A stretch of DNA of 64,000 nucleotides from Dasania marina DSM 21967 (GCF_000373485.1 NZ_KB891591.1:1-64000); one strand, 5' to 3'. Positions 1 to 64,000 are shown, numbered from the stretch's first letter. The notes: a model not told the origin generated them from the letters alone. Translations and numbers: made by a program.

Positions 1-182
1 TTCAAGGAGGCTACCAGCATGTTATTGTCAGATAGATAAATTCTACGCCAACGATGCAGTAGACCGATGTTAATGTCTAGATCAACCGCAAGCTGAGCCA
101 GCGTACCAGGGGTTTCAATAGAACGCCGGACGGCTTCGAGCCGAAAAGCCTCCGTGTATCGTTTATTGGGTTTGTATTGCAT
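1..182 (-). CDS. IS3-family transposase OrfA, N-terminal part (partial)
   Basis: The first 60 codons of a transposase OrfA, read leftward from an ATG at 182 and cut by the window edge. The translation begins MQYKPNKRYTEAFRLEAV and continues into a helix-turn-helix whose second part reads LLHRWRR. This is the DNA-binding N-terminal domain of IS3/IS911-type transposases (HTH_Tnp_1), which binds the IS ends. In this family OrfA is joined to the catalytic OrfB by a programmed -1 frameshift; that part is outside the window. Whether the element is intact cannot be judged. Confidence 0.75.
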   Translation of the reverse strand, partial: MQYKPNKRYTEAFRLEAVRRSIETPGTLAQLAVDLDINIGLLHRWRRIYLSDNNMLVASL

Positions 183-232
183 AAACACCTCTCAATTACT
201 TCATTTGAAAGGTGTCCGTTTTTTTGGGGTCA
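1..232 (-). mobile_element. IS3-family insertion sequence, terminal part (continues past window start)
   Basis: The outer end of an IS3-family element. It contains the start of an orfA-type transposase gene and finishes with a terminal-repeat-like end at 211-232, which read outward-in starts TGACCCC and runs into an A-rich stretch. IS3 elements typically begin TGA-CCCC or similar. The element reads leftward and leaves the window, so its other end, orfB and any target duplication cannot be seen. It lies about 28 bases beyond the ilvD stop codon, so insertion spared the gene. Family assignment rests on the protein and the end together. Confidence 0.7.
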
Positions 233-244
233 CATCATACAGCT

Positions 245-260
245 GCCTGCCATGGCAGGC
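245..260. repeat. 16-bp perfect palindrome just after ilvD stop
   Basis: GCCTGCCATGGCAGGC is a perfect self-complementary sequence that abuts the ilvD stop codon on its downstream side. It could be the stem of an ilvD terminator, but no T-tract follows in the ilvD direction. The IS3-like end starts 13 bases further on, so an original T-tract may have been displaced by the insertion. That is inference. Confidence 0.5.
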
Positions 261-2096
261 TCACTTAAGCATCGATACATCCCTAACCGCCCCTTTATCC
301 GCACTGGTGGCCAGTAATGCATAGGCTTTCAGTGCAGTGCTTACTTTGCGTGGGCGCTCTTTGACGGGCTTCCAGCCTAAGGCATCTTGCTCGACCCTGC
401 GTGCGGCTAATTCTTCGTCGCTGAGCAGTACATTGATGCTGCGGTTGGGTATGTCGATGAGGATCTTATCGCCGTTGCGCACTAATCCTATGGCTCCGCC
501 TGAGGCAGCTTCTGGGGAAACGTGACCTATAGAAAGACCAGAGGTACCGCCAGAAAAACGGCCATCGGTTAATAAGGCACAGGCCTTGCCCAGGCCTTTT
601 GATTTGATATAAGAAGTGGGGTAGAGCATCTCTTGCATGCCCGGGCCGCCCTTGGGGCCTTCATAGCGCACAATAACAATATCGCCGGCTTTAACTTTAT
701 CGTCGAGTATGTTTTGCACCGCTTCATCTTGTGATTCGGTGACGTGAGCACTGCCTTCAAATACTAAGATAGAGTCATCAACACCAGCAGTTTTCACTAC
801 GCAGCCGTCTAAGGCAATATTGCCTTTTAGCACCGCTAGGCCACCTTCTAGGCTAAAGGCGTGTTCTATGGAGCGTATACATCCCGAGATACGGTCGGTA
901 TCTAAGCTGGGCCAGCGGGTGGATTGGCTGAAAGCGGTTTGGGTAGGTATGCCTGCAGGGCCGGCTTTAAAAAACGTGCGCACGGCTTCGCTAGGGTTGC
1001 GCATAATATCCCAGGTATCCAAAGCCTCAGCCATGGTGGCGCTGTGCACGGTGGGTAACTCGGTATGCAGTACCCCTGCGCGGTCCAGCTCACCTAAAAT
1101 AGCCATAATGCCGCCGGCACGATGGACGTCTTCAACGTGGTATTCAGGGGTGTTAGGGGCAACCTTACATAGTTGAGGAACGGTTTTAGAGAGTCGGTCT
1201 ATATCCTCCAGAGTGAAATCAATTTCAGCTTCTTGGGCGATAGCGAGTAAATGTAAGATGGTGTTGGTTGAGCCACCCATGCAAATATCAAGGGTTATGC
1301 AGTTTTCAAACGCTTTAAAATTGCCAATATTACGGGGCAACACACTTTCATCGTCTTGTTCATAATAGCGCTTAGAAATCTCGACAATTAAGTGGCCGGC
1401 GCGCTTAAATAATTGCTCGCGGTCGGAGTGGGTTGCTACCACGGTACCGTTACCCGGTAGTGCCAAGCCTAAAGCCTCAGCCAAACAGTTCATGGAGTTG
1501 GCGGTAAACATGCCTGAGCAAGAACCGCAGGTAGGGCAGGCGCTGCGCTCGTATTCGTCAACTTTCTCATCGCTGGCGCTGTCATCAACGGCAATGACCA
1601 TGGCGTCAACTAGGTCCAGTTTCTGGTCGGCTAATTTGGTTTTACCCGCTTCCATAGGCCCGCCGGTAACAAATACCACGGGGATGTTAAGGCGCATGGC
1701 AGCCATCATCATTCCCGGGGTGATTTTGTCGCAGTTAGAAATACACACTAGGGCGTCGGCGCAGTGGGCGTTAACCATGTATTCAACGCTATCGGCAATC
1801 AGATCGCGCGACGGCAGGCTGTATAGCATGCCATCGTGGCCCATGGCGATACCATCATCCACCGCTATGGTATTAAATTCTTTGGCGACACCACCGGCCT
1901 TTTCGACTTCACGGGCGACTAACTGCCCCATATCTTTTAGATGTACATGGCCGGGTACAAATTGGGTAAACGAATTGGCAATAGCAATAATAGGCTTCTG
2001 AAAATCGTCATCTTTCATGCCGGTAGCGCGCCATAACGCGCGGGCGCCAGCCATATTACGGCCACTGGTGGAGGTTTTAGAACGATATTTCGGCAT
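261..2096 (-). CDS. ilvD: Dihydroxy-acid dehydratase IlvD
   Basis: Cytoplasmic Fe-S dehydratase of branched-chain amino acid synthesis. It converts 2,3-dihydroxy-isovalerate and 2,3-dihydroxy-3-methylvalerate to the 2-oxo acids. The 611-residue product (E. coli IlvD is 616) begins [20 protein letters not shown], matching the family's usual start. Cluster and active-site cysteines are visible in ISNCDK (C122) and CPTCGSC (C187-C193). The open frame extends 33 codons further upstream, but the ATG at 2096 is preceded by TTGAGG at proper spacing and gives the expected N-terminus, so the extension is rejected. It lies downstream of hemW on the same strand with a gap of about 80 bases. An IS3 end lies just past its 3' end. 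Confidence 0.96.
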
Positions 2097-2175
2097 AGTT
2101 GGCCTCAAGATGGTGAGCAAAAAAAAAAGAGCTATTTTAGCATAGCTCAGAGATTGGGCTATACCCATTGCACCA

Positions 2176-3312
2176 TTAAAAAGCGGCGAGCACATCGTTT
2201 AAAAAACGGCGGCCTAGTTCGGTGGTGCTAATACGGTCATTATCGCGCTGTAGAAGTTGTCTGTGCTGTAGTGCGGTTATAGTGTTTTCTAGGCAGGTAT
2301 AGTCCAAGCCTGTGTGTTGTTGAAACAGTTCTATAGTAAAGCCCTGATGTAGGCGCAAGGCGTTCATAATAAATTCTAATGGCAGCTCTTCGTGACTGAG
2401 TAGGCGTGAGCCGGCTGAATAATCCTGCTGCTTGTTTAAATAATCGGCGGGGCTGCGGGTTTGCCACTGGCGTTTAATTTGTTGTTGTTTGAGGTCGGTG
2501 ATTTTACCGTGCGCGCCTGCGCCTATGCCTAGGTAGTCGCCAAACTGCCAATAATTGCTGTTGTGCTTAGAGCTTTTATTATTTCGGCTAAAGGCAGAGA
2601 CTTCATAATGTTGAAAGCCGTGTTGTGCTAATAGCGCTTCACCGGCTTGCTGTATATCGGCTAGCTGATCATCATTGGGGATGATAGGTGGCGACTTATA
2701 AAAGGCGGTGTTGGGTTCTATGGTGAGCTGATACCAAGAAATATGGACAGCACCTAAGTCTATGGCCTGTTGCAAATCGGCCAGTGCCTGCTCGGGGCTT
2801 TGCTGGCTAAGGCCGTGCATTAAATCAATATTAAAATTATCAAAGCCGGCAGCCTGTGCTTTACCGGCAGCCAATAAAGCTTCATCGCCACCGTGTATGC
2901 GCCCCAGGTTTTTTAAATGCTGATCATTAAAACTTTGCACACCTATAGATAAGCGGTTAACCCCTGCGGCTCTATAACCTTGAAACTTTTCTTGTTCAAA
3001 GGTGCCTGGGTTGGCCTCTAAGGTGATTTCTATATCTTTGGCAAAGGGGATACGTTGTGCGACACCCTCGAGTATGCGATTAATGGCTTGGGCTGAAAAT
3101 AAACTAGGTGTGCCGCCGCCTATAAAAATAGAATACAGCTCGCGGCCTTGCACGGCAGCTAATTGAAAATCCAAATCTGCCAGCAGGGCGTCGACGTATT
3201 CCGCTTCGGGTAAAGCTTGCTCAGAGGTGTGCGAGTTAAAATCACAGTAAGGGCATTTACGCACGCACCAGGGGATGTGTATGTATAGGGATAATGGCGG
3301 TAGCAGTAGCAT
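2176..3312 (-). CDS. hemW: Radical SAM heme chaperone HemW
   Basis: A 378-residue radical-SAM protein of the HemN-like HemW family, about the length of E. coli HemW. The [4Fe-4S]/SAM motif is near the N-terminus: [10 protein letters not shown] gives C16, C20 and C23. The following IGGGTPS and GVQSF segments are typical of the HemN/HemW TIM barrel. HemW binds heme and hands it to target proteins; it lacks coproporphyrinogen III dehydrogenase activity, although many databases still call it coproporphyrinogen oxidase-like. It starts at ATG 3312, downstream of ubiD on the same strand, across a spacer rich in CTAG-containing inverted repeats. Confidence 0.93.
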
Positions 3313-3333
3313 AGTAATGAGTCGCTAGTGGGT

Positions 3334-3373
3334 AGTCTCTAGTCGCTAGAAAAAATTCAGTGCGCTAGAGACT
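3334..3373. repeat. Intergenic inverted repeat, copy 1 (hemW-ubiD spacer)
   Basis: The motif AGTCTCTAGTCGCTAG (3334-3349) is followed by its partial inverse CTAGAGACT (3365-3373), so the spacer can form a small hairpin. The same 16-base motif recurs at 4872-4887 on the other side of ubiD, again with a CTAGAGACT partner. This looks like a dispersed palindromic (REP-like) intergenic repeat; its family is unknown. Confidence 0.6.
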
Positions 3374-3385
3374 AATGACTATAAA

Positions 3386-4849
3386 TTAGAGACCTAGAGT
3401 CTCCCAAAGTTCGTCTACGCGTTGTTTTACTTCGTCGCTCATGGCTATGGGTGTGCCCCATTCACGAGTGGTTTCCCCCGGCCATTTGTTGGTTGCATCC
3501 ATACCAATTTTTGAGCCTAGGCCTGAAACCGGTGAGGCAAAATCTAAATAGTCTATGGGCGAGTCTTCTATAAACATGCAGTCGCGTTTGGGATCCATAC
3601 GTGTGGTCATAGCCCAAATAACATCATTCCAGTCGCGGGCGTTAATGTCGTCGTCGGTGACGATAACAAACTTGGTGTACATAAACTGCCGTAGAAAAGA
3701 CCACACCCCCATCATCACTCGCTTAGCGTGACCGGCGTATTGCTTTTTCATAGTGACTACCGCCAGGCGATAGGAGCAGCCCTCGGGGGGCAGATAGAAA
3801 TCGACAATTTCTGGAAATTGTTTTTGTAATATCGGTATAAAGACTTCGTTCAGCGCTAAGCCTAAAATGGCGGGCTCGTCGGGTGGCCGGCCGGTGTAGG
3901 TGCTGTGGTAAATGGGATCTTCGCGATGAGTGATATGGGTAACCGTCATTACCGGAAAGCTATCCACTTCATTGTAGTAACCCGTGTGGTCACCAAAGGG
4001 GCCTTCCTCGGCCATTTCACCGGGAGCGATATAACCCTCTAAAATAAATTCAGCGCTGGCGGGCACCTGTAGGTCATTGCTAATGGATTTAACCACTTCG
4101 GTTTTGCTGCCGCGTAATAAACCGGCAAAGGCATACTCGCTCAAACTGTCGGGCACGGGGGTGACCGCGCCTAAAATCGTGGCGGGGTCGGCTCCTAAGG
4201 CGACAGAAACCGGATAGTTTTTACCGGGATTTTTCGCTTTAAATTCTTGGAAGTCTAAAGCGCCGCCACGATGGGATAACCAGCGCATAATGAGTTTATT
4301 TTTGGCGATGACCTGCATGCGATAAATGCCTAGGTTCTGCCGTTCTTTCTCGGGGCCACGGGTGATGACTAAGGGCCAGGTAATTAACGGGCCGGCATCG
4401 CCGGGCCAGCAGGTTTGTATAGGCAGTTGGCCTAAGTCTACGGCCTCGCCTTCTTTAACGTGAAACTGGCAGGGGGCATTGCTTAATTCTTTAGGTGCCA
4501 TGTTTAGCACCTGCTTTAACACAGGCATTTTTTGCCAGGCGTCTTTTAAGCCTTTGGGGGGGTCGGGTTGGCGTAAATAGGCTAGCAGTTCACCCACTTC
4601 CCGCAGTTTGCTAATATTTTCTTGACCCATCCCTAAGGCGACACGATGCTCGGTGCCAAATAAATTGGCTAATACCGGTGTATTAAAACCTATGGGGTTT
4701 TCAAATAAAATGGCCGGGCCACCTTTGCGCAATACGCGGTCGCAAATTTCGGTCATTTCTAAGTGGGGGTCTACAGGTTCGCTGATGCGAACTAACTCGC
4801 CTTGTTGCTCTAGCGAGTTTATAAAGTCGCGAAGATCTTTATATTTCAT
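3386..4849 (-). CDS. ubiD: 4-hydroxy-3-polyprenylbenzoate decarboxylase UbiD
   Basis: A prenylated-FMN-dependent decarboxylase that removes the carboxyl group of 4-hydroxy-3-octaprenylbenzoate in ubiquinone biosynthesis. The product has 487 residues (E. coli UbiD 497) and opens with [19 protein letters not shown], as family members do. Characteristic segments include [10 protein letters not shown] and the [13 protein letters not shown] block. It needs the flavin prenyltransferase UbiX, which is not in the window. The order trxA-rho-ubiD on one strand matches the arrangement known in Pseudomonas. Both flanking spacers carry the same inverted-repeat motif. Confidence 0.95.
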
Positions 4850-4871
4850 TAACGGGGGGTCTCTAGTTGAG

Positions 4872-4925
4872 AGTCTCTAGTCGCTAGGCGTGAATGCTAA
4901 CACTGGCGACTAGGAACTAGAGACT
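4872..4925. repeat. Intergenic inverted repeat, copy 2 (ubiD-rho spacer)
   Basis: Second copy of AGTCTCTAGTCGCTAG (4872-4887), with the inverse CTAGAGACT at 4917-4925 and a near-inverse GCGACTAGGAACTAG between them. Together with copy 1 it brackets ubiD. Several overlapping CTAG palindromes let this spacer fold in more than one way. Confidence 0.6.
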
Positions 4926-4937
4926 AGGGACTGATTG

Positions 4938-6200
4938 CTATTTTCTTTTCATCGACAGGAAGAATTCGTCGTTAGTCTTAGAGTTTTTAAGCCTATCTAA
5001 CAAGAATTCAACCGCTGCGGTATCTTCCATGCCGTGTAAAAGCTTACGCAGTATCCACATGCGTTGTAGCTCTTCTTCACCGGTTAATAACTCTTCGCGG
5101 CGGGTGCCGGAGCGGCGAATATTAATAGCAGGGTATACTCGTTTTTCAGCAATCTTGCGATCTAAGTGCAGCTCCATATTACCGGTACCCTTAAACTCTT
5201 CGTAGATAACTTCATCCATTTTAGAGCCAGTATCGACTAGCGCGGTGGCGATAATAGTAAGGCTGCCGCCTTCTTCAATATTACGAGCCGCACCAAAGAA
5301 ACGCTTGGGGCGCTCTAGGGCGTGGGCGTCTACACCACCGGTTAACACTTTGCCCGATGAAGGGATAATAGTGTTGTAGGCGCGCGCTAGACGAGTAATA
5401 GAATCTAATAATATGACCACGTCTTTTTTGTGCTCAACCAAACGTTTGGCTTTTTCTATAACCATTTCGGCCACTTGCACGTGGCGTGTAGGCGGCTCAT
5501 CAAAGGTTGAGGCGACCACTTCGGCTTGCAGTACGGAGCGCTGCATATCGGTAACTTCTTCTGGGCGCTCATCAATAAGTAACACGATGACATAACATTC
5601 GGGATTATTGCGCACTATGCTTTGCGCAATATTTTGCATCATGATGGTTTTACCGGCTTTCGGTGGTGCTACGATTAAGCCGCGCGCACCTTTACCTATG
5701 GGGGCGGTTAAGTCGATGATGCGACCGGTTAAATCTTCGGTAGAGCCATTACCTGCTTCAAGGTGCATGCGCTCATTGGGGAATAGGGGGGTAAGGTTTT
5801 CAAATAAGACTTTATTTTTCGATTTGCCTGGCTCGGTGTAGTTAACGTCGTTAACTTTGAGTAGGGCAAAATAGCGTTCGCCGTCTTTGGGGGGGCGTAT
5901 CTTGCCAGAGATGGTGTCGCCGGTGCGTAAGTTAAAGCGGCGTATCTGGCTGGGGGAGACATAAATATCGTCGGGCCCCGCTAAGTAAGAGCAGTCGGCT
6001 GAGCGCAAGAAACCAAAGCCATCTTGTAGTATCTCTAATACACCATCGCCGTAGATATCTTCACCGCTTTTGGCGTGACGTTTTAAAATAGAGAAGATGA
6101 TGTCTTGTTTGCGAGAGCGGGCGATGCTGTCTAAGCCAATTTCTTTGGCAATGTCTAATAGTTCTTGGGTAGGTTTGGTTTTTAAGTCGGTTAAATTCAT
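4938..6200 (-). CDS. rho: Transcription termination factor Rho
   Basis: Hexameric RNA-dependent ATPase/helicase that ends transcription of untranslated RNAs. The 420-residue product (E. coli Rho 419) begins [15 protein letters not shown]. It has an N-terminal RNA-binding part with a cold-shock-like fold ([23 protein letters not shown]), then a RecA-like motor domain with Walker A APPKAGKT and Walker [11 protein letters not shown]. The R-loop/Q-loop region and the C-terminal end are complete. It lies downstream of trxA with a leader of about 220 bases; rho leaders are often autoregulated in the family, but no specific signal is recognised here. Confidence 0.98.
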
Positions 6201-6361
6201 AAGATTGTATTTGCGGTGAATGGAATAGAAACGTCAAATGATGGACGCGGGCGCGTCATACCTGAGTGTTTTGGAGTTATAATTCTGATTCTTAGATAAG
6301 ATTGGTGAAATAGCTACAGGACATGCAGCTACTTTTTAATCTAACACTGAAATTGCAAAGC

Positions 6362-6412
6362 GTCCAGCCCCATTTACACTTTTTATGGTTTTAGGCGGGC
6401 ATGGGGCTGACG
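6362..6412 (-). terminator. Inverted repeat downstream of trxA, possible terminator
   Basis: CAGCCCCAT (6365-6373) pairs with ATGGGGCTG (6401-6409), and the pairing can extend by a few bases past a bulge. It sits 15-60 bases beyond the trxA stop. The 27-base loop and the lack of a clear T-tract make it a weak intrinsic terminator; a structured rho leader or attenuator is equally possible. Confidence 0.4.
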
Positions 6413-6423
6413 GTCTATGCGGC

Positions 6424-6750
6424 TTAAAGCGCTGCGTCTATAAATTCCGTAAGCTGGGCTTTAGATAGTGCGCCGACTTTAGTAGATTCGGCTGCGCCGT
6501 TTTTAAAGATGATTAACGTGGGAATGCCGCGTATGCCAAATTTGGGGGCGGTTTCTTTGTTGGCATCAACATCGATTTTGCAAATTCTCAGTTTGCCTGC
6601 ATAGTCGCCGGCAATTTCTTCTAAAACAGGAGCGATCATTTTGCAGGGGCCACACCACTCAGCCCAAAAATCTACTAGTACGGGCAGCTCAGAATTTAGG
6701 ACGTCGGCTTCAAAGCTGGCGTCAGTTACGTGGATAATGTTGTCGCTCAT
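6424..6750 (-). CDS. trxA: Thioredoxin 1
   Basis: Small cytoplasmic dithiol reductant of 108 residues, the usual length. The active site WCGPC is present with the flanking [14 protein letters not shown] context, followed by the cis-proline segment GIPT. The longest frame adds four residues (MEIS), but those codons contain the ribosome binding site GGAG that precedes the ATG at 6750. The protein should therefore begin [10 protein letters not shown], as E. coli TrxA begins MSDKIIHLTD. It is first in the trxA-rho-ubiD series and divergent from ppx. Confidence 0.97.
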
Positions 6751-6916
6751 GGATATCTCCATTTATTAAAGATCGGTTAACAATAAAAAGGGCTAATAAA
6801 AAGGGAGCCCATCTTAGCATTGTTGCTGTGTATATCGAAACCCAATTAATAGGGTCTATTAAGTAGCACTATGTGTGCTATGAAGCAGTAATAATGGACT
6901 AAGTAATCTAGAATCT

Positions 6917-8431
6917 ATGGTTATGAAAAAACAGTATACAGAAGATGGTGCCTTATTCGCGGCCATAGATATAGGCTCCAACAGCTTTCATATGGTCATC
7001 GCCAAGTATTATCAAGGTGAGTTGCGCCCTATAGCGCGCATAGGTGACAAGGTGCAGCTGGCGGCAGGTATGTCGGCAGGCATGTTGGCGGAGGATGCCA
7101 TTGTCCGTGGCTTGGCCTGTTTGCAGCGTTTGCAGCAACGCCTAGAGGCCTGGCCCCAGTTGTCGCTTAGGGTCGTGGCTACCAATGCTGTACGTGCGGC
7201 TAAAAATGCCCGTGATTTTATCGCGCCGGCGGAGGCGATTTTAGGTTGCTCTATAGAGACCATTGCTGGCCGGGAAGAGGCGCGACTGATGTATTTAGGG
7301 GTGGCTCATAGCTTGGCTGATGATGCTGAGCAACGGCTGGTCATTGATATAGGCGGGGGCAGCACTGAAGTGGTACTGGGGCAGCGTTTTCAGTCGCTGC
7401 TTACCGAAAGCTTACATATGGGCTGCGTCTCTTATTTACAGTATTTCCCTGAGGGTAAAATTACCCGTGAGGGTTTTCAAGAGGCCTATAACGCCGCCTA
7501 CCGTGAACTACTTAAGGTGCGCGGCCAATACTTGGGGCGCTGGCAAAAGTGCATAGGCGCATCAGGCACCCTGCTGGCCATAGAGCAGGTGTTAATTCAG
7601 TATGATTTTTCTAAAAGCGGCATAGATCACGAAAATCTAGTGCCACTATTAGAAATGCTGCTCACCTATGAGCATTTAGATGAGGTGTCTTTTCAGGGCT
7701 TAAAAGAAGATAGGCGGCAGGTATTTGCCTCGGGCTTGGCCATTACTATGGCTTTATTTGATGCCTTAAATATACAACGTATGAGCCTGTCCGATGGCGC
7801 CTTGCGCGAGGGCGTGCTGTACGACCAGCTGGGCCGCAGCGAGCAGGCCGATGTTAGGGAGCACAGCGTGCAGGCGCTGGAGCGGCGCTACGATGTTGAT
7901 ACCAGTCGGGCCAAGGCCGTAGAGGAGTTTGCCCTGAATATGTTTGATAAGGTGGCGGCGGGCTGGGCGCTACAGGCGCATCCCGACCGTCGCTTATTAG
8001 TGTGGGCTGCGCGTTTACATGAAATAGGTTTAGCGGTATCCCACAGCCATTTTCATAAGCATGGCGAATACTTAATACGCCATGCGGATTTGGCGGGGTT
8101 TTCCCGAGGCGAGCAACAAGGGCTAGCGCTGCTGGTGCGCGCCCACAGGCGTAAATTCCCTGCGGCCATATATGCCAAGCTGGACTGGCCCGCCGATAGC
8201 AAGCGTAGGCTGCGCTGCGTGGCGGTGATTTTGCGTTTAACGGTGCTGCTTAAACACTTAGACCCGGTAGAGGTTTTACCGCAGTTTGGGGTGGAGCCGG
8301 TGGGTGACGATGGCCTGCGCTTGACCTTCCCCGATGGTTGGCTAGCCAATAAGCCACTTACCGCCGCAGAGCTGGCGCAGGAGAGCGATAGCTTAGCGGC
8401 GATAGGGTTTGGTTTACGCGTGCTGGGTTAG
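6917..8431 (+). CDS. ppx: Exopolyphosphatase Ppx
   Basis: Ppx/GppA phosphatase that removes terminal phosphate from polyphosphate (GppA members also act on pppGpp). The 504-residue product has the ASKHA-fold phosphate loops AAIDIGSNSFHMV near the N-terminus and VIDIGGGSTEVV around residue 140, followed by a C-terminal HD-like helical domain. Length and the divergent position beside trxA fit Ppx better than GppA. Two ATGs two codons apart could start it; neither has a strong ribosome binding site. The stop codon overlaps the convergent kinase gene by 4 bases. Confidence 0.92.
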   Translation: MVMKKQYTEDGALFAAIDIGSNSFHMVIAKYYQGELRPIARIGDKVQLAAGMSAGMLAEDAIVRGLACLQRLQQRLEAWPQLSLRVVATNAVRAAKNARDFIAPAEAILGCSIETIAGREEARLMYLGVAHSLADDAEQRLVIDIGGGSTEVVLGQRFQSLLTESLHMGCVSYLQYFPEGKITREGFQEAYNAAYRELLKVRGQYLGRWQKCIGASGTLLAIEQVLIQYDFSKSGIDHENLVPLLEMLLTYEHLDEVSFQGLKEDRRQVFASGLAITMALFDALNIQRMSLSDGALREGVLYDQLGRSEQADVREHSVQALERRYDVDTSRAKAVEEFALNMFDKVAAGWALQAHPDRRLLVWAARLHEIGLAVSHSHFHKHGEYLIRHADLAGFSRGEQQGLALLVRAHRRKFPAAIYAKLDWPADSKRRLRCVAVILRLTVLLKHLDPVEVLPQFGVEPVGDDGLRLTFPDGWLANKPLTAAELAQESDSLAAIGFGLRVLG

Positions 8432-10821
8432 AGTTTGAGCAACTTAGCGCGCTGGAAGGCGCTAGCTAAGTCGGCTAGGCTTACCGGTTTGGCTAAATAA
8501 TCATCCATGCCGGCATTGCTGACGGCAATGCGGTGTTCCTGCAAGGCGTGAGCGGTGAGCGCTACTATGCGGCAGGGCTCTAGTTGATGAAGTTCTTCAA
8601 ACTGGCGTATGTGGCGGGTGGCGTCAAAGCCGTCCATAACAGGCATGTCGCAATCCATAAATACAATATCAAAGGCTTGTTCTGGCTGGCAGATGAGGTC
8701 TACCGCTTGTTTGCCGTTTTCTACAAAAACCGGTTCTATCCCAAATTTACCTAGTAGCCCTTTAATGACTATGCGATTGACACTATTGTCTTCGGCAGCC
8801 AGTACCCTAACACCTTCCACTAGCGCTAGTTTTCGGTTAAAGCGGTCGTGGTCGTGCACGGCGGGTATTTTACCCAGACACTGCGCCAAACTGAGTTTAA
8901 GTGTGGAGGGGGTAATGGGCTTGCGTATGACTTTATAGATATCGAGCGCTTTCAGTTTTTGTTCAGTAATGGTTTCGTCACTGGCGGTGACAATAAATAT
9001 CGGCGTGTTCTTTAGTGTATCCACCGCCCGTATTTGAGCGGCAAGCTCCAGGCCGTTCATATCTGGCAGAATAAGATCTAGGGCAATAAAGTCAAAGGGC
9101 TTGCCCTTGGCGGCAGCATCGCTAAGTAGGTCTACTACGCCAGCGCCGTAAGGCCTAGTTTGCGTGTTCATGCCCCAGCTTAAACTATGGTGATACATAA
9201 CCGAGCAGAAATATTCATTGTCTTCCACAATCAACAGGCGCTTGCCGGTAAGCGCGGTGCTGATAGCAATGTCATGGGAGGGTGAGTCGGCAATATCATC
9301 GCAGAGGGTGAATTGCGCGGTAAACCAAAAGGTAGAGCCTTGATTAACCGTACTTTCCACACCTATAGTGCCGCCCATTAGCTCGGTTAATTGTTTGCAT
9401 ATGGCTAAGCCCAGCCCGGTACCGCCGTATTTACGGGTGGTAGAGTTGTCGGCTTGATTAAAGGAGTCAAACAAATGATGCAGTATGTCGGGCTTGATGC
9501 CTATCCCTGTGTCTTTTACTGAAAAGCGAATCAGCGGATGATCTATAGGGCTGTTCTTTTCACGTTGAATTTCTAGGGCGACATGGCCGGTACGGGTAAA
9601 CTTAAAAGCATTGCCTAATAAATTAATCAGTATTTGCCGTAGTCGGGTAGGGTCGCCTTTAATGCGCAGAGGGGTAGTGGGGCTGACGCTGCCAATTAAA
9701 TCTAGGTTATTTTTGCTGGCGGTGGCGCCAAACAATTGTATGCAATCCTCGGCTAACTCCTCAAGGTTAAAGCTAGTTTGTTCCAGGGTCATTTTGCCCG
9801 CTTCAATTTTTGAATAGTCGAGGATGTCGTTAATAATCTCTATGAGGGTTTGGCCGGATCTATAGATAATATCCAAATAGTGTTTTTGGCTTGCCGTTAG
9901 GTCAGTGTCTTGTAGCAATTCCACCATGCCGATGACGCCGTTCATGGGGGTTCGTATTTCGTGGCTCATAGTGGCCAAAAACTGGCCTTTAGCCTGGCTG
10001 GCAGCGGCTGCAACCTGCGTTTCGCGCTGTGATTGTAGCTTGGCGTCTTTTTCTATTAGCAAGTCGTTTTCAATACGTCGACGCTGCGTTATATCGTTGA
10101 GTAATGTGTTGCGCATTTGATTGATAGCGTTGACCACATTATCGATTTCGTCGGGCGTGTGGCGTATTTTTTTATCTTTCAATACTAGGGGATTGCCCAA
10201 TTCATCCAAGTTTAGTGTGCTGGTGTAACGGGTGATTTGATTAAGGTGGCGAATAAGATAGCGCCTGATGGCTAATAAAATAATGGTGGTGAGCACAATA
10301 ATACCCAGACTTTGCACCATGGCGGTGAAGGAGGCTTGTTGCCATAGGCGCTGGTATACCCCGGTTAAAGAGGTGGTGATCTCTATAGTGCCCAGTTGCT
10401 GAGTATCGGTATCGCTATCTTGATACACCAGCGGGTGGGTGGTGATATAGGCGTTTTGCGCTAAGCGCTGAAAGTCCTGGTCGGATAAGTCACTGCGTTT
10501 GTGCTCGCGGGTTTTGGCGCTGTTGTTCCAGTCGTTCCAGGTAATGGCCACGTTAATAACATCTTCTACATCTAAGATGCCTTTTACCTGTACCGTGAGT
10601 TGCTCCTCATCAAAGCTCCATAGGCTCTTGGCTATACTGGGTAGGGTGCTGATACGGATTTGCTCGATACGCTTTTCAATACCGGAAATGTCGCTGCGGT
10701 AATTAAGGTATATCTGAAAGCTAATACCAATGGCGGCCACAATCAGACCACAGCTTAAGGAGATAAGCAGCAGTTTAGTGGCTATGGGGTTTTTCAAATT
10801 ATCGGCGAGATTTTTTAGCAT
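8428..10821 (-). CDS. Hybrid sensor histidine kinase with two receiver domains
   Basis: Inner-membrane two-component sensor of 797 residues. Order of parts: membrane helix at about 15-37; extracytoplasmic domain 38-165, including [14 protein letters not shown], a motif common in this sensor type; second helix 168-190; HAMP-like linker and coiled coil to 280; HisKA with [10 protein letters not shown] (H287); HATPase_c with DTGIGI and GGTGLGL; receiver 1 (VEDN, LDLILPD, K in IRKP); receiver 2 ([15 protein letters not shown] in LAKP). Both receivers keep the acidic pair, phospho-acceptor Asp, Thr and Lys. There is no HPt domain, so phosphorelay needs a separate HPt protein. Ligand and output are unknown, and no response regulator is adjacent. 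Confidence 0.9.
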
Positions 10822-11077
10822 CGGCAGTTCGGTTAGTGTTAGTTTGCCGTGATAGCGGCTATAGAGAGGATTGTCTCTTTCACCGAGTTTAGCAGGGATG
10901 CATTATTCTGGTAGTGTTAGTCATTGATTTAACATGACTATTGATTATTAAGCCGTAAACTTGGTCGGAGCAGGATAAACGATAACGGGTAACAAAGGCC
11001 ACTGTTATACTGCTGAATGCGGGTGTTGAACGTTCTGATTACATAAACGGCACTATCGGTGCAAAGAGGAAGAAGCT

Positions 11078-12193
11078 GTGTCAATTGAACAAAGTGTGAG
11101 TGAACGTTATGCCGAAGGTGCCGAGCAGCGTCAAGAAGCACTGTGCTGCCCGGTTGATTACGATGCCTCTTTATTAAAGCTACTGCCGCAAGAAATTATC
11201 GACAAGGATTATGGCTGCGGCGATCCCTCTCGTTATGTGCAAGCCGGTGATGTGGTCTTAGACCTAGGTTCCGGTGGCGGTAAAATTTGCTATATGGCCG
11301 CCCAGTTGGTGGGTGAACAGGGCAAAGTCATAGGCGTGGACATGACCGATGAGATGTTAGCCCTAGCGCGTAAATACCAAGATGACATGGCCAGTAAGAT
11401 AGGCGGCCAGCGGGTGGATTTTAAAAAAGGCTATATACAAGATTTAGCTCTAGACGTAGCGGCGCTTAACCAATACCTGCACGCCAACCCGGTTAATGAT
11501 GCCAGTGGCCTGCAGTCGCTGGAGGTTTATAAACAACAGCAATGCCAACAGCAGCCCTTAATTGCCGATAACAGTGTCAGTTTGGTGATATCCAACTGCG
11601 TACTCAATTTGGTCGATAAACAGCATCGCCAGCAAATGATCGCAGGCATCTATAGAGTGTTAGCGCCCGGTGGCCGTGTCGCCATTTCTGATATCGTGTC
11701 TGATGAGTATGTCCCTACAGTGCTACAAGATGATCCACAGTTATGGAGTGGTTGTATCTCTGGCGCTTTTCAAGAGCAAGAGTTTTTACAGGCCTTTCTC
11801 GATGCCGGCTTTGTCGCCGTCGCCTACGATAAGTGGGATGCGCAGCCTTGGCAGGTTGTTGCGGGCATAGAGTTTCGTTCGGTTACCTTGGTGGCGGTTA
11901 AACCCAGCAAAGAACAGCGGTATGATGCCGGCCAGGCGGTACTCTATAAAGGCCCCTACCAAGAAGTGTATGATGACCTAGGCAATCGCTACCCCAGAGG
12001 TGAGCGTATCGCGGTATCCAAGCGCACTTTCGATTTTATAGCGCTAGGGCCACATGCCGATGACTTTGTAGCTATTACTCCCGCGCAGGAGCAAAATCTA
12101 GGCTGTTTTACTCAGCCGGCCGCCACTAAGCGACCCGCCACGCAAACTAAAGGTGGCTGTCAGTCCACCACCACAGCCTCAGGCTGTTGTTAA
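11078..12193 (+). CDS. ArsM-like SAM-dependent methyltransferase
   Basis: A 371-residue class I methyltransferase with SAM motif DLGSGGGK (62-69) and the acidic GVDM after strand 2. It resembles arsenite S-adenosylmethyltransferases. Cysteines lie at C23-C24 and C47 (YGCGDPS), in SNCVLNLV (C174) and in SGCISGA (C226). The last two sit in the same local contexts as the arsenic-binding Cys pair of characterised ArsM. A C-terminal extension follows (about 275-371) that ends in a Cys-rich tail, GGCQSTTTASGCC. The start is GTG 11078, preceded by AGAGGA. No arsR or ars transport gene is nearby, so an arsenic role is probable but not proven. Confidence 0.7.
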   Translation: MSIEQSVSERYAEGAEQRQEALCCPVDYDASLLKLLPQEIIDKDYGCGDPSRYVQAGDVVLDLGSGGGKICYMAAQLVGEQGKVIGVDMTDEMLALARKYQDDMASKIGGQRVDFKKGYIQDLALDVAALNQYLHANPVNDASGLQSLEVYKQQQCQQQPLIADNSVSLVISNCVLNLVDKQHRQQMIAGIYRVLAPGGRVAISDIVSDEYVPTVLQDDPQLWSGCISGAFQEQEFLQAFLDAGFVAVAYDKWDAQPWQVVAGIEFRSVTLVAVKPSKEQRYDAGQAVLYKGPYQEVYDDLGNRYPRGERIAVSKRTFDFIALGPHADDFVAITPAQEQNLGCFTQPAATKRPATQTKGGCQSTTTASGCC

Positions 12194-12257
12194 TCACTAA
12201 TCAATCAATAGCAGCAATCTAAACAGTTCTAACCTCAACAGTTCTAGTAGGAGCAGC

Positions 12258-12911
12258 ATGAAAAAAGTAGCAGTAGTCTTAGCCGGTTGCGGCGTTTATG
12301 ATGGCGCCGAAATTAATGAAGCGGTATTAACCTTATTAAGCCTAGAGCAAGAAGGCGCCGCGTATCAGTGCTTTGCCCCCGATATGGCGCAAATGCATGT
12401 TGTGAATCATCTTAGCGGTGAGGTGAGCGAGGGCGAAACGCGCAATGTATTGGTTGAGGCTGCGCGCATTACTCGCGGTAATGTCCAGCCTTTGACTGAG
12501 GCCAAGGTCGATGATTTTGATGCCTTAATCGTGCCTGGCGGCTTTGGTGCCGCTAAAAACTTATCAGATTTTGCGGTAAAAGGTACGTCCTTAACCGTAC
12601 AAGCCGATTTTCTTAGCTTAGCGCAAGCCATGCACGCGGCTAAAAAACCGGTGGGCTTACTGTGTATAACGCCTACCCTGTCGGCCGCTATTTTTGGGGC
12701 CGGTGTTAAATGCACCATAGGTAATGATGCCGAAGTGGCTGGCGCGATTAATGCCATGGGCGGCGAACATGTGGACTGCGGTGTTGAGCACAGCATAGTC
12801 GACAGCAAAAACAAATTAGTCACTACCCCGGCCTATATGTTGGCAGGTTCGGTGTTAGAGGCTTACAAAGGCATACATAACTGTGTCAAAAACGTACTGG
12901 CCATGGCCTAA
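12258..12911 (+). CDS. elbB: Isoprenoid biosynthesis glyoxalase ElbB
   Basis: A 217-residue class I glutamine-amidotransferase/DJ-1-like protein that begins MKKVAVVLAGCGVYDGAE, the conserved ElbB opening. The nucleophile-elbow region LLCITPTL and the IVPGGFGAAKNLS block are typical. The E. coli homologue has glyoxalase activity and was linked genetically to isoprenoid production; its physiological role is uncertain. It follows the methyltransferase by 64 bases on the same strand, with ribosome binding site AGGAG. It may be co-transcribed with its neighbours. Confidence 0.9.
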   Translation: MKKVAVVLAGCGVYDGAEINEAVLTLLSLEQEGAAYQCFAPDMAQMHVVNHLSGEVSEGETRNVLVEAARITRGNVQPLTEAKVDDFDALIVPGGFGAAKNLSDFAVKGTSLTVQADFLSLAQAMHAAKKPVGLLCITPTLSAAIFGAGVKCTIGNDAEVAGAINAMGGEHVDCGVEHSIVDSKNKLVTTPAYMLAGSVLEAYKGIHNCVKNVLAMA

Positions 12912-12928
12912 ATTTCTGGTGTAAACAA

Positions 12929-14320
12929 TTGACTAATCCTACTGAAGGCGCGCAAAGTTTTTCTTCTCTCAATTTGCCGGAGGCCTTACGAGAAAACTTA
13001 ACGGCTATGGCCTATCACTACATGAGTGATATACAGGCAGCGGCCTTGCCGCTGGCCTTGGCCGGTAAAGACTTAATCGCGCAAGCCAAAACCGGCAGTG
13101 GTAAAACCGCTGCCTTTGCGATTCCCTTATTATTAAAAATTAACCCCCGTGATTTTGGTGTGCAGGCTTTAATACTCTGCCCTACCCGTGAACTAAGCAC
13201 GCAAGTGGCCAATGAAATACGTAAAATTGCCCGCTATCAGCAAAACATAAAAGTGGTCACTTTATGTGGCGGCCAATCGATAGGCCCGCAAATTGGTTCG
13301 CTAGAGCATGGCGCGCATATCGTCGTCGGCACCCCCGGGCGTATTAAAGATCACCTGCGTAAAAAAACGGTGGATTTTTCACGGGTTAATACCGTAGTGC
13401 TAGACGAAGCCGATCGCATGTTGGATATGGGTTTTATGGATGACTTACAAGGCATAGTCTCGCAAACCCCTAGTGATAGACAAACGCTATTGTTTTCGGC
13501 CACCTATCCCGACGATATAGAAAAGCTAAGCAAGCAGTTTCAAAATCAGCCACAACGGGTGAGTGTAGAAAGCCATCACGATGATGAAATTATCGAACAG
13601 CAATTTTACCTATGCGGCAAGTCACAGCGTTTTGAGGCCGTGTATAAACTCCTCAACAACTATGCGCCGGCCTCCGCCATATTGTTTTGTAACACCAAAC
13701 AATATGTGCGCGATGTATGTCGATATCTCAACGATAGAGGTGTGAGTACGGCGGCGTTGCATGGCGATATGGAACAGCGCGATAGAGATCAAGTATTTGT
13801 GCAATTCAAACAACAAAGCTGTCGCTTTTTAGTGGCCACTGATGTTGCCGCCCGTGGTTTGGATGTCGATGAACTGCCCATGGTGATAAACGTAGAATTG
13901 CCTAGAGACCCCGCTATTTATGTGCACCGTGTCGGCCGCACCGGCCGCGCCGGTAAAGAAGGTTTGGCGATAAGCCTGTGCGTAGACTCAGAACGTTACA
14001 AGCTCGATGCCATAGGCGAATTTCAACAACGCAAAATCCCCTTTGATGCTATAGAGCAGGTAGAAGATAAACAGGCCGACCTCAGTGCTGCGATGAGCAC
14101 CTTGTGTATAGCCGGTGGCCGCAAACAAAAAGTACGCCCCGGTGATATTTTGGGCGCGTTAACCGGTGAGGCAGGTATAGACGGTAAAGCAGTAGGCAAA
14201 ATCAATGTATTAGATTATGCCGCCTATGTCGCGGTTGATAATAGCGTGGCCGATAAAGCCTTGGGCCGTTTAATCAATGGCAAAATTAAAGGCCGTAAAT
14301 TTAAAGTGAAAAAGCTGTAA
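12929..14320 (+). CDS. dbpA: ATP-dependent RNA helicase DbpA
   Basis: DEAD-box helicase of 463 residues with Q-motif region, Walker A AKTGSGKT, DEAD, SAT (LFSATYPDD) and HRVGRTGRAG. Its C-terminal RNA-recognition domain (about 390-463) fits DbpA, which binds hairpin 92 of 23S rRNA and acts in 50S subunit assembly. The start is TTG at 12929, 17 bases after elbB. The next in-frame ATG lies 26 codons further in and would delete the Q-motif region, so the rare start is kept. No strong ribosome binding site precedes it. Confidence 0.9.
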   Translation: MTNPTEGAQSFSSLNLPEALRENLTAMAYHYMSDIQAAALPLALAGKDLIAQAKTGSGKTAAFAIPLLLKINPRDFGVQALILCPTRELSTQVANEIRKIARYQQNIKVVTLCGGQSIGPQIGSLEHGAHIVVGTPGRIKDHLRKKTVDFSRVNTVVLDEADRMLDMGFMDDLQGIVSQTPSDRQTLLFSATYPDDIEKLSKQFQNQPQRVSVESHHDDEIIEQQFYLCGKSQRFEAVYKLLNNYAPASAILFCNTKQYVRDVCRYLNDRGVSTAALHGDMEQRDRDQVFVQFKQQSCRFLVATDVAARGLDVDELPMVINVELPRDPAIYVHRVGRTGRAGKEGLAISLCVDSERYKLDAIGEFQQRKIPFDAIEQVEDKQADLSAAMSTLCIAGGRKQKVRPGDILGALTGEAGIDGKAVGKINVLDYAAYVAVDNSVADKALGRLINGKIKGRKFKVKKL

Positions 14321-14369
14321 GCATTAAGCCAAAAGCATTAGCACAACAATAGGACATAAATTAAACCCT

Positions 14370-15515
14370 ATGAATGATGCCTTAATAGCCCAGTATTTTG
14401 ACTGCCAGTTCGATAGAAAAAGCAGCGGCGCGATGAAGTGGAATCACTACCCCGATACGCTAGTGCCCCTGTGGGTGGCCGATTCCGATTTCAAATGCGC
14501 GCAGCCTATAGTCGATGTATTACAGCAGGCGGTGGCACAAGCGGCTTATGGTTACCATAAGCCCGGTGCTAACCCTGCAGCCAATGCCGCAGTAAGCAGT
14601 TGGCTGCAACGTCAGCACGGCTGGTCTATAGAGGACGACTGGCTGGTGTGGTTGCCTGGTGTGGTGAGCGCATTCAATGTCGCTTGCTTGGCCTACTCAA
14701 AACCCGGCGACAAAGTGCTGGTGCAGCTGCCTAATTATAATCCCCTGCGCTTGGCCCCTGCCTTACATCAGCGGGAGCTTGCCCCGGTTACAACGCAGGC
14801 GCTAGCTGGCCGGTGGGTGTTAGATTTTGATGAGTTGGAACGACAGGCAGCGCAGCAACATTGTAGCTTGTTGCTATTGTGCAATCCCATGAACCCCTGT
14901 GGCTCAGTATTAACCGCGGCTGAATTGCAGCGTATAGCAACTATTTGCCTAAAGCATAATGTCACACTGTGTTCCGATGAAATTCACTGCGACTTAATTC
15001 TCAACCCCGACGAAAAACATATACCCGCTGGCAGTCTGCCGACTATAGGTGAGCAAAGCGTTACGATTATGGCGGCTAATAAAACCTTTAATGTGGCGGG
15101 GCTGAGCTCGGCCTTCGCCATTATCCCCGATAAAAAACAGCGTAGACGTTTTCAGCAAGCGGCTGCCGGTATAGTGCCGTGGGCAAATAATATGGGGGTA
15201 CTGGCAACAGCTGCGGCGTTTACCCTATGTGATGATTGGTATGAAACGCAGCTAAGTTACTTACGCGGCAATCGTGATTATTTGGTTGAGGCTTTTTCGC
15301 AACTAGACGGCTTTGATTACCAGCCGGCAGCGGCAACTTTTTTGGCCTGGGTAGATGCTAGTGGCTTAGGGGTGGCGGATGTGCAGGCTTATATGATGGC
15401 TAAGGGCTTAGCGCCTTCGGCGGGTAGTGATTTTGGCTGGCCGCAATTTACTCGTATTAATTTTGCTTGCCCTAGGCGCAACCTAGAGCAAGCTATTGCG
15501 CGTTTACGCGCTTAG
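14370..15515 (+). CDS. PatB/MalY-type pyridoxal-phosphate C-S lyase (cystathionine beta-lyase)
   Basis: A 381-residue fold-type I aminotransferase-like enzyme. The N-terminus has [11 protein letters not shown], matching the PLWVADMDF motif of PatB/MalY proteins. The PLP lysine is in [11 protein letters not shown], and SDEIHCDL carries the cofactor-contacting Asp. Family members cleave cystathionine or other cysteine conjugates to pyruvate, ammonia and a thiol; E. coli MalY also moonlights as a MalT repressor. It lies 50 bases after dbpA on the same strand. The stop overlaps the convergent htpX by 4 bases. Confidence 0.88.
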
Positions 15516-16402
15516 TAAGAATGCTGCTGTTGCAGTGCGGCTATGCGCTGGTCTAAGGGCGGGTGGCTGGCAAACAGCGCGCCAAAATTCATTTTACCTT
15601 CACCGCGTATGCCAAAGGCTACCAACTCGCCAGACATTTCACTGGGCTGTTCGTATTCTGCTTTTAAGCTAGCCAAAGCGCTAATCATAGCAGCGGGGCT
15701 GACCAAATGGGCGCCAGCCTGATCGGCTCTAAACTCACGGCGGCGGCTAAACCAAGCCACTATCACAGAGGCGAGTATAGCCAAGACTATTTCGGCAGCA
15801 ATGGTGGTTACGTAATAGCCTATGCCATAGCCGCGTTCGTTTTTTAATAGTACGCGGTCGACAAAGTGACCGATGATACGGGCAAAAAACATCACAAAGG
15901 CATTCACTACCCCTTGAATTAGCGCCAGCGTTACCATGTCGCCATTAGCGACGTGGCCTATTTCATGGCCGATAACGGCTTCAACTTCATCGCGCCCCAT
16001 ACGTTTTAATAAGCCGCTAGACACGGCGACTAAGGCGTTGTTTTTATTCCAGCCGGTGGCAAAGGCATTGGATTGCGGGGATTGGAATATGCCCACTTCG
16101 GGCATGCCTATGCCGGCTTTTTTAGCCAGCCGCGCCACCGTATCAACAATCCATTTTTCCTCTTGCGTGCGGGGCTGGGTAATGAGTTGCACCCGCATAG
16201 CGCGCTTGGCCATCCACTTAGAGAGTAGCAGCGATACAAACGAACCCGCCATGCCGAATACCAAGCAGAAAATCAGCAGCGAAGTGAGGTTGAGGCTGCC
16301 ATTGGCTTCTAAATAGTGGCCTACACCTAATAGGCTTAGGGTGATGGACGCCACTATCACAACAGCAATGTTAGTGAGTAAAAACAGTGCAATTCTTAAC
16401 AT
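15512..16402 (-). CDS. htpX: Membrane zinc metalloprotease HtpX
   Basis: Inner-membrane M48B protease for quality control of membrane proteins, acting alongside FtsH. The roughly 296-residue product (E. coli 293) has two N-terminal helices, zinc motif HEIGH, two further helices around residues 155-215 and the distal ligand region FRADQAGA. The frame can start at 16408 (MIM) or 16402. GAG lies six bases before the second ATG, which also gives an E. coli-like N-terminus ([11 protein letters not shown]), so 16402 is preferred. Regulation by an envelope-stress system is usual for the family; no site was recognised. Confidence 0.95.
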
Positions 16403-16519
16403 GATCATCTCGTATGAAAGGTTAGTGGTATGCGCAAAACGCTAGTACAGCATATGGGGCTATTATTAACATATTGCAAGCGTGTATGCGCGTTTATATT
16501 TACGATTTTTTAGCGTTAT

Positions 16520-17107
16520 CTAGGGTATAGCTTTTAACTGTTGGTCGTGTAGCTTAGAAAATAACAGTAGTAAACACATCGCCCCGACTAAGGCCATGGC
16601 CATATCCGATTGGGTATCCCACACATAGCCTTGGGTACCTAAAAACGCTTCGGCACTGCCACCACTGGCTAGCGCCACCCACCATTCTATCAGTTCGTAA
16701 AAAGCACTAAACGCTAAGCACAGGCTAATAATGATTAACACTAGCCAAGCCTTGCCATTGACGACCTGTTTACGCAGTAATATTTCTCTGGCGATTAATG
16801 CTGGCACAAAGCCTTGAAAGAAGTGGCCCACTTTGTCGTAGTTATTTCTTTCCGCCCCTAACAGACCATCAAACCACGGTACCTCGGCATAGGTATAGTG
16901 CCCGCCCACCATTAACACCATGCAATGCAGCAAAATAAATAGGTAGAGTAGCGGGGTTAGGCGAAAGCTTTGATAGTTTGCTGCCATTATGACTAAGCCT
17001 ATTAACGCGGGCGCCACCTCAAGTAGCCAGGTGTAGCTGTCTTTAGGGTTTATACCCGACCAAATTAATACGCTAAAAAAAATAGATAGCCAAAGGTATT
17101 TAATCAT
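16520..17107 (-). CDS. DUF2238 (YjdF-like) membrane protein
   Basis: A 195-residue inner-membrane protein with about six hydrophobic helices. Family features are the YNNYDKVGHF-like segment (here NNYDKVGHFFQGFVPALIAREIL) and FYELIEWW, with conserved His, Asp and Glu between helices, and WDTQSDMAMALVGA near the end. This matches DUF2238, which includes E. coli YjdF, whose function is unknown. It lies between htpX and fadE on the same strand, but with a spacer of over 100 bases on each side, so it is probably transcribed separately. Confidence 0.85.
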   Translation of the reverse strand: MIKYLWLSIFFSVLIWSGINPKDSYTWLLEVAPALIGLVIMAANYQSFRLTPLLYLFILLHCMVLMVGGHYTYAEVPWFDGLLGAERNNYDKVGHFFQGFVPALIAREILLRKQVVNGKAWLVLIIISLCLAFSAFYELIEWWVALASGGSAEAFLGTQGYVWDTQSDMAMALVGAMCLLLLFSKLHDQQLKAIP

Positions 17108-17194
17108 TATTACTCGTTTAGCTTGTGCTTAATCAGGGCTAGTCCGTGGCAGTAAAAAATACCGCCACTTACGCCGCATCCTTTTTAGTCTTGA

Positions 17195-19630
17195 TTATTT
17201 AAAAAAGTCTTTGTCAAAATCATCTACCTGTATGGCATCGTTCACCGCAGCTTGTGCCTGTGTATAAAGCGCCGCTTCTTCTGCTGAGATGATGTTGGCG
17301 GCAGCCGCTTGCTGCGCCAGAGTGGCTTTGTCATTTGACGGGCTTAGCTTACCGGCTTTAATGGCTTTTTTAATTTTTTTGGCTGCGGCTGCCGAGGCCA
17401 AAGTTAAACTAAAGGCATTTTCTACTCGGCCTACCGGGTCGTTGGGGTCTTCGTTGCGGTAAACGCCTGCCACCAGCCTATCGCGGCTTTCGCTTTGTTC
17501 AAGCAAGATGGCTGCGGCTTGTTTATCCAAAGCGTCGCTGGGTAGTGAGTAACAGCGGCCGTAGGGGAATAGGCTACAGCGCAGTACGCCGCCTAAACCT
17601 TTAACCGGATAATTGGCTAACACTGCCAATAAGGCTTGCTGCAATTGATAGATGCAGTACTGCATAGACCAGTGCATCAATGGTTGGTCTTCTACCGGGC
17701 GACCGTCATCCTGATAGCGTTTTAAAATGGCGGAGGCCAGGTATAAATAACTTAAACCGTCCCCCAAGCGCGCCGAGGTGCGCTCTTTAAATTTCAATTC
17801 ACCGCCCAATAAAGCCAAGGTGACGTCGCTAACAAAGGCAAAGTTGGCGGATAAGCGAGTGAGCTGTTGAAAGTAAGGCTTACACTCATCGCTGCCATTT
17901 TTCGGTGCTATCACCAGCTTGGCGCAGCTTAGCCCTAGCCATACGCTGCGAACGCTTAAGCGCAGGGCGTGGCCTAAGTGAGCAAACAGGGCCTTATCAA
18001 AAGTTATTAACCCCAGTTCTTTGTTATCGTTTTGTATGGCCTGCATTTCCTGTAATAAATACGGGTGACAGCGTATAGAACCTTGGCCAAAAATCATCAG
18101 GTTGCGGGTGAGTATATTAGCGCCTTCTACGGTGATGCTTATAGGCACCGACTTATAGGCATTGGCTAAATAATTGCGTGGCCCACAAATAATGCCACGG
18201 CCGCCGTGTATGTCCATGGCGTGGTCTATTACGCGGCGCATGGTTTCGGTGTTGTGATATTTTAAAATGGCAGATAAAACGGAGGGCTTTTCTTTGTTGT
18301 CGACAAAGCTCACGGTTAATACCCGCGCGCTGTCCATTAAATAGGTGAGGCCAGCGATAGGCGCTAGCGCTTCTTCCACTCCTTCGAAATAGGCTATGGG
18401 TGAATTAAATTGCTCACGTATACGGCTGTAGGCGCCAGTGGTTAAACAGGCCAGCTTGCCGGCACCGGTGCTGAGTGCTGGTAGTGATACCGAGCGGCCT
18501 ACTGATAGGCAGTTCATTAACATAGACCAGCCCCGGCCTATGCCGCTGTGGCCGCCAATAATATAATCCAGCGGGATAAACACATCCTCGCCGGAGGTGG
18601 GGCCATTCATAAAGGGCGTCTCTAAAGGCCAGTGACGGTTGCCGGTGTTTACCCCGGGCATGTCGGTGGGGATTAACGCGCAAGTTACCCCTAGCTCGGT
18701 TACTTCCCCTAGTAGGTGATCGGGGTCGTAGGCTTTAAAAGCCAGCCCTAATACGGTGGCTATAGGCGCTAGGGTAATATAACGTTTGCTCCAGCTCAGT
18801 TTTAAGCCCAGCACATCCTCTTTACCCTGCCAGCTTTGTTTACAGACTATGCCTTGGTCAATAATTGCGCCGGCATCGGAGCCTGCCTCCACCGAGGTGA
18901 GGCCAAAACAGGGTATGTCTTCGCCACTAGCTAGGCGAGGTAGGTAGTGTTGGCGTTGCTCGTCGGTGCCGTACACCATTAATAATTCGGCGGGGCCTAA
19001 GGAGTTGGGCACCATCACGGTGACCGCGGCGGTAATGCTACGGGTAGAAATCTTCATCACCACGGTAGAGTGCGCCAGGGCTGACATACCCAAGCCGCCG
19101 TAGGATTGGGGTATGATCATGCCCAAAAACCCCTGTTCTTTAATAAAGGTCCAAACGTCGGCGGGCAAGCATTTATGCTCGTGGGTGATGCGCCAGTCGT
19201 CCAGCATCTTACAGAGCTGCTCGGTGGGGCCATCAATAAAAGCTTGTTCTTCGCTACTGAGGGTGGGCTTGGGGGTGTCTAAAAAGGCCTGCCAGTTAGG
19301 GTCGCCACTAAACAGCTCGCCATCCCAGCCTACGGTGCCTGCTTCCAGCGCTTCGCGCTCGGTGCTGGATAGCTCGGGTAGGATTTTACCGGCCCATGAA
19401 AAAATAGGCTGGCTAATAAACTGTTTACGCAGCGGTGGCAGGCCCAGCAAGAAAATCGCGGCGGCGGCGATCAGGCACATAAACGCCGAACCCAACCAGC
19501 TGGCCTGCGGCCACCATAAGCTGTGCACTACGGCGGCAGTAATAAAAACCGCTAGCCAGATATAGCGATTAACGCCCCAATATATCAGCGTTAATACCAA
19601 GGCCATAAACAGTAATACAAATAACATCAC
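17195..19630 (-). CDS. fadE: Acyl-CoA dehydrogenase FadE
   Basis: Large FadE-type acyl-CoA dehydrogenase (811 residues; E. coli FadE 814) that catalyses the FAD-dependent first step of fatty-acid beta-oxidation. Two hydrophobic helices at the N-terminus (about 1-55) should tether it to the inner membrane. The acyl-CoA dehydrogenase core follows (GFLGMIIPQSYGGLGMSA, FGLTSVEAGSDAGA, MDIHGGRGI) with the FadE-specific C-terminal domain (about 520-811). The start at 19630 is preceded by GGGAG. FadH, an enoyl-CoA hydratase and this gene are in one window but not clustered. Confidence 0.95.
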   Translation of the reverse strand: MMLFVLLFMALVLTLIYWGVNRYIWLAVFITAAVVHSLWWPQASWLGSAFMCLIAAAAIFLLGLPPLRKQFISQPIFSWAGKILPELSSTEREALEAGTVGWDGELFSGDPNWQAFLDTPKPTLSSEEQAFIDGPTEQLCKMLDDWRITHEHKCLPADVWTFIKEQGFLGMIIPQSYGGLGMSALAHSTVVMKISTRSITAAVTVMVPNSLGPAELLMVYGTDEQRQHYLPRLASGEDIPCFGLTSVEAGSDAGAIIDQGIVCKQSWQGKEDVLGLKLSWSKRYITLAPIATVLGLAFKAYDPDHLLGEVTELGVTCALIPTDMPGVNTGNRHWPLETPFMNGPTSGEDVFIPLDYIIGGHSGIGRGWSMLMNCLSVGRSVSLPALSTGAGKLACLTTGAYSRIREQFNSPIAYFEGVEEALAPIAGLTYLMDSARVLTVSFVDNKEKPSVLSAILKYHNTETMRRVIDHAMDIHGGRGIICGPRNYLANAYKSVPISITVEGANILTRNLMIFGQGSIRCHPYLLQEMQAIQNDNKELGLITFDKALFAHLGHALRLSVRSVWLGLSCAKLVIAPKNGSDECKPYFQQLTRLSANFAFVSDVTLALLGGELKFKERTSARLGDGLSYLYLASAILKRYQDDGRPVEDQPLMHWSMQYCIYQLQQALLAVLANYPVKGLGGVLRCSLFPYGRCYSLPSDALDKQAAAILLEQSESRDRLVAGVYRNEDPNDPVGRVENAFSLTLASAAAAKKIKKAIKAGKLSPSNDKATLAQQAAAANIISAEEAALYTQAQAAVNDAIQVDDFDKDFFK

Positions 19631-19705
19631 GCAACTCCCTGCAAGTTAAAAAGATTTACTCTATACCTTAGCTGAGTTTAGTCAGAAGGCATTTTAATGC
19701 TGCCT

Positions 19706-20332
19706 TTAAGGGCTGGCATAATTAAAAAACAATAGCAGGCTCTCAAAAGCGATAAGCGCAATTATGTAGCCCACCGCTAACGCGATAATGGCAGCCAGTA
19801 AGCCTACGACTATGACTACACCGTCGCGCTCCAGCAAACCCATAGATAAAATAATTAAGGCTATAGCAGGCGGCAGGTTGCTAAACGGTAACGGCAGCAT
19901 AACCACTAGGCTTAGGCTGAAAATGATAAGTCCTATGATATTGAGCACCGGCGGTAGGGTTAAGCGCAGGTAGCGAGGCTTTATATAGTGCTCCATATTG
20001 CTTATGTGCCGTAAGCATTTATGACCTATGTTGGCGACTAAGTCACTGTTTACCTTGTAGTGTTTTATCAGCGAGGGGAAAGCGGGGGTATTAAACCCGG
20101 CCAGCAGTTGTAGCCCTATGATGGCCATAGCCAGCCCTGAAAAAATGGAAACACCAGGGATTAAGCTGACAGCTGCTAATAATAACAACACCCCGCCAAA
20201 AGAGCGGCGCTGAAACTGCGCCATAAGCTGATCTATGCTCACTTTATCGGCAGGCAGCTCCGCTAAAATACGGGTTAGTAGTTTAGATGTTTGTTCGTTG
20301 TTGGGCGCAGTAGTTGAGCAGGGTTTATTCAT
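19706..20332 (-). CDS. ExoD family membrane protein
   Basis: A 208-residue membrane protein of the ExoD family, recognised by FGGVLLLLAAVSLIPGVS, LQLLAGF and a string of hydrophobic C-terminal helices. ExoD was named for a Rhizobium exopolysaccharide defect; its biochemical role is unknown. A GTG at 20350 would add six residues. The ATG at 20332 overlaps the upstream stop (ATGAATAA arrangement), which favours translational coupling with the DUF998 gene, so it is preferred. Confidence 0.85.
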   Translation of the reverse strand: MNKPCSTTAPNNEQTSKLLTRILAELPADKVSIDQLMAQFQRRSFGGVLLLLAAVSLIPGVSIFSGLAMAIIGLQLLAGFNTPAFPSLIKHYKVNSDLVANIGHKCLRHISNMEHYIKPRYLRLTLPPVLNIIGLIIFSLSLVVMLPLPFSNLPPAIALIILSMGLLERDGVVIVVGLLAAIIALAVGYIIALIAFESLLLFFNYASP

Positions 20333-20975
20333 AGTGTGTTGTATGGGCACTAAAGGCTTGTTGTTTTAGGGTGTAAGCCAAACCGGCTAGCCAGCAAGCC
20401 GAGGCGGCATAATTAATACGTTGAAATAGGCCGAATAGTTGGTCGGTAGCTATGGCATTGGCCATTAACGGTAGCATGGCTATGGCTGTAATTAGGCAAA
20501 GTAATGAAAATATAATAAAGCCTTTGCTGGCTAATAGGGTATGGCCTAAGTATAGCCACAGAGCATTGGCGATAAACAGGCTTAAAAACATGATTAGCCC
20601 TGCAGTATTATGTAATTGCTGCGAGAGTGATGCTTGCTTCGGTAGGCAGCCTGCGTCACAGGGGAAATAGCCCGCTGCAATACTGGCTATGCCGTGTACA
20701 ACGATGAGCACTCCGGATGTTTTAGCAAGGGTTGATAGAGCAAAGCTTTTTATTACAGCGATACCAAAGGCGATAAACAATAAACCCAGTGGGTAATTGT
20801 TTATTAGCGGCGACATGAATTGTGTGGCAGAGCCTACGGCACCCAACTCACTCATAGCTTGATGTAGGTGGCTATAATTTGGATAAATATAGCCACTTAT
20901 AGCCACGCCTACTAGTAGCCATAGTGGTATAAGCATGCCTAGTAAATAACCATACTTGTAGCCACGAGATGGCAT
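20325..20975 (-). CDS. DUF998 family membrane protein
   Basis: A 216-residue protein with six predicted membrane helices. The N-terminal YLLGMLIPLWLLVGVAISG followed by YSHLHQAMSELGAVGS matches DUF998, in which a His/Ser/Glu-containing segment follows the first helix. A CDAGC loop lies near the middle. The family has no established function. Its stop codon overlaps the likely exoD start by 8 bases, so the two form a coupled pair. Confidence 0.82.
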   Translation of the reverse strand: MPSRGYKYGYLLGMLIPLWLLVGVAISGYIYPNYSHLHQAMSELGAVGSATQFMSPLINNYPLGLLFIAFGIAVIKSFALSTLAKTSGVLIVVHGIASIAAGYFPCDAGCLPKQASLSQQLHNTAGLIMFLSLFIANALWLYLGHTLLASKGFIIFSLLCLITAIAMLPLMANAIATDQLFGLFQRINYAASACWLAGLAYTLKQQAFSAHTTHYE

Positions 20976-21091
20976 CCGAGATAATCCTTTAAAGCTAAGG
21001 GTGTAGAGTAGGCGTTATTTTTTGCTGTATAGATAGGATAGTAAGTTGTAATAGCGTTGATATAGTTACAATAATATCCTAAATTTGTTAA

Positions 21092-21468
21092 TTAAGTACG
21101 CACGCTCTGTTTAATAAACAGCAACAACATTAATATTAGACTAATAAATACGCTAATAGAAGCTAGGGCTAGCAGTGGGTCTATGGTCTCTGGGTTGATC
21201 AATTGGCCATACAATAAAAACAGCCCCGCCGTTAATAGCAGGATGCCGATTTGATGCAGGTAAAACTGTATTAACGCCAGTGTCGAAGTGCCATTGTGCA
21301 ACCACAGTTTGTGGCATAGGGCATAAATAAAAGAAACCACAAAGCCCAATAGCAAAATGTGTGCGTGGGTGACTAATTGGCCATGGTTTTTAGACGCTGC
21401 CATAAAAATACCCAAGGCTAGGCCAACAATGCATAGCATAAGCTGCTTAATACGAACTTACGGTCCAT
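21092..21468 (-). pseudogene. Small membrane-protein gene with a one-base frameshift near its start
   Basis: The intact downstream frame (21092-21439, 115 codons) has four hydrophobic helices, with HGQLVTHAHILLLGF at its first conserved stretch, but its own ATG has no ribosome binding site. An ATG at 21468 has AAGGAGA at ideal distance and reads MDRKFVLSSLCYALL, then hits TAG at 21420-21418. Adding one G in the run TTGTTGGCC joins it smoothly to GLALGIFMAASK. The gene is therefore probably frameshifted, or the base call is wrong. The start of this frame resembles small conserved membrane proteins of marine gammaproteobacteria; function is unknown. Confidence 0.7.
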
Positions 21469-21534
21469 TATTGTCTCCTTGTGCGTTGTTACTAAACAGA
21501 TTTTTATCTGGGCGCTGTTTAAATGAAGCGCGCT

Positions 21535-21978
21535 TTATGGCCCTATCCATTTACCTGCGTCAATAGCGTATAACCGCAAGCGCTGGGCGCGTTGTTGCGG
21601 GTTACCATAGGTTTGCCAGTCACCGCTGCTGCCGCCATTTAAAAAGAGATAATAAGCGGATAGTATTTCCTGCGGAACACCATTGCTAGCAGCCCAGCGA
21701 TCGGCTTCGGCTTCTCGTTGTGCGGGGTAGGCGCTGGGGTGTAGGTATTGGTGGTTAAGCGCAATATGGCCGTATTCATGGGCGCGAAAAAAGCCACAAG
21801 CTGCGCCTATCTGTTGGCAGATGATGGGGTTATATATAATTACCGCGCCATACTCAGGATGGGGTTTGACTATGGCGATATCATTAAGCTGTTGGTCGGC
21901 TATTTCGGGGACTTGTGCGCTTAGCGCCGTGGCTAGCAATAGGCTGCTAAGACTTATTAGCTGTTTGAAACCTTTCAT
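21535..21978 (-). CDS. Small secreted HEXXH metallopeptidase-like protein
   Basis: A 147-residue exported protein. The N-terminal signal peptide (ISLSSLLLATALSAQ) is followed by a short domain with FRAHEYGHIALNH, a gluzincin/M48-like zinc motif, and about 20 residues on by REAEADRWA, which would supply the third ligand. The ATG at 21978 has GGAG seven bases upstream; the ATG two codons earlier is too close to it. Cys55 and Cys62 (IICQQIGAACGF) might form a disulfide. The family is not recognised by name. It is too small for a full M48 protease, so activity is inferred from the motifs only. Confidence 0.6.
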   Translation of the reverse strand: MKGFKQLISLSSLLLATALSAQVPEIADQQLNDIAIVKPHPEYGAVIIYNPIICQQIGAACGFFRAHEYGHIALNHQYLHPSAYPAQREAEADRWAASNGVPQEILSAYYLFLNGGSSGDWQTYGNPQQRAQRLRLYAIDAGKWIGP

Positions 21979-22145
21979 AATCATTCTCCGAATGAAAGTG
22001 AGGGTTAATATTTAACAGCTTAATAAATATTATGGGGTTTGTTGTTGTTATTATTATGTTGTTGCATTTGTATAGATGAATGCTAGCCAGATAGCAAGCT
22101 TGCGTATTAAAACCTACTGTAGCCGCTATAGCCTAAAGGTTGGCT

Positions 22146-22153
22146 AATTAGCT
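22146..22153. repeat. Left copy of IS256 target-site duplication
   Basis: AATTAGCT directly abuts the left inverted repeat of the IS256-family element and is repeated exactly at 23461-23468 on the other side. Confidence 0.9.
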
Positions 22154-23460
22154 GAGCCTGTAAATATTTCTGTGTAACTGTCTGGGTTAAATATAATCCG
22201 TTAAACGGCCTTCGAATTCAATGATAAATCGGTTCAATGCCGGCTTCCAATTCCTTATCGGCATTGTCCATTTTTTTGAAGCTTCCTGTATCGCCAAGTA
22301 AACAACTTTTTTGGCCGAGTCGTCACTGGGGAATAGCTTTCGCTTTTTCACAGCCTTGCGAATGACGCTATTGAGTGATTCGATGGCGTTGGTCGTATAG
22401 ATCGCTTTGCGTATGTCCTGAGGGTAGGCAAACAGGGTGTTGAGGTTATGCCAGTGGGCATGCCATGATTTACTTATCTGCGGATACTTATCGTCCCAGC
22501 CCTCGGCAAATTGCGCTAACGCCTGTAGGGCTTCTTCTTCGGTTGCTGACTTATAAATTAATTTTAAATCTGCCGCTACAGCCTTGTAATCTTTCCAAGG
22601 CACAAACTTCATGGCGTTACGCACCATGTGCACAATACAAAGCTGTATTTGGGTATCAGGATAGACAGCATTAATGGCATCGGGAAAGCCTTTGAGGCCG
22701 TCAACGCAGGCAATTAAAATATCTTTCACACCTCGATTTTGCAGTTCAGTCAGCACGTTAAGCCAAAACTTAGCGCCTTCATTCTCTGATATCCACAACC
22801 CTAATAGCACTTTATGGCCTTCTATATTCACGCCTAGGGCCAAATAGATGGCTTTGTTGATAACCTGTTTATCCTGCCTGATTTTAAGCACGATGCAGTC
22901 GAGATAGACGATGGGGTAGATGGCATCCAGTGGCCGCGCTTGCCACTCGACAACTTGATCGATAACGGCGTTAGTCACTTTGGAGATTAGTGTGGGCGAA
23001 ATATCCGCGCCGTACATTTCTTTAAAGGTGGTGACGATTTCCCGTGTGCTCATGCCCTGGGCGTAGAGGAAGAGAATTTTATCGTCCATGGAGGTAAAGC
23101 GGCGCTGATGCTTTTTAACCAGCTTGGGCTCAAAGCTTCCTGCTCGATCGCGTGGGGTATCGACTTGAAATTGGCCATTTTCGGTCTGCAAGGTCTTACT
23201 GGTAAAGCCATTGCGGCTATTAATCGCTTCCGATGTCTCGTGCCTTGCGTAACCTAAATGATCGTCTAATTCAGCATTAAGGGCCGTTTCAACGGTGATT
23301 TTGGTGAGCATCTGCCTAAATTCATTAAGATCCGCTTCGGTCTTAATGTTCTTGGCTGCGGCTTGGGCTATTGCTTTTAGTTCGTCGTGGTTCATGGCTG
23401 TCTATCCTTACCCTTTTTGGGTTTAATGATAGACAGTTACACAGATTTAGTTACAGTCTC
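22154..23460 (-). mobile_element. Complete IS256-family insertion sequence
   Basis: A 1,307-bp element with imperfect 30-bp terminal inverted repeats. The left end begins GAGCCTGTAAATATTTCTGT and the right end, read inward, GAGACTGTAACTAAATCTGT, with 26 of 30 positions identical. It is flanked by the 8-bp direct repeat AATTAGCT (22146-22153 and 23461-23468), the target duplication size usual for IS256. It carries one intact transposase gene. Intact ends, duplication and reading frame point to a recent insertion. The site is the stop codon of the neighbouring yheS gene. Confidence 0.93.
22187..23395 (-). CDS. IS256-family transposase
   Basis: Transposase of 402 residues that moves the surrounding element. 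The DDE triad is visible: D166 in VYLDCIVLK, D232 in ACVDGLKGFPDA and E339 in TTNAIESLNS. The region RHETSEAINSRNGFTSKTL, the CIVHMVRN segment and the insertion between the second Asp and the Glu are typical of IS256 (Transposase_mut) proteins. The gene fills nearly the whole element and has no stop or frameshift, so it is probably active. Confidence 0.96.
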   Translation of the reverse strand: MNHDELKAIAQAAAKNIKTEADLNEFRQMLTKITVETALNAELDDHLGYARHETSEAINSRNGFTSKTLQTENGQFQVDTPRDRAGSFEPKLVKKHQRRFTSMDDKILFLYAQGMSTREIVTTFKEMYGADISPTLISKVTNAVIDQVVEWQARPLDAIYPIVYLDCIVLKIRQDKQVINKAIYLALGVNIEGHKVLLGLWISENEGAKFWLNVLTELQNRGVKDILIACVDGLKGFPDAINAVYPDTQIQLCIVHMVRNAMKFVPWKDYKAVAADLKLIYKSATEEEALQALAQFAEGWDDKYPQISKSWHAHWHNLNTLFAYPQDIRKAIYTTNAIESLNSVIRKAVKKRKLFPSDDSAKKVVYLAIQEASKKWTMPIRNWKPALNRFIIEFEGRLTDYI

Positions 23461-23468
23461 AATTAGCT
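23461..23468. repeat. Right copy of IS256 target-site duplication
   Basis: AATTAGCT immediately follows the right inverted repeat. It contains the yheS stop codon (TAA, read leftward at 23465-23463), so duplication of the target preserved the stop. Confidence 0.9.
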
Positions 23469-25367
23469 GCTGATGATGTTTTCTAATTCATCGTTTAGCT
23501 CAAGCCACTGCTCTTCTGCTTGTTCATGGGCTTGCTTTAACTCGCCCTGTTCTTTTAATAGTTTTTGTAATTGTGGCTTGTTGTCGTCTTCGTACAATGT
23601 GGTGTCGGCTAGCGCCTGCTCTATGCTGCTGAGCTTGCCGTCCAGTTGCTCCATTACTTTTTCAATTTTTTTAATGGCATTGGTAATGGGTGCTAGTTTT
23701 TTGCGCTGCTCGGCGGCTTGCTGCCTTTGCTCTTTTTTGGTGTTGGCGCTGCTCTCAACATCTTTTTCGGCATTTTTACTCAGGTTATTGGCGATTTTTC
23801 GCTGTTCCATAATCCAGCGACTGTAGGCGTCCAAGTCGTCGTCAAAGACTACGGCTTTGCCGTTGGCCACTAATAAAAATTGGTCTACCGTGTTGCGCAA
23901 TAAATGCCTGTCATGCGAGATCACCACCACGGCACCTTCAAAGCCTTGTAGGGCTACAGTGAGGGCGTGGCACATTTCTAAGTCTAGGTGGTTGGTGGGC
24001 TCGTCCAATAATAACAAATTGGGTTTTTGCCAAACTACGATGGCCAGTGCCAAACGCGCTTTTTCGCCACCGGAAAAATGACGGATGTTTGCCACCGCCA
24101 TCTCGCCGTGAAAATTAAAGCCGCCTAAAAAATTGCGTATCTCTTGTTCGCGGGCTTTCGGTGCCAAGCGTTGTAGGTGCAGGGCGGGGCTGGCATCTAA
24201 GTCCAGTGCTTCCAGCTGATGTTGGCTGAAGTAGCCCAGTGCCATGTGCTCACCCTGAGTGCGCTCACCTTTCAGTAAGGTCAGCTCGGTGGCCAGCGTT
24301 TTGATTAAAGTCGATTTACCTGCGCCGTTGGCGCCCAGCAAACCTATGCGGCTGCCGGGATGGATGCTGAGGTTGAGGGCGTCGATAATAATGGTGTCGC
24401 CATAGCCCAGTTGGCCGTGGCTGATATTTAATAGCGGGTCAGAAAAACGGTCGGGCTCGGGAAATCTAAAGTTAAAGGGCGAATCTATATGCGCGGGGGC
24501 AATTTCTTCCATGCGCGCTAATTCTTTTAAGCGACTTTGCGCCTGTTTGGCTTTGGTAGCCTTGGCTCTAAAGCGGCGTACAAAATCGCTAATTTCACCG
24601 ATGCGCTGTTGTTGCTTCTCGTAATTAGCTTGTTGTTGAGCTAGGCGCTCGGCACGTTGTCGCTCAAAGGCGGAGTAGTTGCCGCTGTAGGTGGTGAGCT
24701 GTTGGTTTTCTATGTGTACGATGCCGTCACAGACGCTGTCGATAAAGTCGCGGTCGTGGGAAATTAATAGCAAGCTGCCGTCATAGTTTTGCAGCCATTG
24801 TTCCAGCCATAGTTCGGCGTCTAAGTCGAGGTGATTGGTGGGCTCATCTAATAGCAATAGATCCGAAGGACTCATCAACGCCTGGGCTAGGTTGAGGCGT
24901 ATGCGCCAGCCACCGGAAAAGCTGTTGGCCGGCTTTTGCGCATCGCTAATGCTAAAACCTAGGCCTAGCAATAATTGCACGGCTCTCACCTTGGCGTTGT
25001 AGCCATCTATATCGTCAAGCTGCTCGTGCAGGCTGGCGATTAGCAGGTGTTGCTCGCTGTGTTCGGCTTGTTGCAGTGCTTGCTCTATACGGCGTAGTTC
25101 GAGATCACCATCAATAATATAATCTAGGGCGGGGCGTTGGCTGGTAGCCACTTCCTGCGCCATATGGGCGATGCGCCATTGTCTGGGTATAGAGACGCTG
25201 CCACTATCGCTGCTAAGCTGACCTAAAATAAGCTGGAATAGGCTGGACTTGCCGCTGCCATTACCGCCAATTAAGGCATTTTTGTGGCCAGTGTGAAATA
25301 CCGCACTAGCTTGCTCTAGCAAAATCTTGCTACCGCGTTGTAAGCTTACTGAATCAAGTTTAATCAT
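23463..25367 (-). CDS. yheS: ABC-F ATPase YheS
   Basis: A 634-residue soluble protein with two ABC ATPase domains joined by a linker, and no membrane helices: the ABC-F class, which acts on ribosomes. Walker A motifs are GGNGSGKS and GANGAGKS; signature motifs are FSGGWR and FSGGEK; each domain has LLLDEPTNHLDL. Length and sequence match E. coli YheS (637 residues), including AKATKAKQAQSRLKEL after the first domain. A charged coiled coil fills about 535-634. The IS256 element inserted exactly at its stop codon without changing the protein. Any downstream co-transcription is now interrupted. Confidence 0.93.
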   Translation of the reverse strand: MIKLDSVSLQRGSKILLEQASAVFHTGHKNALIGGNGSGKSSLFQLILGQLSSDSGSVSIPRQWRIAHMAQEVATSQRPALDYIIDGDLELRRIEQALQQAEHSEQHLLIASLHEQLDDIDGYNAKVRAVQLLLGLGFSISDAQKPANSFSGGWRIRLNLAQALMSPSDLLLLDEPTNHLDLDAELWLEQWLQNYDGSLLLISHDRDFIDSVCDGIVHIENQQLTTYSGNYSAFERQRAERLAQQQANYEKQQQRIGEISDFVRRFRAKATKAKQAQSRLKELARMEEIAPAHIDSPFNFRFPEPDRFSDPLLNISHGQLGYGDTIIIDALNLSIHPGSRIGLLGANGAGKSTLIKTLATELTLLKGERTQGEHMALGYFSQHQLEALDLDASPALHLQRLAPKAREQEIRNFLGGFNFHGEMAVANIRHFSGGEKARLALAIVVWQKPNLLLLDEPTNHLDLEMCHALTVALQGFEGAVVVISHDRHLLRNTVDQFLLVANGKAVVFDDDLDAYSRWIMEQRKIANNLSKNAEKDVESSANTKKEQRQQAAEQRKKLAPITNAIKKIEKVMEQLDGKLSSIEQALADTTLYEDDNKPQLQKLLKEQGELKQAHEQAEEQWLELNDELENIISS

Positions 25368-25425
25368 GGCGGCGGAGTATACCTTGCTTGATCAAACGAG
25401 AGTAATGAAATCACCAGGATGATGT

Positions 25426-25923
25426 ATGACGCACAACCCCTTTTGGCAGTATTCACTGACGGTGTATCAACGCCCGGCGGTGGCCGAACTATGTTTGCAA
25501 TTACAGGATGATTACGGCGTTGATATCAATATGCTGCTGTGTGCAGCTTGGTTAGCGTCCATAGGCCAGCCACTCACTGATCCTTTGTTGCAAGGCTTAC
25601 TGGCCGAGTCCGAGCAGTGGCAGCAGCGCTGTGTGCAGCCTTTGCGGCAGGCGCGGCGCTTTTTAAAAACCACTAGCAGTTCAGACATTTATCAACAGGC
25701 CAAAGCTCTAGAGCTGCAAGCGGAAGCCCTGCAGCAGCAGCGCCTGTATGATCAGCTGCGCAACCTACCTTTAGCCGCAGCTCAGCAAGGTTTATTACAC
25801 CGCAATGTGAGTCACTATTTGGGTGGCTTAATTGTGGATGAGGCGGATGTAACGCCGGCGGTGCAGGGCTTTTGTAGTTTGCTGACTAACACTGTCAATG
25901 TGGCCGCAAGCCATCCGCTCTAA
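25426..25923 (+). CDS. TIGR02444 family protein
   Basis: A 165-residue helical cytoplasmic protein that begins NPFWQYSLTVYQRPAVAELCLQLQDDYG and then DINMLLCAAWLA, as TIGR02444 (DUF2390) proteins do. Its function is unknown. The family commonly sits beside an ABC-F gene and an algP-like gene in Pseudomonas, as here. It diverges from yheS across 58 bases. The last six codons and stop form the left arm of a perfect 19-bp hairpin, so the C-terminus AASHPL is partly dictated by that repeat. Confidence 0.85.
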   Translation: MTHNPFWQYSLTVYQRPAVAELCLQLQDDYGVDINMLLCAAWLASIGQPLTDPLLQGLLAESEQWQQRCVQPLRQARRFLKTTSSSDIYQQAKALELQAEALQQQRLYDQLRNLPLAAAQQGLLHRNVSHYLGGLIVDEADVTPAVQGFCSLLTNTVNVAASHPL

Positions 25924-25957
25924 GCCTCCTGCGAGTATTAGAGCGGATGGCTTGCGG
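25904..25957. repeat. Perfect 19-bp inverted repeat overlapping a stop codon
   Basis: CCGCAAGCCATCCGCTCTA (25904-25922) and its exact inverse (25939-25957) are separated by a 16-base loop. The left arm covers the last codons and first two bases of the stop codon of the TIGR02444 gene. The hairpin lies between convergent genes, so it may stop transcription both ways. No T-tract follows on either side, so Rho-independent termination is doubtful. An extragenic palindromic element is an alternative. Confidence 0.75.
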
Positions 25958-25968
25958 TTAGATCGCAG

Positions 25969-26844
25969 CTAAAAATCAAAAAGGCTTTTAATAACGGGGG
26001 AATCGTCCTTAGCTTTTTTATCGGCAGGCTTTTCTTTTTCTTCTATGGGCTTGGGTGCCGGTGCTGCTTGCTTAAGCACGGGCGCGGCTACTGGCTTGGG
26101 CAGGTCTGCCAAAATCTTAGTTTGTACGGGAGCGGCTATAGGCGCAGCGGATGCCGTTACCGCAGGGGCTGCAGCTGGCTGGGCTTTAGCTTGGTCTACC
26201 TTGCTAGGGGCGGGGCGGGGTTTTACCGCTGCCGTTTTTTGAGCACTAGCTTTAACCGGCGCTTTTTTTACCACGCTTTTTTTGCTTGCGACCTTGGCTG
26301 GGGCTTGCTTGGCTGCGGCGGGCTTAGCGGCAGGGGATTTACGTGGGTTAGTTTTTGCCTTGCTCTTGACCTTTGCTGGCGCAGCCTTGCTGGCCGCTGT
26401 GGCCTTAGGCTGAGCGGTTTTAGTTTTAGCGGGGGCCTTTTTCTTGGCTGCGGGCTTTTTAGCTGGTGGGCTGCTTTGCTTGAGGGCGGCTGCCAAGGTT
26501 TTGGCTCTGGCTACGTCACTTTTAATGGCGGCAAGGCTGGCTTTATCAGCGGCAGCAGCGTTTTGACAACTAGCCAACATTTTTTTGGCGGTGGCTACAG
26601 CGCTTTTTGCGGCGCTCTTTTGTTTAGCATTTTTGGCTGCCTGTTGTTTTTTGTTGGCCGTAGCGAGCTGAGCTTTAGCTTTGTTGAGCGCGGCAGCTGA
26701 TTTTTTAGCGGCAGCGGTGTGCTGCTTTAATTGTGCTGCGCGGGCTTTACTGAGTGCGGCTTGGGCCCTGGCGAGTTGCTTTTCAATATCGGCAACGCTG
26801 GGTGCAGACGTTTTGGGTGACGTCTTTTTTGCTTTACTTGCCAT
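25969..26844 (-). CDS. AlgP-like histone H1-like Lys/Ala/Pro-rich protein
   Basis: A 291-residue, very basic, low-complexity protein made mainly of Ala, Lys and Pro, with many KPAA-, KKA- and APAK-like repeats in the middle third. The N-terminal part (20-125) is a predicted coiled coil rich in Ala, Lys and Gln (IEKQLARAQAALSKARAAQ). The end is acidic then VIKSLFDF. It resembles Pseudomonas AlgP (AlgR3), a histone-like DNA-binding regulator of alginate genes, and sits in the same neighbourhood. Low complexity makes the homology tentative; DNA binding is inferred from composition. Confidence 0.75.
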   Translation of the reverse strand: MASKAKKTSPKTSAPSVADIEKQLARAQAALSKARAAQLKQHTAAAKKSAAALNKAKAQLATANKKQQAAKNAKQKSAAKSAVATAKKMLASCQNAAAADKASLAAIKSDVARAKTLAAALKQSSPPAKKPAAKKKAPAKTKTAQPKATAASKAAPAKVKSKAKTNPRKSPAAKPAAAKQAPAKVASKKSVVKKAPVKASAQKTAAVKPRPAPSKVDQAKAQPAAAPAVTASAAPIAAPVQTKILADLPKPVAAPVLKQAAPAPKPIEEKEKPADKKAKDDSPVIKSLFDF

Positions 26845-27189
26845 GGTGTTAAATCCCTTCTGATTATTATTGGCATAGGCTACTTTATACGATAAATATC
26901 AACTACTTATCAATGGTATAGTACAAATTTTCAACAAACGATAGTCTCTCGTTTAAATTCGCCCCTACGACGAGAGATAAAAACCACTGGCGGCTGTGGC
27001 TTTTTTAGCTATTTGCGGTAAATTGTGTGCCGTGTACTATAGATACCTGCAAGCGTGGTGCCTGTGCTGCATGGGCTATTTGTGAAGCCACGCTATCGAG
27101 CAGGGAACTTACGAAGCTGTTCACAGACTTATATCACTAGCAATGACTACAATAACAATCTTTATATTTAAGCCTTAAAAGGAATATCA
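26845..27189. other. Intergenic region between divergent algP-like and FKBP genes
   Basis: A 345-base gene-free region that must hold promoters for both divergent genes. The only structure seen is an 8-bp inverted repeat, TCTCTCGT (26945-26952) with ACGAGAGA (26970-26977). No small gene with a ribosome binding site was found, and no promoter could be assigned with confidence. Confidence 0.5.
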
Positions 27190-27906
27190 ATGAAACGCAA
27201 TTTACTGGTTGCTGCAGCAATAACTGCAGCATTGGCAGGCTGTAATCAACAAGCCGCGGAAAAAACGGTTACGTTAGATGACTCGGCCAAGCGCGTCAGC
27301 TATGGCATGGGCATAGGCTTAGGTGAGCGTATCGCGCAGGAGAGCATCGAGGTTGACGCTGACGCCTTTGCGCTAGGCATGAAGCATGCCTTAGCGGGTG
27401 GCGAGCGTTTAATGACGCAAGAAGAAGTGATGGCTGAAATGCAAACTTTCCAGCAGCAGCAAATGGAAAAGCAAAAGGCCGCACAAACCGCTATAGCCGA
27501 CCAAAATAAACAAGCCGGTGAGGCCTTTTTAGCAGAAAATGCAGCTAAAGAAGGGGTAATCACCTTAGATAGCGGCCTACAGTACTCGGTGATTACCGAA
27601 GGTGCCGGTGCCAAACCTAGCGCGACCGATACCGTAGAGGTGCACTACCGTGGAACGTTAATTGATGGCACCGAGTTTGATAGCTCTTACAAGCGTGACG
27701 CCACCGTCAGCTTTCCCGTTAACGGCGTGATTGCCGGTTGGACCGAAGCCCTGCAATTAATGCCGGTAGGTTCTAAGTGGAACTTATATATCCCCTCTGA
27801 CTTGGCCTACGGCCCAGGCGGCACCGGCGGCCCTATAGGCCCCGACGCGACGCTGATATTTGAGGTTGAGTTGGTTTCGATTAAGGATGATGCAGCTACT
27901 AAATAG
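27190..27906 (+). CDS. FKBP-type peptidyl-prolyl isomerase lipoprotein (FkpA/Mip-like)
   Basis: A 238-residue envelope protein. A lipoprotein signal ends at the lipobox LAGC (C20), so it should be lipid-anchored and periplasm-facing. An N-terminal helical dimerisation domain (about 30-125, VSYGMGIGLGERI...) precedes the FKBP domain (about 140-235), which shows VHYRGTLIDGTEFDSSY, GWTEAL and PSDLAYG. It catalyses proline isomerisation and assists folding of exported proteins. A strong symmetrical terminator follows the stop codon. Confidence 0.92.
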   Translation: MKRNLLVAAAITAALAGCNQQAAEKTVTLDDSAKRVSYGMGIGLGERIAQESIEVDADAFALGMKHALAGGERLMTQEEVMAEMQTFQQQQMEKQKAAQTAIADQNKQAGEAFLAENAAKEGVITLDSGLQYSVITEGAGAKPSATDTVEVHYRGTLIDGTEFDSSYKRDATVSFPVNGVIAGWTEALQLMPVGSKWNLYIPSDLAYGPGGTGGPIGPDATLIFEVELVSIKDDAATK

Positions 27907-27914
27907 TAGCTTTA

Positions 27915-27964
27915 CCATAAAAAAAGGGGCGTAACTCGTTGTAGTTACGCCCCTTTTTTTATGG
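27915..27964. terminator. Strong bidirectional intrinsic terminator
   Basis: A GC-rich stem (AGGGGCGTAACT paired with AGTTACGCCCCT) is flanked by an A-tract on the left and a T-tract on the right, with a 6-base loop. It lies directly after the FKBP gene and could also stop leftward transcription. Confidence 0.92.
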
Positions 27965-28002
27965 TAGCTGTAAGTGGCAAGCTGCAAGAGGTAAGAAAAA
28001 CA

Positions 28003-28063
28003 CTAAGGCGCTTGTTAGATTTCGATGGAAGCAGGTACGCTACTTGTAGCTAAAGCGCCTTAG
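28003..28063 (-). terminator. Probable terminator of the WD40 lipoprotein gene
   Basis: CTAAGGCGCTT (28003-28013) pairs exactly with AAGCGCCTTAG (28053-28063). Read leftward, the 11-bp stem is followed by TGTTTTTCTT. The stem starts at the WD40 stop codon. The loop is long (39 bases), so confidence is moderate. Confidence 0.5.
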
Positions 28064-29094
28064 CGCTTTAAAACATGACTAAACCCATTCGATGCCAGCG
28101 CTAGGTATTTACCGCTAATGGCGCTAAAGCCTACTGCCACTATGCTGGCGCTGGTGGGCTTGAAGAGGTCGCGTTTGGGTACGGTCCAGCTGGCTAGGGG
28201 CTGGAGGGTTTTGACATCCCAGAGCTGCACCTTTCGATCGGAGCTGCCGGTAAGTAATTGCTTACCATCACTAGAGAACTTGGCTGCGGTGAAGGATAGG
28301 CCGCGTCTTAGGCTGCTGGCGCGCAGTGGTAGCTCGCCTAACAGTTTGCCTGTTTGGGTATCCCAGAGCGCGGCCTTATCGTATTTGGCGACGGTAAAGG
28401 CTTTGTCGCCCGTGCTGGTTAAGGCGACGGTGACCACCTCATCAGCGTGCTGCCAGGTAAATAAAGCCTTGCCGCTGTTAACATCCCAGAGCTTAGCGTC
28501 GCTGTCATCAGAACCGGTTAGCGCTAACTTACCGTCGTCGCTAAGGGCTACTGCGGTCACTCTATTGCGGTGATAAAAGCTGCGTTTAACCCCGCCACGC
28601 TTGACGTCAAATAACACCGCACTGTCATCATGCAGTCCCAAAAAGGCAAAGTTACCGTTGTTGCTTAGGGCGATGTCGTGTACTTGGCTGGGGGAGGTCC
28701 AAAAAGTCAGGGCCTTGCCGCTTTGGGTAGACCACAGCACCATGGTTTGGTGATCGGCGGTAAGGGCAAAGTCACCTTCGGGTGAGAAACCGCTGGCGAT
28801 AATATTGCTGTATTCACCCTGCTTGTGATTCCAATTGTAGAGACGCTCGTTTTGGCTGCTGCGCCACAGGCTGCCGCCGTGATGTATGGAGCCTATCACG
28901 CTGAGCTTGCCGTCATTGCTGATAGCGCCGCTGTACAGGCCTTTAACAGCCACTTCTACGCTGTGCTCGGGCGCCTTACCGGCATCACAGGCGCTAAGCG
29001 TAAAGCATGCGGCGAATAATAGGGCAGTGAGTTTGCGTGTGGTTAGATAGCGGGGCAGCATTCGGGGTTTACGATTGCTGTGTAGTGCTGGCAT
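28060..29094 (-). CDS. WD40-repeat lipoprotein
   Basis: A 344-residue protein with a lipoprotein signal ending in FTLSAC (Cys36), followed by repeated segments of WD40 type: IALSNNGNFAFLG..., VALSDDGKLALTGSDDSDAKLWDV, VALTSTGDKAFT...AALWDT, AKFSSDGKQLLTGSSDRKVQLWDV. About six or seven blades would form a single beta-propeller. It is probably anchored in the envelope and serves as a binding scaffold; partner unknown. The start could also be the internal ATG at 29061; both retain the lipobox. It is set apart from its neighbours by terminators and spacers. Confidence 0.85.
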   Translation of the reverse strand: MPALHSNRKPRMLPRYLTTRKLTALLFAACFTLSACDAGKAPEHSVEVAVKGLYSGAISNDGKLSVIGSIHHGGSLWRSSQNERLYNWNHKQGEYSNIIASGFSPEGDFALTADHQTMVLWSTQSGKALTFWTSPSQVHDIALSNNGNFAFLGLHDDSAVLFDVKRGGVKRSFYHRNRVTAVALSDDGKLALTGSDDSDAKLWDVNSGKALFTWQHADEVVTVALTSTGDKAFTVAKYDKAALWDTQTGKLLGELPLRASSLRRGLSFTAAKFSSDGKQLLTGSSDRKVQLWDVKTLQPLASWTVPKRDLFKPTSASIVAVGFSAISGKYLALASNGFSHVLKR

Positions 29095-29210
29095 TGGCCG
29101 AATCTCGCCTTGGGTAATGAGTGTATTGCCATGCCCGGCAGTAGAGCCGGTGCATGGCGATAAGCCTCTATCTCAGCAGACTTTACCTTGCCACTAGTTA
29201 TTACAAGTGG

Positions 29211-29693
29211 CTAGGCTTCGGTGGTGATGGCTTTGTGCGCGTTGTGCATTACATCGATAAGCCTGTCTTCAATTTCAAAACGCAGTTCCAAAACTTCACC
29301 CAATTTTGAGAGTTTGTTAGATAAATTGTTTAAGGGCGTGTTTTGGTCGGTTTCAGCGTACTTGTCGTGAAACTCCATAGCGATAGTGGTGTTTTCGTTA
29401 AGTTCGGGCAATAGGCCTTGAGCAATATTGGCGCTGCCATCTTTAAACTCTTCAGCTTCGCGCAGCAGTTGGTAGTACACCTCGAAGTGACCAGCGCAAA
29501 CATAATCAACTAATAATTGGCAAAAATGCTGCAGACGTTTGTGTAATTGCTCGGCATTTTCAGACCTTTCATTGTCACGGTCTTCGCCTACGGCACAAAA
29601 TTCTACGATGAGTTTTTGGCGCTCTTCTAACCAACGCTCTATCATCTCGTTGACGCCACTCCAGCGTTCTTCAATGGTGCATGTGTCTAGCAT
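29211..29693 (-). CDS. Rsd/AlgQ anti-sigma-70 family regulator
   Basis: A 160-residue helical protein of the Rsd/AlgQ family. The N-terminal ERWSGVNEMIERWLEERQKLIVEFC and the later FCQLLVDYVCAGHFEVYYQL are family hallmarks. Rsd binds region 4 of the primary sigma factor and frees core polymerase for alternative sigmas; Pseudomonas AlgQ affects alginate and siderophore genes. Its proximity to an algP-like gene, a dsbB gene and an FKBP gene repeats the Pseudomonas arrangement. It lies 155 bases downstream of lrgB on the same strand and is likely expressed from its own promoter. Confidence 0.9.
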   Translation of the reverse strand: MLDTCTIEERWSGVNEMIERWLEERQKLIVEFCAVGEDRDNERSENAEQLHKRLQHFCQLLVDYVCAGHFEVYYQLLREAEEFKDGSANIAQGLLPELNENTTIAMEFHDKYAETDQNTPLNNLSNKLSKLGEVLELRFEIEDRLIDVMHNAHKAITTEA

Positions 29694-29848
29694 AGTAAGT
29701 CCCCTAATACCTAACTGCTTGATGGGAGCCGCTTCTCTACGTCAGTAAACGCTGTTAACCGCTCTGCGTAATCTTTTTGTAAGCATGCTTGCTGTTGAAT
29801 ATAAGTGAGCGGGGCTTGACTGGCAAGGCATAGTTGCCCAGAGCCGCT

Positions 29849-30577
29849 TTATTTCAAGAGGCTAACGATTATAGGAATAACAATGGCGCTAAAACTGCCG
29901 GTTAAACACAGTGCCAAGCTAGCAAAAGCGCCGGCCTTGCTGCTGCGCTCAAAAGCTAGCACGGTAGCCGTGCCATGTGCACTAATGCCTAAGCAAAAGC
30001 CCCAAATTCTATCATCGTCTATGTGTAGCCAGCGTAGGATTAAAGGGCCAAAGCACAGGCCAGTAACAGCAGTCACCATCACGCCACCGGCGGCCAGCGC
30101 GGTGTTGCCACCAATAATCTCAGTGACGGTCATCGCTATGGGGGTGGTGAGTGATTTGGTCGACAGCGACAGCAGTGTTTCAGTGCTGGCACCCATGGCA
30201 TAAGCCAGCCCCACCGCGGATAGTGCAGCAAAACTGGCGCCGAAAACCAGAGTAATTACTATGGGGGCAAATAATTGGCGTATGTATTTGGCGTTTTGGT
30301 AGAGCGGTATGGCCAGTGCTACGGTGGTAGGGCCCAGTAATAGGGTCAATATGTAACTGTCTGAAAAATATTGCTGGTAGCTAATGTCCAGTTGCTTAAT
30401 GAGCAGAGCGATGACCGCTGCGCAAACTATAGTGGGGTGCAATAAAGGGAAGCGCTGGCTGCGCAGATAAAGCACTTGGCTAAGCTGAAAGCAGATTAAG
30501 GTTAAGCTAATGGCAAACAAAGGGCTGACTAAAAAATCGCTATACCAAGCACTGTTGGGGAGTAAAAAATCAGTCAT
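29849..30577 (-). CDS. lrgB: LrgB family membrane protein
   Basis: A 242-residue inner-membrane protein with about six to eight helices, matching LrgB (CidB/YohK). Typical segments are LLGPTTVALAIPLYQN, KSLTTPIAMTVTEIIGG and GTATVLAFERSSKAGAFASLALCLTGSFSAIV. LrgA/LrgB are holin-like partners implicated in murein hydrolase control in staphylococci and in pyruvate or glycolate transport in other organisms; the role here is unknown. Its start overlaps the lrgA end by 8 bases, so it is translationally coupled. Confidence 0.9.
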   Translation of the reverse strand: MTDFLLPNSAWYSDFLVSPLFAISLTLICFQLSQVLYLRSQRFPLLHPTIVCAAVIALLIKQLDISYQQYFSDSYILTLLLGPTTVALAIPLYQNAKYIRQLFAPIVITLVFGASFAALSAVGLAYAMGASTETLLSLSTKSLTTPIAMTVTEIIGGNTALAAGGVMVTAVTGLCFGPLILRWLHIDDDRIWGFCLGISAHGTATVLAFERSSKAGAFASLALCLTGSFSAIVIPIIVSLLK

Positions 30578-30911
30578 GATTTTTTACCAGCCGCTTCATT
30601 AGTAGCACATTGAAGCTTAGTGATAACACGGTGCCGGCGACCAGCGCCACGGCTATAGCCAGCCATTGCGACATAATCTGTGTGCTTAAAAAAAACAGGC
30701 CGGTGGTGGCCGGTACAAATAATAAGGTCATTAAGCCGATTAGCGATTGGCTGGCGCTTTGCAATGATGTAGAGGCGCCACCGCGCAGACATAGCGCGGC
30801 AAATAATAACAACATGCCTATTACTGGCCCGGGCAGTACAACTTGGCTGTAGCTGCGGATTAATTCACCCAGACATTGAAACAGCAATAAAATACTAAGG
30901 CCTTTGATCAT
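30570..30911 (-). CDS. lrgA: LrgA/CidA family holin-like protein
   Basis: A 113-residue protein with four hydrophobic helices. LPGPVIGMLLLFAAL and LLFVPATTGLFF are the conserved CidA/LrgA segments. It pairs with the LrgB protein encoded immediately downstream. Its ATG overlaps the dsbB stop codon (ATGA), so dsbB, lrgA and lrgB form one coupled operon, an arrangement that ties disulfide formation genes to this membrane pair. Confidence 0.9.
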   Translation of the reverse strand: MIKGLSILLLFQCLGELIRSYSQVVLPGPVIGMLLLFAALCLRGGASTSLQSASQSLIGLMTLLFVPATTGLFFLSTQIMSQWLAIAVALVAGTVLSLSFNVLLMKRLVKNHD

Positions 30912-31402
30912 GCGGCAGTGGCTGGCTTACGTAAAAGTTGCCACAGGGCCGCACCCAAAAATCCCACAAACCACAGCAGCGACCATTCCGCCATACTCAG
31001 GCCTACAAAGGTCCAATCCACTATGGCGCAGTTGCCTTCCCCTAGGATTAGCATTTTTAGCGCTTCGGCAAAAGGAAACGTCTCCAGCATATATTCTAAG
31101 CTGGGGCCGCAGGCGGGGACTAACTCGGGGGGTAGATGCTGTAACCACACTTGCCTGCCCGCAGCGGCTATACCGCCTAGGCTGGCTAGAGCGATAAGCA
31201 GTGAGTAAATCTTGTAACCTTGTTTATGGATGATAGCGATTAAGGCAAAACCACCTATGAGGCAATAGGCTGCACGCTGGGTCATGCACAAGGGGCAGGG
31301 AATTAAGCCCATGACATATTGGCTATAAAGTCCATAGCCCATCAGGCCGATAACAGCGATGAGAATAATGATATTGATATGACGCGGGCTACTGGTAATC
31401 AT
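30908..31402 (-). CDS. dsbB: Disulfide bond formation protein DsbB
   Basis: A 164-residue inner-membrane quinone reductase that reoxidises DsbA. It has four helices and two periplasmic loops with cysteines: the first pair is in IPCPLCMTQR (CPLC) near residue 35-40, and the second loop carries C102-type residues (VPACGPS) and NCAIVDW. The Arg after the first pair is retained. No dsbA is in the window. In Pseudomonas a dsbB-type gene lies near algQ, as here. It leads the dsbB-lrgA-lrgB operon. Confidence 0.92.
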   Translation of the reverse strand: MITSSPRHINIIILIAVIGLMGYGLYSQYVMGLIPCPLCMTQRAAYCLIGGFALIAIIHKQGYKIYSLLIALASLGGIAAAGRQVWLQHLPPELVPACGPSLEYMLETFPFAEALKMLILGEGNCAIVDWTFVGLSMAEWSLLWFVGFLGAALWQLLRKPATAA

Positions 31403-31523
31403 AAAAGGCTCCTAATTAAGGGTTGCTACATTAGGGCAAATAGACTTTTTGCTCAAGGCCAATGTGGCGTTGTTAGCGCCCAGCGCATATCATGTGTCGA
31501 TTGATCAACTATAGGAAATAATC

Positions 31524-31970
31524 ATGCGGGCCACCACGCAGCTCATAGCCAAACTGTTTTATGTATTGCTAATTTTATCGTGTACTTCATTAACCTTTGG
31601 TCAAGATGACGAGTCTGCAGAAGGCGCCGCGGCGGAACCGGCGACCACCTACTTTGCGCTAAAGCCTGCCTTTGTGGTGAACTACGGCGGTGCTGGCCGT
31701 TTACGTTATTTAAAAACGGCCATTACCCTGCGGGTAAAAACCGGTGGCGGTACCCCAGGCATGGCGCAGGTGCGGCAACATTTACCCTATATACGCCATA
31801 CCTTGGTGATGTTGTTGTCGCAGCAAACCGATGAAGGGATGTCTTCTATGGAGGGGCGTGAATTGGTGCGTCAGTCGGCTTTAGAGGCGGTGCGGCAAGT
31901 GCTGATAGAGGAAGAGGGCGAAGAGTTTATCGCTGACTTATTATTCGATTCGTTTATTGTTCAGCGTTAA
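31524..31970 (+). CDS. FliL-like protein (orphan)
   Basis: A 148-residue exported protein with an N-terminal hydrophobic segment that looks like a signal peptide (FYVLLILSCTSLTFGQ). It is followed by an acidic linker and a FliL-type domain: YFALKPAFVVNY, RYLKTAITLRV, then IRHTLVMLLSQQT, GRELVRQSALEAVRQVL and IADLLFDSFIVQ. FliL supports stator function at the flagellar basal body. No flagellar gene is nearby, and the usual membrane anchor may be replaced by a cleavable signal, so its role could differ. The start at 31524 follows AGGA. Confidence 0.8.
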   Translation: MRATTQLIAKLFYVLLILSCTSLTFGQDDESAEGAAAEPATTYFALKPAFVVNYGGAGRLRYLKTAITLRVKTGGGTPGMAQVRQHLPYIRHTLVMLLSQQTDEGMSSMEGRELVRQSALEAVRQVLIEEEGEEFIADLLFDSFIVQR

Positions 31971-31999
31971 TGTTTAACGTTACTGCTCAGCGCTAATAT

Positions 32000-32569
32000 T
32001 CATTGCATGCCGTTGACGTGTTGTTGCAGTTGCGGGTAGAACTGCAAAAAAGTGCGCTCTATCTGCTGATAGTGCTGCGCTAGAATTTCATCTGTGTCGG
32101 CCAAGGGGTTAGTCACGCGCATGCGCAGCCCTATGCTGGCTATGACCTCAATAATAAAGTCCCACTCCTGATAGCGGTTTAATAAATCGTGTTTAACAAT
32201 GCGCTTAACGTGGGGCTGTGCCGCTGCAGGCCAGTGGGTGTTGCTTAAAAATTGATACATTTCTGTGCTGAATGTGGCTAATGTTTGCGGGTGAAACTGC
32301 TGCCAATGTTTAATAAGGAAATGGTCAAAGGCAACGTCTAGCATAATGGGACTAAAGCGCCGGAACTTTTTCGGAAAGTCTGCCTGGCATGCGCGGATTA
32401 GCGCATGGTTGTCAGTGTAAGCATCGATGCGGCGGTGTAGTCGTATGCCCTGCTCCCAGTCAGCTGGATACTCGCCTTTAAGCGGCCCTTTAACCACATC
32501 CCCCAGCAAGGCCCCTATCATTAAGCCGGGCGTGTCGTGGCTTAAGTGTAGGTGGGCCAGATAGTTCAT
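32000..32569 (-). CDS. acpH: Acyl carrier protein phosphodiesterase AcpH
   Basis: A 189-residue HD-like metal-dependent hydrolase that removes the 4'-phosphopantetheine arm from ACP. It begins MNYLAHLHLS and contains GALLGDVVKG and GIRLHRRIDAYTDNH, hallmark segments of AcpH (DUF479). The second half has the SPIMLDVAFDHFL segment with the further metal-site residues. It lies 26 bases downstream of gshA on the same strand and is probably co-transcribed. It is convergent with the FliL-like gene. Confidence 0.92.
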   Translation of the reverse strand: MNYLAHLHLSHDTPGLMIGALLGDVVKGPLKGEYPADWEQGIRLHRRIDAYTDNHALIRACQADFPKKFRRFSPIMLDVAFDHFLIKHWQQFHPQTLATFSTEMYQFLSNTHWPAAAQPHVKRIVKHDLLNRYQEWDFIIEVIASIGLRMRVTNPLADTDEILAQHYQQIERTFLQFYPQLQQHVNGMQ

Positions 32570-32595
32570 ATTGGCTTAACCTTGATGCCGTTGTG

Positions 32596-34182
32596 TTACA
32601 GCTGTTGATACTGTTGGTAAAAGGCAGCCAAGTACTCATCAAAGCCTACCGTGCTTTCGCTTTCTAGTGCGGCGCGGCGCTGATTAGATTCATGGCTTGC
32701 TGTTTCAAACGCATCGATTTGCTCGCTACTGAGCGTGGTTTTTTTAAAATTGTCCGCGTGTTGCTGCGATTGTGCCAAGGCAAATTCAAAATAGCTTTGC
32801 TGGTTCTTCTGCATGTCAGCCAATATTTTAGCCGAAGGCGTGAGGGCGGGGTTGTGCAGCTTTTCAAGTTGTTGCTGGCAAACGCGTTGGTAGTTGCCAC
32901 CACCGTGTAGGGCGTCCAAATGTTTGGCGATGGCGGTGATGCCTTGCAGTAACTCTTCAGCCCAGTCACTCATGGCAACATTGCCAGCGCGCTGCTGTAG
33001 TTGCAGCCCGGGCTGGCGACCGTGATTAACAACAGCCTTAAAATTGCTATTAATACGTGCGCTATCATCATCATCACATTCGGGGCTATCATCGAATAGG
33101 CAAAATAATAGTAGGCAGTCGACAAAACGTATTTCGTCTTTATCGATACCCAGTGGTAAATAGGGGTTTACATCTATGGTGCGCACTTCTATGTATTCGA
33201 CGCCACGGTTTTGCAGAGCGCCTAAGGGAATCTCGCCTGACTCGGTAACGCGTTTGGGGCGTATGGTGCTGTAAAATTCATTTTCGATTTGTAGCAAGGC
33301 GGTAGACAGTTGCTGATAGGCACCGTCTTTTTTAATGCCGATTTTTTGATAGTCGGGGTGCTCGGTGACTATCGCTTGCTTAAGCGTCTCTATGTAGTTG
33401 TCTAGCTTGTTGTAGCAAATGGCTAAGCCATTTTGGGCATTACTCTGGTAGCCAAAGTCGCCCATGCGTAAAGCAGTGGCGTAGGGCAGGTAGAGGGTAC
33501 TGTCATCCAGCTCTTGCAAGTCGTGCTGCTGGCCTTGTAAAAAACATTTGCTGACTGCAGGAGATGCGCCGTAGAGGTAGGGTAGCAACCAAGAGATACG
33601 ACGGAAGTTGCGGATAACATGAAAGTAACTTTCGGTTTTAAAATCTTGTATGGATAACGCTTGTGACTCGGCCGAGCGCTGCTGCTGTAAATGCGGCCAT
33701 AGGCCTTCAGGTAGCGAGAAGTTATAGTGTATGCCGGAAATGGTTTGCATGGCCCGGCCGTAGCGGTTGCCTAAGCCTACCCGGTAGGCGGTCTTCATTT
33801 TAGCAGCATTGGAGCTGCCATAGCGCGCTACCGGTATGGCGGCATCTTCTGGTAGCTGGCAGGGCATGCTGGCGGTCCACATCAGCTCATCACCCAGTTG
33901 CGAGTAGACATAGCGATGAACCTCATCCAGTGACGCCAGCGCGCCATCTATAGAAGGAAATACCGGGGTGATTAGCTCTAGCAGCGATTCGGAAAAATCG
34001 GTGGTGATTCTGGGGTGAGTAAAGGGCGAACCCAAGCCTTTGGGGTGATCGGTTTGGGCTAATAGGCCGGCACGGGTAGTGCGTAGGCTTTCTTTTTCTA
34101 TACCGCGCTGTAGCGATTTTAAATACTGGAAGGCGTCGGTTTGGCTCAGTTGCTCTATGCGCTGCGTGGCTAACTCTGGCAA
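32596..34182 (-). CDS. gshA: Glutamate-cysteine ligase GshA
   Basis: ATP-dependent ligase for the first step of glutathione synthesis (gamma-glutamylcysteine). The 528-residue product (E. coli 518) is of the proteobacterial type: GLLAQTDHPKGLGSPFTHPRITTDFSESLLELITP, GIHYNFSLPE, RTVTES-like VTESGEIPLGALQNRGVEYIEVR and DVNPYLPLGI. The active-site metal and nucleotide ligands lie in these blocks. The start at 34182 is the first in-frame ATG. GshB is not in the window. The gene follows the PilZ gene on the same strand after 145 bases. Confidence 0.96.
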   Translation of the reverse strand: MPELATQRIEQLSQTDAFQYLKSLQRGIEKESLRTTRAGLLAQTDHPKGLGSPFTHPRITTDFSESLLELITPVFPSIDGALASLDEVHRYVYSQLGDELMWTASMPCQLPEDAAIPVARYGSSNAAKMKTAYRVGLGNRYGRAMQTISGIHYNFSLPEGLWPHLQQQRSAESQALSIQDFKTESYFHVIRNFRRISWLLPYLYGASPAVSKCFLQGQQHDLQELDDSTLYLPYATALRMGDFGYQSNAQNGLAICYNKLDNYIETLKQAIVTEHPDYQKIGIKKDGAYQQLSTALLQIENEFYSTIRPKRVTESGEIPLGALQNRGVEYIEVRTIDVNPYLPLGIDKDEIRFVDCLLLFCLFDDSPECDDDDSARINSNFKAVVNHGRQPGLQLQQRAGNVAMSDWAEELLQGITAIAKHLDALHGGGNYQRVCQQQLEKLHNPALTPSAKILADMQKNQQSYFEFALAQSQQHADNFKKTTLSSEQIDAFETASHESNQRRAALESESTVGFDEYLAAFYQQYQQL

Positions 34183-34327
34183 GGTCTTACTCCGGTGTCC
34201 TTAGGCGGTAGGCGTATGGTTGGCAACGCTGCGAAAGGATAATTGATGGTTGAGCGCAGTGTAATGATGCCGCTAAGGCTATACAAGCACGTAGGGCCTT
34301 TTTTTACCCTCGATAACTGGGCGGGCG

Positions 34328-34690
34328 TTAATCGTCTTCGCCTTGCTCTAGGCGTTGGGCAATCAACTGTTTCCACTGGATAATGTCAGTGTTTTCAGCG
34401 TCGTAGATCGCAAACCCTATATTAAAGTCCTGTCCTTGCGGTTCCACCCATTTAACTTCGCCGACTAGCTGCATGGCAGCCTGTTGATCGTGAAATTCGG
34501 CAAATAGGCGCAAGATGCTGCCTAGTTCCGGGCGTTCGTCCATTTGAAATTGCAGGCCGTTGGCAGAGATATCTAAACTATTGCATATCACAACTTTGGT
34601 GCCATTAAATGACGTGCTGTCATAGGCTTCAACAAAGATAGTGGTTTGTTCGTTGACTCGGCCTTCACTGCGTTTATCATTATTGTTCAT
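34328..34690 (-). CDS. PilZ domain protein
   Basis: A 120-residue single-domain PilZ protein, a probable c-di-GMP receptor. The KRSEGR segment near the N-terminus fits the RxxxR motif, and DISANGLQF fits the (D/N)xSxxG motif; both are needed for ligand binding. The longest frame starts with TTG at 34750 inside the previous gene; the ATG at 34690 lies 10 bases after the DUF1631 stop and gives the compact domain. Coupling with the DUF1631 gene is therefore likely, a pairing also seen elsewhere in gammaproteobacteria. Confidence 0.85.
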   Translation of the reverse strand: MNNNDKRSEGRVNEQTTIFVEAYDSTSFNGTKVVICNSLDISANGLQFQMDERPELGSILRLFAEFHDQQAAMQLVGEVKWVEPQGQDFNIGFAIYDAENTDIIQWKQLIAQRLEQGEDD

Positions 34691-34700
34691 AGTGAGCTTC

Positions 34701-36602
34701 TTATTTTTGCTGACGAATGCTGTTGACGACTTTTGATAGCGCGTCTTCAAAGCGGTCGCCGTTATCGATAATTTCGGCCTGGCCGGTAGCTAGCTGAATA
34801 ATGAGGTCTTGTTTTGCTATTTCGCAGTCTTTAATACCCCGCTTATTAACAAAAATATAGTTATTGCCCTGTTGCGTGATGGCGGCAAGCTTACAGTCGC
34901 GCGATTGCTCGTTGCTATAAAGGCGTACTATGCCACCGCTGTTAAATTTGTGCAGTAATTCGCTGTATTTTTGTTGCGCGTTAAGCGCTGTTTCTGCCGC
35001 CGCAAGACGTTGTTGTTGAGCCTCTTGTTGGGATTGTTGCTGCGTTTTTTTTCGCGCTATAGCCTGCGCTTCAGCCAGCGCCTTTTTCTGGTCGGCCAAA
35101 CGTTTTTGTAATTGTAGTTGTTGCTGCGTTCTCTTTCCCGTCAGTAGCGCTTGATTTTTTTCTTGTGCTTGTTGTTGGGTGGCTAATAATTTTTCTATTA
35201 AAATTGTACCGGTTTGACTAATGTAAGATTGGCTGGCTAGCGGCTTAATACTGTTGTTAGCTAATTTGTAGGCCAGCTCTTCGTAAGAGTATTGGCAGGC
35301 TTTTACGCCTACATGATTGCTGAATAGTAGTTGCTGGCTGTCGTTGAGTTTTAGTAATAATTTAATGGCCTGCGGTTGTCCGTCAATGCTGTGGCACAGC
35401 CACTGTTGCGGTTTCAGTAAGTTCACTTTTTTAAGCAGGCTACCACTAATTTTGGTGTGGCTATCGTTGAGTGGGTTACTGTTGTTGAGCGCTAGGCAGG
35501 GATTGCGCTCTATAGCTTGACCTTTCAGTATGCGTAAGTGTTGCGCTTCTATGTCGGCTAATACCTCTGCCAATTTATCCGGCTGGTGTTTTAGGCTGGC
35601 TAGGTTGTTGGTTAGTTCTTCTTGCAGCTGGCTTAAAAGGCGGTAGATACGTTGCTGGGTGTCGTTGTCCTCAGGGTCGTAGGGCTTAAAGGTCCAGATA
35701 AAGGTTTCAGTCAGTTTTTTTAAGCGGTGAAACTCTACCTGCATATTTTCACTGCTGATTAACAGCAACACAATAGATTCGTGCCAGCTGTTGTGCAAAA
35801 AATGTTGAATGCTGGTGGGTAATAATTGTTGCTGGGTTTTCTCATTAATAATTCGGGTGGCCATTTCCTGGCTGCGTTTGGCTTTTAGTGCGCCACTTTC
35901 TGCAGCGATCATGCGTTGCTCTAGTTTGTGAATGCGGGCATCGTATTGTGCGAAAAAATCAGTGAGGGCGTTGCGCTCGTAATCTATATCGCCCTGTTGC
36001 CAGCTTTTGATTAGCGCGCCCACGGCTTCTTGTAGCTGCTGCAAAAAACGATGGTTGGCTCTGTTGTCACTGGCATGCCAACCTATGCAGTGTTGCTGGG
36101 TAGTGGCTAAGAGCGTGATAAACGAGTGATGCTGCCACAGCCATTTGCTGTTGCTTAATTGTAAGTCGGCGATAATTAATAGCAGCGGTGCGATAGCCTG
36201 CTGTATCTCCTCGGCCAGTTGATGGCTAGAGCAATAGTTGATAAATAGCTGCTCACAAAAGCGCAGTTGTGCGTAACTGTCTTGGCTCAGGCTATTGCTG
36301 GGTTCTAGTTGTTGTTGCAAAGTGGTTAGCAGCTGTGTGCCGGCTAGGTGGTCTAGCTTGCGCAGTAGCGCCTGGCTTTGTTGTTGGTTGAGTTGGCTGG
36401 GCTTTTGTTGTGGCTGAGTTTGTGGCTGGGATTGGGGGTAGCAAAAATTGAGTAGCTCTAAAAATACGCTGTCTTCACTGTTAATAAGCGTGTCTAGGGT
36501 TTGGTTGTGAGTGGTTGTAATACTGATGGCTAAGCTCTCGGTTAATACGTAAAGCGACAGCCATGTTAGCTGCCTAGCTGTTAAGTATATCGTAAAAAAC
36601 AC
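34701..36602 (-). CDS. DUF1631-like protein, start uncertain
   Basis: A long, mostly helical, Gln-rich cytoplasmic protein. It resembles the DUF1631 family: a large helical N-terminal half, a middle block WLCHSIDGQPQAIKLLLKLNDSQQLLFSNHVGVKACQYSYEELAYKL and a Gln/Ala coiled coil (about 530-590), ending in a small domain (GNNYIFVNKRGIKDCEI) of PilZ-adjacent type. The frame runs to a TTG at 36710 that overlaps the preceding gene; no ATG occurs early in frame. The GTG at 36602, just after the preceding stop, is the most economical start but lacks a clear ribosome binding site. Function unknown; c-di-GMP or surface-related signalling is inferred from the PilZ neighbour. Confidence 0.7.
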   Translation of the reverse strand: MFFTIYLTARQLTWLSLYVLTESLAISITTTHNQTLDTLINSEDSVFLELLNFCYPQSQPQTQPQQKPSQLNQQQSQALLRKLDHLAGTQLLTTLQQQLEPSNSLSQDSYAQLRFCEQLFINYCSSHQLAEEIQQAIAPLLLIIADLQLSNSKWLWQHHSFITLLATTQQHCIGWHASDNRANHRFLQQLQEAVGALIKSWQQGDIDYERNALTDFFAQYDARIHKLEQRMIAAESGALKAKRSQEMATRIINEKTQQQLLPTSIQHFLHNSWHESIVLLLISSENMQVEFHRLKKLTETFIWTFKPYDPEDNDTQQRIYRLLSQLQEELTNNLASLKHQPDKLAEVLADIEAQHLRILKGQAIERNPCLALNNSNPLNDSHTKISGSLLKKVNLLKPQQWLCHSIDGQPQAIKLLLKLNDSQQLLFSNHVGVKACQYSYEELAYKLANNSIKPLASQSYISQTGTILIEKLLATQQQAQEKNQALLTGKRTQQQLQLQKRLADQKKALAEAQAIARKKTQQQSQQEAQQQRLAAAETALNAQQKYSELLHKFNSGGIVRLYSNEQSRDCKLAAITQQGNNYIFVNKRGIKDCEIAKQDLIIQLATGQAEIIDNGDRFEDALSKVVNSIRQQK

Positions 36603-36618
36603 ATTTGGCTGCGCTGGT

Positions 36619-37086
36619 TTAGCCGTTGCTTTTAATAGGGCTGATAAGTGCCTGCTGTTCGGCGGCGGCAAGGTTTTTGAGGTCGTGCAGAGCAAGCTCG
36701 ACTTTTTCAAAGGCTAGACGCAGGGCGGGGTCTTTTTTGAGGATTAGGTTGTTGCCTAAAATTTGATTGATATAGCCTAGGGCACGCTCGGTTTTTTGCT
36801 GGTAGTCGCTATAGTTGTCGTGGCGTTTGGCGGGTAGCTGTTCTTCTATTAGGGTGTGGTGGCCGTTGACCGTTTGTTCGTGCATGGCCGGTAGCCTAAA
36901 GGCACTGAGAAAGGCTTGGATATCATTGCGCAGCCCCGCGGTGTTGACGCCCATAGGTTCTACCGGGTTGTCATTCCAACATTCTATAGTGCCGCTGCTG
37001 CTGTAATACACCTCATGCACCTGATAGACCTGCTCGTTATTGAGTGGGTCGGTTTTTTTTATGATGCGGTAGTTCCAGCTAGTCAT
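36619..37086 (-). CDS. Conserved hypothetical protein
   Basis: A 155-residue soluble protein, not recognised by name. The first 65 residues (WNYRIIKKTDPLNNEQVYQVHEVYYSS then GTIECWNDNPVEPMG) form a small beta-rich module of a type often seen in short uncharacterised proteins, where a Tyr/His-rich strand precedes a Trp. The rest is helical. It is first in the unit with DUF1631 and PilZ genes (16 bases before the DUF1631 GTG), so it probably shares their function. Confidence 0.65.
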   Translation of the reverse strand: MTSWNYRIIKKTDPLNNEQVYQVHEVYYSSSGTIECWNDNPVEPMGVNTAGLRNDIQAFLSAFRLPAMHEQTVNGHHTLIEEQLPAKRHDNYSDYQQKTERALGYINQILGNNLILKKDPALRLAFEKVELALHDLKNLAAAEQQALISPIKSNG

Positions 37087-37238
37087 GGGCGAGCCAGTGG
37101 GTCTGTTAGCGTTATTGGTTGTTATACATGCTAATAATGCTGCCTATGATAGAAGCGTGGTGTTTGTCTAAGCAAGTTTTTTTAACGATGAGCGTTAAAA
37201 GGCTATCTTTTTATGGCGCTTACATAATGTGGCGGCTG

Positions 37239-38252
37239 TTAGCCGCCGGTTGTATTCATAAAGCGTACAATCTGCGGGCTGTCATCTAATTCAAAGTGAT
37301 GGCGCTCGGGTTTTAAATCCATAGCGTCGATAATGGCGAGCTTGAGTGCGGCTTTGTCGCCGCCGTTGCGGAGTATGGCGCGTAAATCAATAGAGTGTTC
37401 ATTACCTAGGCATAGTAGCAAGCGGCCTTCGGCGGTGACGCGCACGCGATTGCATAAATGGCAAAAGTTATGGCTGTGAGGTGAGATGAAGCCTACGCGG
37501 CTGTTGCTATTAGCCAGCGCATAATAGCGCGAGGGGCCGCCGGTGTGTTCGTTTAGGGCGGTGAGTATGTGCTGCTGGCTAAGCTGCTGCTGTATGTCAT
37601 CGCTGGAATAAAAACTGAGCTTACGGCTGTGCTCGTCTATTAACCCTAGCGGCATCTCCTCGATAAAGGCGATATCTATACCCTTGTCGCAGGCGAAATT
37701 AACGAGGTCTATGACCTCGTCTTGGTTGCGGCCGTTTAAAATCACCGCATTAATTTTTATGCGTTCAAAGCCTGCGGCTATGGCGCAGTCTATACCGGTT
37801 AACACTTGTGCTAAATCACCGGTGCGGGTGAGCTGTTTAAAGCGTTGCGGATTGAGGCTGTCTAGACTGATATTAATGCGCTTAACGCCTTTGGCTTTTA
37901 ATTCACTGGCGTATTTTTCTAATTGTGAGCCATTAGTGGTGAGGGTGAGCTCATCTAGGCTGGCTATGCTGCCTATATGCTCTATTAACGATAAAACATT
38001 TTTGCGTACCAAGGGCTCGCCACCGGTGAGGCGTATGCGTTTAACTCCCAATTCGGCAAAGGCGTCGGCCACTAGCGCCAGCTCTTCTAGGCTGAGCACC
38101 TGTTGCCGCGGTACAAAGGTCATATCTTCCGCCATACAATATACGCAGCGGAAGTCGCAGCGATCGGTGACGGAGATACGTACATAATCCACTTTGCGAC
38201 CAAATTTGTCGATAAGCGCGGGGCTGGGTAGTGCTGAGCTAGATGTATTCAT
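37239..38252 (-). CDS. moaA: GTP 3',8-cyclase MoaA
   Basis: Radical-SAM enzyme for the first step of molybdenum cofactor synthesis, turning GTP into 3',8-cyclo-7,8-dihydro-GTP. The 337-residue product has the SAM cluster motif [10 protein letters not shown] (C32, C36, C39) and the C-terminal GTP-binding cluster with CHLC...CLG. It ends in the required GG dipeptide (TTGG). It is divergent from the DASS transporter across 59 bases. No moaC, moaE or Moco riboswitch was seen nearby, so the remaining genes of the pathway lie elsewhere. Confidence 0.95.
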
Positions 38253-38311
38253 AAGGCCAATGGTACCCTTACCCGCTAATAAAACAAATAAGCACGGCTA
38301 GGCATAATCGC

Positions 38312-39703
38312 ATGATAGTTATACGCAACGTCTTACTTTGGCTAGGGCCTTTATTGGCTCTGGCACTTTATGGGGTTTTAGTGTCGCTGGGTTTTAGTGG
38401 CCAAATTGCCATTACCGCGGCTGTGGCGGTGCTCTGTGTGCTGTGGTGGATCTTTGAGCCTATACCCATACCGGTCACCTCTTTATTGCCCTTAGCTGTT
38501 TTTCAGTTAACGGGAGTGCTGGATAAAAACGAGGTGGCACAAGCCTATGGTAGCCCGCTAATACTGTTGTTATTGGGGGGATTTATGTTGTCCAAGGCCA
38601 TGGAGAGTAGCGGAGCCCACCGGCGCATGGCGTTAGCGATGGTTAGGCTGTGTGGCGGAGGTTCCAGCCGCCAGTTGTTACTGGGCTTTATGCTGGCCTC
38701 GGCGCTACTGAGTATGTGGATATCCAATACCGCCACGACCTTGATGCTACTACCTGTGGCGATAGCAGTATTAGAAAAGTCAGAAGATAAACAGCTGGCG
38801 CTACCCTTGATGTTGGGTGTGGCCTACGCAGCTAGCATAGGGGGCTTAGGCACGCCTATAGGTACCCCGCCCAATCTAGTTTTTATGCAGGTGTATGAAC
38901 AACACACCGGCGAGACAATTACCTTTAGCCAGTGGATGGGTTGGGGCCTGCCTGTAGTGGTGCTAATGATCCCGCTGGCGGCCTGGTGGTTGGGGCGCTC
39001 GCTGCAATATAAGGGTGGCTTTCATATAGAGGCGGTAGGCCGGTGGACGGTAGCGGAGCGGCGGGTGTTGACCATTTTTGCCTTAACCGCACTGGCCTGG
39101 ATTACTAGGCAGGAGCCTTTTGGCGGCTGGAGCCACTGGCTAAATGTACCGCAGGCCGATGATGCTTCAGTGGCTTTAGTCGCGGTGGTGTTGATGTTTA
39201 TGTTGCCCGGCGGCAAAAACCAGCAGGGCGAAACACCGCGGTTATTGGATTGGCAAACAGCTGCTAGCATTCCCTGGGGTATATTGCTGTTATTTGGTGG
39301 TGGTATTTGTTTAGCCAAGGCGTTTTTAGTGTCGGGCTTAAGCGGTATGTTGGGTGAGGGGTTAACGGGCTTGGCTTACTGGCCGCTGTGGTTAATGGTG
39401 ATAACGATTAGTTTAAGTGTGACCTTTTTAACCGAGTGCACCAGTAATACGGCCAGCACTGTCTTACTCATGCCAGTGTTGGCCGCGGCGGGTATTGCGG
39501 CCGGTATTGATATTAAGTTGTTGATGGTGCCTGCGGCGATGAGCGCCAGCTGTGCCTTTATGCTGCCCGTAGCCACCGCGCCCAACAGTATTGTATATGG
39601 CAGTGGCTATGTCACTACCCGGCAAATGGTACGCGAAGGGGTGGTGTTAAATGTTATTGGGGCGGGGGTTATAAGCACGGTTTGTTATTTCTTGTTAGTC
39701 TAA
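38312..39703 (+). CDS. SLC13/DASS family anion symporter
   Basis: A 463-residue inner-membrane protein with about eleven helices. The two hairpin signatures of the DASS family are present: SMWISNTATTLMLLPVA near residue 140 and TECTSNTASTVLLMPVLAA near 380, both carrying the SNT motif that binds sodium and substrate. Family substrates are di- and tricarboxylates, sulfate or other anions; no residue set was assigned here. PIPVTSLLPLAVFQLTGVL after the second helix is typical. It stands alone, divergent from moaA. Confidence 0.9.
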   Translation: MIVIRNVLLWLGPLLALALYGVLVSLGFSGQIAITAAVAVLCVLWWIFEPIPIPVTSLLPLAVFQLTGVLDKNEVAQAYGSPLILLLLGGFMLSKAMESSGAHRRMALAMVRLCGGGSSRQLLLGFMLASALLSMWISNTATTLMLLPVAIAVLEKSEDKQLALPLMLGVAYAASIGGLGTPIGTPPNLVFMQVYEQHTGETITFSQWMGWGLPVVVLMIPLAAWWLGRSLQYKGGFHIEAVGRWTVAERRVLTIFALTALAWITRQEPFGGWSHWLNVPQADDASVALVAVVLMFMLPGGKNQQGETPRLLDWQTAASIPWGILLLFGGGICLAKAFLVSGLSGMLGEGLTGLAYWPLWLMVITISLSVTFLTECTSNTASTVLLMPVLAAAGIAAGIDIKLLMVPAAMSASCAFMLPVATAPNSIVYGSGYVTTRQMVREGVVLNVIGAGVISTVCYFLLV

Positions 39704-39789
39704 ACAGCACGTTTTTTTTCAAGCTGCTCGATGATTATGCGCTAGGCTTAGTGTTATATGGAATAGTTAGTGCATGAGGTGATCGAGGT

Positions 39790-41001
39790 ATGCCACCGTT
39801 AAAAGTGTTAATTGCCGAGGACGATCTTTTATCGCAGCGCATGCTGGTTGATATGATAAAAGATGCCGGCATTACCGACGTGCACACCGCCAATTCAGGC
39901 GCCCAGGTTTTATCCAAAATTGATAGCCAACTTAAGCCCGATATATTGCTGTGTGATTTGCTGATGCCGGGGGTGGACGGTATTGATTTGTTGCGGCTGT
40001 TAGGTGAACGTAATTTTAAAGGCGAGATTATTATTATCAGTGGCTGCGATAGGCGCATTATTAATGCGGCGTGCAATGTGGCACTGCATTATCAGCTGCG
40101 TTTAGCGGGCAGTATAGAAAAGCCCGTAGATGTTAATAAACTCATGCGCATGCTGCGCTACTGGGGGGAGATGAAACGAGGCGCGCCTGTGGTTGATGAG
40201 AGGTTGACGTTTTCCCGCGATGAAATTAAAACAGCAATTAGCAGTGGCCATATACTGCCGTATTTTCAAGCGCAAGTTGATATTAATACGGCAGCCATCA
40301 ACGGGGTAGAATGTTTAGCGCGCTGGCAGCACCCAGCTAGAGGCTTAATGCTGCCGGGTGATTTTTTACTGCAGCTAACAGAATTTAATTTATTAGATGC
40401 GTTTAACGAGGCTATGTTTACGCTGGCATTAGCTGAATTTAAGAGTCTGCATCAACAGTACCATATCCCTTATATGGCTTTTAATGTGGCGCCTGAGAGC
40501 TTGCACCGTGGTGCAGTGGTCGCTAAATATAAACAATGGGTCGTTAATGCGGGCTTAGATCCGGCCAATATTGTGATTGAAGTATTAGAGAGCGACTACG
40601 AAGGTCGACAAGAGTTACCTGTTGTTGCCTTAAATCACTTTCGGCTGAAAGGTTTTGGTTTGGCGGTAGATGATTTTGGTACTGGTTATTCTAGCCTAGA
40701 GAGGGTGTCTAAAATTCCGGTTAGCTGTATAAAAATTGATAAACGGTTTGTTGTTGAAGCCTATGATGATGAAGTAGCGCGTTCCATTATTCGCAATACC
40801 GTACACTTGGCCAAGGAGTTACATATTACCACCATTGCCGAAGGGGTAGAGAGCCAAGCCGAGTGGGCCTTAATGCGCGAGCTGGGCTGTGATGCTATAC
40901 AGGGTTTTGTGATTGCTAGGCCTAAAGTGGCTAGGCAATTTAAGCTGTGGTTAAACAGTATGCCCAGCGCTATGACCTGTGTGGGTGGCTTGGCTAGTTA
41001 A
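39790..41001 (+). CDS. Response regulator with c-di-GMP phosphodiesterase (EAL) domain
   Basis: A 403-residue two-domain protein. The receiver domain (1-120) has the acidic pair EDD, D56 in LLCDLLMPGVDG, and the K in IEKPVD. The EAL domain (about 145-395) keeps the catalytic set: ECLAR (E174), N in FNVAPES, E in IEVLES, DDFGTGYSSL, K in IKIDK, E in AEGVES and QGFVIARP. It should therefore hydrolyse c-di-GMP under control of a partner kinase. No cognate kinase is adjacent; the orphan hybrid kinase at 8428-10821 is a distant option. The start has GAGG upstream. Confidence 0.93.
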   Translation: MPPLKVLIAEDDLLSQRMLVDMIKDAGITDVHTANSGAQVLSKIDSQLKPDILLCDLLMPGVDGIDLLRLLGERNFKGEIIIISGCDRRIINAACNVALHYQLRLAGSIEKPVDVNKLMRMLRYWGEMKRGAPVVDERLTFSRDEIKTAISSGHILPYFQAQVDINTAAINGVECLARWQHPARGLMLPGDFLLQLTEFNLLDAFNEAMFTLALAEFKSLHQQYHIPYMAFNVAPESLHRGAVVAKYKQWVVNAGLDPANIVIEVLESDYEGRQELPVVALNHFRLKGFGLAVDDFGTGYSSLERVSKIPVSCIKIDKRFVVEAYDDEVARSIIRNTVHLAKELHITTIAEGVESQAEWALMRELGCDAIQGFVIARPKVARQFKLWLNSMPSAMTCVGGLAS

Positions 41002-41007
41002 TCGATT

Positions 41008-41038
41008 AAAGGCTAGCTCGGGGTACGCGCTAGCCTTT
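41008..41038. terminator. Bidirectional terminator-like hairpin
   Basis: AAAGGCTAGC (41008-41017) pairs perfectly with GCTAGCCTTT (41029-41038), loop 11 bases. It lies between the convergent EAL-protein and peroxiredoxin genes. The T-run is short, so efficiency is uncertain. Confidence 0.65.
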
Positions 41039-41057
41039 CGATGCGGCCTTTAGCAAC

Positions 41058-41534
41058 TTATAACTGTGCTAATACCGTTTCTGCCGAGCTGGCATCGATA
41101 CCTTTTTCATCCACGCCTATATAGCCCACCGTGCCGTTATCAATAATCATGGCATAGCGTTGACTGCGCTCACCCATGCCATGAGCGCGGGCATTTAGGG
41201 TTAGGCCTAAGGCTTTGGCCAATTCGCCATTGCCATCGGCGGCCATAGTAATCGCCTTAGCCCCTTGTGCTTCACCCCAAGCGCCCATAACAAAGGCATC
41301 ATTAACTGACGTGCAAATAATCTCGTCTACACCTTTGGCCTTGATGTTACCCGCCAAACTCACAAAGCCAGGCAGATGCGTTTTAGAGCAGCCGGGGGTA
41401 AAGGCGCCGGGTACAGCAAACAGCACTACTTTTTTACCTTGGCAACGCTGTGATAAATTAAATGTTTCAGGGCCTTCGCTGCTCATTACTTTAAAATCGA
41501 TGGCGGGTATTTGCTCACCAGTTTGTATAGTCAT
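41058..41534 (-). CDS. Peroxiredoxin, Prx5 type
   Basis: A 158-residue thiol peroxidase that reduces hydrogen peroxide and organic hydroperoxides. The peroxidatic cysteine is C49 in PGAFTPGCSKTHLPGF, the Prx5/AhpE-type active-site signature, and the family Arg lies in GERSQRYAMI. A second cysteine (C31 or in DEIICTSVND) may resolve or react with glutathione; which one is not clear. No glutaredoxin domain is fused. Stand-alone gene, convergent with the EAL gene. Confidence 0.92.
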   Translation of the reverse strand: MTIQTGEQIPAIDFKVMSSEGPETFNLSQRCQGKKVVLFAVPGAFTPGCSKTHLPGFVSLAGNIKAKGVDEIICTSVNDAFVMGAWGEAQGAKAITMAADGNGELAKALGLTLNARAHGMGERSQRYAMIIDNGTVGYIGVDEKGIDASSAETVLAQL

Positions 41535-41633
41535 GGGTAGTACTCCTTTAATATAGTGGTGGTGGTAGCCTAGCAGAACGCTGGGCTATTATGTGCCGTT
41601 TCTATAGCCCCGACAACAACGAGGAGAGTTTCA

Positions 41634-42284
41634 TTGCCCTGTACCTTATGTGGCCAGGCCGATAACCCCGAATATCACCGCGATAAGCGCAGAGTTTATC
41701 AGCGCTGTACACGCTGTCACTTGGTTTACGTGCCGCCGCACTATTGGTTAAGTGCCGAGCAAGAAAAAGCAGAATACGACTTGCACCAAAATCATACAGA
41801 TGACGAAGGCTATCGCCATTTTTTATCGCGGGTAACCGCGCCTTTACAGCAGCGCATAACCGCTAATGCGCAGGGTTTGGATTTTGGCTGCGGCCCCGGC
41901 CCGGCGTTGGCGCAGATGATGGCCGAGGCGGGCTGGCCTATGGCTGTGTACGATGTTTTTTATTTCCCCAAGGTAGACGTGTTACAGCGGCGCTATGATT
42001 TTATTAGCGCCACTGAAGTACTGGAACACCTGCATAGCCCCGCAACGGTATTGCCACAGTTATGGGCTTTGCTCAATGCGCGGGGCTGTTTGGCGGTGAT
42101 GACCAAACTGGTAAAAGATCAGGCAGCTTTTGCCCGTTGGCATTATAAAAATGATCCTAGCCATATTTGTTTTTTCTCGCAGGAAACCTTCCACTATTTG
42201 GCGGGTCTATGGCGGGCAGAGCTGGAGTTTATAGGTAATGATGTGACGTTTTTAACAAAGGGAGGTGGTCATGAGAGCCGCTAA
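41634..42284 (+). CDS. Class I SAM-dependent methyltransferase with N-terminal zinc-finger-like segment
   Basis: A 216-residue protein that starts with TTG at 41634 (GAGGAG upstream). The N-terminus has two Cys pairs (CTLCG and CTRCH) 23 residues apart that could bind zinc. The SAM-binding motif is LDFGCGPGPAL, followed by TEVLEHL at motif III. It resembles uncharacterised methyltransferases seen near nucleotide-sugar genes; substrate unknown. Its stop overlaps the next gene by 14 bases, suggesting an operon with the cytochrome and YceI genes. Confidence 0.85.
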   Translation: MPCTLCGQADNPEYHRDKRRVYQRCTRCHLVYVPPHYWLSAEQEKAEYDLHQNHTDDEGYRHFLSRVTAPLQQRITANAQGLDFGCGPGPALAQMMAEAGWPMAVYDVFYFPKVDVLQRRYDFISATEVLEHLHSPATVLPQLWALLNARGCLAVMTKLVKDQAAFARWHYKNDPSHICFFSQETFHYLAGLWRAELEFIGNDVTFLTKGGGHESR

Positions 42285-42816
42285 TAGTAGCGCGGCCTAT
42301 GGCTGGGTGGCGGTGTTGTTACATTGGTTATTAGCTTTGTGGTTACTAGGCTTATTTGCGCTGGGCTGGTGGATGGTGGATTTAGACTACTACAGCCCTT
42401 GGTATCAGCGTGCGCCGTGGTGGCATAAAGGCCTAGGGGTGTTGGCAGCCATGCTGATGCTTGCACGCTATGGTTGGCGTTTATTCAACCCCTTGCCAGC
42501 TGCCGAGCCGGGTATGTCGCGTTGGGAGATTCGTCTAGCGCTATGGGGTCAGCGTCTGTTTTACCTAATGGTATTGCTGATAGCCGTTAGCGGTTATTTT
42601 ATTGTTACCGCCAGAGGTGAAAGTTTGCCAGTGTTAGGCTGGTTTAGCTTGCCAGCGTCTTTAACGATAGCGCAACAAGAAGATATAGCAGGCTGGGTGC
42701 ATAAGTATCTGGCTTGGGGCTTTATGCTCATGGTGTTATTACACAGCGTTGCTGCGTTGAGGCACCACTTTGCATTAGGTGATAAAACTTTATTGAAAAT
42801 ACTAGGAAGGGAATAA
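42271..42816 (+). CDS. Cytochrome b561 family protein
   Basis: A 181-residue inner-membrane diheme cytochrome with four helices. Histidines suited to heme ligation lie in AVLLHWLLAL (helix 1), WWHKGLGVL (helix 2), WVHKYLAW and LLHSVAALRHHF (later helices). The ATG at 42271 is preceded by GGAGG at proper distance; the GTG six bases earlier falls inside that site. It is followed after one base by a YceI gene, a common pair in which the cytochrome and the periplasmic lipocalin-like protein are thought to work with quinones. Confidence 0.9.
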   Translation: MRAANSSAAYGWVAVLLHWLLALWLLGLFALGWWMVDLDYYSPWYQRAPWWHKGLGVLAAMLMLARYGWRLFNPLPAAEPGMSRWEIRLALWGQRLFYLMVLLIAVSGYFIVTARGESLPVLGWFSLPASLTIAQQEDIAGWVHKYLAWGFMLMVLLHSVAALRHHFALGDKTLLKILGRE

Positions 42817-42817
42817 A

Positions 42818-43447
42818 ATGATGTTGAATCGACTATTTAGAAAATCGTGTTTGGGTTTAGTTTTATGCTGTTTAATGGCGGTGCCGGCTTGGGCAGAGCC
42901 AGAACAATACGCTATCGATATCAAGGGCCAACACGCATTTGTGCAATTTAAAATAAAACACCTAGGTTATAGTTGGCTGCTAGGTAACTTTAACAAGTTT
43001 GATGGTGAATTTAACTACGATGCTAGGCAAATAGAAAATTCTAGTGTCAAGGTAGTTATTGATACGACTAGTTTAGATAGCAATCACGCCGAGCGCGATA
43101 AGCACTTAAAAGGCAGTGATTTTTTGGCAGTTAATAAATTCCCAAAGGCCACCTTTACTAGCAGCAAGGTAGTCGCCACCGGTAAAGATGCCTTTGATAT
43201 ACACGGTGAACTAGAGTTGCACGGTGTTAAAAAAGTCATAGTGATAAACGCTAAAACCCTAGGCCAGGGCCCCGACCCTTGGATGGGTTATCGTGCAGGT
43301 TTTGAAGGTGTTACTACACTAAGGTTAGCTGATTTTAATATGACCCACGACCTAGGCCCTGCCTCTACTCATGTAGAATTACAGCTTTATATAGAAGGTG
43401 TGCGTAAGCCTAAGGAACAGGCTGGCGGTAGTGAGTTCTTTGAATAA
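42818..43447 (+). CDS. YceI family periplasmic protein
   Basis: A 209-residue protein with a signal peptide (about 1-26, cleaved after PAWA). The YceI domain reads HAFVQFKIKHLGYSWLLGNFNKFDGEF, with SSVKVVIDTTSLDS, FPKATFTSSKV and a lipocalin-like barrel that binds polyprenyl or quinone molecules in structures of the family. Ribosome binding site AGGAAGGGA. Only one base separates it from the cytochrome b561 stop, so the two are coupled. It ends in a repeat-rich 3' region. Confidence 0.93.
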   Translation: MMLNRLFRKSCLGLVLCCLMAVPAWAEPEQYAIDIKGQHAFVQFKIKHLGYSWLLGNFNKFDGEFNYDARQIENSSVKVVIDTTSLDSNHAERDKHLKGSDFLAVNKFPKATFTSSKVVATGKDAFDIHGELELHGVKKVIVINAKTLGQGPDPWMGYRAGFEGVTTLRLADFNMTHDLGPASTHVELQLYIEGVRKPKEQAGGSEFFE

Positions 43448-43501
43448 AAAGCTTTGAATAAGAAGGTTTGAGTAAAAAGCTTTGAATAAGAGGGTTTGAA
43501 G
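43446..43501 (+). repeat. Imperfect 28-bp tandem repeat after yceI
   Basis: AAAAAGCTTTGAATAAGAAG... (43446-43473) is repeated at 43474-43501 with three differences. The first copy starts in the yceI stop codon, and several degraded TTGAATAA pieces follow to about 43530. It appears to be a local slippage duplication of the gene end. Confidence 0.7.
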
Positions 43502-43534
43502 AAGAAGTTGAATAAGCCGTATTGAATAAACGTT

Positions 43535-43570
43535 ATAAAAAAAGGGATGCAATTGCATCCCTTTTTTTAT
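43535..43570. terminator. Perfect 36-bp palindromic bidirectional terminator
   Basis: A fully self-complementary sequence: A-tract, AGGGATGCAA, TTGCATCCCT, T-tract. With no unpaired loop, the tip must open by a few bases. It lies between the convergent yceI and Yip1-family genes and should work in both directions. Confidence 0.9.
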
Positions 43571-43601
43571 GGTCAGTTTTCTAATTGATCATGTAAACTG
43601 A

Positions 43602-44213
43602 TTAACCACCAACAAATTCCGGCGCAAAGCCCACGCTCCAAATTAACACACTGCCGACACGGGTGCTGACCAGTAATACCAGTGCTACGGCTAAAATAGC
43701 ACCACCAAAAAACACCGCTCTGTCTTTGTCTATACGCATGACGATAGGTATGCCATCTAACATTAAAAAGCAGGAGTAGAGCGCGGCGGCTACAAACACC
43801 AGCAAGTTAAACCAAGGTACAGGGTATAGCAGTGCAAACCCGGCTAAAAAAATAGGCGTAGAGGAATAAGCGGCTAAAGCGATGCCAGAAGCGGCGTTGT
43901 TTTCATGTTTACCACCGTAGGTTCCCGCCATCCAGTCGATCATCCAGCCCAAGGCAAACACGCCTACCAGCATGGCAGCATAGGTTAGCAAACACAGCGA
44001 TAAAGCACTTTCCGACGTAAGCTTAATGATATCGCCGTCACCCACGCGCCAGCCTATTTGGGTGGTGGCGTAATAGGCGCATAAGGGCGCAATGGCCGCC
44101 AGGATGCAGGTGTAAGCCATAATAACGGCGGTAGGGGTAGCGTGTTCTTTCTCTATACTTTGCCACTCTTTGTCGGGGTGTGTCATTAGCCCTAGGGCGT
44201 GCTGCAATATCAT
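43602..44213 (-). CDS. Yip1 domain membrane protein
   Basis: A 203-residue inner-membrane protein with five helices. The N-terminal LGLMTHPDKEWQSIEKE is the usual start of bacterial Yip1/DUF1282 proteins, and GIALAAYSSTPIFLAG is the conserved mid-protein segment. Function unknown. A GTG at 44225 would add four residues, but it lies in the ribosome binding site GAGG that serves the ATG at 44213. It is divergent from hemH across about 300 bases. Confidence 0.85.
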   Translation of the reverse strand: MILQHALGLMTHPDKEWQSIEKEHATPTAVIMAYTCILAAIAPLCAYYATTQIGWRVGDGDIIKLTSESALSLCLLTYAAMLVGVFALGWMIDWMAGTYGGKHENNAASGIALAAYSSTPIFLAGFALLYPVPWFNLLVFVAAALYSCFLMLDGIPIVMRIDKDRAVFFGGAILAVALVLLVSTRVGSVLIWSVGFAPEFVGG

Positions 44214-44515
44214 CTTAAACCTCACTAACTATTGTTGATTTTATCATTGTTGTGTTGGGTTAAACGTGGTTTTTCTGCTTTCACTCTCTAAGATATAGCG
44301 CATTAACCGGATATTACCTAATGGGTTTAATGGGCTAGTTCTTGAACCTTGATGGTAAACTATCGCTACCGCCGCGAACATCACAAATAACATGAAACCG
44401 GTACTATATGTTGATACGATCTTAAAAAGCTTAATTGAATAACTGCTTGTTGTTTTCCGTGATGGTTTACAATAGCCCTTTGCTTGCCTTTAGGCTTAAC
44501 CTACAGAGAGATATT

Positions 44516-45574
44516 GTGAGTAATAAAGAGATCAGTGATAAAGCGGTGCTACTCGCCAACCTAGGCTCACCTGAAGCACCAGAAACAGGCGCTGTTAGAC
44601 GCTATCTCAATCAGTTTTTAATGGATCCCTATGTGATTCAGCTGCCGTGGCCGTTGCGTCGCTTAATTGTTAGCCTGTTTGTGTTGCCGCGCAGGCCGGC
44701 GCAATCCGCCCATGCCTATGCCAGTGTTTGGCGCGAAGATGGCTCGCCGCTAGTGGCCTTATCCAAACAGCTATTGGCCGCGCTGCAGCCCCAGGTAAAC
44801 GTGCCGGTGGCGCTGGCTATGCGCTACGGCCAGCCCAGCATAGAAAGCGAATTGCTAAAACTGGCGCAAAACCCTAAGTTACGAGAAGTGTTATTTATCC
44901 CCCTATACCCGCACTATGCCGATAGCACGGTGACTACCTCGGTGGAGGAGGTGAAGCGGGTGGTGCTGAAGCATAAGCTCGATATACGCATTAAAGTGCT
45001 GGAGCCTTTTTACCAGCACCCTAATTATATTCGGGCCTTAGTCGCCTCGGCTCAGCCGTATTTGGCGGATAAAAAACACGATCATATTTTGTTCAGTTAT
45101 CACGGCCTGCCCGAATCACATCTAAAAGTCGCCGATCCGACCCTAGCGCATTGCCTACAGCAAGATAATTGCTGTGAACGCCCCTCAGAGGCCCATGCTA
45201 CTTGCTATAGGCATCAGGTATTTAAAACGACGGAAGCTTTTGTGCAGCTGGCGGGTTTGCAAGAGGGTGAGTATAGCCAGGCTTTTCAGTCGCGCTTAGG
45301 GCGCAATAAATGGCTGGAACCCAGCACCGAAAACAGCCTGCGTGAGCTGGCGGGCAAGGGGGTAAAAAACCTGTTAGTGATATGCCCAGCTTTTGTGACT
45401 GATTGCCTAGAAACACTGGAAGAGATAGAAATGCAGGGCCAGCAACTATTTAAAGAGGCAGGGGGCGAGTCGCTCACCCTTATCCCCTGTTTAAATAGCC
45501 ACCCAGAATGGGTCAAGCTGCTAGTGTCATGGAGCAATGATTTCACTAATATTTTAGCCGCTAAAAATTTATAA
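44516..45574 (+). CDS. hemH: Ferrochelatase HemH
   Basis: Inserts ferrous iron into protoporphyrin IX, the last step of heme synthesis. The 352-residue product has the catalytic His in LFSYHGLPESH, the iron-site Glu in DCLETLEEI, and the LANLGSPEAPETGAVRRYLNQFL opening. The frame extends 27 codons upstream to an ATG at 44435, but that part has no homologous look. The GTG at 44516 is preceded by GAGAG at 6-7 bases and gives the family N-terminus. Four cysteines (CLQQDNCCER and CYRHQV) near the active site suggest a 2Fe-2S cluster, which some bacterial ferrochelatases carry. Confidence 0.95.
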   Translation: MSNKEISDKAVLLANLGSPEAPETGAVRRYLNQFLMDPYVIQLPWPLRRLIVSLFVLPRRPAQSAHAYASVWREDGSPLVALSKQLLAALQPQVNVPVALAMRYGQPSIESELLKLAQNPKLREVLFIPLYPHYADSTVTTSVEEVKRVVLKHKLDIRIKVLEPFYQHPNYIRALVASAQPYLADKKHDHILFSYHGLPESHLKVADPTLAHCLQQDNCCERPSEAHATCYRHQVFKTTEAFVQLAGLQEGEYSQAFQSRLGRNKWLEPSTENSLRELAGKGVKNLLVICPAFVTDCLETLEEIEMQGQQLFKEAGGESLTLIPCLNSHPEWVKLLVSWSNDFTNILAAKNL

Positions 45575-45644
45575 GCGGCTAGGCTAAGGGTTTAGTCGTT
45601 GTCAGCTTCCTGATTACAACGTAACGATAACCTATGAGACCGCT

Positions 45645-46415
45645 ATGGCCGATACCATTATCGCTGAGCTTAACAACTCAGTATTACAACTCTCTATCAA
45701 TCGCCCCGAACGCAAAAACGCCTTTACTCAGGCCATGTATGCCAGCCTAGCCGAGCATTTGCAGCAGGCGGCCCATAACGATGCGGTGCGGGTAGTGCTG
45801 TTGACCGGTAGTGCCGGCCTGTTTACTAGCGGTAATGACCTAGAAGATTTTAAAAAAGCCCCCGCCGATCTCACCGCCACTAATAACCCCACGGTCGCTT
45901 TTATGATGGCCTTGGCGCACTGCCCCAAGCCGGTAGTCGCTGCTGTTGAAGGTGTCGCCGTGGGTATAGGCACCACCTTATTACTGCACTGCGATTTAGT
46001 GTATGCCCACCCCGAAACGCGTTTTTGTATGCCCTTTGTCAATCTGGGGCTAAGTCCCGAGTACGGCTCGTCCTTATTGTTACCGCGTTTAGCGGGCAAT
46101 GTTAAAGCCGCCGAGCTATTAATGCTGGGGGAAATGTTTAGCGCCGCAGATGCCAAAGAGGCGATGCTGATTAATGCGGTAGTGGATACGCCTTTAGCTG
46201 TTGCTAAGGCCCAGTGCGTCAAGCTCAGCCAAAAACCGCCAGCGGCCTTACGCCACAGCAAGGCCTTATTAAAAGCTGCTTTACAGCCCGCCTTAGATAA
46301 AGTGATAGCCGAGGAGTTACTGGTGTTTAGCAAGGGCTTACAGGGTGAAGAGTTTAAAGAGGCCGTAAACGCGTTTTTTGAAAAACGGCCGGCGGATTTT
46401 TCTCGCTTTAACTAA
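45645..46415 (+). CDS. Enoyl-CoA hydratase/isomerase family protein
   Basis: A 256-residue crotonase-fold protein. The oxyanion-hole segments are present: SGNDLEDF (first) and AVEGVAVGIGTTLLLHCDLVYA (second). The later FVNLGLSPEYGSSLLLPRL has Glu at the position of one catalytic residue, with Pro before it as in many isomerase-like members. The exact reaction is uncertain: hydration, isomerisation or another acyl-CoA step. It starts at ATG 45645 with GAG upstream and stands alone after hemH. Confidence 0.88.
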   Translation: MADTIIAELNNSVLQLSINRPERKNAFTQAMYASLAEHLQQAAHNDAVRVVLLTGSAGLFTSGNDLEDFKKAPADLTATNNPTVAFMMALAHCPKPVVAAVEGVAVGIGTTLLLHCDLVYAHPETRFCMPFVNLGLSPEYGSSLLLPRLAGNVKAAELLMLGEMFSAADAKEAMLINAVVDTPLAVAKAQCVKLSQKPPAALRHSKALLKAALQPALDKVIAEELLVFSKGLQGEEFKEAVNAFFEKRPADFSRFN

Positions 46416-46552
46416 GGGTGATGCCTGGGTAGCGAGTGTATGCCCAGTCTGTTCTTGCAAATAGTGCATTGCTGGCTCAAGCTAACCGCTGAGGGAGCCA
46501 GCTTAAAGAGCAGGATAATAATAAAATCATCTGATGTAGGCGGTTAGTCAGT

Positions 46553-48385
46553 ATGACTACTAGCAATGCCATAATTTATTTAGACCCGGACAGCGAGCTT
46601 AATTTACAAAGCCAAATTCGACAAAAATTAGTCGAGGCTATTTCTATGGGCACCTTCCCCATAGACCGGCGTTTGCCTTCGTCGCGTAAACTGGCGGAGC
46701 AATTAGGCGTGGCACGCAATACCGTGGTATTGGTCTATCAGCAATTAATTGATGAAGAATATCTGGTCAGCCGTGAGCGCAGCGGTATTTATGTTAATGG
46801 CAAAGTCTTGCAGGGCCGAGTGGGTTTTGAAGGCCGCGCCCGCAAAACCATCAATATTAGCGCTGAATGGCAGCAGCGTTTAAAAACCAGTGTCAGTTCA
46901 GCGCCTGGCTTTTCTTGCCCGCCCAACTGGCAACAATATCCCTATCCTTTTATTGACGGTCAGTTTGATACCTCTTTATACCCGATTAAAGAATGGCGCG
47001 AGGCTTCGCGTTTGGCTTTAGGGGTGCGTGAAATTTATGAGTGGGCCGGTGAAAGCGGCGATGCTGACGACCCCATGTTGATAGAGCAAATCCGCACCAA
47101 AATATTGCCGCGCCGTGGCATACAGGCCGGCCCCGATGAAATATTAATTACCGTAGGCACGCAGCAGGCACTGTACTTGGCGGCCCAGCTGTTAGTCGAC
47201 AGCAGCAGCACGGTGGCGATAGAGGAGCCGGGTTACCCCGATATGCGGCAATTGCTAACCCAGCGCGGTGCCAGCTTAGTGCATCAGCCGGTAGATACCG
47301 ATGGCATGTTGGTTGATCAGCGCTTGGATGCTTGCCAATTAATCTATGTAACGCCCAGTCATCAAACCCCTACCGCCGTAACCATGTCTATGCAGCGCCG
47401 CACCCAGCTATTACAAAAAGCGCGCAGCCTAGACCAACTCATTATTGAAGATGATTATGAGTTTGAAAGTAATTACCTAGGTAATCCTCACCCAGCTCTG
47501 CGGGGCATAGATAAAGATAATCGTGTGGTCTATGCCTCCTGCTTATCAAAAGTGTTAGCGCCAGGAGTACGTCTAGGTTTTATGGTGGCGGCACCAGAAC
47601 TAATCGCTGAGGCGCGTAAATTACGCCGCTTAATGGTATTACATCCGCCCTTGAACAATCAGCGCACCGTGGCGTATTTTTTATCACTGGGTTACTACGA
47701 TACTTTTTTAATGCATCTGTATGCGATTTTTCAAAAACGCTGGATGGCCTTGCGTTATGCGGTTAATTATTACCTATTACACGATCTCACTATTACCCCT
47801 TCGCAGGGTGGCACCTCTTTTTGGATGACCTTACCCAGCGATTTAACCGTGCAGTACTTAGTGCAAGAGGCAGCCAAGCGCGGCATATTAATAGAGCCTA
47901 TGGATCACTACTATGCCACCGAGGATGTGCCCGAAAACAGCTTTCGCATGGGGGTGACCAGTATCCCCCACGATAAAATTCGCGACGGTGTGGTGAAGTT
48001 GCGTGAATTAATTCATGAGTTGCGCGCCAACACCATAGAAACCTTTACCACCGCCAAGGGTACGCAATATGTGGGTGAAGAATTACGCAAGCGGGTATCG
48101 GATACCACTATGCGCTGCCTAATTGCCTACGGTGACCCCTGTACTATAGAGCTGCATGCCGATGGCAGCATGACCGGCCGCGCAGGCTATGCTAATGAAG
48201 ATTGCGATACTGGCCGCTGGTGGGTGGAGGGCGATTATTGGTATAGGCAGTGGCAGCGCTGGGCTTGGGCCGAGATAGGGGTGTATCACGTTAAGCTAGA
48301 GCGCAATCATATAAAACTATTTGATGAGCAGGGCTACTTAATAGAAAACGCATTGCTTAAAAAAAGTAAAACCAGCAAAAAATAA
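46553..48385 (+). CDS. MocR-type GntR regulator with aminotransferase domain and extra C-terminal domain
   Basis: A 610-residue transcription regulator. Winged helix GntR domain at about 12-82 (LPSSRKLAEQLGVARNTVVLVYQQL), linker, then a fold-type I aminotransferase domain (about 120-490) with PLP lysine K333 in CLSKVLAPGVR and D301 in IEDDYEFE. Normal MocR proteins end near 490. Here about 110 residues follow, with a compact Trp/Cys-rich segment (505-600: GDPCTIELHADGS, GYANEDCDTGRWW, WRQW-like WYRQWQRW). That domain is unrecognised. MocR regulators sense PLP or amino compounds and usually control adjacent genes, here probably the amidase and receptor downstream. Confidence 0.88.
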   Translation: MTTSNAIIYLDPDSELNLQSQIRQKLVEAISMGTFPIDRRLPSSRKLAEQLGVARNTVVLVYQQLIDEEYLVSRERSGIYVNGKVLQGRVGFEGRARKTINISAEWQQRLKTSVSSAPGFSCPPNWQQYPYPFIDGQFDTSLYPIKEWREASRLALGVREIYEWAGESGDADDPMLIEQIRTKILPRRGIQAGPDEILITVGTQQALYLAAQLLVDSSSTVAIEEPGYPDMRQLLTQRGASLVHQPVDTDGMLVDQRLDACQLIYVTPSHQTPTAVTMSMQRRTQLLQKARSLDQLIIEDDYEFESNYLGNPHPALRGIDKDNRVVYASCLSKVLAPGVRLGFMVAAPELIAEARKLRRLMVLHPPLNNQRTVAYFLSLGYYDTFLMHLYAIFQKRWMALRYAVNYYLLHDLTITPSQGGTSFWMTLPSDLTVQYLVQEAAKRGILIEPMDHYYATEDVPENSFRMGVTSIPHDKIRDGVVKLRELIHELRANTIETFTTAKGTQYVGEELRKRVSDTTMRCLIAYGDPCTIELHADGSMTGRAGYANEDCDTGRWWVEGDYWYRQWQRWAWAEIGVYHVKLERNHIKLFDEQGYLIENALLKKSKTSKK

Positions 48386-48519
48386 CTGGCCTCATCAGGG
48401 GCTGACAACTGGCCCTATTCCCTACACCGTAAAATCATTACATTACACTCAATCAATGGCTAAGCCGAGCAATCAATTAACGGCTACAACAATAGTGCCA
48501 TGTGAACTAGGGGTTGGTA

Positions 48520-49377
48520 ATGAGTCACTTCTCCATAGCGGGATTACAACTAGAATTATCGAATCAAGATAATTTTAGTTTTATAGAACAAGAAATAACG
48601 CGGGTTAAAAACGTTTTCCCTTGGGTGGACATGATAGTGCTCAGTGAGTTGAGCACCTTTGGCACTAGCACCACACTGGCTCAGCCTATGCCGGGGCCCG
48701 CTGAACAGCGTTACTGTGAAATCGCCGCAAAAAATAATTTATGGTTAATACCGGGCAGTTTATTTGAGCGTGCTGATGACCAGGTTTACAACACCACCCC
48801 GGTCATTAATCCACAGGGCGAAGTGGTAACGCGTTATCGCAAAATGTTCCCTTTTTATCCTTATGAAAAAGGTGTGAGTGCTGGCGATGATTTTGTGGTG
48901 TTTGATGTGCCGGCGGTAGGCCGCTTCGGTGTTTCCATTTGCTACGATCAGTGGTTTCCAGAAATTTCTCGCAGCTTGGCGTGCATGGGGGCAGAGGTAA
49001 TTATTTGCCCTACCTTAACCGGCACCATAGATAGAGAGTTGGAATTATCCATAGCCAGAACCAATGCGGTGGTCAGCCAAAGTTATTTTTTTAATATTAA
49101 TGTGGCAGGCCGTTTAGGTAATGGCCGCTCTATAGTGGTGGGGCCGGATGGCCAAGTGCTACACCAAGCTGGCACGAGTAGCGAAATCATGCCTATAGAA
49201 ATAGATCTTAACCATGTGCGTAGAGTGCGTGAGCGCGGCGGTTTGGGGCTAGGGCAAACTTTAAAAAGCTTTAGGGATAGTCAGCTGCAATTCCCCGCTT
49301 ATCAGCAGGATGCGCGGCAGTCGGCCGCTTTGCAGTCACTAGGGCCGTTAAAGAAATTTGGCGAGGATGCGAGCTAA
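48520..49377 (+). CDS. Carbon-nitrogen hydrolase (nitrilase superfamily amidase)
   Basis: A 285-residue cytoplasmic amidase-type enzyme with the Glu-Lys-Cys triad: E43 in VLSELSTFG, K108 in YRKMFPFYPYEKG and C141 in VSICYDQWFPE. It hydrolyses a C-N bond, most likely an amide or carbamoyl group; substrate unassigned. The ATG at 48520 follows AGGGG; a TTG two codons earlier overlaps that site. It lies 134 bases after the MocR gene on the same strand, so it is a likely target of that regulator. Confidence 0.88.
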   Translation: MSHFSIAGLQLELSNQDNFSFIEQEITRVKNVFPWVDMIVLSELSTFGTSTTLAQPMPGPAEQRYCEIAAKNNLWLIPGSLFERADDQVYNTTPVINPQGEVVTRYRKMFPFYPYEKGVSAGDDFVVFDVPAVGRFGVSICYDQWFPEISRSLACMGAEVIICPTLTGTIDRELELSIARTNAVVSQSYFFNINVAGRLGNGRSIVVGPDGQVLHQAGTSSEIMPIEIDLNHVRRVRERGGLGLGQTLKSFRDSQLQFPAYQQDARQSAALQSLGPLKKFGEDAS

Positions 49378-49452
49378 ACGGTAAAACTGGCCTAATACAC
49401 AACAAACAACTGGTACTACGTGTACGTAATAAGCTCGGCTACCTTGATAGTT

Positions 49453-49500
49453 AAGGTTGAGGGTAGCTAGGGTTGAAGATAGATAAGGTTGAAGATAGAT
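49453..49500 (+). repeat. Three-copy 16-bp tandem repeat upstream of TonB-dependent receptor
   Basis: Units AAGGTTGAGGGTAGCT (49453-49468), AGGGTTGAAGATAGAT (49469-49484) and AAGGTTGAAGATAGAT (49485-49500). Units 2 and 3 differ at one base. The repeat ends 58 bases before the receptor start codon, so it may lie in its promoter or leader. MocR-type regulators bind direct repeats; a role as their target is conjecture. Confidence 0.6.
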
Positions 49501-49557
49501 AGGCTCAGTAGTCATCACAATCAATAAAAACTAAAAACAGGGTGTTGGAGAAACGTT

Positions 49558-52047
49558 ATGAGTAGTAAAAAACAATTCCAAAAAAACGCGCTAGCAAGCG
49601 CCATCGTAGCCGCTGCTGTTCTATCTGGCCACACCGCGCCTGTTTTGGCTGCCGGTGTTATGGAAGAGGTCATGGTCACAGCAACCGCCAGAAAACAATC
49701 GGTACAAGATATCCCTTATAATATTTCTGCGATGCAAGGGGCAGAATTAGCCGCGCAAAATATTAATAGTGAGGCGGATTTACTGCGATCCATGTCGGGC
49801 GTGTCGGTGGTTGATCGCGGTTATCGCAACTCGGGTACGGTTAATAGCATTATTATTCGTGGCTTAAATGTGGACAGCGGCGCCAATGGCGATATCTCGC
49901 TGAATGCCGTGCCTACGGTTTCCACCTATGTGGATAACACGCCGCTGTATGCCAATTTTGTATTAAAAGATATAGAGCGAGTGGAAGTGTTGCGCGGCCC
50001 GCAGGGCACCTTGTATGGCTCCGGCGCCTTAGGTGGCACCGTACGTTATATTAGTAATAAACCTAATCCGGAAGCATTTGAAGCGCAGGTAAATGGTGAT
50101 TTTAGCCAAACCGATGGCTCTGATGGCAATAATATTAATGTCGACTTTATGTTGAATGTGCCCTTAAGTGAAAAGGCGGCGATTAGGGCGTCGGTAGGAA
50201 AAATAGATAATGATGGCGTAGTGGATTATATCAACGCCTATCAATTAAACGAATTTGGTGAGCCCTTGGTAGCGGTAGGCGATAACTGTGTGTCGCCGCG
50301 AACAGCTACCGATGCGCAGGTACTGAACAATGGCGCCTGCTATAAAAACGAAAAAGATGCCGATGATGTAGACATAGATTATGCCAAAGTGGCCTTGTCG
50401 TTTGAGCCTAGCGATAATCTACGCTTTTTACTCAGCTACCAAACCCAGGAAGATGAAATTGGTGCTAGGCGAGCAGTGACCTCCGGTAATAATGGCCAAC
50501 CAGTAGGCTCGGCGTTGCGCTTTGATTACGGCGAGTATGATAGTGGCCAAGTATTGCTAGAACCTTCTTCCCGCGAAGTGGACTTACTCAGCTTAGATAT
50601 AGAAGTCGATTTTGGTTTTGCGACACTCACCTCTAATACCTCCAGTTATGATCATGAAGGTAAAGCCGACAGTGATAATGGCGGCCTATGGGTTAGCGGT
50701 GGCCGCGACTGGATTACTAACTTTGGTTATGGCGGCTGGCCACGGCCCGCACAAAGAGCGGAGCGTGGTTATGAAGATGAAACCACCATACAAGAGTTTC
50801 GTTTAGTATCTAATGATAGCGACAGTGCCTTTGATTGGTTGGCAGGTGTGTTTTATTTAGACCAGGATTTAACCGTTTTCCAAAACAGCTGGAATCCAGG
50901 TATGAATGAGTTTGCCCAATCCTGTGTTACCAGCGGTTCCGATGTTTGCCCTAGCTTTTGGCCATCAACTTTTTATCCCGGCGCAACCTTAACCGAACGC
51001 GATTTAGAATATCGTCGTGATGTCAGCTTTGAAGAGTTAGCCGTATACGGTGAGCTTACCTACCATATTACCGACAGGCTGCATATTACCGGTGGCTTAC
51101 GCTGGTTTGATAATGAATCGGTGAATGACACTATCATGGGCTTCCCGCTGGTAGAGGGGTGGGTTTCTTCTGAGGTTCCCCAGGCTAAGCAAAAAGAAGA
51201 TGACGTACTAAAAAAATTCAATATCGCCTATGACCTCAACGATAACACCATGATTTATGGTACCTACTCCGAAGGCTTTAGGCATGGTGGCGCCAATGCC
51301 ATACCCAGCCTAGACAATGGCGATAACTTTGGTGAGCCTAATTCAGATGCCATTAATTTTTATGAAAAAGACAGCGTAGAAAATTACGAGTTGGGTATTA
51401 AAGGTCAGACCGATAGCCTTAACTACACCGTCTCGGTTTTTTATGTGGACTGGCAAGACCCTCAGCTTAATGCCACCTCGTCCTGGTACGGTTTTTACAT
51501 GGCGGTCAACGGTGAGTCAGCCGCAACCCAAGGTATAGAAATAGAATTGGAAGGTTACCTAACCGAGACTTTGCATTACCGCCTAGGTTACACCTATGTT
51601 AATGCTGAACTCACCGACGACTTTATCAATCCACAAACCGATGCGGTAATCGCTGAAGATGGCGCGACGTTACCCGGCACACCCGAGAGTGTATTAAGTG
51701 TGAGTTTGGATAATACCTGGGGTTTAACCGAGGGTTTAGATTTAGTGGCTAGGGTAAATGCCTATTATCAATCGGAGTCAGAAAACTTTATCGATGATAA
51801 GTCGGCATTGGGAGCAACCCATGATGGCTTTATGTTGTGGAATGCTTCAGCCACCGTAGTTGCCGATAATTGGACGCTCAGCCTATACGGTAAAAACCTA
51901 GGTAATGAAGAAGGGGTGACCGGCTCATTCCCCGAGGCTTATTTTGGTGCCGATACCGGCGTGTTTGAAAATTGGTACGGCAATAGCAATAGGCAAATGA
52001 TTTCTCAGCCGCGTACTATAGGCGTATCAGCGTCGTATAAATTTTAA
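49558..52047 (+). CDS. TonB-dependent receptor (first of three)
   Basis: An 829-residue outer-membrane receptor for active uptake. Signal peptide about 1-32 (AAAVLSGHTAPVLAA), TonB-box-like MEEVMVTATAR, plug domain to about 175 with VEVLRGPQGTLYGSGALGGTVRYISNKP, then a 22-strand-type barrel ending in the aromatic terminus SASYKF. There is no STN domain, so it does not signal through FecR. Its ligand is unknown; this subfamily in marine gammaproteobacteria often imports organic compounds rather than iron chelates. GGAG precedes the ATG. A terminator follows. Confidence 0.93.
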   Translation: MSSKKQFQKNALASAIVAAAVLSGHTAPVLAAGVMEEVMVTATARKQSVQDIPYNISAMQGAELAAQNINSEADLLRSMSGVSVVDRGYRNSGTVNSIIIRGLNVDSGANGDISLNAVPTVSTYVDNTPLYANFVLKDIERVEVLRGPQGTLYGSGALGGTVRYISNKPNPEAFEAQVNGDFSQTDGSDGNNINVDFMLNVPLSEKAAIRASVGKIDNDGVVDYINAYQLNEFGEPLVAVGDNCVSPRTATDAQVLNNGACYKNEKDADDVDIDYAKVALSFEPSDNLRFLLSYQTQEDEIGARRAVTSGNNGQPVGSALRFDYGEYDSGQVLLEPSSREVDLLSLDIEVDFGFATLTSNTSSYDHEGKADSDNGGLWVSGGRDWITNFGYGGWPRPAQRAERGYEDETTIQEFRLVSNDSDSAFDWLAGVFYLDQDLTVFQNSWNPGMNEFAQSCVTSGSDVCPSFWPSTFYPGATLTERDLEYRRDVSFEELAVYGELTYHITDRLHITGGLRWFDNESVNDTIMGFPLVEGWVSSEVPQAKQKEDDVLKKFNIAYDLNDNTMIYGTYSEGFRHGGANAIPSLDNGDNFGEPNSDAINFYEKDSVENYELGIKGQTDSLNYTVSVFYVDWQDPQLNATSSWYGFYMAVNGESAATQGIEIELEGYLTETLHYRLGYTYVNAELTDDFINPQTDAVIAEDGATLPGTPESVLSVSLDNTWGLTEGLDLVARVNAYYQSESENFIDDKSALGATHDGFMLWNASATVVADNWTLSLYGKNLGNEEGVTGSFPEAYFGADTGVFENWYGNSNRQMISQPRTIGVSASYKF

Positions 52048-52078
52048 ACGGCTAAAATATTAAGTTAGTTATCTAACC

Positions 52079-52109
52079 AGGCTATTAAGTAAGTAGCCCG
52101 GTTTTTTTG
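52079..52109 (+). terminator. Intrinsic terminator after first TonB-dependent receptor
   Basis: GGCTA (52080-52084) pairs with TAGCC (52094-52098), followed by CGG and seven Ts. Short stem, but well placed about 30 bases after the receptor stop. Confidence 0.65.
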
Positions 52110-52163
52110 CTTTAGCCTAAGCGCTGATGCATGATTAATGCGATGTATCAACGGCGATAGGGT

Positions 52164-53186
52164 ATGACAGCTTTGCGATTTAAAGAACTACAGTTACAGG
52201 GTGATGCGGCAGCGAGAGGCTACCAGCACGGTAGCGCGTTAAAGGCCGAGATAGCGCAGGCGCTGGCTTATTATAAGGCGCTATTTAATTTGCCCAGCTC
52301 AGCCTTACTGGCGCAGGTTAGGCATTATCGCCAGGCGATTATGGATTTTAAGCCTGCCTATATGGATGAGATAGCCGCCATTGCCCTAGGTGCAGAGCAG
52401 AGTGTCGATGACATAGTGATGCTCAATGCGCGCTCGGAAATACTGAATAACCTCTCCGTTGCGGAATGCACGACGGTATATAACCAAGCTACTGGTCTGC
52501 TAGCGCAAAACTGGGATTGGTCTAAAACCTTAGAGCCACTGGTTGTGGTTTTGCACATAGAACAAGAGCAAGGCCCGCGCATCACCACCCTGACGGAGCC
52601 AGGCATATTGGCCAAGGTAGGTATGAATAGTGCGGGGCTGGCGGTTTCCCTCAATATCTTAAAAAGCTCGGCACGCTTACAGGGCTTACCGGTACATATT
52701 TTTCTCAGGGCGGTGTTGGAGTGCACATCGTTAGACCAAGTGAGGGCCTTGTTAGCCACCGTGGCGGTAGGTAAGGCCAGCCATGTCTTAGTGGCCGATG
52801 GCCACGGTGATTTTTTGAGTATAGAGTTTGCCGGCGATAAACATTATTTGCTCAATAGTGATCATCACGGCCTGTTAATACACACTAATCATTATCTGGC
52901 CGAGGCAGCGCTTAATGAACAGGCCGCTTTCCCCAGTACCTACGAGCGCTATCAACGCGCCCATGAAATATTATCCTACGACCGTTCCGATAAGGGCGTG
53001 CAATCCGTCTTGTTAGATCAAAGCCAAGGCTTGAACTCTATTTGCCGGGCTTATAGCCCTTCGGCTTTGGCCAATTTTGGCGAGGTGGGCACGGTGTTTT
53101 CGGTGCTAATGAAACCTGCTAAAAAAACCATTAGCATAAGGCCGGGCTGCAAAACCGATACGCCTTTTTATCAATTACAGCTTTAG
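52164..53186 (+). CDS. C45 family Ntn-hydrolase (acyl-CoA:6-APA acyltransferase-like)
   Basis: A 340-residue protein of the peptidase C45 family, which includes the fungal penicillin acyltransferase. These are self-processing Ntn hydrolases whose new N-terminal Cys cleaves or transfers acyl-amide groups. The probable nucleophile is C102 in VAECTTVYN, followed by LLAQNWDW, the family's conserved block, and GMNSAGLAVSLN. The residue before the Cys is Glu where the fungal enzyme has Gly, so processing may differ. No signal peptide is seen. It sits between a receptor and an MFS transporter, hinting that it acts on an imported N-acyl compound. Confidence 0.82.
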   Translation: MTALRFKELQLQGDAAARGYQHGSALKAEIAQALAYYKALFNLPSSALLAQVRHYRQAIMDFKPAYMDEIAAIALGAEQSVDDIVMLNARSEILNNLSVAECTTVYNQATGLLAQNWDWSKTLEPLVVVLHIEQEQGPRITTLTEPGILAKVGMNSAGLAVSLNILKSSARLQGLPVHIFLRAVLECTSLDQVRALLATVAVGKASHVLVADGHGDFLSIEFAGDKHYLLNSDHHGLLIHTNHYLAEAALNEQAAFPSTYERYQRAHEILSYDRSDKGVQSVLLDQSQGLNSICRAYSPSALANFGEVGTVFSVLMKPAKKTISIRPGCKTDTPFYQLQL

Positions 53187-53314
53187 CGCATGTGGCCTTA
53201 TAGTCAGCCGCCAACTGGTACTATGTTTTAGCTAGTCGCTTGTTATGGTGTAGGCCTATGCTACTAGTAGCTGAGTAGTCCTTTTAGATAATAACAAACA
53301 ATAAAAGAGTCACT

Positions 53315-54514
53315 ATGAGTCATTCTGCCGTGCAAACGAGTAAAGTCCCGTTGTTAAAGCGCCTACCTATAGCCTCGGCCAATGGCGAAATAGCGCGGGT
53401 ATTATTATCGTTTTTGGCAACGGCGGGGCTGTTTTATGTCAACATCATGCCGGCCTTAATCGATGGTTTAATTGATGGCTTGGGCTTTAGCAATAGAGAT
53501 GCGGGATTTGTCGGCTCTGCCAATGTCTATGGCGCGGCTGTGGGTGCGTTAACGGCAGTGTTTATTGTTAAACGTATCAATTGGAAAAAAACGGCGCTAT
53601 TACTGCTGCTGGGTTTGTTAGTAACGGATTTGTTTTCTATCTATTTGACTACGGTTAATAGCTTGGTGCTTACCCGTTTTTTTCATGGCTGCATCGGTGG
53701 CATGTTAGTGGGCATTGCCTTTGCGGTGATTGCGCGCACTAGTCAGGCCGATCGTACCTTTGGTTATTTGCTAACCGTGCAGTTTGGTTTGGGCGGGGCA
53801 GGCTTAATGTTTCTACCTCCCTTGGTGCCTGAGTACGGCACGGCCGCTTTGTTTATTGCCTTAATGGCCTTTAGTGCTGTAACGCTGTGTATGCTGCCTT
53901 TTTTAGCGGACTATAAAATTATAGAACCGTTGCCAGCAGATAAGGCGATAGCCGTAAAAAAAATTAATTACCCCTTACTCGCTTTAGCGTTGTTGGCGAC
54001 CTTCTTATTTCAGGCGGCCAATATGGGCGTGTATGCCTACGTCATCGGTTTGGGTAAGGCCGCTGGCCAAGATATGTCATTTATTAGTTCTACTTTAGGC
54101 TTCGCCGCTTGGATAGCGATAGCCGGCTCGGTATTAGTGATAGTGATGTCTACCCGCTTTGGTCGCCTGTGGCCTATATTAATTGCCACGTTGCTAACCA
54201 TAGTGGGTACTTGGTTGTTTCATTACAGTGATAGTAAAAGCTATTACTGGGTAGCCAATGTTGGCGTAGGTATTACCTGGGCGTTTGTGATTTCATACTT
54301 ACTAGGCATGTGTGCAGAGTTTGACAGTAGCGGACAAATGGCGGCGCTGGGTGGCTTTGCCTCTAAAATGGGTTTGGCCTCAGGGCCGTTAACTGCGGCA
54401 TTAATTGTTGGTGACAATAATTATGGTCTGTTGGTTAACGTGGCGCTGGTTGCTTTGTTGCTGTGCATGGCTGCGGTAATCTTGCCGACCTTGGCCTTGG
54501 ATAAAGCCAAGTGA
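53315..54514 (+). CDS. Major facilitator superfamily transporter
   Basis: A 399-residue inner-membrane protein with twelve predicted helices in two six-helix halves separated by a charged loop (about 205-220, EPLPADKAIAVKKINYP). Family features include GFSNRDAGFVGSANVYGAAVGA and the motif between helices 2 and 3 (VKRINWKK). No substrate could be assigned. It follows the C45 gene by 128 bases on the same strand, so co-expression is likely. It may carry the product of the C45 enzyme or the compound taken up by the receptors. Confidence 0.88.
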   Translation: MSHSAVQTSKVPLLKRLPIASANGEIARVLLSFLATAGLFYVNIMPALIDGLIDGLGFSNRDAGFVGSANVYGAAVGALTAVFIVKRINWKKTALLLLLGLLVTDLFSIYLTTVNSLVLTRFFHGCIGGMLVGIAFAVIARTSQADRTFGYLLTVQFGLGGAGLMFLPPLVPEYGTAALFIALMAFSAVTLCMLPFLADYKIIEPLPADKAIAVKKINYPLLALALLATFLFQAANMGVYAYVIGLGKAAGQDMSFISSTLGFAAWIAIAGSVLVIVMSTRFGRLWPILIATLLTIVGTWLFHYSDSKSYYWVANVGVGITWAFVISYLLGMCAEFDSSGQMAALGGFASKMGLASGPLTAALIVGDNNYGLLVNVALVALLLCMAAVILPTLALDKAK

Positions 54515-54516
54515 TG

Positions 54517-55527
54517 TTAGTTTTTAGGAATTAATAGTATGTGTTGCTCTCTATTAATGTGAGCAATATCAAAAGATTGCTCCAGTATAAAAAGCAGTGA
54601 TCCCGCATCATTGATACGAAACACACCGCTGACCAGTATGTCGTTTAACTGGGCGCTGCCTATCACTATGGGCTTGGCGGAATATTTATTATATTCCTCA
54701 ATGACATGGCTTAGGGCGTCCTCTTCAAACAGAATTTTTCCCTCGGTAATGGCCAGAATCTTGTCTAAGTTAGCTGCATGTATTTCAGAGTTGGCGCCGT
54801 TAGCCCAGTAAATAAGTTCGTCACCTTTATTTAATAGGGGGAGATCGTCCACTTGAGTAAGCTTTTTAGTGGGCTCAATTTGTATAGTACCCTCTAATAC
54901 CGAAACCGTAGCTTGTTCGTTGCGAAAGGCAATATTAAAACTAGTGCCCACAGCGCGAGTAAGGCGGTTGCCGGTGGTCACTTCAAAAGGCCGGGTTTTA
55001 TTATGGGCGACTTTAAACAGGGCCTCGCCTTGTTTTAACGCTATGCTGCGACGGCTGTTGCTATAGTCAACGCTGATTAGGGTGTTGCTGTTGAGCAATA
55101 CCGTTGAGCCATCCTCTAGGGTGATGCTGCGCTGCTCACCCATACGAGTCTGGTAATGCTCAGCCGAAAAAACAGTGAACAACAGGCTGATAGCAACGGC
55201 CATCATCGCTACACTTGCGGCTTTAGCCCAGTGGCTAAGATACCAAGCTTGGCCAGTTTTTGCTTGCTCGTTGTCTAAGGGATACTGCGCCAGTAACTGA
55301 TCAAGTTCCGGGGCGCCTTTGAGTTCGCCCAATAACTCCCAAACCTGTTCACAGCCTTCTAGCTTTTGCTCATGGTCGGGATCGGCCGCTAACCACGCGC
55401 AAAACTGCTCGCTATCCTGAGGGTTGAGCGAGTCGGCTTGCAGTTTAGCAAACCATTTTGCATCCTCTGAGATGTTGGCGTTATCGGGCTTGTTGTGCGG
55501 CGTTTTATTCATGGATTTATCTTTCAT
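54517..55527 (-). CDS. fecR: FecR-family anti-sigma factor / signal transducer
   Basis: A 336-residue inner-membrane protein that passes a signal from an STN-bearing receptor to its sigma factor. N-terminal DUF4880 domain (WFAKLQADSLNPQDSEQFCAWLAADPDH), one membrane helix (102-121), FecR domain (about 125-225, GEQRSITLEDGSTVLLNSNT) and a C-terminal STN-like domain (about 262-336, GKILFEEDALSHVIEEYN). Its ATG overlaps the sigma stop (ATGA), so the pair is coupled. It is convergent with the MFS gene, whose stop lies 2 bases away. Confidence 0.92.
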   Translation of the reverse strand: MKDKSMNKTPHNKPDNANISEDAKWFAKLQADSLNPQDSEQFCAWLAADPDHEQKLEGCEQVWELLGELKGAPELDQLLAQYPLDNEQAKTGQAWYLSHWAKAASVAMMAVAISLLFTVFSAEHYQTRMGEQRSITLEDGSTVLLNSNTLISVDYSNSRRSIALKQGEALFKVAHNKTRPFEVTTGNRLTRAVGTSFNIAFRNEQATVSVLEGTIQIEPTKKLTQVDDLPLLNKGDELIYWANGANSEIHAANLDKILAITEGKILFEEDALSHVIEEYNKYSAKPIVIGSAQLNDILVSGVFRINDAGSLLFILEQSFDIAHINREQHILLIPKN

Positions 55528-56120
55528 AGTAGCCCCTGTAGTTTTTCACGGCAGAGGGTCATGGCTATACTCATTTGTCGTTCAACGGTGCGGGTGGTGA
55601 TATTCAGTTTGTCGGCAATTTCAGGATAACTCATATCGTGAAAGCGATGCAGTATAAAAATGTGCCTGCCCCGTGGGCTGAGCTGGTTTAAAATAATTTT
55701 CAATTGCGTCATCACTTGCTGCGACTGTACCTGGCGATCGGGGCTGGGGTTGTTGGATACTAGCTCCTCATCGTCTATGGATACATGTTGCTGTAGTTGC
55801 TGGCGGGCATCTTTTCGGGTTTTATCAATAACTAAGTTGGTCGCTATTTTAAACAGATAGGCCTTGGCGCTGCTCTCTTGCTGCTCTAGGTTTTCTCTTT
55901 GCAGCACCCGTATATAGGTTTCTTGCATTAATTCTTGGGCATCATCTTTGTTACGTAACAGGCGATAAATATGCCTGTGTAGCGAATCCTTATAGGACTG
56001 AAACAGCCGCTCAACATACTGCCGCTGCCCTGCACGCATGGCGTCAGAGCGAGTGTTGGCTATTGTCGCTGGCTGCGTATCGCTACGGTCGCTAACCAGC
56101 CTGATATGCGTTTTAGGCAT
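55524..56120 (-). CDS. fecI: ECF sigma factor, FecI type
   Basis: A 198-residue extracytoplasmic-function sigma factor with a region 2 (YLFKIATNLVIDKTRKDARQ with RNKDDAQELMQETYIRVLQ before it) and a region 4 helix-turn-helix (LSPRGRHIFILHRFHDMSYPEIADKLNITTRTVERQMS). FecI-type sigmas are activated by FecR when a TonB-dependent receptor is occupied. Ribosome binding site GAGG precedes the ATG at 56120. The receptor with an STN domain is divergent at 56351, the classic cell-surface signalling layout. Confidence 0.92.
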   Translation of the reverse strand: MPKTHIRLVSDRSDTQPATIANTRSDAMRAGQRQYVERLFQSYKDSLHRHIYRLLRNKDDAQELMQETYIRVLQRENLEQQESSAKAYLFKIATNLVIDKTRKDARQQLQQHVSIDDEELVSNNPSPDRQVQSQQVMTQLKIILNQLSPRGRHIFILHRFHDMSYPEIADKLNITTRTVERQMSIAMTLCREKLQGLL

Positions 56121-56244
56121 AAAACCTCTAAGCCTAAGCGTGATAGCTAAGGCGTTTGTGGCGTGTCGGCGCCAATGGCGAGTGTATCTATAGGGGCAAA
56201 AAATATTGTAGACTCTTACTAACTATACGCTTTAGGATCGCTTA

Positions 56245-56280
56245 CCCCGACATTATTTATCAAAATAATTTACTGCGGGG
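56245..56280. promoter_or_regulatory. Inverted repeat in the sigma/receptor divergent spacer
   Basis: ATTATTT (56252-56258) pairs with AAATAAT (56263-56269) around a 4-base loop, and is flanked by CCCCG (56245-56249) and CGGGG (56276-56280) that also pair. It lies 70 bases before the receptor start. It could be an operator or a leader hairpin. A FecI-type promoter could not be recognised. Confidence 0.4.
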
Positions 56281-56350
56281 AATATGGATATTTAGCCATT
56301 ATGTTAGTCGGCAGCTGATAAGCTAGCCCTATAAAAATAAGAATGTAGCA

Positions 56351-58936
56351 ATGCCATTATTCACCCGTATTTTTCGTACCAAGGCCCAAGCCATGTTGCC
56401 CACGGCACTGCTATGGGCACTGCTGGCTGCCACTGCGGCACAGGCTGGTAATGAAGGCAGGGTTACTTTTCATATCAGCCAGCAGCCGTTGGCGGCGGCG
56501 TTACAGCAATATGCCAAGCAAGCCGATATGCAACTGCTGTTCCCTTCAAGGCTGGTGGCCGGCATAACAAGCAGGGCGTTATTTGGCGAGCACAGCCGGC
56601 AGCAGGGCTTAGTACTGCTGTTAGAGTGCCAAGGTCTGGAAGCTGTGTTTGGGCCTTTGGCGGCAGTGGCCATTAAATCTTCAGAGACTAACCTAGGTTG
56701 TGCTGCTGATACTAATGCCTTAACGGCAGCCGATAGCCGTGGCCAGCCAGCGCTAGACAGCCTAGAAGAAATTTATGTAACCGCGCAAAAGCGTTTTCAA
56801 AGTGCGCAAAACGTGAGCATGGCCATTACCGTGTTTCAGGCCGCTGATGTTAAAAACCTAGGCCTGCAAAAAGCGGGTGATATCGCACCGCAGTCATCGG
56901 GTGTAACCATTAAAAACGTATTGAATAAAACCTTTCCCGTTTACACCGTGCGAGGGGTGGGCAGCACCGCGTTCACCTCCAATGGCTCTGCGCCTATAGG
57001 GGTGTATATGGATGAGCTATTTATGCCCTCCATCTCCATGTTAAATTTTTCGCTGTTTGATATAGAGCGGGTGGAAGTATTAAAAGGGCCGCAGGGCACT
57101 TTATTCGGCCGCAATACCACCGGTGGCGCGGTGCGTTATATCAGCCAACGGCCGCAGCAAGAATTTAACGGCTCGGCGTCGCTGCTGTTGGCTGACCACG
57201 ATGTGAGGGTATTAGACGCCGCAGTGGGCGGTGGCCTGAGTGATAATTTGTCGGCGCGGCTGGCAGTTAAATCGGAGTATCAGGGTGAAGGCTATGTGAC
57301 TAATAAAATTCAAGGCAGTAGCCAAGATGTAGGCCGCACCAACAGCACCGCTATGCGCTTGGGCTTGCGCTGGCAAGCGGACGATCTGGATATTTATTGG
57401 AACTTACACGGCGGTAAAGAAGACTCGCAAAACGAACCCTGGGTAGGCATAGGTAAACGCAGTCCTGCTGTTTCGCAAACCGCGGCAGAGCTGCCCGGTG
57501 GCAAAAGTTTTAAACAACCTTGCGCAGACTTATCCAGTACTAAGCTCAGTTATTTTATCGATAACTGCGTCAATGTGTTGGGCTATCAAGACCCCTATAG
57601 CGATCCACGCGTAGGCGAATACAGTCAAGAGCCCATACTACAAGGCGAAAGTTTGGGCAGTGTGTTAGATATTGAAAAAGAGTTTGCATGGCTGCGCTTA
57701 ACCGCTATTACCGCCGCGGAATATAGTGATAGCCAAGTAGAAGAAGATTTTGATGGTGGCCCTTTTCGCATAGGGGATTCATCCTATAGCAACACCGCTA
57801 ATGTGCTCAGCCAAGAGCTGCGCATATCCTCTATCAACCCTGCATTCGGCAGCACCAATTGGTTGGCGGGTTTTATTTATTACCAAGATGATATGCAGGT
57901 GCAGGATATATATGGTTATAGAGATAGAGTGAACCACGATGTGCTGGTGGAGTTTGATCAAAAAACCACAAGCTGGGCGTTATTTTCTCACGCCGAAACC
58001 CAGATCAATTATCACTGGAGCGTGCTGGCGGGTTTGCGCTATAGCTATGATGAAAGCCGCTTTAATGGTGGCACCTCTATTATTAATAAAGATGCTGATT
58101 ACAGCGGTGACGAAACGTTTTTTAGCGAGCAGCCCTTATTAAATAAAGATCAGACCCACTCCCGTGAAGTCACCGGCAAGCTGGTTTTACAATATAGCCC
58201 GCAAGATCACTTACTGTTTTATGGCAGCGTTAATCGAGGCTATAAAGCCGGCGTTTGGAGTGGTTTTTGGTCTATACAGGAAGGCGAGCATATCTCTACC
58301 GAGCCTGAACATATATTGGCCTATGAGTTGGGTGTTAAGTCGGCACTGGCGAATAATACCTTGCAACTTAATGCCGCGTTATATTATTACGACTACACCG
58401 ATATGCAATTATTTTTTGAATTTTCCGATGGCCGTTACACCTCATTTAATGCTGGCGAAGGTGAAATGAAAGGGGCTGAGCTTGAGTGGTGGTGGCGCGC
58501 CAGCGAGTACTTAGATATCAAAGGTGGCGTGGCGTATAACCGTTCAAAAATTAATGGCGAGGTAGGCACAAGCAAGTTTTCTGATACCGTGCCGCCCAAT
58601 TCCCCAGAATATTCAGCGCATAGTTTAGTGCGCTATAGCCATCCTATCAGTGCGCAGCTCAATGGTTTTGTGCAGGCTGATGTGGCTTATCAGGATGGGG
58701 TGTATTTTTCACTGGATAATCAACGGGCAGTGAGTGAAGACGCGTATATGCTCAGTAATGTCAGCATGGGTATAGCGGCGTTGGATGATAGCTGGGATGC
58801 TGCCATCTGGGTAAAAAATATTAGCGACAAGCAATACTATAGCGAGATATTAAGCTCTAATAGTGCAGGCACCGTATCTGCGCAGCTGGGCCAAGCTAGA
58901 ACCTTTGGTGTAAGCCTAAGTTACCGCTGGCATTAG
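56351..58936 (+). CDS. TonB-dependent receptor with STN signalling domain (second of three)
   Basis: An 861-residue outer-membrane receptor. Signal peptide 1-32 (AATAAQA), then an STN domain (about 38-108, VTFHISQQPLAAALQQYAKQADMQLLF) that contacts FecR, TonB box LEEIYVTAQK (138-147), plug with VEVLKGPQGTLFGRNTTGGAVRYIS and a barrel ending in Trp-His. Occupancy should activate the divergent FecI sigma via FecR. It shares long identical blocks with the next receptor (NVLNKT, TVRGVG, FDGGPFRIGD). Ligand unknown. Confidence 0.94.
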   Translation: MPLFTRIFRTKAQAMLPTALLWALLAATAAQAGNEGRVTFHISQQPLAAALQQYAKQADMQLLFPSRLVAGITSRALFGEHSRQQGLVLLLECQGLEAVFGPLAAVAIKSSETNLGCAADTNALTAADSRGQPALDSLEEIYVTAQKRFQSAQNVSMAITVFQAADVKNLGLQKAGDIAPQSSGVTIKNVLNKTFPVYTVRGVGSTAFTSNGSAPIGVYMDELFMPSISMLNFSLFDIERVEVLKGPQGTLFGRNTTGGAVRYISQRPQQEFNGSASLLLADHDVRVLDAAVGGGLSDNLSARLAVKSEYQGEGYVTNKIQGSSQDVGRTNSTAMRLGLRWQADDLDIYWNLHGGKEDSQNEPWVGIGKRSPAVSQTAAELPGGKSFKQPCADLSSTKLSYFIDNCVNVLGYQDPYSDPRVGEYSQEPILQGESLGSVLDIEKEFAWLRLTAITAAEYSDSQVEEDFDGGPFRIGDSSYSNTANVLSQELRISSINPAFGSTNWLAGFIYYQDDMQVQDIYGYRDRVNHDVLVEFDQKTTSWALFSHAETQINYHWSVLAGLRYSYDESRFNGGTSIINKDADYSGDETFFSEQPLLNKDQTHSREVTGKLVLQYSPQDHLLFYGSVNRGYKAGVWSGFWSIQEGEHISTEPEHILAYELGVKSALANNTLQLNAALYYYDYTDMQLFFEFSDGRYTSFNAGEGEMKGAELEWWWRASEYLDIKGGVAYNRSKINGEVGTSKFSDTVPPNSPEYSAHSLVRYSHPISAQLNGFVQADVAYQDGVYFSLDNQRAVSEDAYMLSNVSMGIAALDDSWDAAIWVKNISDKQYYSEILSSNSAGTVSAQLGQARTFGVSLSYRWH

Positions 58937-59147
58937 CTTTTTCCTCTCTTTATTCCCCCTCCTTTATATCTGCGCCTGTTACTTTTGTTGATGGCGGATA
59001 TTTTATCGCAATAAAATTACAATAAAAATGTCGGGCTCTTGCGATTGCTGTCGTATCAGTAGTAAGGGTGGCAAGGCAGTGTCTAGGTAAGCTGCTTTAT
59101 GGCCAAAGGTTAATTTACTTACTAATACAATAGGTGGGGAGCTTGGC

Positions 59148-61442
59148 ATGACATTCGTCGCTAATGCACAACAATATAAAAAACTATCAACTGTTAAAAC
59201 CTTATTAATGGGTGGTGCCGTCAGCATGCTGGCAGCCTCAGTACAGGCCGCAGGCTTGGAAGAGGTGATGGTTACCGCGCAGAAAAAATCACAAAGCGCG
59301 CAAGATGTAGGTATAGCCATTACCGCCTTTGGTGGTGAAGCTATGAAAAGCATGGGTATGACCCAACCTATAGATATGGCGCCGCAAACACCCGGCCTTA
59401 CCATTAAAAATGTATTAAACAAGGCCGCGCCCATTTTTACCGTGCGCGGTGTTGGTAATACCGCATTTACCTCTAATAGCGTGGCGCCGGTAGGTGTTTA
59501 TGTTGATGAATTGTTTTTGCCTTCCAGCTCTATGCTGACTTTTTCTTTGTTCGATATGGAGCGGGTAGAAGTGTTAAAAGGCCCGCAGGGCACCTTGTTT
59601 GGCCGTAACACCACGGCCGGTGCAGTGGCGTTTATTAGTGAAAAACCTCGTCAAGAATTTAGCGCCAATGTCAGCACCACACTGGGTGACTATGGTTTGC
59701 GTAATGTTGAAGGCGCGATAGGTGGTGGCCTTACCGAGACCTTGTCGGGCCGCCTAGCGGTTAAATGGGATTATCAAGACGAAGGTTTTTTTACCAATAA
59801 AATAAATGGTCGCAACGATGATATAGGCAGCACCGATACTCTGGCCTTGCGTGGCGCTTTACGTTGGGAATTTGACAATACCGATATCAACTGGAATGTG
59901 CATGGTGGCCGTGATCGTTCCGAGAATGAACCTTGGGTGGCCATAGGCCGTCGCGATCCCAACACCGTTACCGGTAATAAACCTGAGCTGCCCGGCCCCA
60001 ATGGTGGCGACGTATTTACCAATAGTTGTGCCGACCCTGCTACCACTAATATCAAATACTTTATTAAAAACTGCTCTAACAACTTGGGTTATCGCGACCC
60101 CTATGAAGATTTAAGAGTGGGCGAATTTAGCCAAGTACCCAGCTTAGAAAGTGACAGCTTAGGCACCTTGTTAAATATCACCGTTGATATGGGTGCCAGC
60201 ACGCTGACCTCTATCAGTGCCTATGAAACCAAAGATAGTTATATAGAAGAAGATTTTGACGGCGGCCCTTTCCGCGTAGGTGATACTTCTTATGCTAATG
60301 ATATCAGCGTGTTTAGTCAGGAAGTACGATTAAGTAGCAACGAGCCGGCCTTTGATAAAATGGACTGGATAGTGGGCGGCATGGTCTATCAAGACTCTAT
60401 GGATGTAGCGGATACCTACGGTTACACCGATAGAGTTAACCACGATGTGCTGGTGGAGTTTACCCAAGATACTACCAGTTGGGCCTTGTTTGCTCACACC
60501 GAAACTCAGCTTGACGAAGAGTGGAATTTTATTGCGGCCTTGCGTTATACCGAAGATAAAATCGCCTTTGACGGCGGCACCTATATGGTTAATCGCGAGC
60601 CAGATTTTACCGGCGATGCCACCTTTTTTAGCAGTGCCCCCATATTAGAAGATGATGAAATTGAAACCACTGAAGTTACCGGTAAGCTGGGCCTTGAATA
60701 CGCGCCCAACGATGACTTGTTGATATATGCCAGCTATAGCCGCGGTTATAAGGCCGGTGTGTGGAATGGTTTTTGGGCCACGGTTGCCGGTGATCACGTC
60801 GCTACTGACCCTGAATATATCGATGCCTATGAGTTAGGTTTTAAATCTACTTTATTGGATAACAGTTTGCAGTTTAACGGTTCGGTTTATTTATATGACT
60901 ACACCGATATGCAATTATTTGCCGACTTACCCGATGGACGCTTTGCGATTTTTAATGCTGGTTCAGCGGATATCATGGGTGCCGAGGCCGATGTCTGGTG
61001 GCGTCCTCTAGACGGTTTGGATATTAAAGCCGGCGTTGCCTATAACGATGCCAAGGTATCGGCAAAGGTGGGGCTGTTAGATTTTGACGATGCCACGCCG
61101 CCGAATACACCTGAATTAACTTACAACGCCTTGGTACGTTATGAGTGGAACGTGAGCGATAGTTTGCTGGCCAGCGTGCAAACAGACTTTGCTTATCAGG
61201 ATGGGGTGTTTTTCTCATTGGATAATCTCAAGGCCACCAGCCAAGAGGATTATACCTTAGTGAACTTACGTGCAGGTGTGGCATCGGCTGATGATGTTTG
61301 GTCGGCCTATGTGTGGGTTAAAAACGCCACCGATAAAGATTATTTTACTGAAAATCTTAGCTCGGGTAGTGCCGGTGCTTTATCTGGTCAGGTTGGTCCT
61401 CCACGTACCGTAGGGATAACCTTAAGCTATAACTGGGAGTAG
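59148..61442 (+). CDS. TonB-dependent receptor lacking STN (third of three), paralogue of the second
   Basis: A 764-residue outer-membrane receptor. Signal peptide about 1-36 (SMLAASVQAAG), immediately followed by the TonB box LEEVMVTAQK, so there is no STN signalling domain. Plug VEVLKGPQGTLFGRNTTAGAVAFIS; barrel end LSYNWE. It is closely similar to the 56351-58936 receptor over plug and barrel, including the block EEDFDGGPFRVGD, GYTDRVNHDVLVEF and FLPDGRF-like regions. It was probably formed by tandem duplication and loss or gain of STN. GGGGAG precedes the ATG; a 211-base spacer suggests its own promoter. Confidence 0.94.
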   Translation: MTFVANAQQYKKLSTVKTLLMGGAVSMLAASVQAAGLEEVMVTAQKKSQSAQDVGIAITAFGGEAMKSMGMTQPIDMAPQTPGLTIKNVLNKAAPIFTVRGVGNTAFTSNSVAPVGVYVDELFLPSSSMLTFSLFDMERVEVLKGPQGTLFGRNTTAGAVAFISEKPRQEFSANVSTTLGDYGLRNVEGAIGGGLTETLSGRLAVKWDYQDEGFFTNKINGRNDDIGSTDTLALRGALRWEFDNTDINWNVHGGRDRSENEPWVAIGRRDPNTVTGNKPELPGPNGGDVFTNSCADPATTNIKYFIKNCSNNLGYRDPYEDLRVGEFSQVPSLESDSLGTLLNITVDMGASTLTSISAYETKDSYIEEDFDGGPFRVGDTSYANDISVFSQEVRLSSNEPAFDKMDWIVGGMVYQDSMDVADTYGYTDRVNHDVLVEFTQDTTSWALFAHTETQLDEEWNFIAALRYTEDKIAFDGGTYMVNREPDFTGDATFFSSAPILEDDEIETTEVTGKLGLEYAPNDDLLIYASYSRGYKAGVWNGFWATVAGDHVATDPEYIDAYELGFKSTLLDNSLQFNGSVYLYDYTDMQLFADLPDGRFAIFNAGSADIMGAEADVWWRPLDGLDIKAGVAYNDAKVSAKVGLLDFDDATPPNTPELTYNALVRYEWNVSDSLLASVQTDFAYQDGVFFSLDNLKATSQEDYTLVNLRAGVASADDVWSAYVWVKNATDKDYFTENLSSGSAGALSGQVGPPRTVGITLSYNWE

Positions 61443-61466
61443 CGCTGACGATTGCACACCCTGTTT

Positions 61467-61496
61467 GGAGGTCTGTTGTTGCGGCCTCCTTTTTTT
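61467..61496 (+). terminator. Intrinsic terminator after third TonB-dependent receptor
   Basis: GGAGG (61467-61471) pairs with CCTCC (61485-61489), plus one wobble pair, then a run of seven Ts. It separates the receptor from the permease gene. Confidence 0.75.
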
Positions 61497-61554
61497 ATCT
61501 TCGAATATTATCGGTTAGTATGGCCGCGTAGCATGTAATCACAAGAGAGATGAT

Positions 61555-62928
61555 ATGAGCGAAACACAACAAGGCAACCTAGAGCGAGTACTGTCGCAAA
61601 AAGAAGTACTGGCTTTAGCGTTTGGTGCCATGGTGGGCTGGAGTTGGGTGGCCCTAGCGGGTAGTTGGGTGCTGGCAGCCGGTACCGGCGGCGCCATAGC
61701 CGCGTTTGTTTTAGGTGGCGGCCTGATGGTGTTAATAGGCCTAACTTATGCCGAGTTGGCGGCAGCCATGCCTTTTGTGGGTGGCGAGCATGTGTATAGC
61801 CATAGAGCCTTGGGCGGGACTGCCGCGTTTGTCTGTACCTGGGCCATTATTTTAGCCTATGTCAGTGTCGCCGCTTTTGAAGCGGTGGCTCTACCCACCG
61901 TGATGGAGGAAGTTATCCCCGGTTTAAAAACCATAGAATTGTGGACGGTTGCGGGTTATCAGGTTTATCTCAGCTGGGCGTTGATAGGTATGGTAGCTGC
62001 GGTTTTTGTTACCTGGATTAATGTGCGCGGAGTAAAGGCCGCCGCTTTATTACAAACCGTGGTGACGGTGCTATTGCTAGTTGCTGGGGTGATGTTTGTA
62101 ACGGGCGCCAGCTTTAATGGCTCGGCCGATAATATGCCGGTGTTGTTTAAAGACGGCATTAGCGGCTTTGTGCTGGTGTTAGTGGCGGTGCCGTTTATGT
62201 TTGTGGGTTTTGATGTGATACCGCAAATGGCTGAAGAAATTAATTTACCGCATAAAAAAATCGGCCAGTTAATTATCGTGTCTGTGCTGATGGCGGTGCT
62301 GTGGTATAGCTTAATTAGTTTTGGCGTGGGCATGTCCTTGTCACCGGCGGAATTAAACAGCAGCCGCTTGGCCACGGCCGATGCCGCAGGTTCGGTATGG
62401 GGCTCGGGCTTTGCTAGGGATATGGTTATCTTGGCGGGCATAGCCGGTATTATTACCAGTTGGAATGCGTTTTTTATAGGCGGTGCACGGGCGATTTATG
62501 TGATGGCCAAAGCAGGGCAGCTACCAGCCGCTTTAGGCAAACTGCATCCTAAATACAACACCCCGCACAATGCCATTATATTAATTGGCGTGCTCTGCGT
62601 TATTGCGCCATTGTTTGGTCGCAAAATGCTGGTGTGGTTAGTGGACGCCGGTAGTTTTAGCGTGGTGATAGCCTACGGTTTGGTGGCGTTATCCTTTGTG
62701 GTGCTGCGCATACGCGAGCCAGAAATGCCCAGGCCTTATAAAGTTGTAGGTGGTGTGAGCGTGGGCATATTAGCCTTTGTCGCCTCGTTGGGGCTGGGAA
62801 CGTTGTATTTGCCGGGCAGTGTGGCGGCCTTAGTATGGCCGGAATGGATGATAGTGCTTGGCTGGGCCGTGTTGGGTGCGCTGTGCTTTTTATTACGCAA
62901 TATCCATAGGCGTGGCGCGCACGCGTAG
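61555..62928 (+). CDS. APC family amino acid/polyamine permease
   Basis: A 457-residue inner-membrane transporter with about twelve helices. Helix 1 carries the APC-type unwound segment (ALAFGAMVGWSWVALAGSW), and the helix 6 region (FVGFDVIPQMAEEINLP) and GGARAIYVMAKAGQLPAALGKLHPKYNTPHNA are family hallmarks. It moves an amino acid, amine or related cation; substrate not assigned. It follows the receptors on the same strand but behind a terminator. The ATG has GAGAG upstream. It is a good candidate for carrying the product of periplasmic or cytoplasmic amide cleavage. Confidence 0.9.
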   Translation: MSETQQGNLERVLSQKEVLALAFGAMVGWSWVALAGSWVLAAGTGGAIAAFVLGGGLMVLIGLTYAELAAAMPFVGGEHVYSHRALGGTAAFVCTWAIILAYVSVAAFEAVALPTVMEEVIPGLKTIELWTVAGYQVYLSWALIGMVAAVFVTWINVRGVKAAALLQTVVTVLLLVAGVMFVTGASFNGSADNMPVLFKDGISGFVLVLVAVPFMFVGFDVIPQMAEEINLPHKKIGQLIIVSVLMAVLWYSLISFGVGMSLSPAELNSSRLATADAAGSVWGSGFARDMVILAGIAGIITSWNAFFIGGARAIYVMAKAGQLPAALGKLHPKYNTPHNAIILIGVLCVIAPLFGRKMLVWLVDAGSFSVVIAYGLVALSFVVLRIREPEMPRPYKVVGGVSVGILAFVASLGLGTLYLPGSVAALVWPEWMIVLGWAVLGALCFLLRNIHRRGAHA

Positions 62929-62985
62929 CGTTTTTGCTGTAGCTGTGCCCTTGCTAGGGCCTAGTGTTAGATCTAGGTTCTAGAT

Positions 62986-63627
62986 CTAGATGAGGGGCGC
63001 AGCTTTTAAAAACTGGCTAATGGCGCAATCACACATGGCCTTAATGTGTTTTTGGTCGCTGTCATTATTTTGATAAATACCATCAATAACCAAGCGGGTA
63101 ATACCGTGCAAGGTACTCCAAATGACCTGCGATAGTCGCAGCGTATCAGCTTCACTATCTAGCACGCCTTGTTGCTGCCAATTTTTGATTAGCGCCAGCT
63201 GTTGCTGAAAAACCGGGTAGGCATGGTTTTGCAATTGCGGGTTGCTGTTGCCGGTTTTCCATATAGGCCGACCAAACATCAAATCATACAGTTCCGGGTT
63301 GGCGGTGGCATGCTTGATATAGTCATACACAAAATCTTTAAACTGCTGCGCAGGGTTGCTGGCCGCCGATGGTGTCGAGTGTAGGCTGAGCTGTTCTATG
63401 GCAGCTTGTTTGCGCTGGAAGCCATCGGCGGCCAGTGCGCATAGCAATTCGTTTTTATCTTTAAAGTGGTGGTAGGGCGCGGTGCGTGACACACCCACTT
63501 GCTCGGCCAGTTTACGTAGCGATAAGGCCTCTATACCCCCCTCGGCCAGCATGCGGTGGGCGGCATTGAGTAAGCTGTTATACAGTTCGCCATGATGGTA
63601 GCTGGTTTTTTCTGGGCTGGTACTCAT
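62986..63627 (-). CDS. TetR family transcriptional regulator
   Basis: A 213-residue repressor-type protein. The N-terminal TetR HTH reads LLNAAHRMLAEGGIEALSLRKLAEQVGVSRTAPYHHFKDKNELL (residues about 20-62), and a C-terminal WHG-type ligand domain (about 85-200) follows. Such regulators with this C-terminal domain often respond to acyl-CoA or lipid-like ligands. It is divergent from fadH across 176 bases and may control it. A palindrome in that spacer is the likely operator. Confidence 0.9.
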   Translation of the reverse strand: MSTSPEKTSYHHGELYNSLLNAAHRMLAEGGIEALSLRKLAEQVGVSRTAPYHHFKDKNELLCALAADGFQRKQAAIEQLSLHSTPSAASNPAQQFKDFVYDYIKHATANPELYDLMFGRPIWKTGNSNPQLQNHAYPVFQQQLALIKNWQQQGVLDSEADTLRLSQVIWSTLHGITRLVIDGIYQNNDSDQKHIKAMCDCAISQFLKAAPLI

Positions 63628-63709
63628 AAGGCTACTTTACTGGTGGTTGGGGTTTAAAGTGGGGACTCTAAAGTAGGGTCGCTATAGTAGGGCGTTAAAA
63701 TAACAATCA

Positions 63710-63753
63710 ATCTTGACGCTGTCAAAATATAGCGCTAAGGTGGCCTTCATATC

Positions 63754-63762
<9 letters not shown>
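63710..63762. promoter_or_regulatory. Candidate TetR operator: palindrome plus direct repeat
   Basis: TTGACGCTGTCAA (63713-63725) is an almost perfect palindrome (TTGAC, GCT spacer, GTCAA). The 12-base ATCTTGACGCTG occurs at 63710-63721 and again at 63751-63762, 41 bases later. Both lie in the TetR/fadH spacer, and the second copy overlaps the -35 of the proposed fadH promoter. Binding by the divergent TetR protein is inferred. Confidence 0.55.

Positions 63763-64000
<238 letters not shown>

Follow-up and report, generated by a model that had tools for sequence, protein, structure and literature searches.

A stretch of some 16 kb in Dasania marina DSM 21967 (positions 46553 to 62928 of the window, i.e. 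of the whole 64,000 nucleotides that were analysed) brings together a MocR-type regulator, a nitrilase-type and a C45-family hydrolase, three TonB-dependent receptors (TBDR1 to TBDR3), a FecI/FecR pair and two permeases, and it raises the question which of these genes belong together and what kind of compound they serve. The open reading frames and their families (Table 1) agree with the gene list of an earlier note on this DNA, every gene named there being present. That note had likened the region to lasso-peptide isopeptidase loci, while seeing no isopeptidase; a profile scan of the ten genes likewise found no isopeptidase, and the analogy was therefore abandoned.

Table 1. Features at positions 46553 to 62928 of the window
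Feature	Position	Strand	Remarks
MocR-type regulator	46553..48385	+	wHTH, aminotransferase fold and extra C-terminal domain; Pfam GntR, Aminotran_1_2
Extra C-terminal domain of MocR	48017..48382	+	predicted lipocalin-like beta-barrel
Two-box direct repeat before nit	48386..48417	+	CTGGCCTCA at 48386, CTGGCCCTA at 48409; spacing 23 bp
Nitrilase-superfamily (carbon-nitrogen) hydrolase, nit	48514..49377	+	PF00795; likely start ATG 48520
Two-box direct repeat before TBDR1	49387..49418	+	CTGGCCTAA at 49387, CTGGTACTA at 49410; spacing 23 bp
TBDR1, TonB-dependent receptor of the module	49558..52047	+	PF00593, PF07715
Stem-loop and T-run between TBDR1 and C45	52080..52108	+	possible terminator or attenuator, weak
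C45-family Ntn hydrolase	52164..53186	+	NF040521, PF03417; fills the module's hydrolase slot
Two-box direct repeat before MFS	53192..53223	+	GTGGCCTTA at 53192, CTGGTACTA at 53215; spacing 23 bp
MFS transporter of the module	53315..54514	+	PF07690
Block missing from the sister species: FecR(-), FecI(-), TBDR2, TBDR3	54535..61473, ends approximate		DNA alignment
FecR-type anti-sigma factor	54517..55527	-	PF04773, PF16220
FecI-type ECF sigma factor	55524..56120	-	Sigma70_r2/r4_2
TBDR2, receptor with N-terminal signalling region	56351..58936	+	FecA profile NF041676, residues 17-266
TBDR3, TBDR2 paralogue without signalling region	59148..61442	+	56% identity to TBDR2
APC-family amino acid permease	61555..62928	+	PF13520

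The order MocR-nitrilase-TBDR1, with or without the MFS gene, is found again across the Gammaproteobacteria and, outside them, in a single genome from a different class. With the C-terminal domain of MocR as the marker, good scores were obtained in 19 of the 390 genomes sampled from the order (a twentieth, G192, gave a weak match containing stop codons and was not counted), in one further gammaproteobacterium of the class sample and in others of the phylum sample, including G812, which lies outside the class and carries the full set. The nitrilase gene adjoins MocR in nearly all marker genomes, and genes for TBDR1 and for the MFS transporter are each found with it in most, the homologues in the module loci being 50-85% (nitrilase), 41-90% (TBDR1) and 41-87% (MFS) identical; exceptions are G231 and G960, in which MocR occurs without nitrilase and TBDR1, and G033, in which the nitrilase looks broken. 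In the sister species Dasania sp. GY-MA-18 the order reads HemH, ECH, MocR, nitrilase, TBDR1, C45, MFS, APC and TetR, at 80-94% protein identity, and Dasania marina itself has two copies of the module, one in the window and one at G000:C13. A search of the literature for this combination of genes returned nothing relevant, and the core appears to be a set of genes, hitherto unnoticed, that are turned on jointly. A gene for a TPR-sulfotransferase is also present in 17 module copies and is without a role in the scheme proposed below; literature searches on the TonB/TPR-sulfotransferase pairing and on lasso loci found no matching system.

The regulator scores 345.7 bits against the NCBIfam profile PdxR (cut-off 320) and, like GabR, TauR and PdxR, combines a winged helix-turn-helix with a fold-type I aminotransferase domain in which the PLP lysine is conserved (alignment to GabR), which places it in the MocR family. 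It differs from these proteins in its length: some 120 residues, passed over in the earlier note, follow the aminotransferase domain. This part has no Pfam match and is modelled by AlphaFold2 with a pLDDT of 91; comparison of the model with the lipocalin-family structures 4gzv and 4iab gave a VIA Z of 9.9 (for 4gzv an rmsd of 2.2 over 87 aligned residues), with no Foldseek match at E<=0.001. Small secreted proteins related to this domain occur in other genomes, and plasmid matches to MocR, among the matches listed, stop before it or early in it. On the basis of the model we treat the domain as a putative lipocalin-like barrel and as a candidate sensor. A second difference from GabR concerns the ligand pocket, as Arg207 and Arg430 hold the carboxylate of GABA in GabR (PMC6917764) and the aligned residues of the window MocR are D and H. 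GABA sensing in the manner of GabR was rejected on this ground, neither GABA-binding arginine being conserved; lacking both, the protein may respond to the substrate in some other form.

Direct repeats are common targets of MocR-family regulators, and operator-like repeats, to which the earlier note had not drawn attention, lie ahead of nit, TBDR1 and the MFS gene, here and in many relatives, with the consensus AACTGGmCTmA followed by AACTGGnmCTAy, 23 bp apart. The core CTGGNMCTA was spotted by eye in the intergenic stretches of the window and then counted in relatives, i.e. in related and thus not independent genomes, where it occurs within 250 bp upstream of nit in 12 of 21 cases, of TBDR1 in 11 of 20, of the MFS gene in 7 of 19 and of Nyl4A-type hydrolase genes (see below) in 7 of 22, against 3 of 167 other genes (p 7e-18), one of these three being the broken nitrilase of G033. 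Of the 37 sites, 30 are preceded by another TGG box at a distance of exactly 23 bp. Upstream of MocR (0/20) and the TPR-sulfotransferase (0/17) the core was absent, as it was before C45. Counted strictly across the entire window, the operator core occurs 5 times against 3.6 expected, which is not above chance; the signal resides instead in the position before module genes, the recurrence across loci and the 23-bp spacing. The predicted operator is close to the box of TauR, a MocR-family regulator that recognises CTGGACYTAA as direct repeats (PMC5320631), and we infer that this MocR binds the two-box repeat. That the module exists and is, as it appears, co-regulated can be stated with high confidence.

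As to the enzymes, the nitrilase, for which ATG 48520 is the likely start because homologues start there, belongs to the CN_hydrolase superfamily, with the catalytic residues Glu-Lys-Cys conserved in the alignment. The C45 protein is a member of its family by profile (NF040521, 233.6 bits, cut-off 85) and by its conserved Cys in the alignment, and it matches PDB 2x1d, of the acyl-coenzyme A:6-APA acyltransferase type, at E 1.5e-41. By eye, a signal peptide is evident in TBDR1 and in neither of the two enzymes. The stem-loop upstream of C45 is weak evidence for a terminator, as the region has 29 such sites and shuffled sequence 18.7. The slot that C45 fills here is held in other module loci by secreted serine hydrolases, all of a single family, which we call Nyl4A-type after two enzymes that hydrolyse polyamide 4 (poly-GABA), namely Nyl4Apx of Pseudoxanthomonas TN-N1 and Nyl4Apa of Pseudoalteromonas Y-5 (PMC13269358).

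The resemblance can be followed in the second module of Dasania marina, where a hydrolase of 842 residues has a signal peptide (by eye), a choice-of-anchor D domain (NF012200) at 170-259, a PF00144 domain of beta-lactamase fold at 554-716 and the residues S555/K558/Y656, invariant in 11 homologues. Nyl4Apx has 841 residues, choice-of-anchor D at 158-261, a domain of beta-lactamase fold and S554/K557/Y655 (PMC13269358), and module-linked variants that lack the middle domain are similar to Nyl4Apa; the match to Nyl4Apx (LC905122) and Nyl4Apa (LC765678) is one of length, domain positions and residue numbering. In genus g80 (G184, G113) the slot holds a shorter, NylB-like hydrolase, and for a 392-residue hydrolase in L074 the 6-aminohexanoate-dimer hydrolase NylB is among the best PDB matches.

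Among the 390 genomes of the order, 20 have Nyl4A-type genes, 15 of which also carry the MocR marker found in 19 (Fisher p 1.3e-19 by genome; 9/11 at the level of genera, p 6e-11), where the p values are inflated by shared ancestry and assume that both searches covered the same 390 genomes, as handles and totals agree. Within genus g3, G005 and G008 have both traits, and G003, G004, G006, G007 and G009 have neither. The window module contains no Nyl4A gene, but, like the other modules of its type (G001, G018, G051), it occurs in a genome with a full-length Nyl4A elsewhere; the nearest, G000:C17:86165, for a protein of 855 residues, lies unlinked on the same contig, 22 kb past the end of the window, and is marked by three operator boxes at -154, -131 and -113. 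We hold with high confidence that the module is linked to Nyl4A-type hydrolases.

Genes of the GabD (SSADH) type and of the GabT or omega-aminotransferase type lie near the regulator in six genomes (G812, G1080, G960, G005, G173, G269), in G812 with the SSADH gene starting 43 bp after the MFS gene; this amounts to 6 of about 24 module copies, that of the window not among them. Because of these genes and the linked Nyl4A-type hydrolases, the amide is probably, with moderate confidence, made up of units of GABA or of a similar omega-amino acid. The explanation that we prefer, and judge fairly probable as a whole, is that the core (46553 to 54514) is one of the two copies in Dasania marina of a MocR-controlled regulon for the use of amide-linked chains of such an amino acid. 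Short oligo-amides would be freed by a secreted serine amidase of the Nyl4A type, whose gene lies elsewhere in the genome; TBDR1 would import them through the outer membrane and the MFS transporter, if it works inwards, would carry them further; a cytosolic nitrilase-family amidase, in the window copy together with the C45 Ntn hydrolase, would hydrolyse them down to the free amino acid, with some division of labour between the two, and enzymes of the GabT/GabD type would channel it into succinate. MocR, with its lipocalin-like domain, would bind the two-box repeat before nit, TBDR1, MFS and hydrolase genes. The N-acylated or peptide-like compound proposed in the earlier note is thereby retained as regards the amide linkage and refined to a chain of GABA-like omega-amino acids.

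The scheme resembles the stepwise hydrolysis of omega-amino acid amides by the nylon-oligomer enzymes NylA, NylB and NylC, but here the intracellular enzymes are a nitrilase and a C45 protein, and a TonB receptor and MocR control are added. In its layout (a secreted depolymerase, a TonB receptor, an inner-membrane transporter, cytosolic hydrolases and one regulator) it is akin to TonB loci of the polysaccharide-utilisation type, whereas the chemistry is that of amides instead of glycosides, and the core has neither SusD nor glycoside hydrolases.

The window copy might nevertheless have diverged, with C45 replacing the secreted hydrolase and the system serving another amide, smaller than that of the C13 copy. 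Such a division could account for the upkeep of two modules, of which that at C13 carries a pair of Nyl4A-type hydrolases but lacks C45, for TBDR1 proteins that are only 47% identical between the two, and for the restriction of C45 in this slot, among the loci seen, to three (the window, the sister locus L001 and L040/G018). We consider it rather unlikely, as operator and gene order of the window copy agree with those of other copies, and an operator-marked nyl4A lies beyond the window end in Dasania marina and likewise in the sister, where only a window-type module was found. A role of C45 in the window copy, in cutting oligo-amides, is proposed with low to moderate confidence.

It is likewise unlikely, in our estimate, that the module serves some other amide-linked natural compound (an N-acyl amine, a lactam or something peptide-like), the action of Nyl4A on polyamide 4 being a side activity. 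C45 proteins and serine hydrolases of beta-lactamase fold are broad amide- and lactam-acting families, and related nitrilases in L043 and L044 have C45, an ATP-grasp enzyme and a decarboxylase of the Orn/Lys/Arg type as neighbours. Moreover, the module is old and common to classes of the phylum, whereas polyamide 4 is synthetic and we know of no poly-GABA in nature, so that the true substrate may differ. Against this stand the GABA-catabolic genes near the module in six genomes and the behaviour of both characterised enzymes, which release GABA oligomers (of 2-4 units by Nyl4Apx and 2-3 by Nyl4Apa), Nyl4Apa having neither beta-lactamase nor 6-aminohexanoate-dimer activity (PMC13269358).

Returning to the regulon for GABA-like amide chains, its wider form, i.e. 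that marine and other Proteobacteria carry it for a polyamide or oligo-amide of this kind that occurs in nature, that the breakdown of polyamide 4 at sea is a by-product, and that the three-domain MocR may read the substrate via its lipocalin-like domain, is one that we put forward tentatively, giving it not quite an even chance. Few plastics break down in the sea; polyamide 4 (nylon-4) does, and just two genes for enzymes that attack it have been published, in a paper whose text mentions neither 'TonB' nor 'gene cluster' (PMC13269358). The present analysis adds a regulator, a receptor, a transporter, a nitrilase and an operator, and, if it is right, the module could help to explain why the sea can break down this material. 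Nyl4A-type enzymes are thus placed in a regulon with a predicted operator, an importer, a transporter and intracellular enzymes, so that the pathway becomes testable gene by gene, and the question arises for which natural polyamide it evolved. The analysis also describes a MocR protein whose additional domain is a putative binder of ligands.

FecI, FecR and the two further receptors are not part of this module. They are missing from the sister gene order, in which the MFS gene adjoins that for the APC permease (89% identical), a module neighbour in both Dasania genomes; this joining of the flanking genes at the same site had escaped the earlier note. The DNA alignment to the sister ends at about 54534, just past the MFS stop codon, and restarts at about 61474, some 80 bp before the APC gene, so that about 6.9 kb were gained in Dasania marina or lost in the sister; gain is favoured because the other module copies examined all lack the block. 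In the sister the protein closest to TBDR3, 42% identical, is encoded elsewhere in the genome, and repeats marking the ends of the block were looked for and none was recognised. In the upstream count no operator sites precede FecI/FecR, TBDR2 or TBDR3, nor the APC gene (0/2). The proposal of the earlier note that the whole 16 kb is a single surface-signalling locus, in which FecI/FecR turns on all receptors and enzymes, has the adjacency of the genes in Dasania marina in its favour and is highly improbable in view of this gene order, of the other module copies and of the operator counts; a single operon with FecIR was rejected on the gene order and these counts. The 16 kb are thus two things, the core of MocR, nitrilase, TBDR1, C45 and MFS, and a separate FecIR-receptor block. 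Whether the genes are scattered in related genomes, the check that the note had suggested, accordingly has two answers, MocR, nitrilase, TBDR1 and MFS being found together and the block not with them, and its idea of a locus that captures and breaks down an amide-linked compound survives for the conserved core and fails for the block. By its adjacent ECF sigma factor, FecR-type anti-sigma factor and receptor with an N-terminal signalling region, the block fits the FecI/FecR/FecA type of surface signalling, residues 17-266 of TBDR2 aligning to an N-terminal portion of FecA that takes in the signalling region; it differs from that system in being separable from the module and in its extra paralogous receptor without such a region.

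The module has a second copy within the D. marina genome, located on another contig (C13), in which two Nyl4A-type hydrolase genes are present and the C45 enzyme is absent. A TPR-sulfotransferase is kept in 17 module copies (one example is listed in the table), and the modules of both Dasania genomes are without it.

A further Nyl4A-type gene, encoding 855 aa and unlinked to the module, lies 22 kb to the right of the window end; three tandem operator boxes are predicted at this gene and one at its orthologue in the sister species. Within the window itself there is a putative IS256-type transposase ORF, a likeness judged by eye.

Coordinates of the features discussed in the text
Feature	Genome or window position	Position in compared locus
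Putative IS256-type transposase ORF	window 22187-23395	
Second module copy	G000:C13	L037 385-12969
Nyl4A-type hydrolase gene, 855 aa	G000:C17:86165-88732	L140 3165-5732
TPR-sulfotransferase (example)		L038 13074-14669
Nitrilase-C45 pairing		L043 9989-16406
Nitrilase-C45 pairing		L044 1152-7532

Another nitrilase-C45 pairing, involving a related nitrilase, is found in two loci (L043 and L044), where a protein of the ATP-grasp type (biotin-carboxylase-like) and a decarboxylase of the Orn/Lys/Arg type lie alongside. On Streptomyces plasmids (L132, L133) a Nyl4A-type hydrolase is adjoined by a carbon-nitrogen hydrolase and an APC permease, together with a LysR regulator. In the genome of a relative (G960; loci L131, L123), the same MocR as that of the module occurs with a Nyl4A-type hydrolase and with genes for GabT, GabD and a TRAP transporter; neither nitrilase nor TonB receptor lies near the MocR gene. 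The C-terminal domain of MocR has relatives among small secreted proteins (L112, L116, L117, L118).
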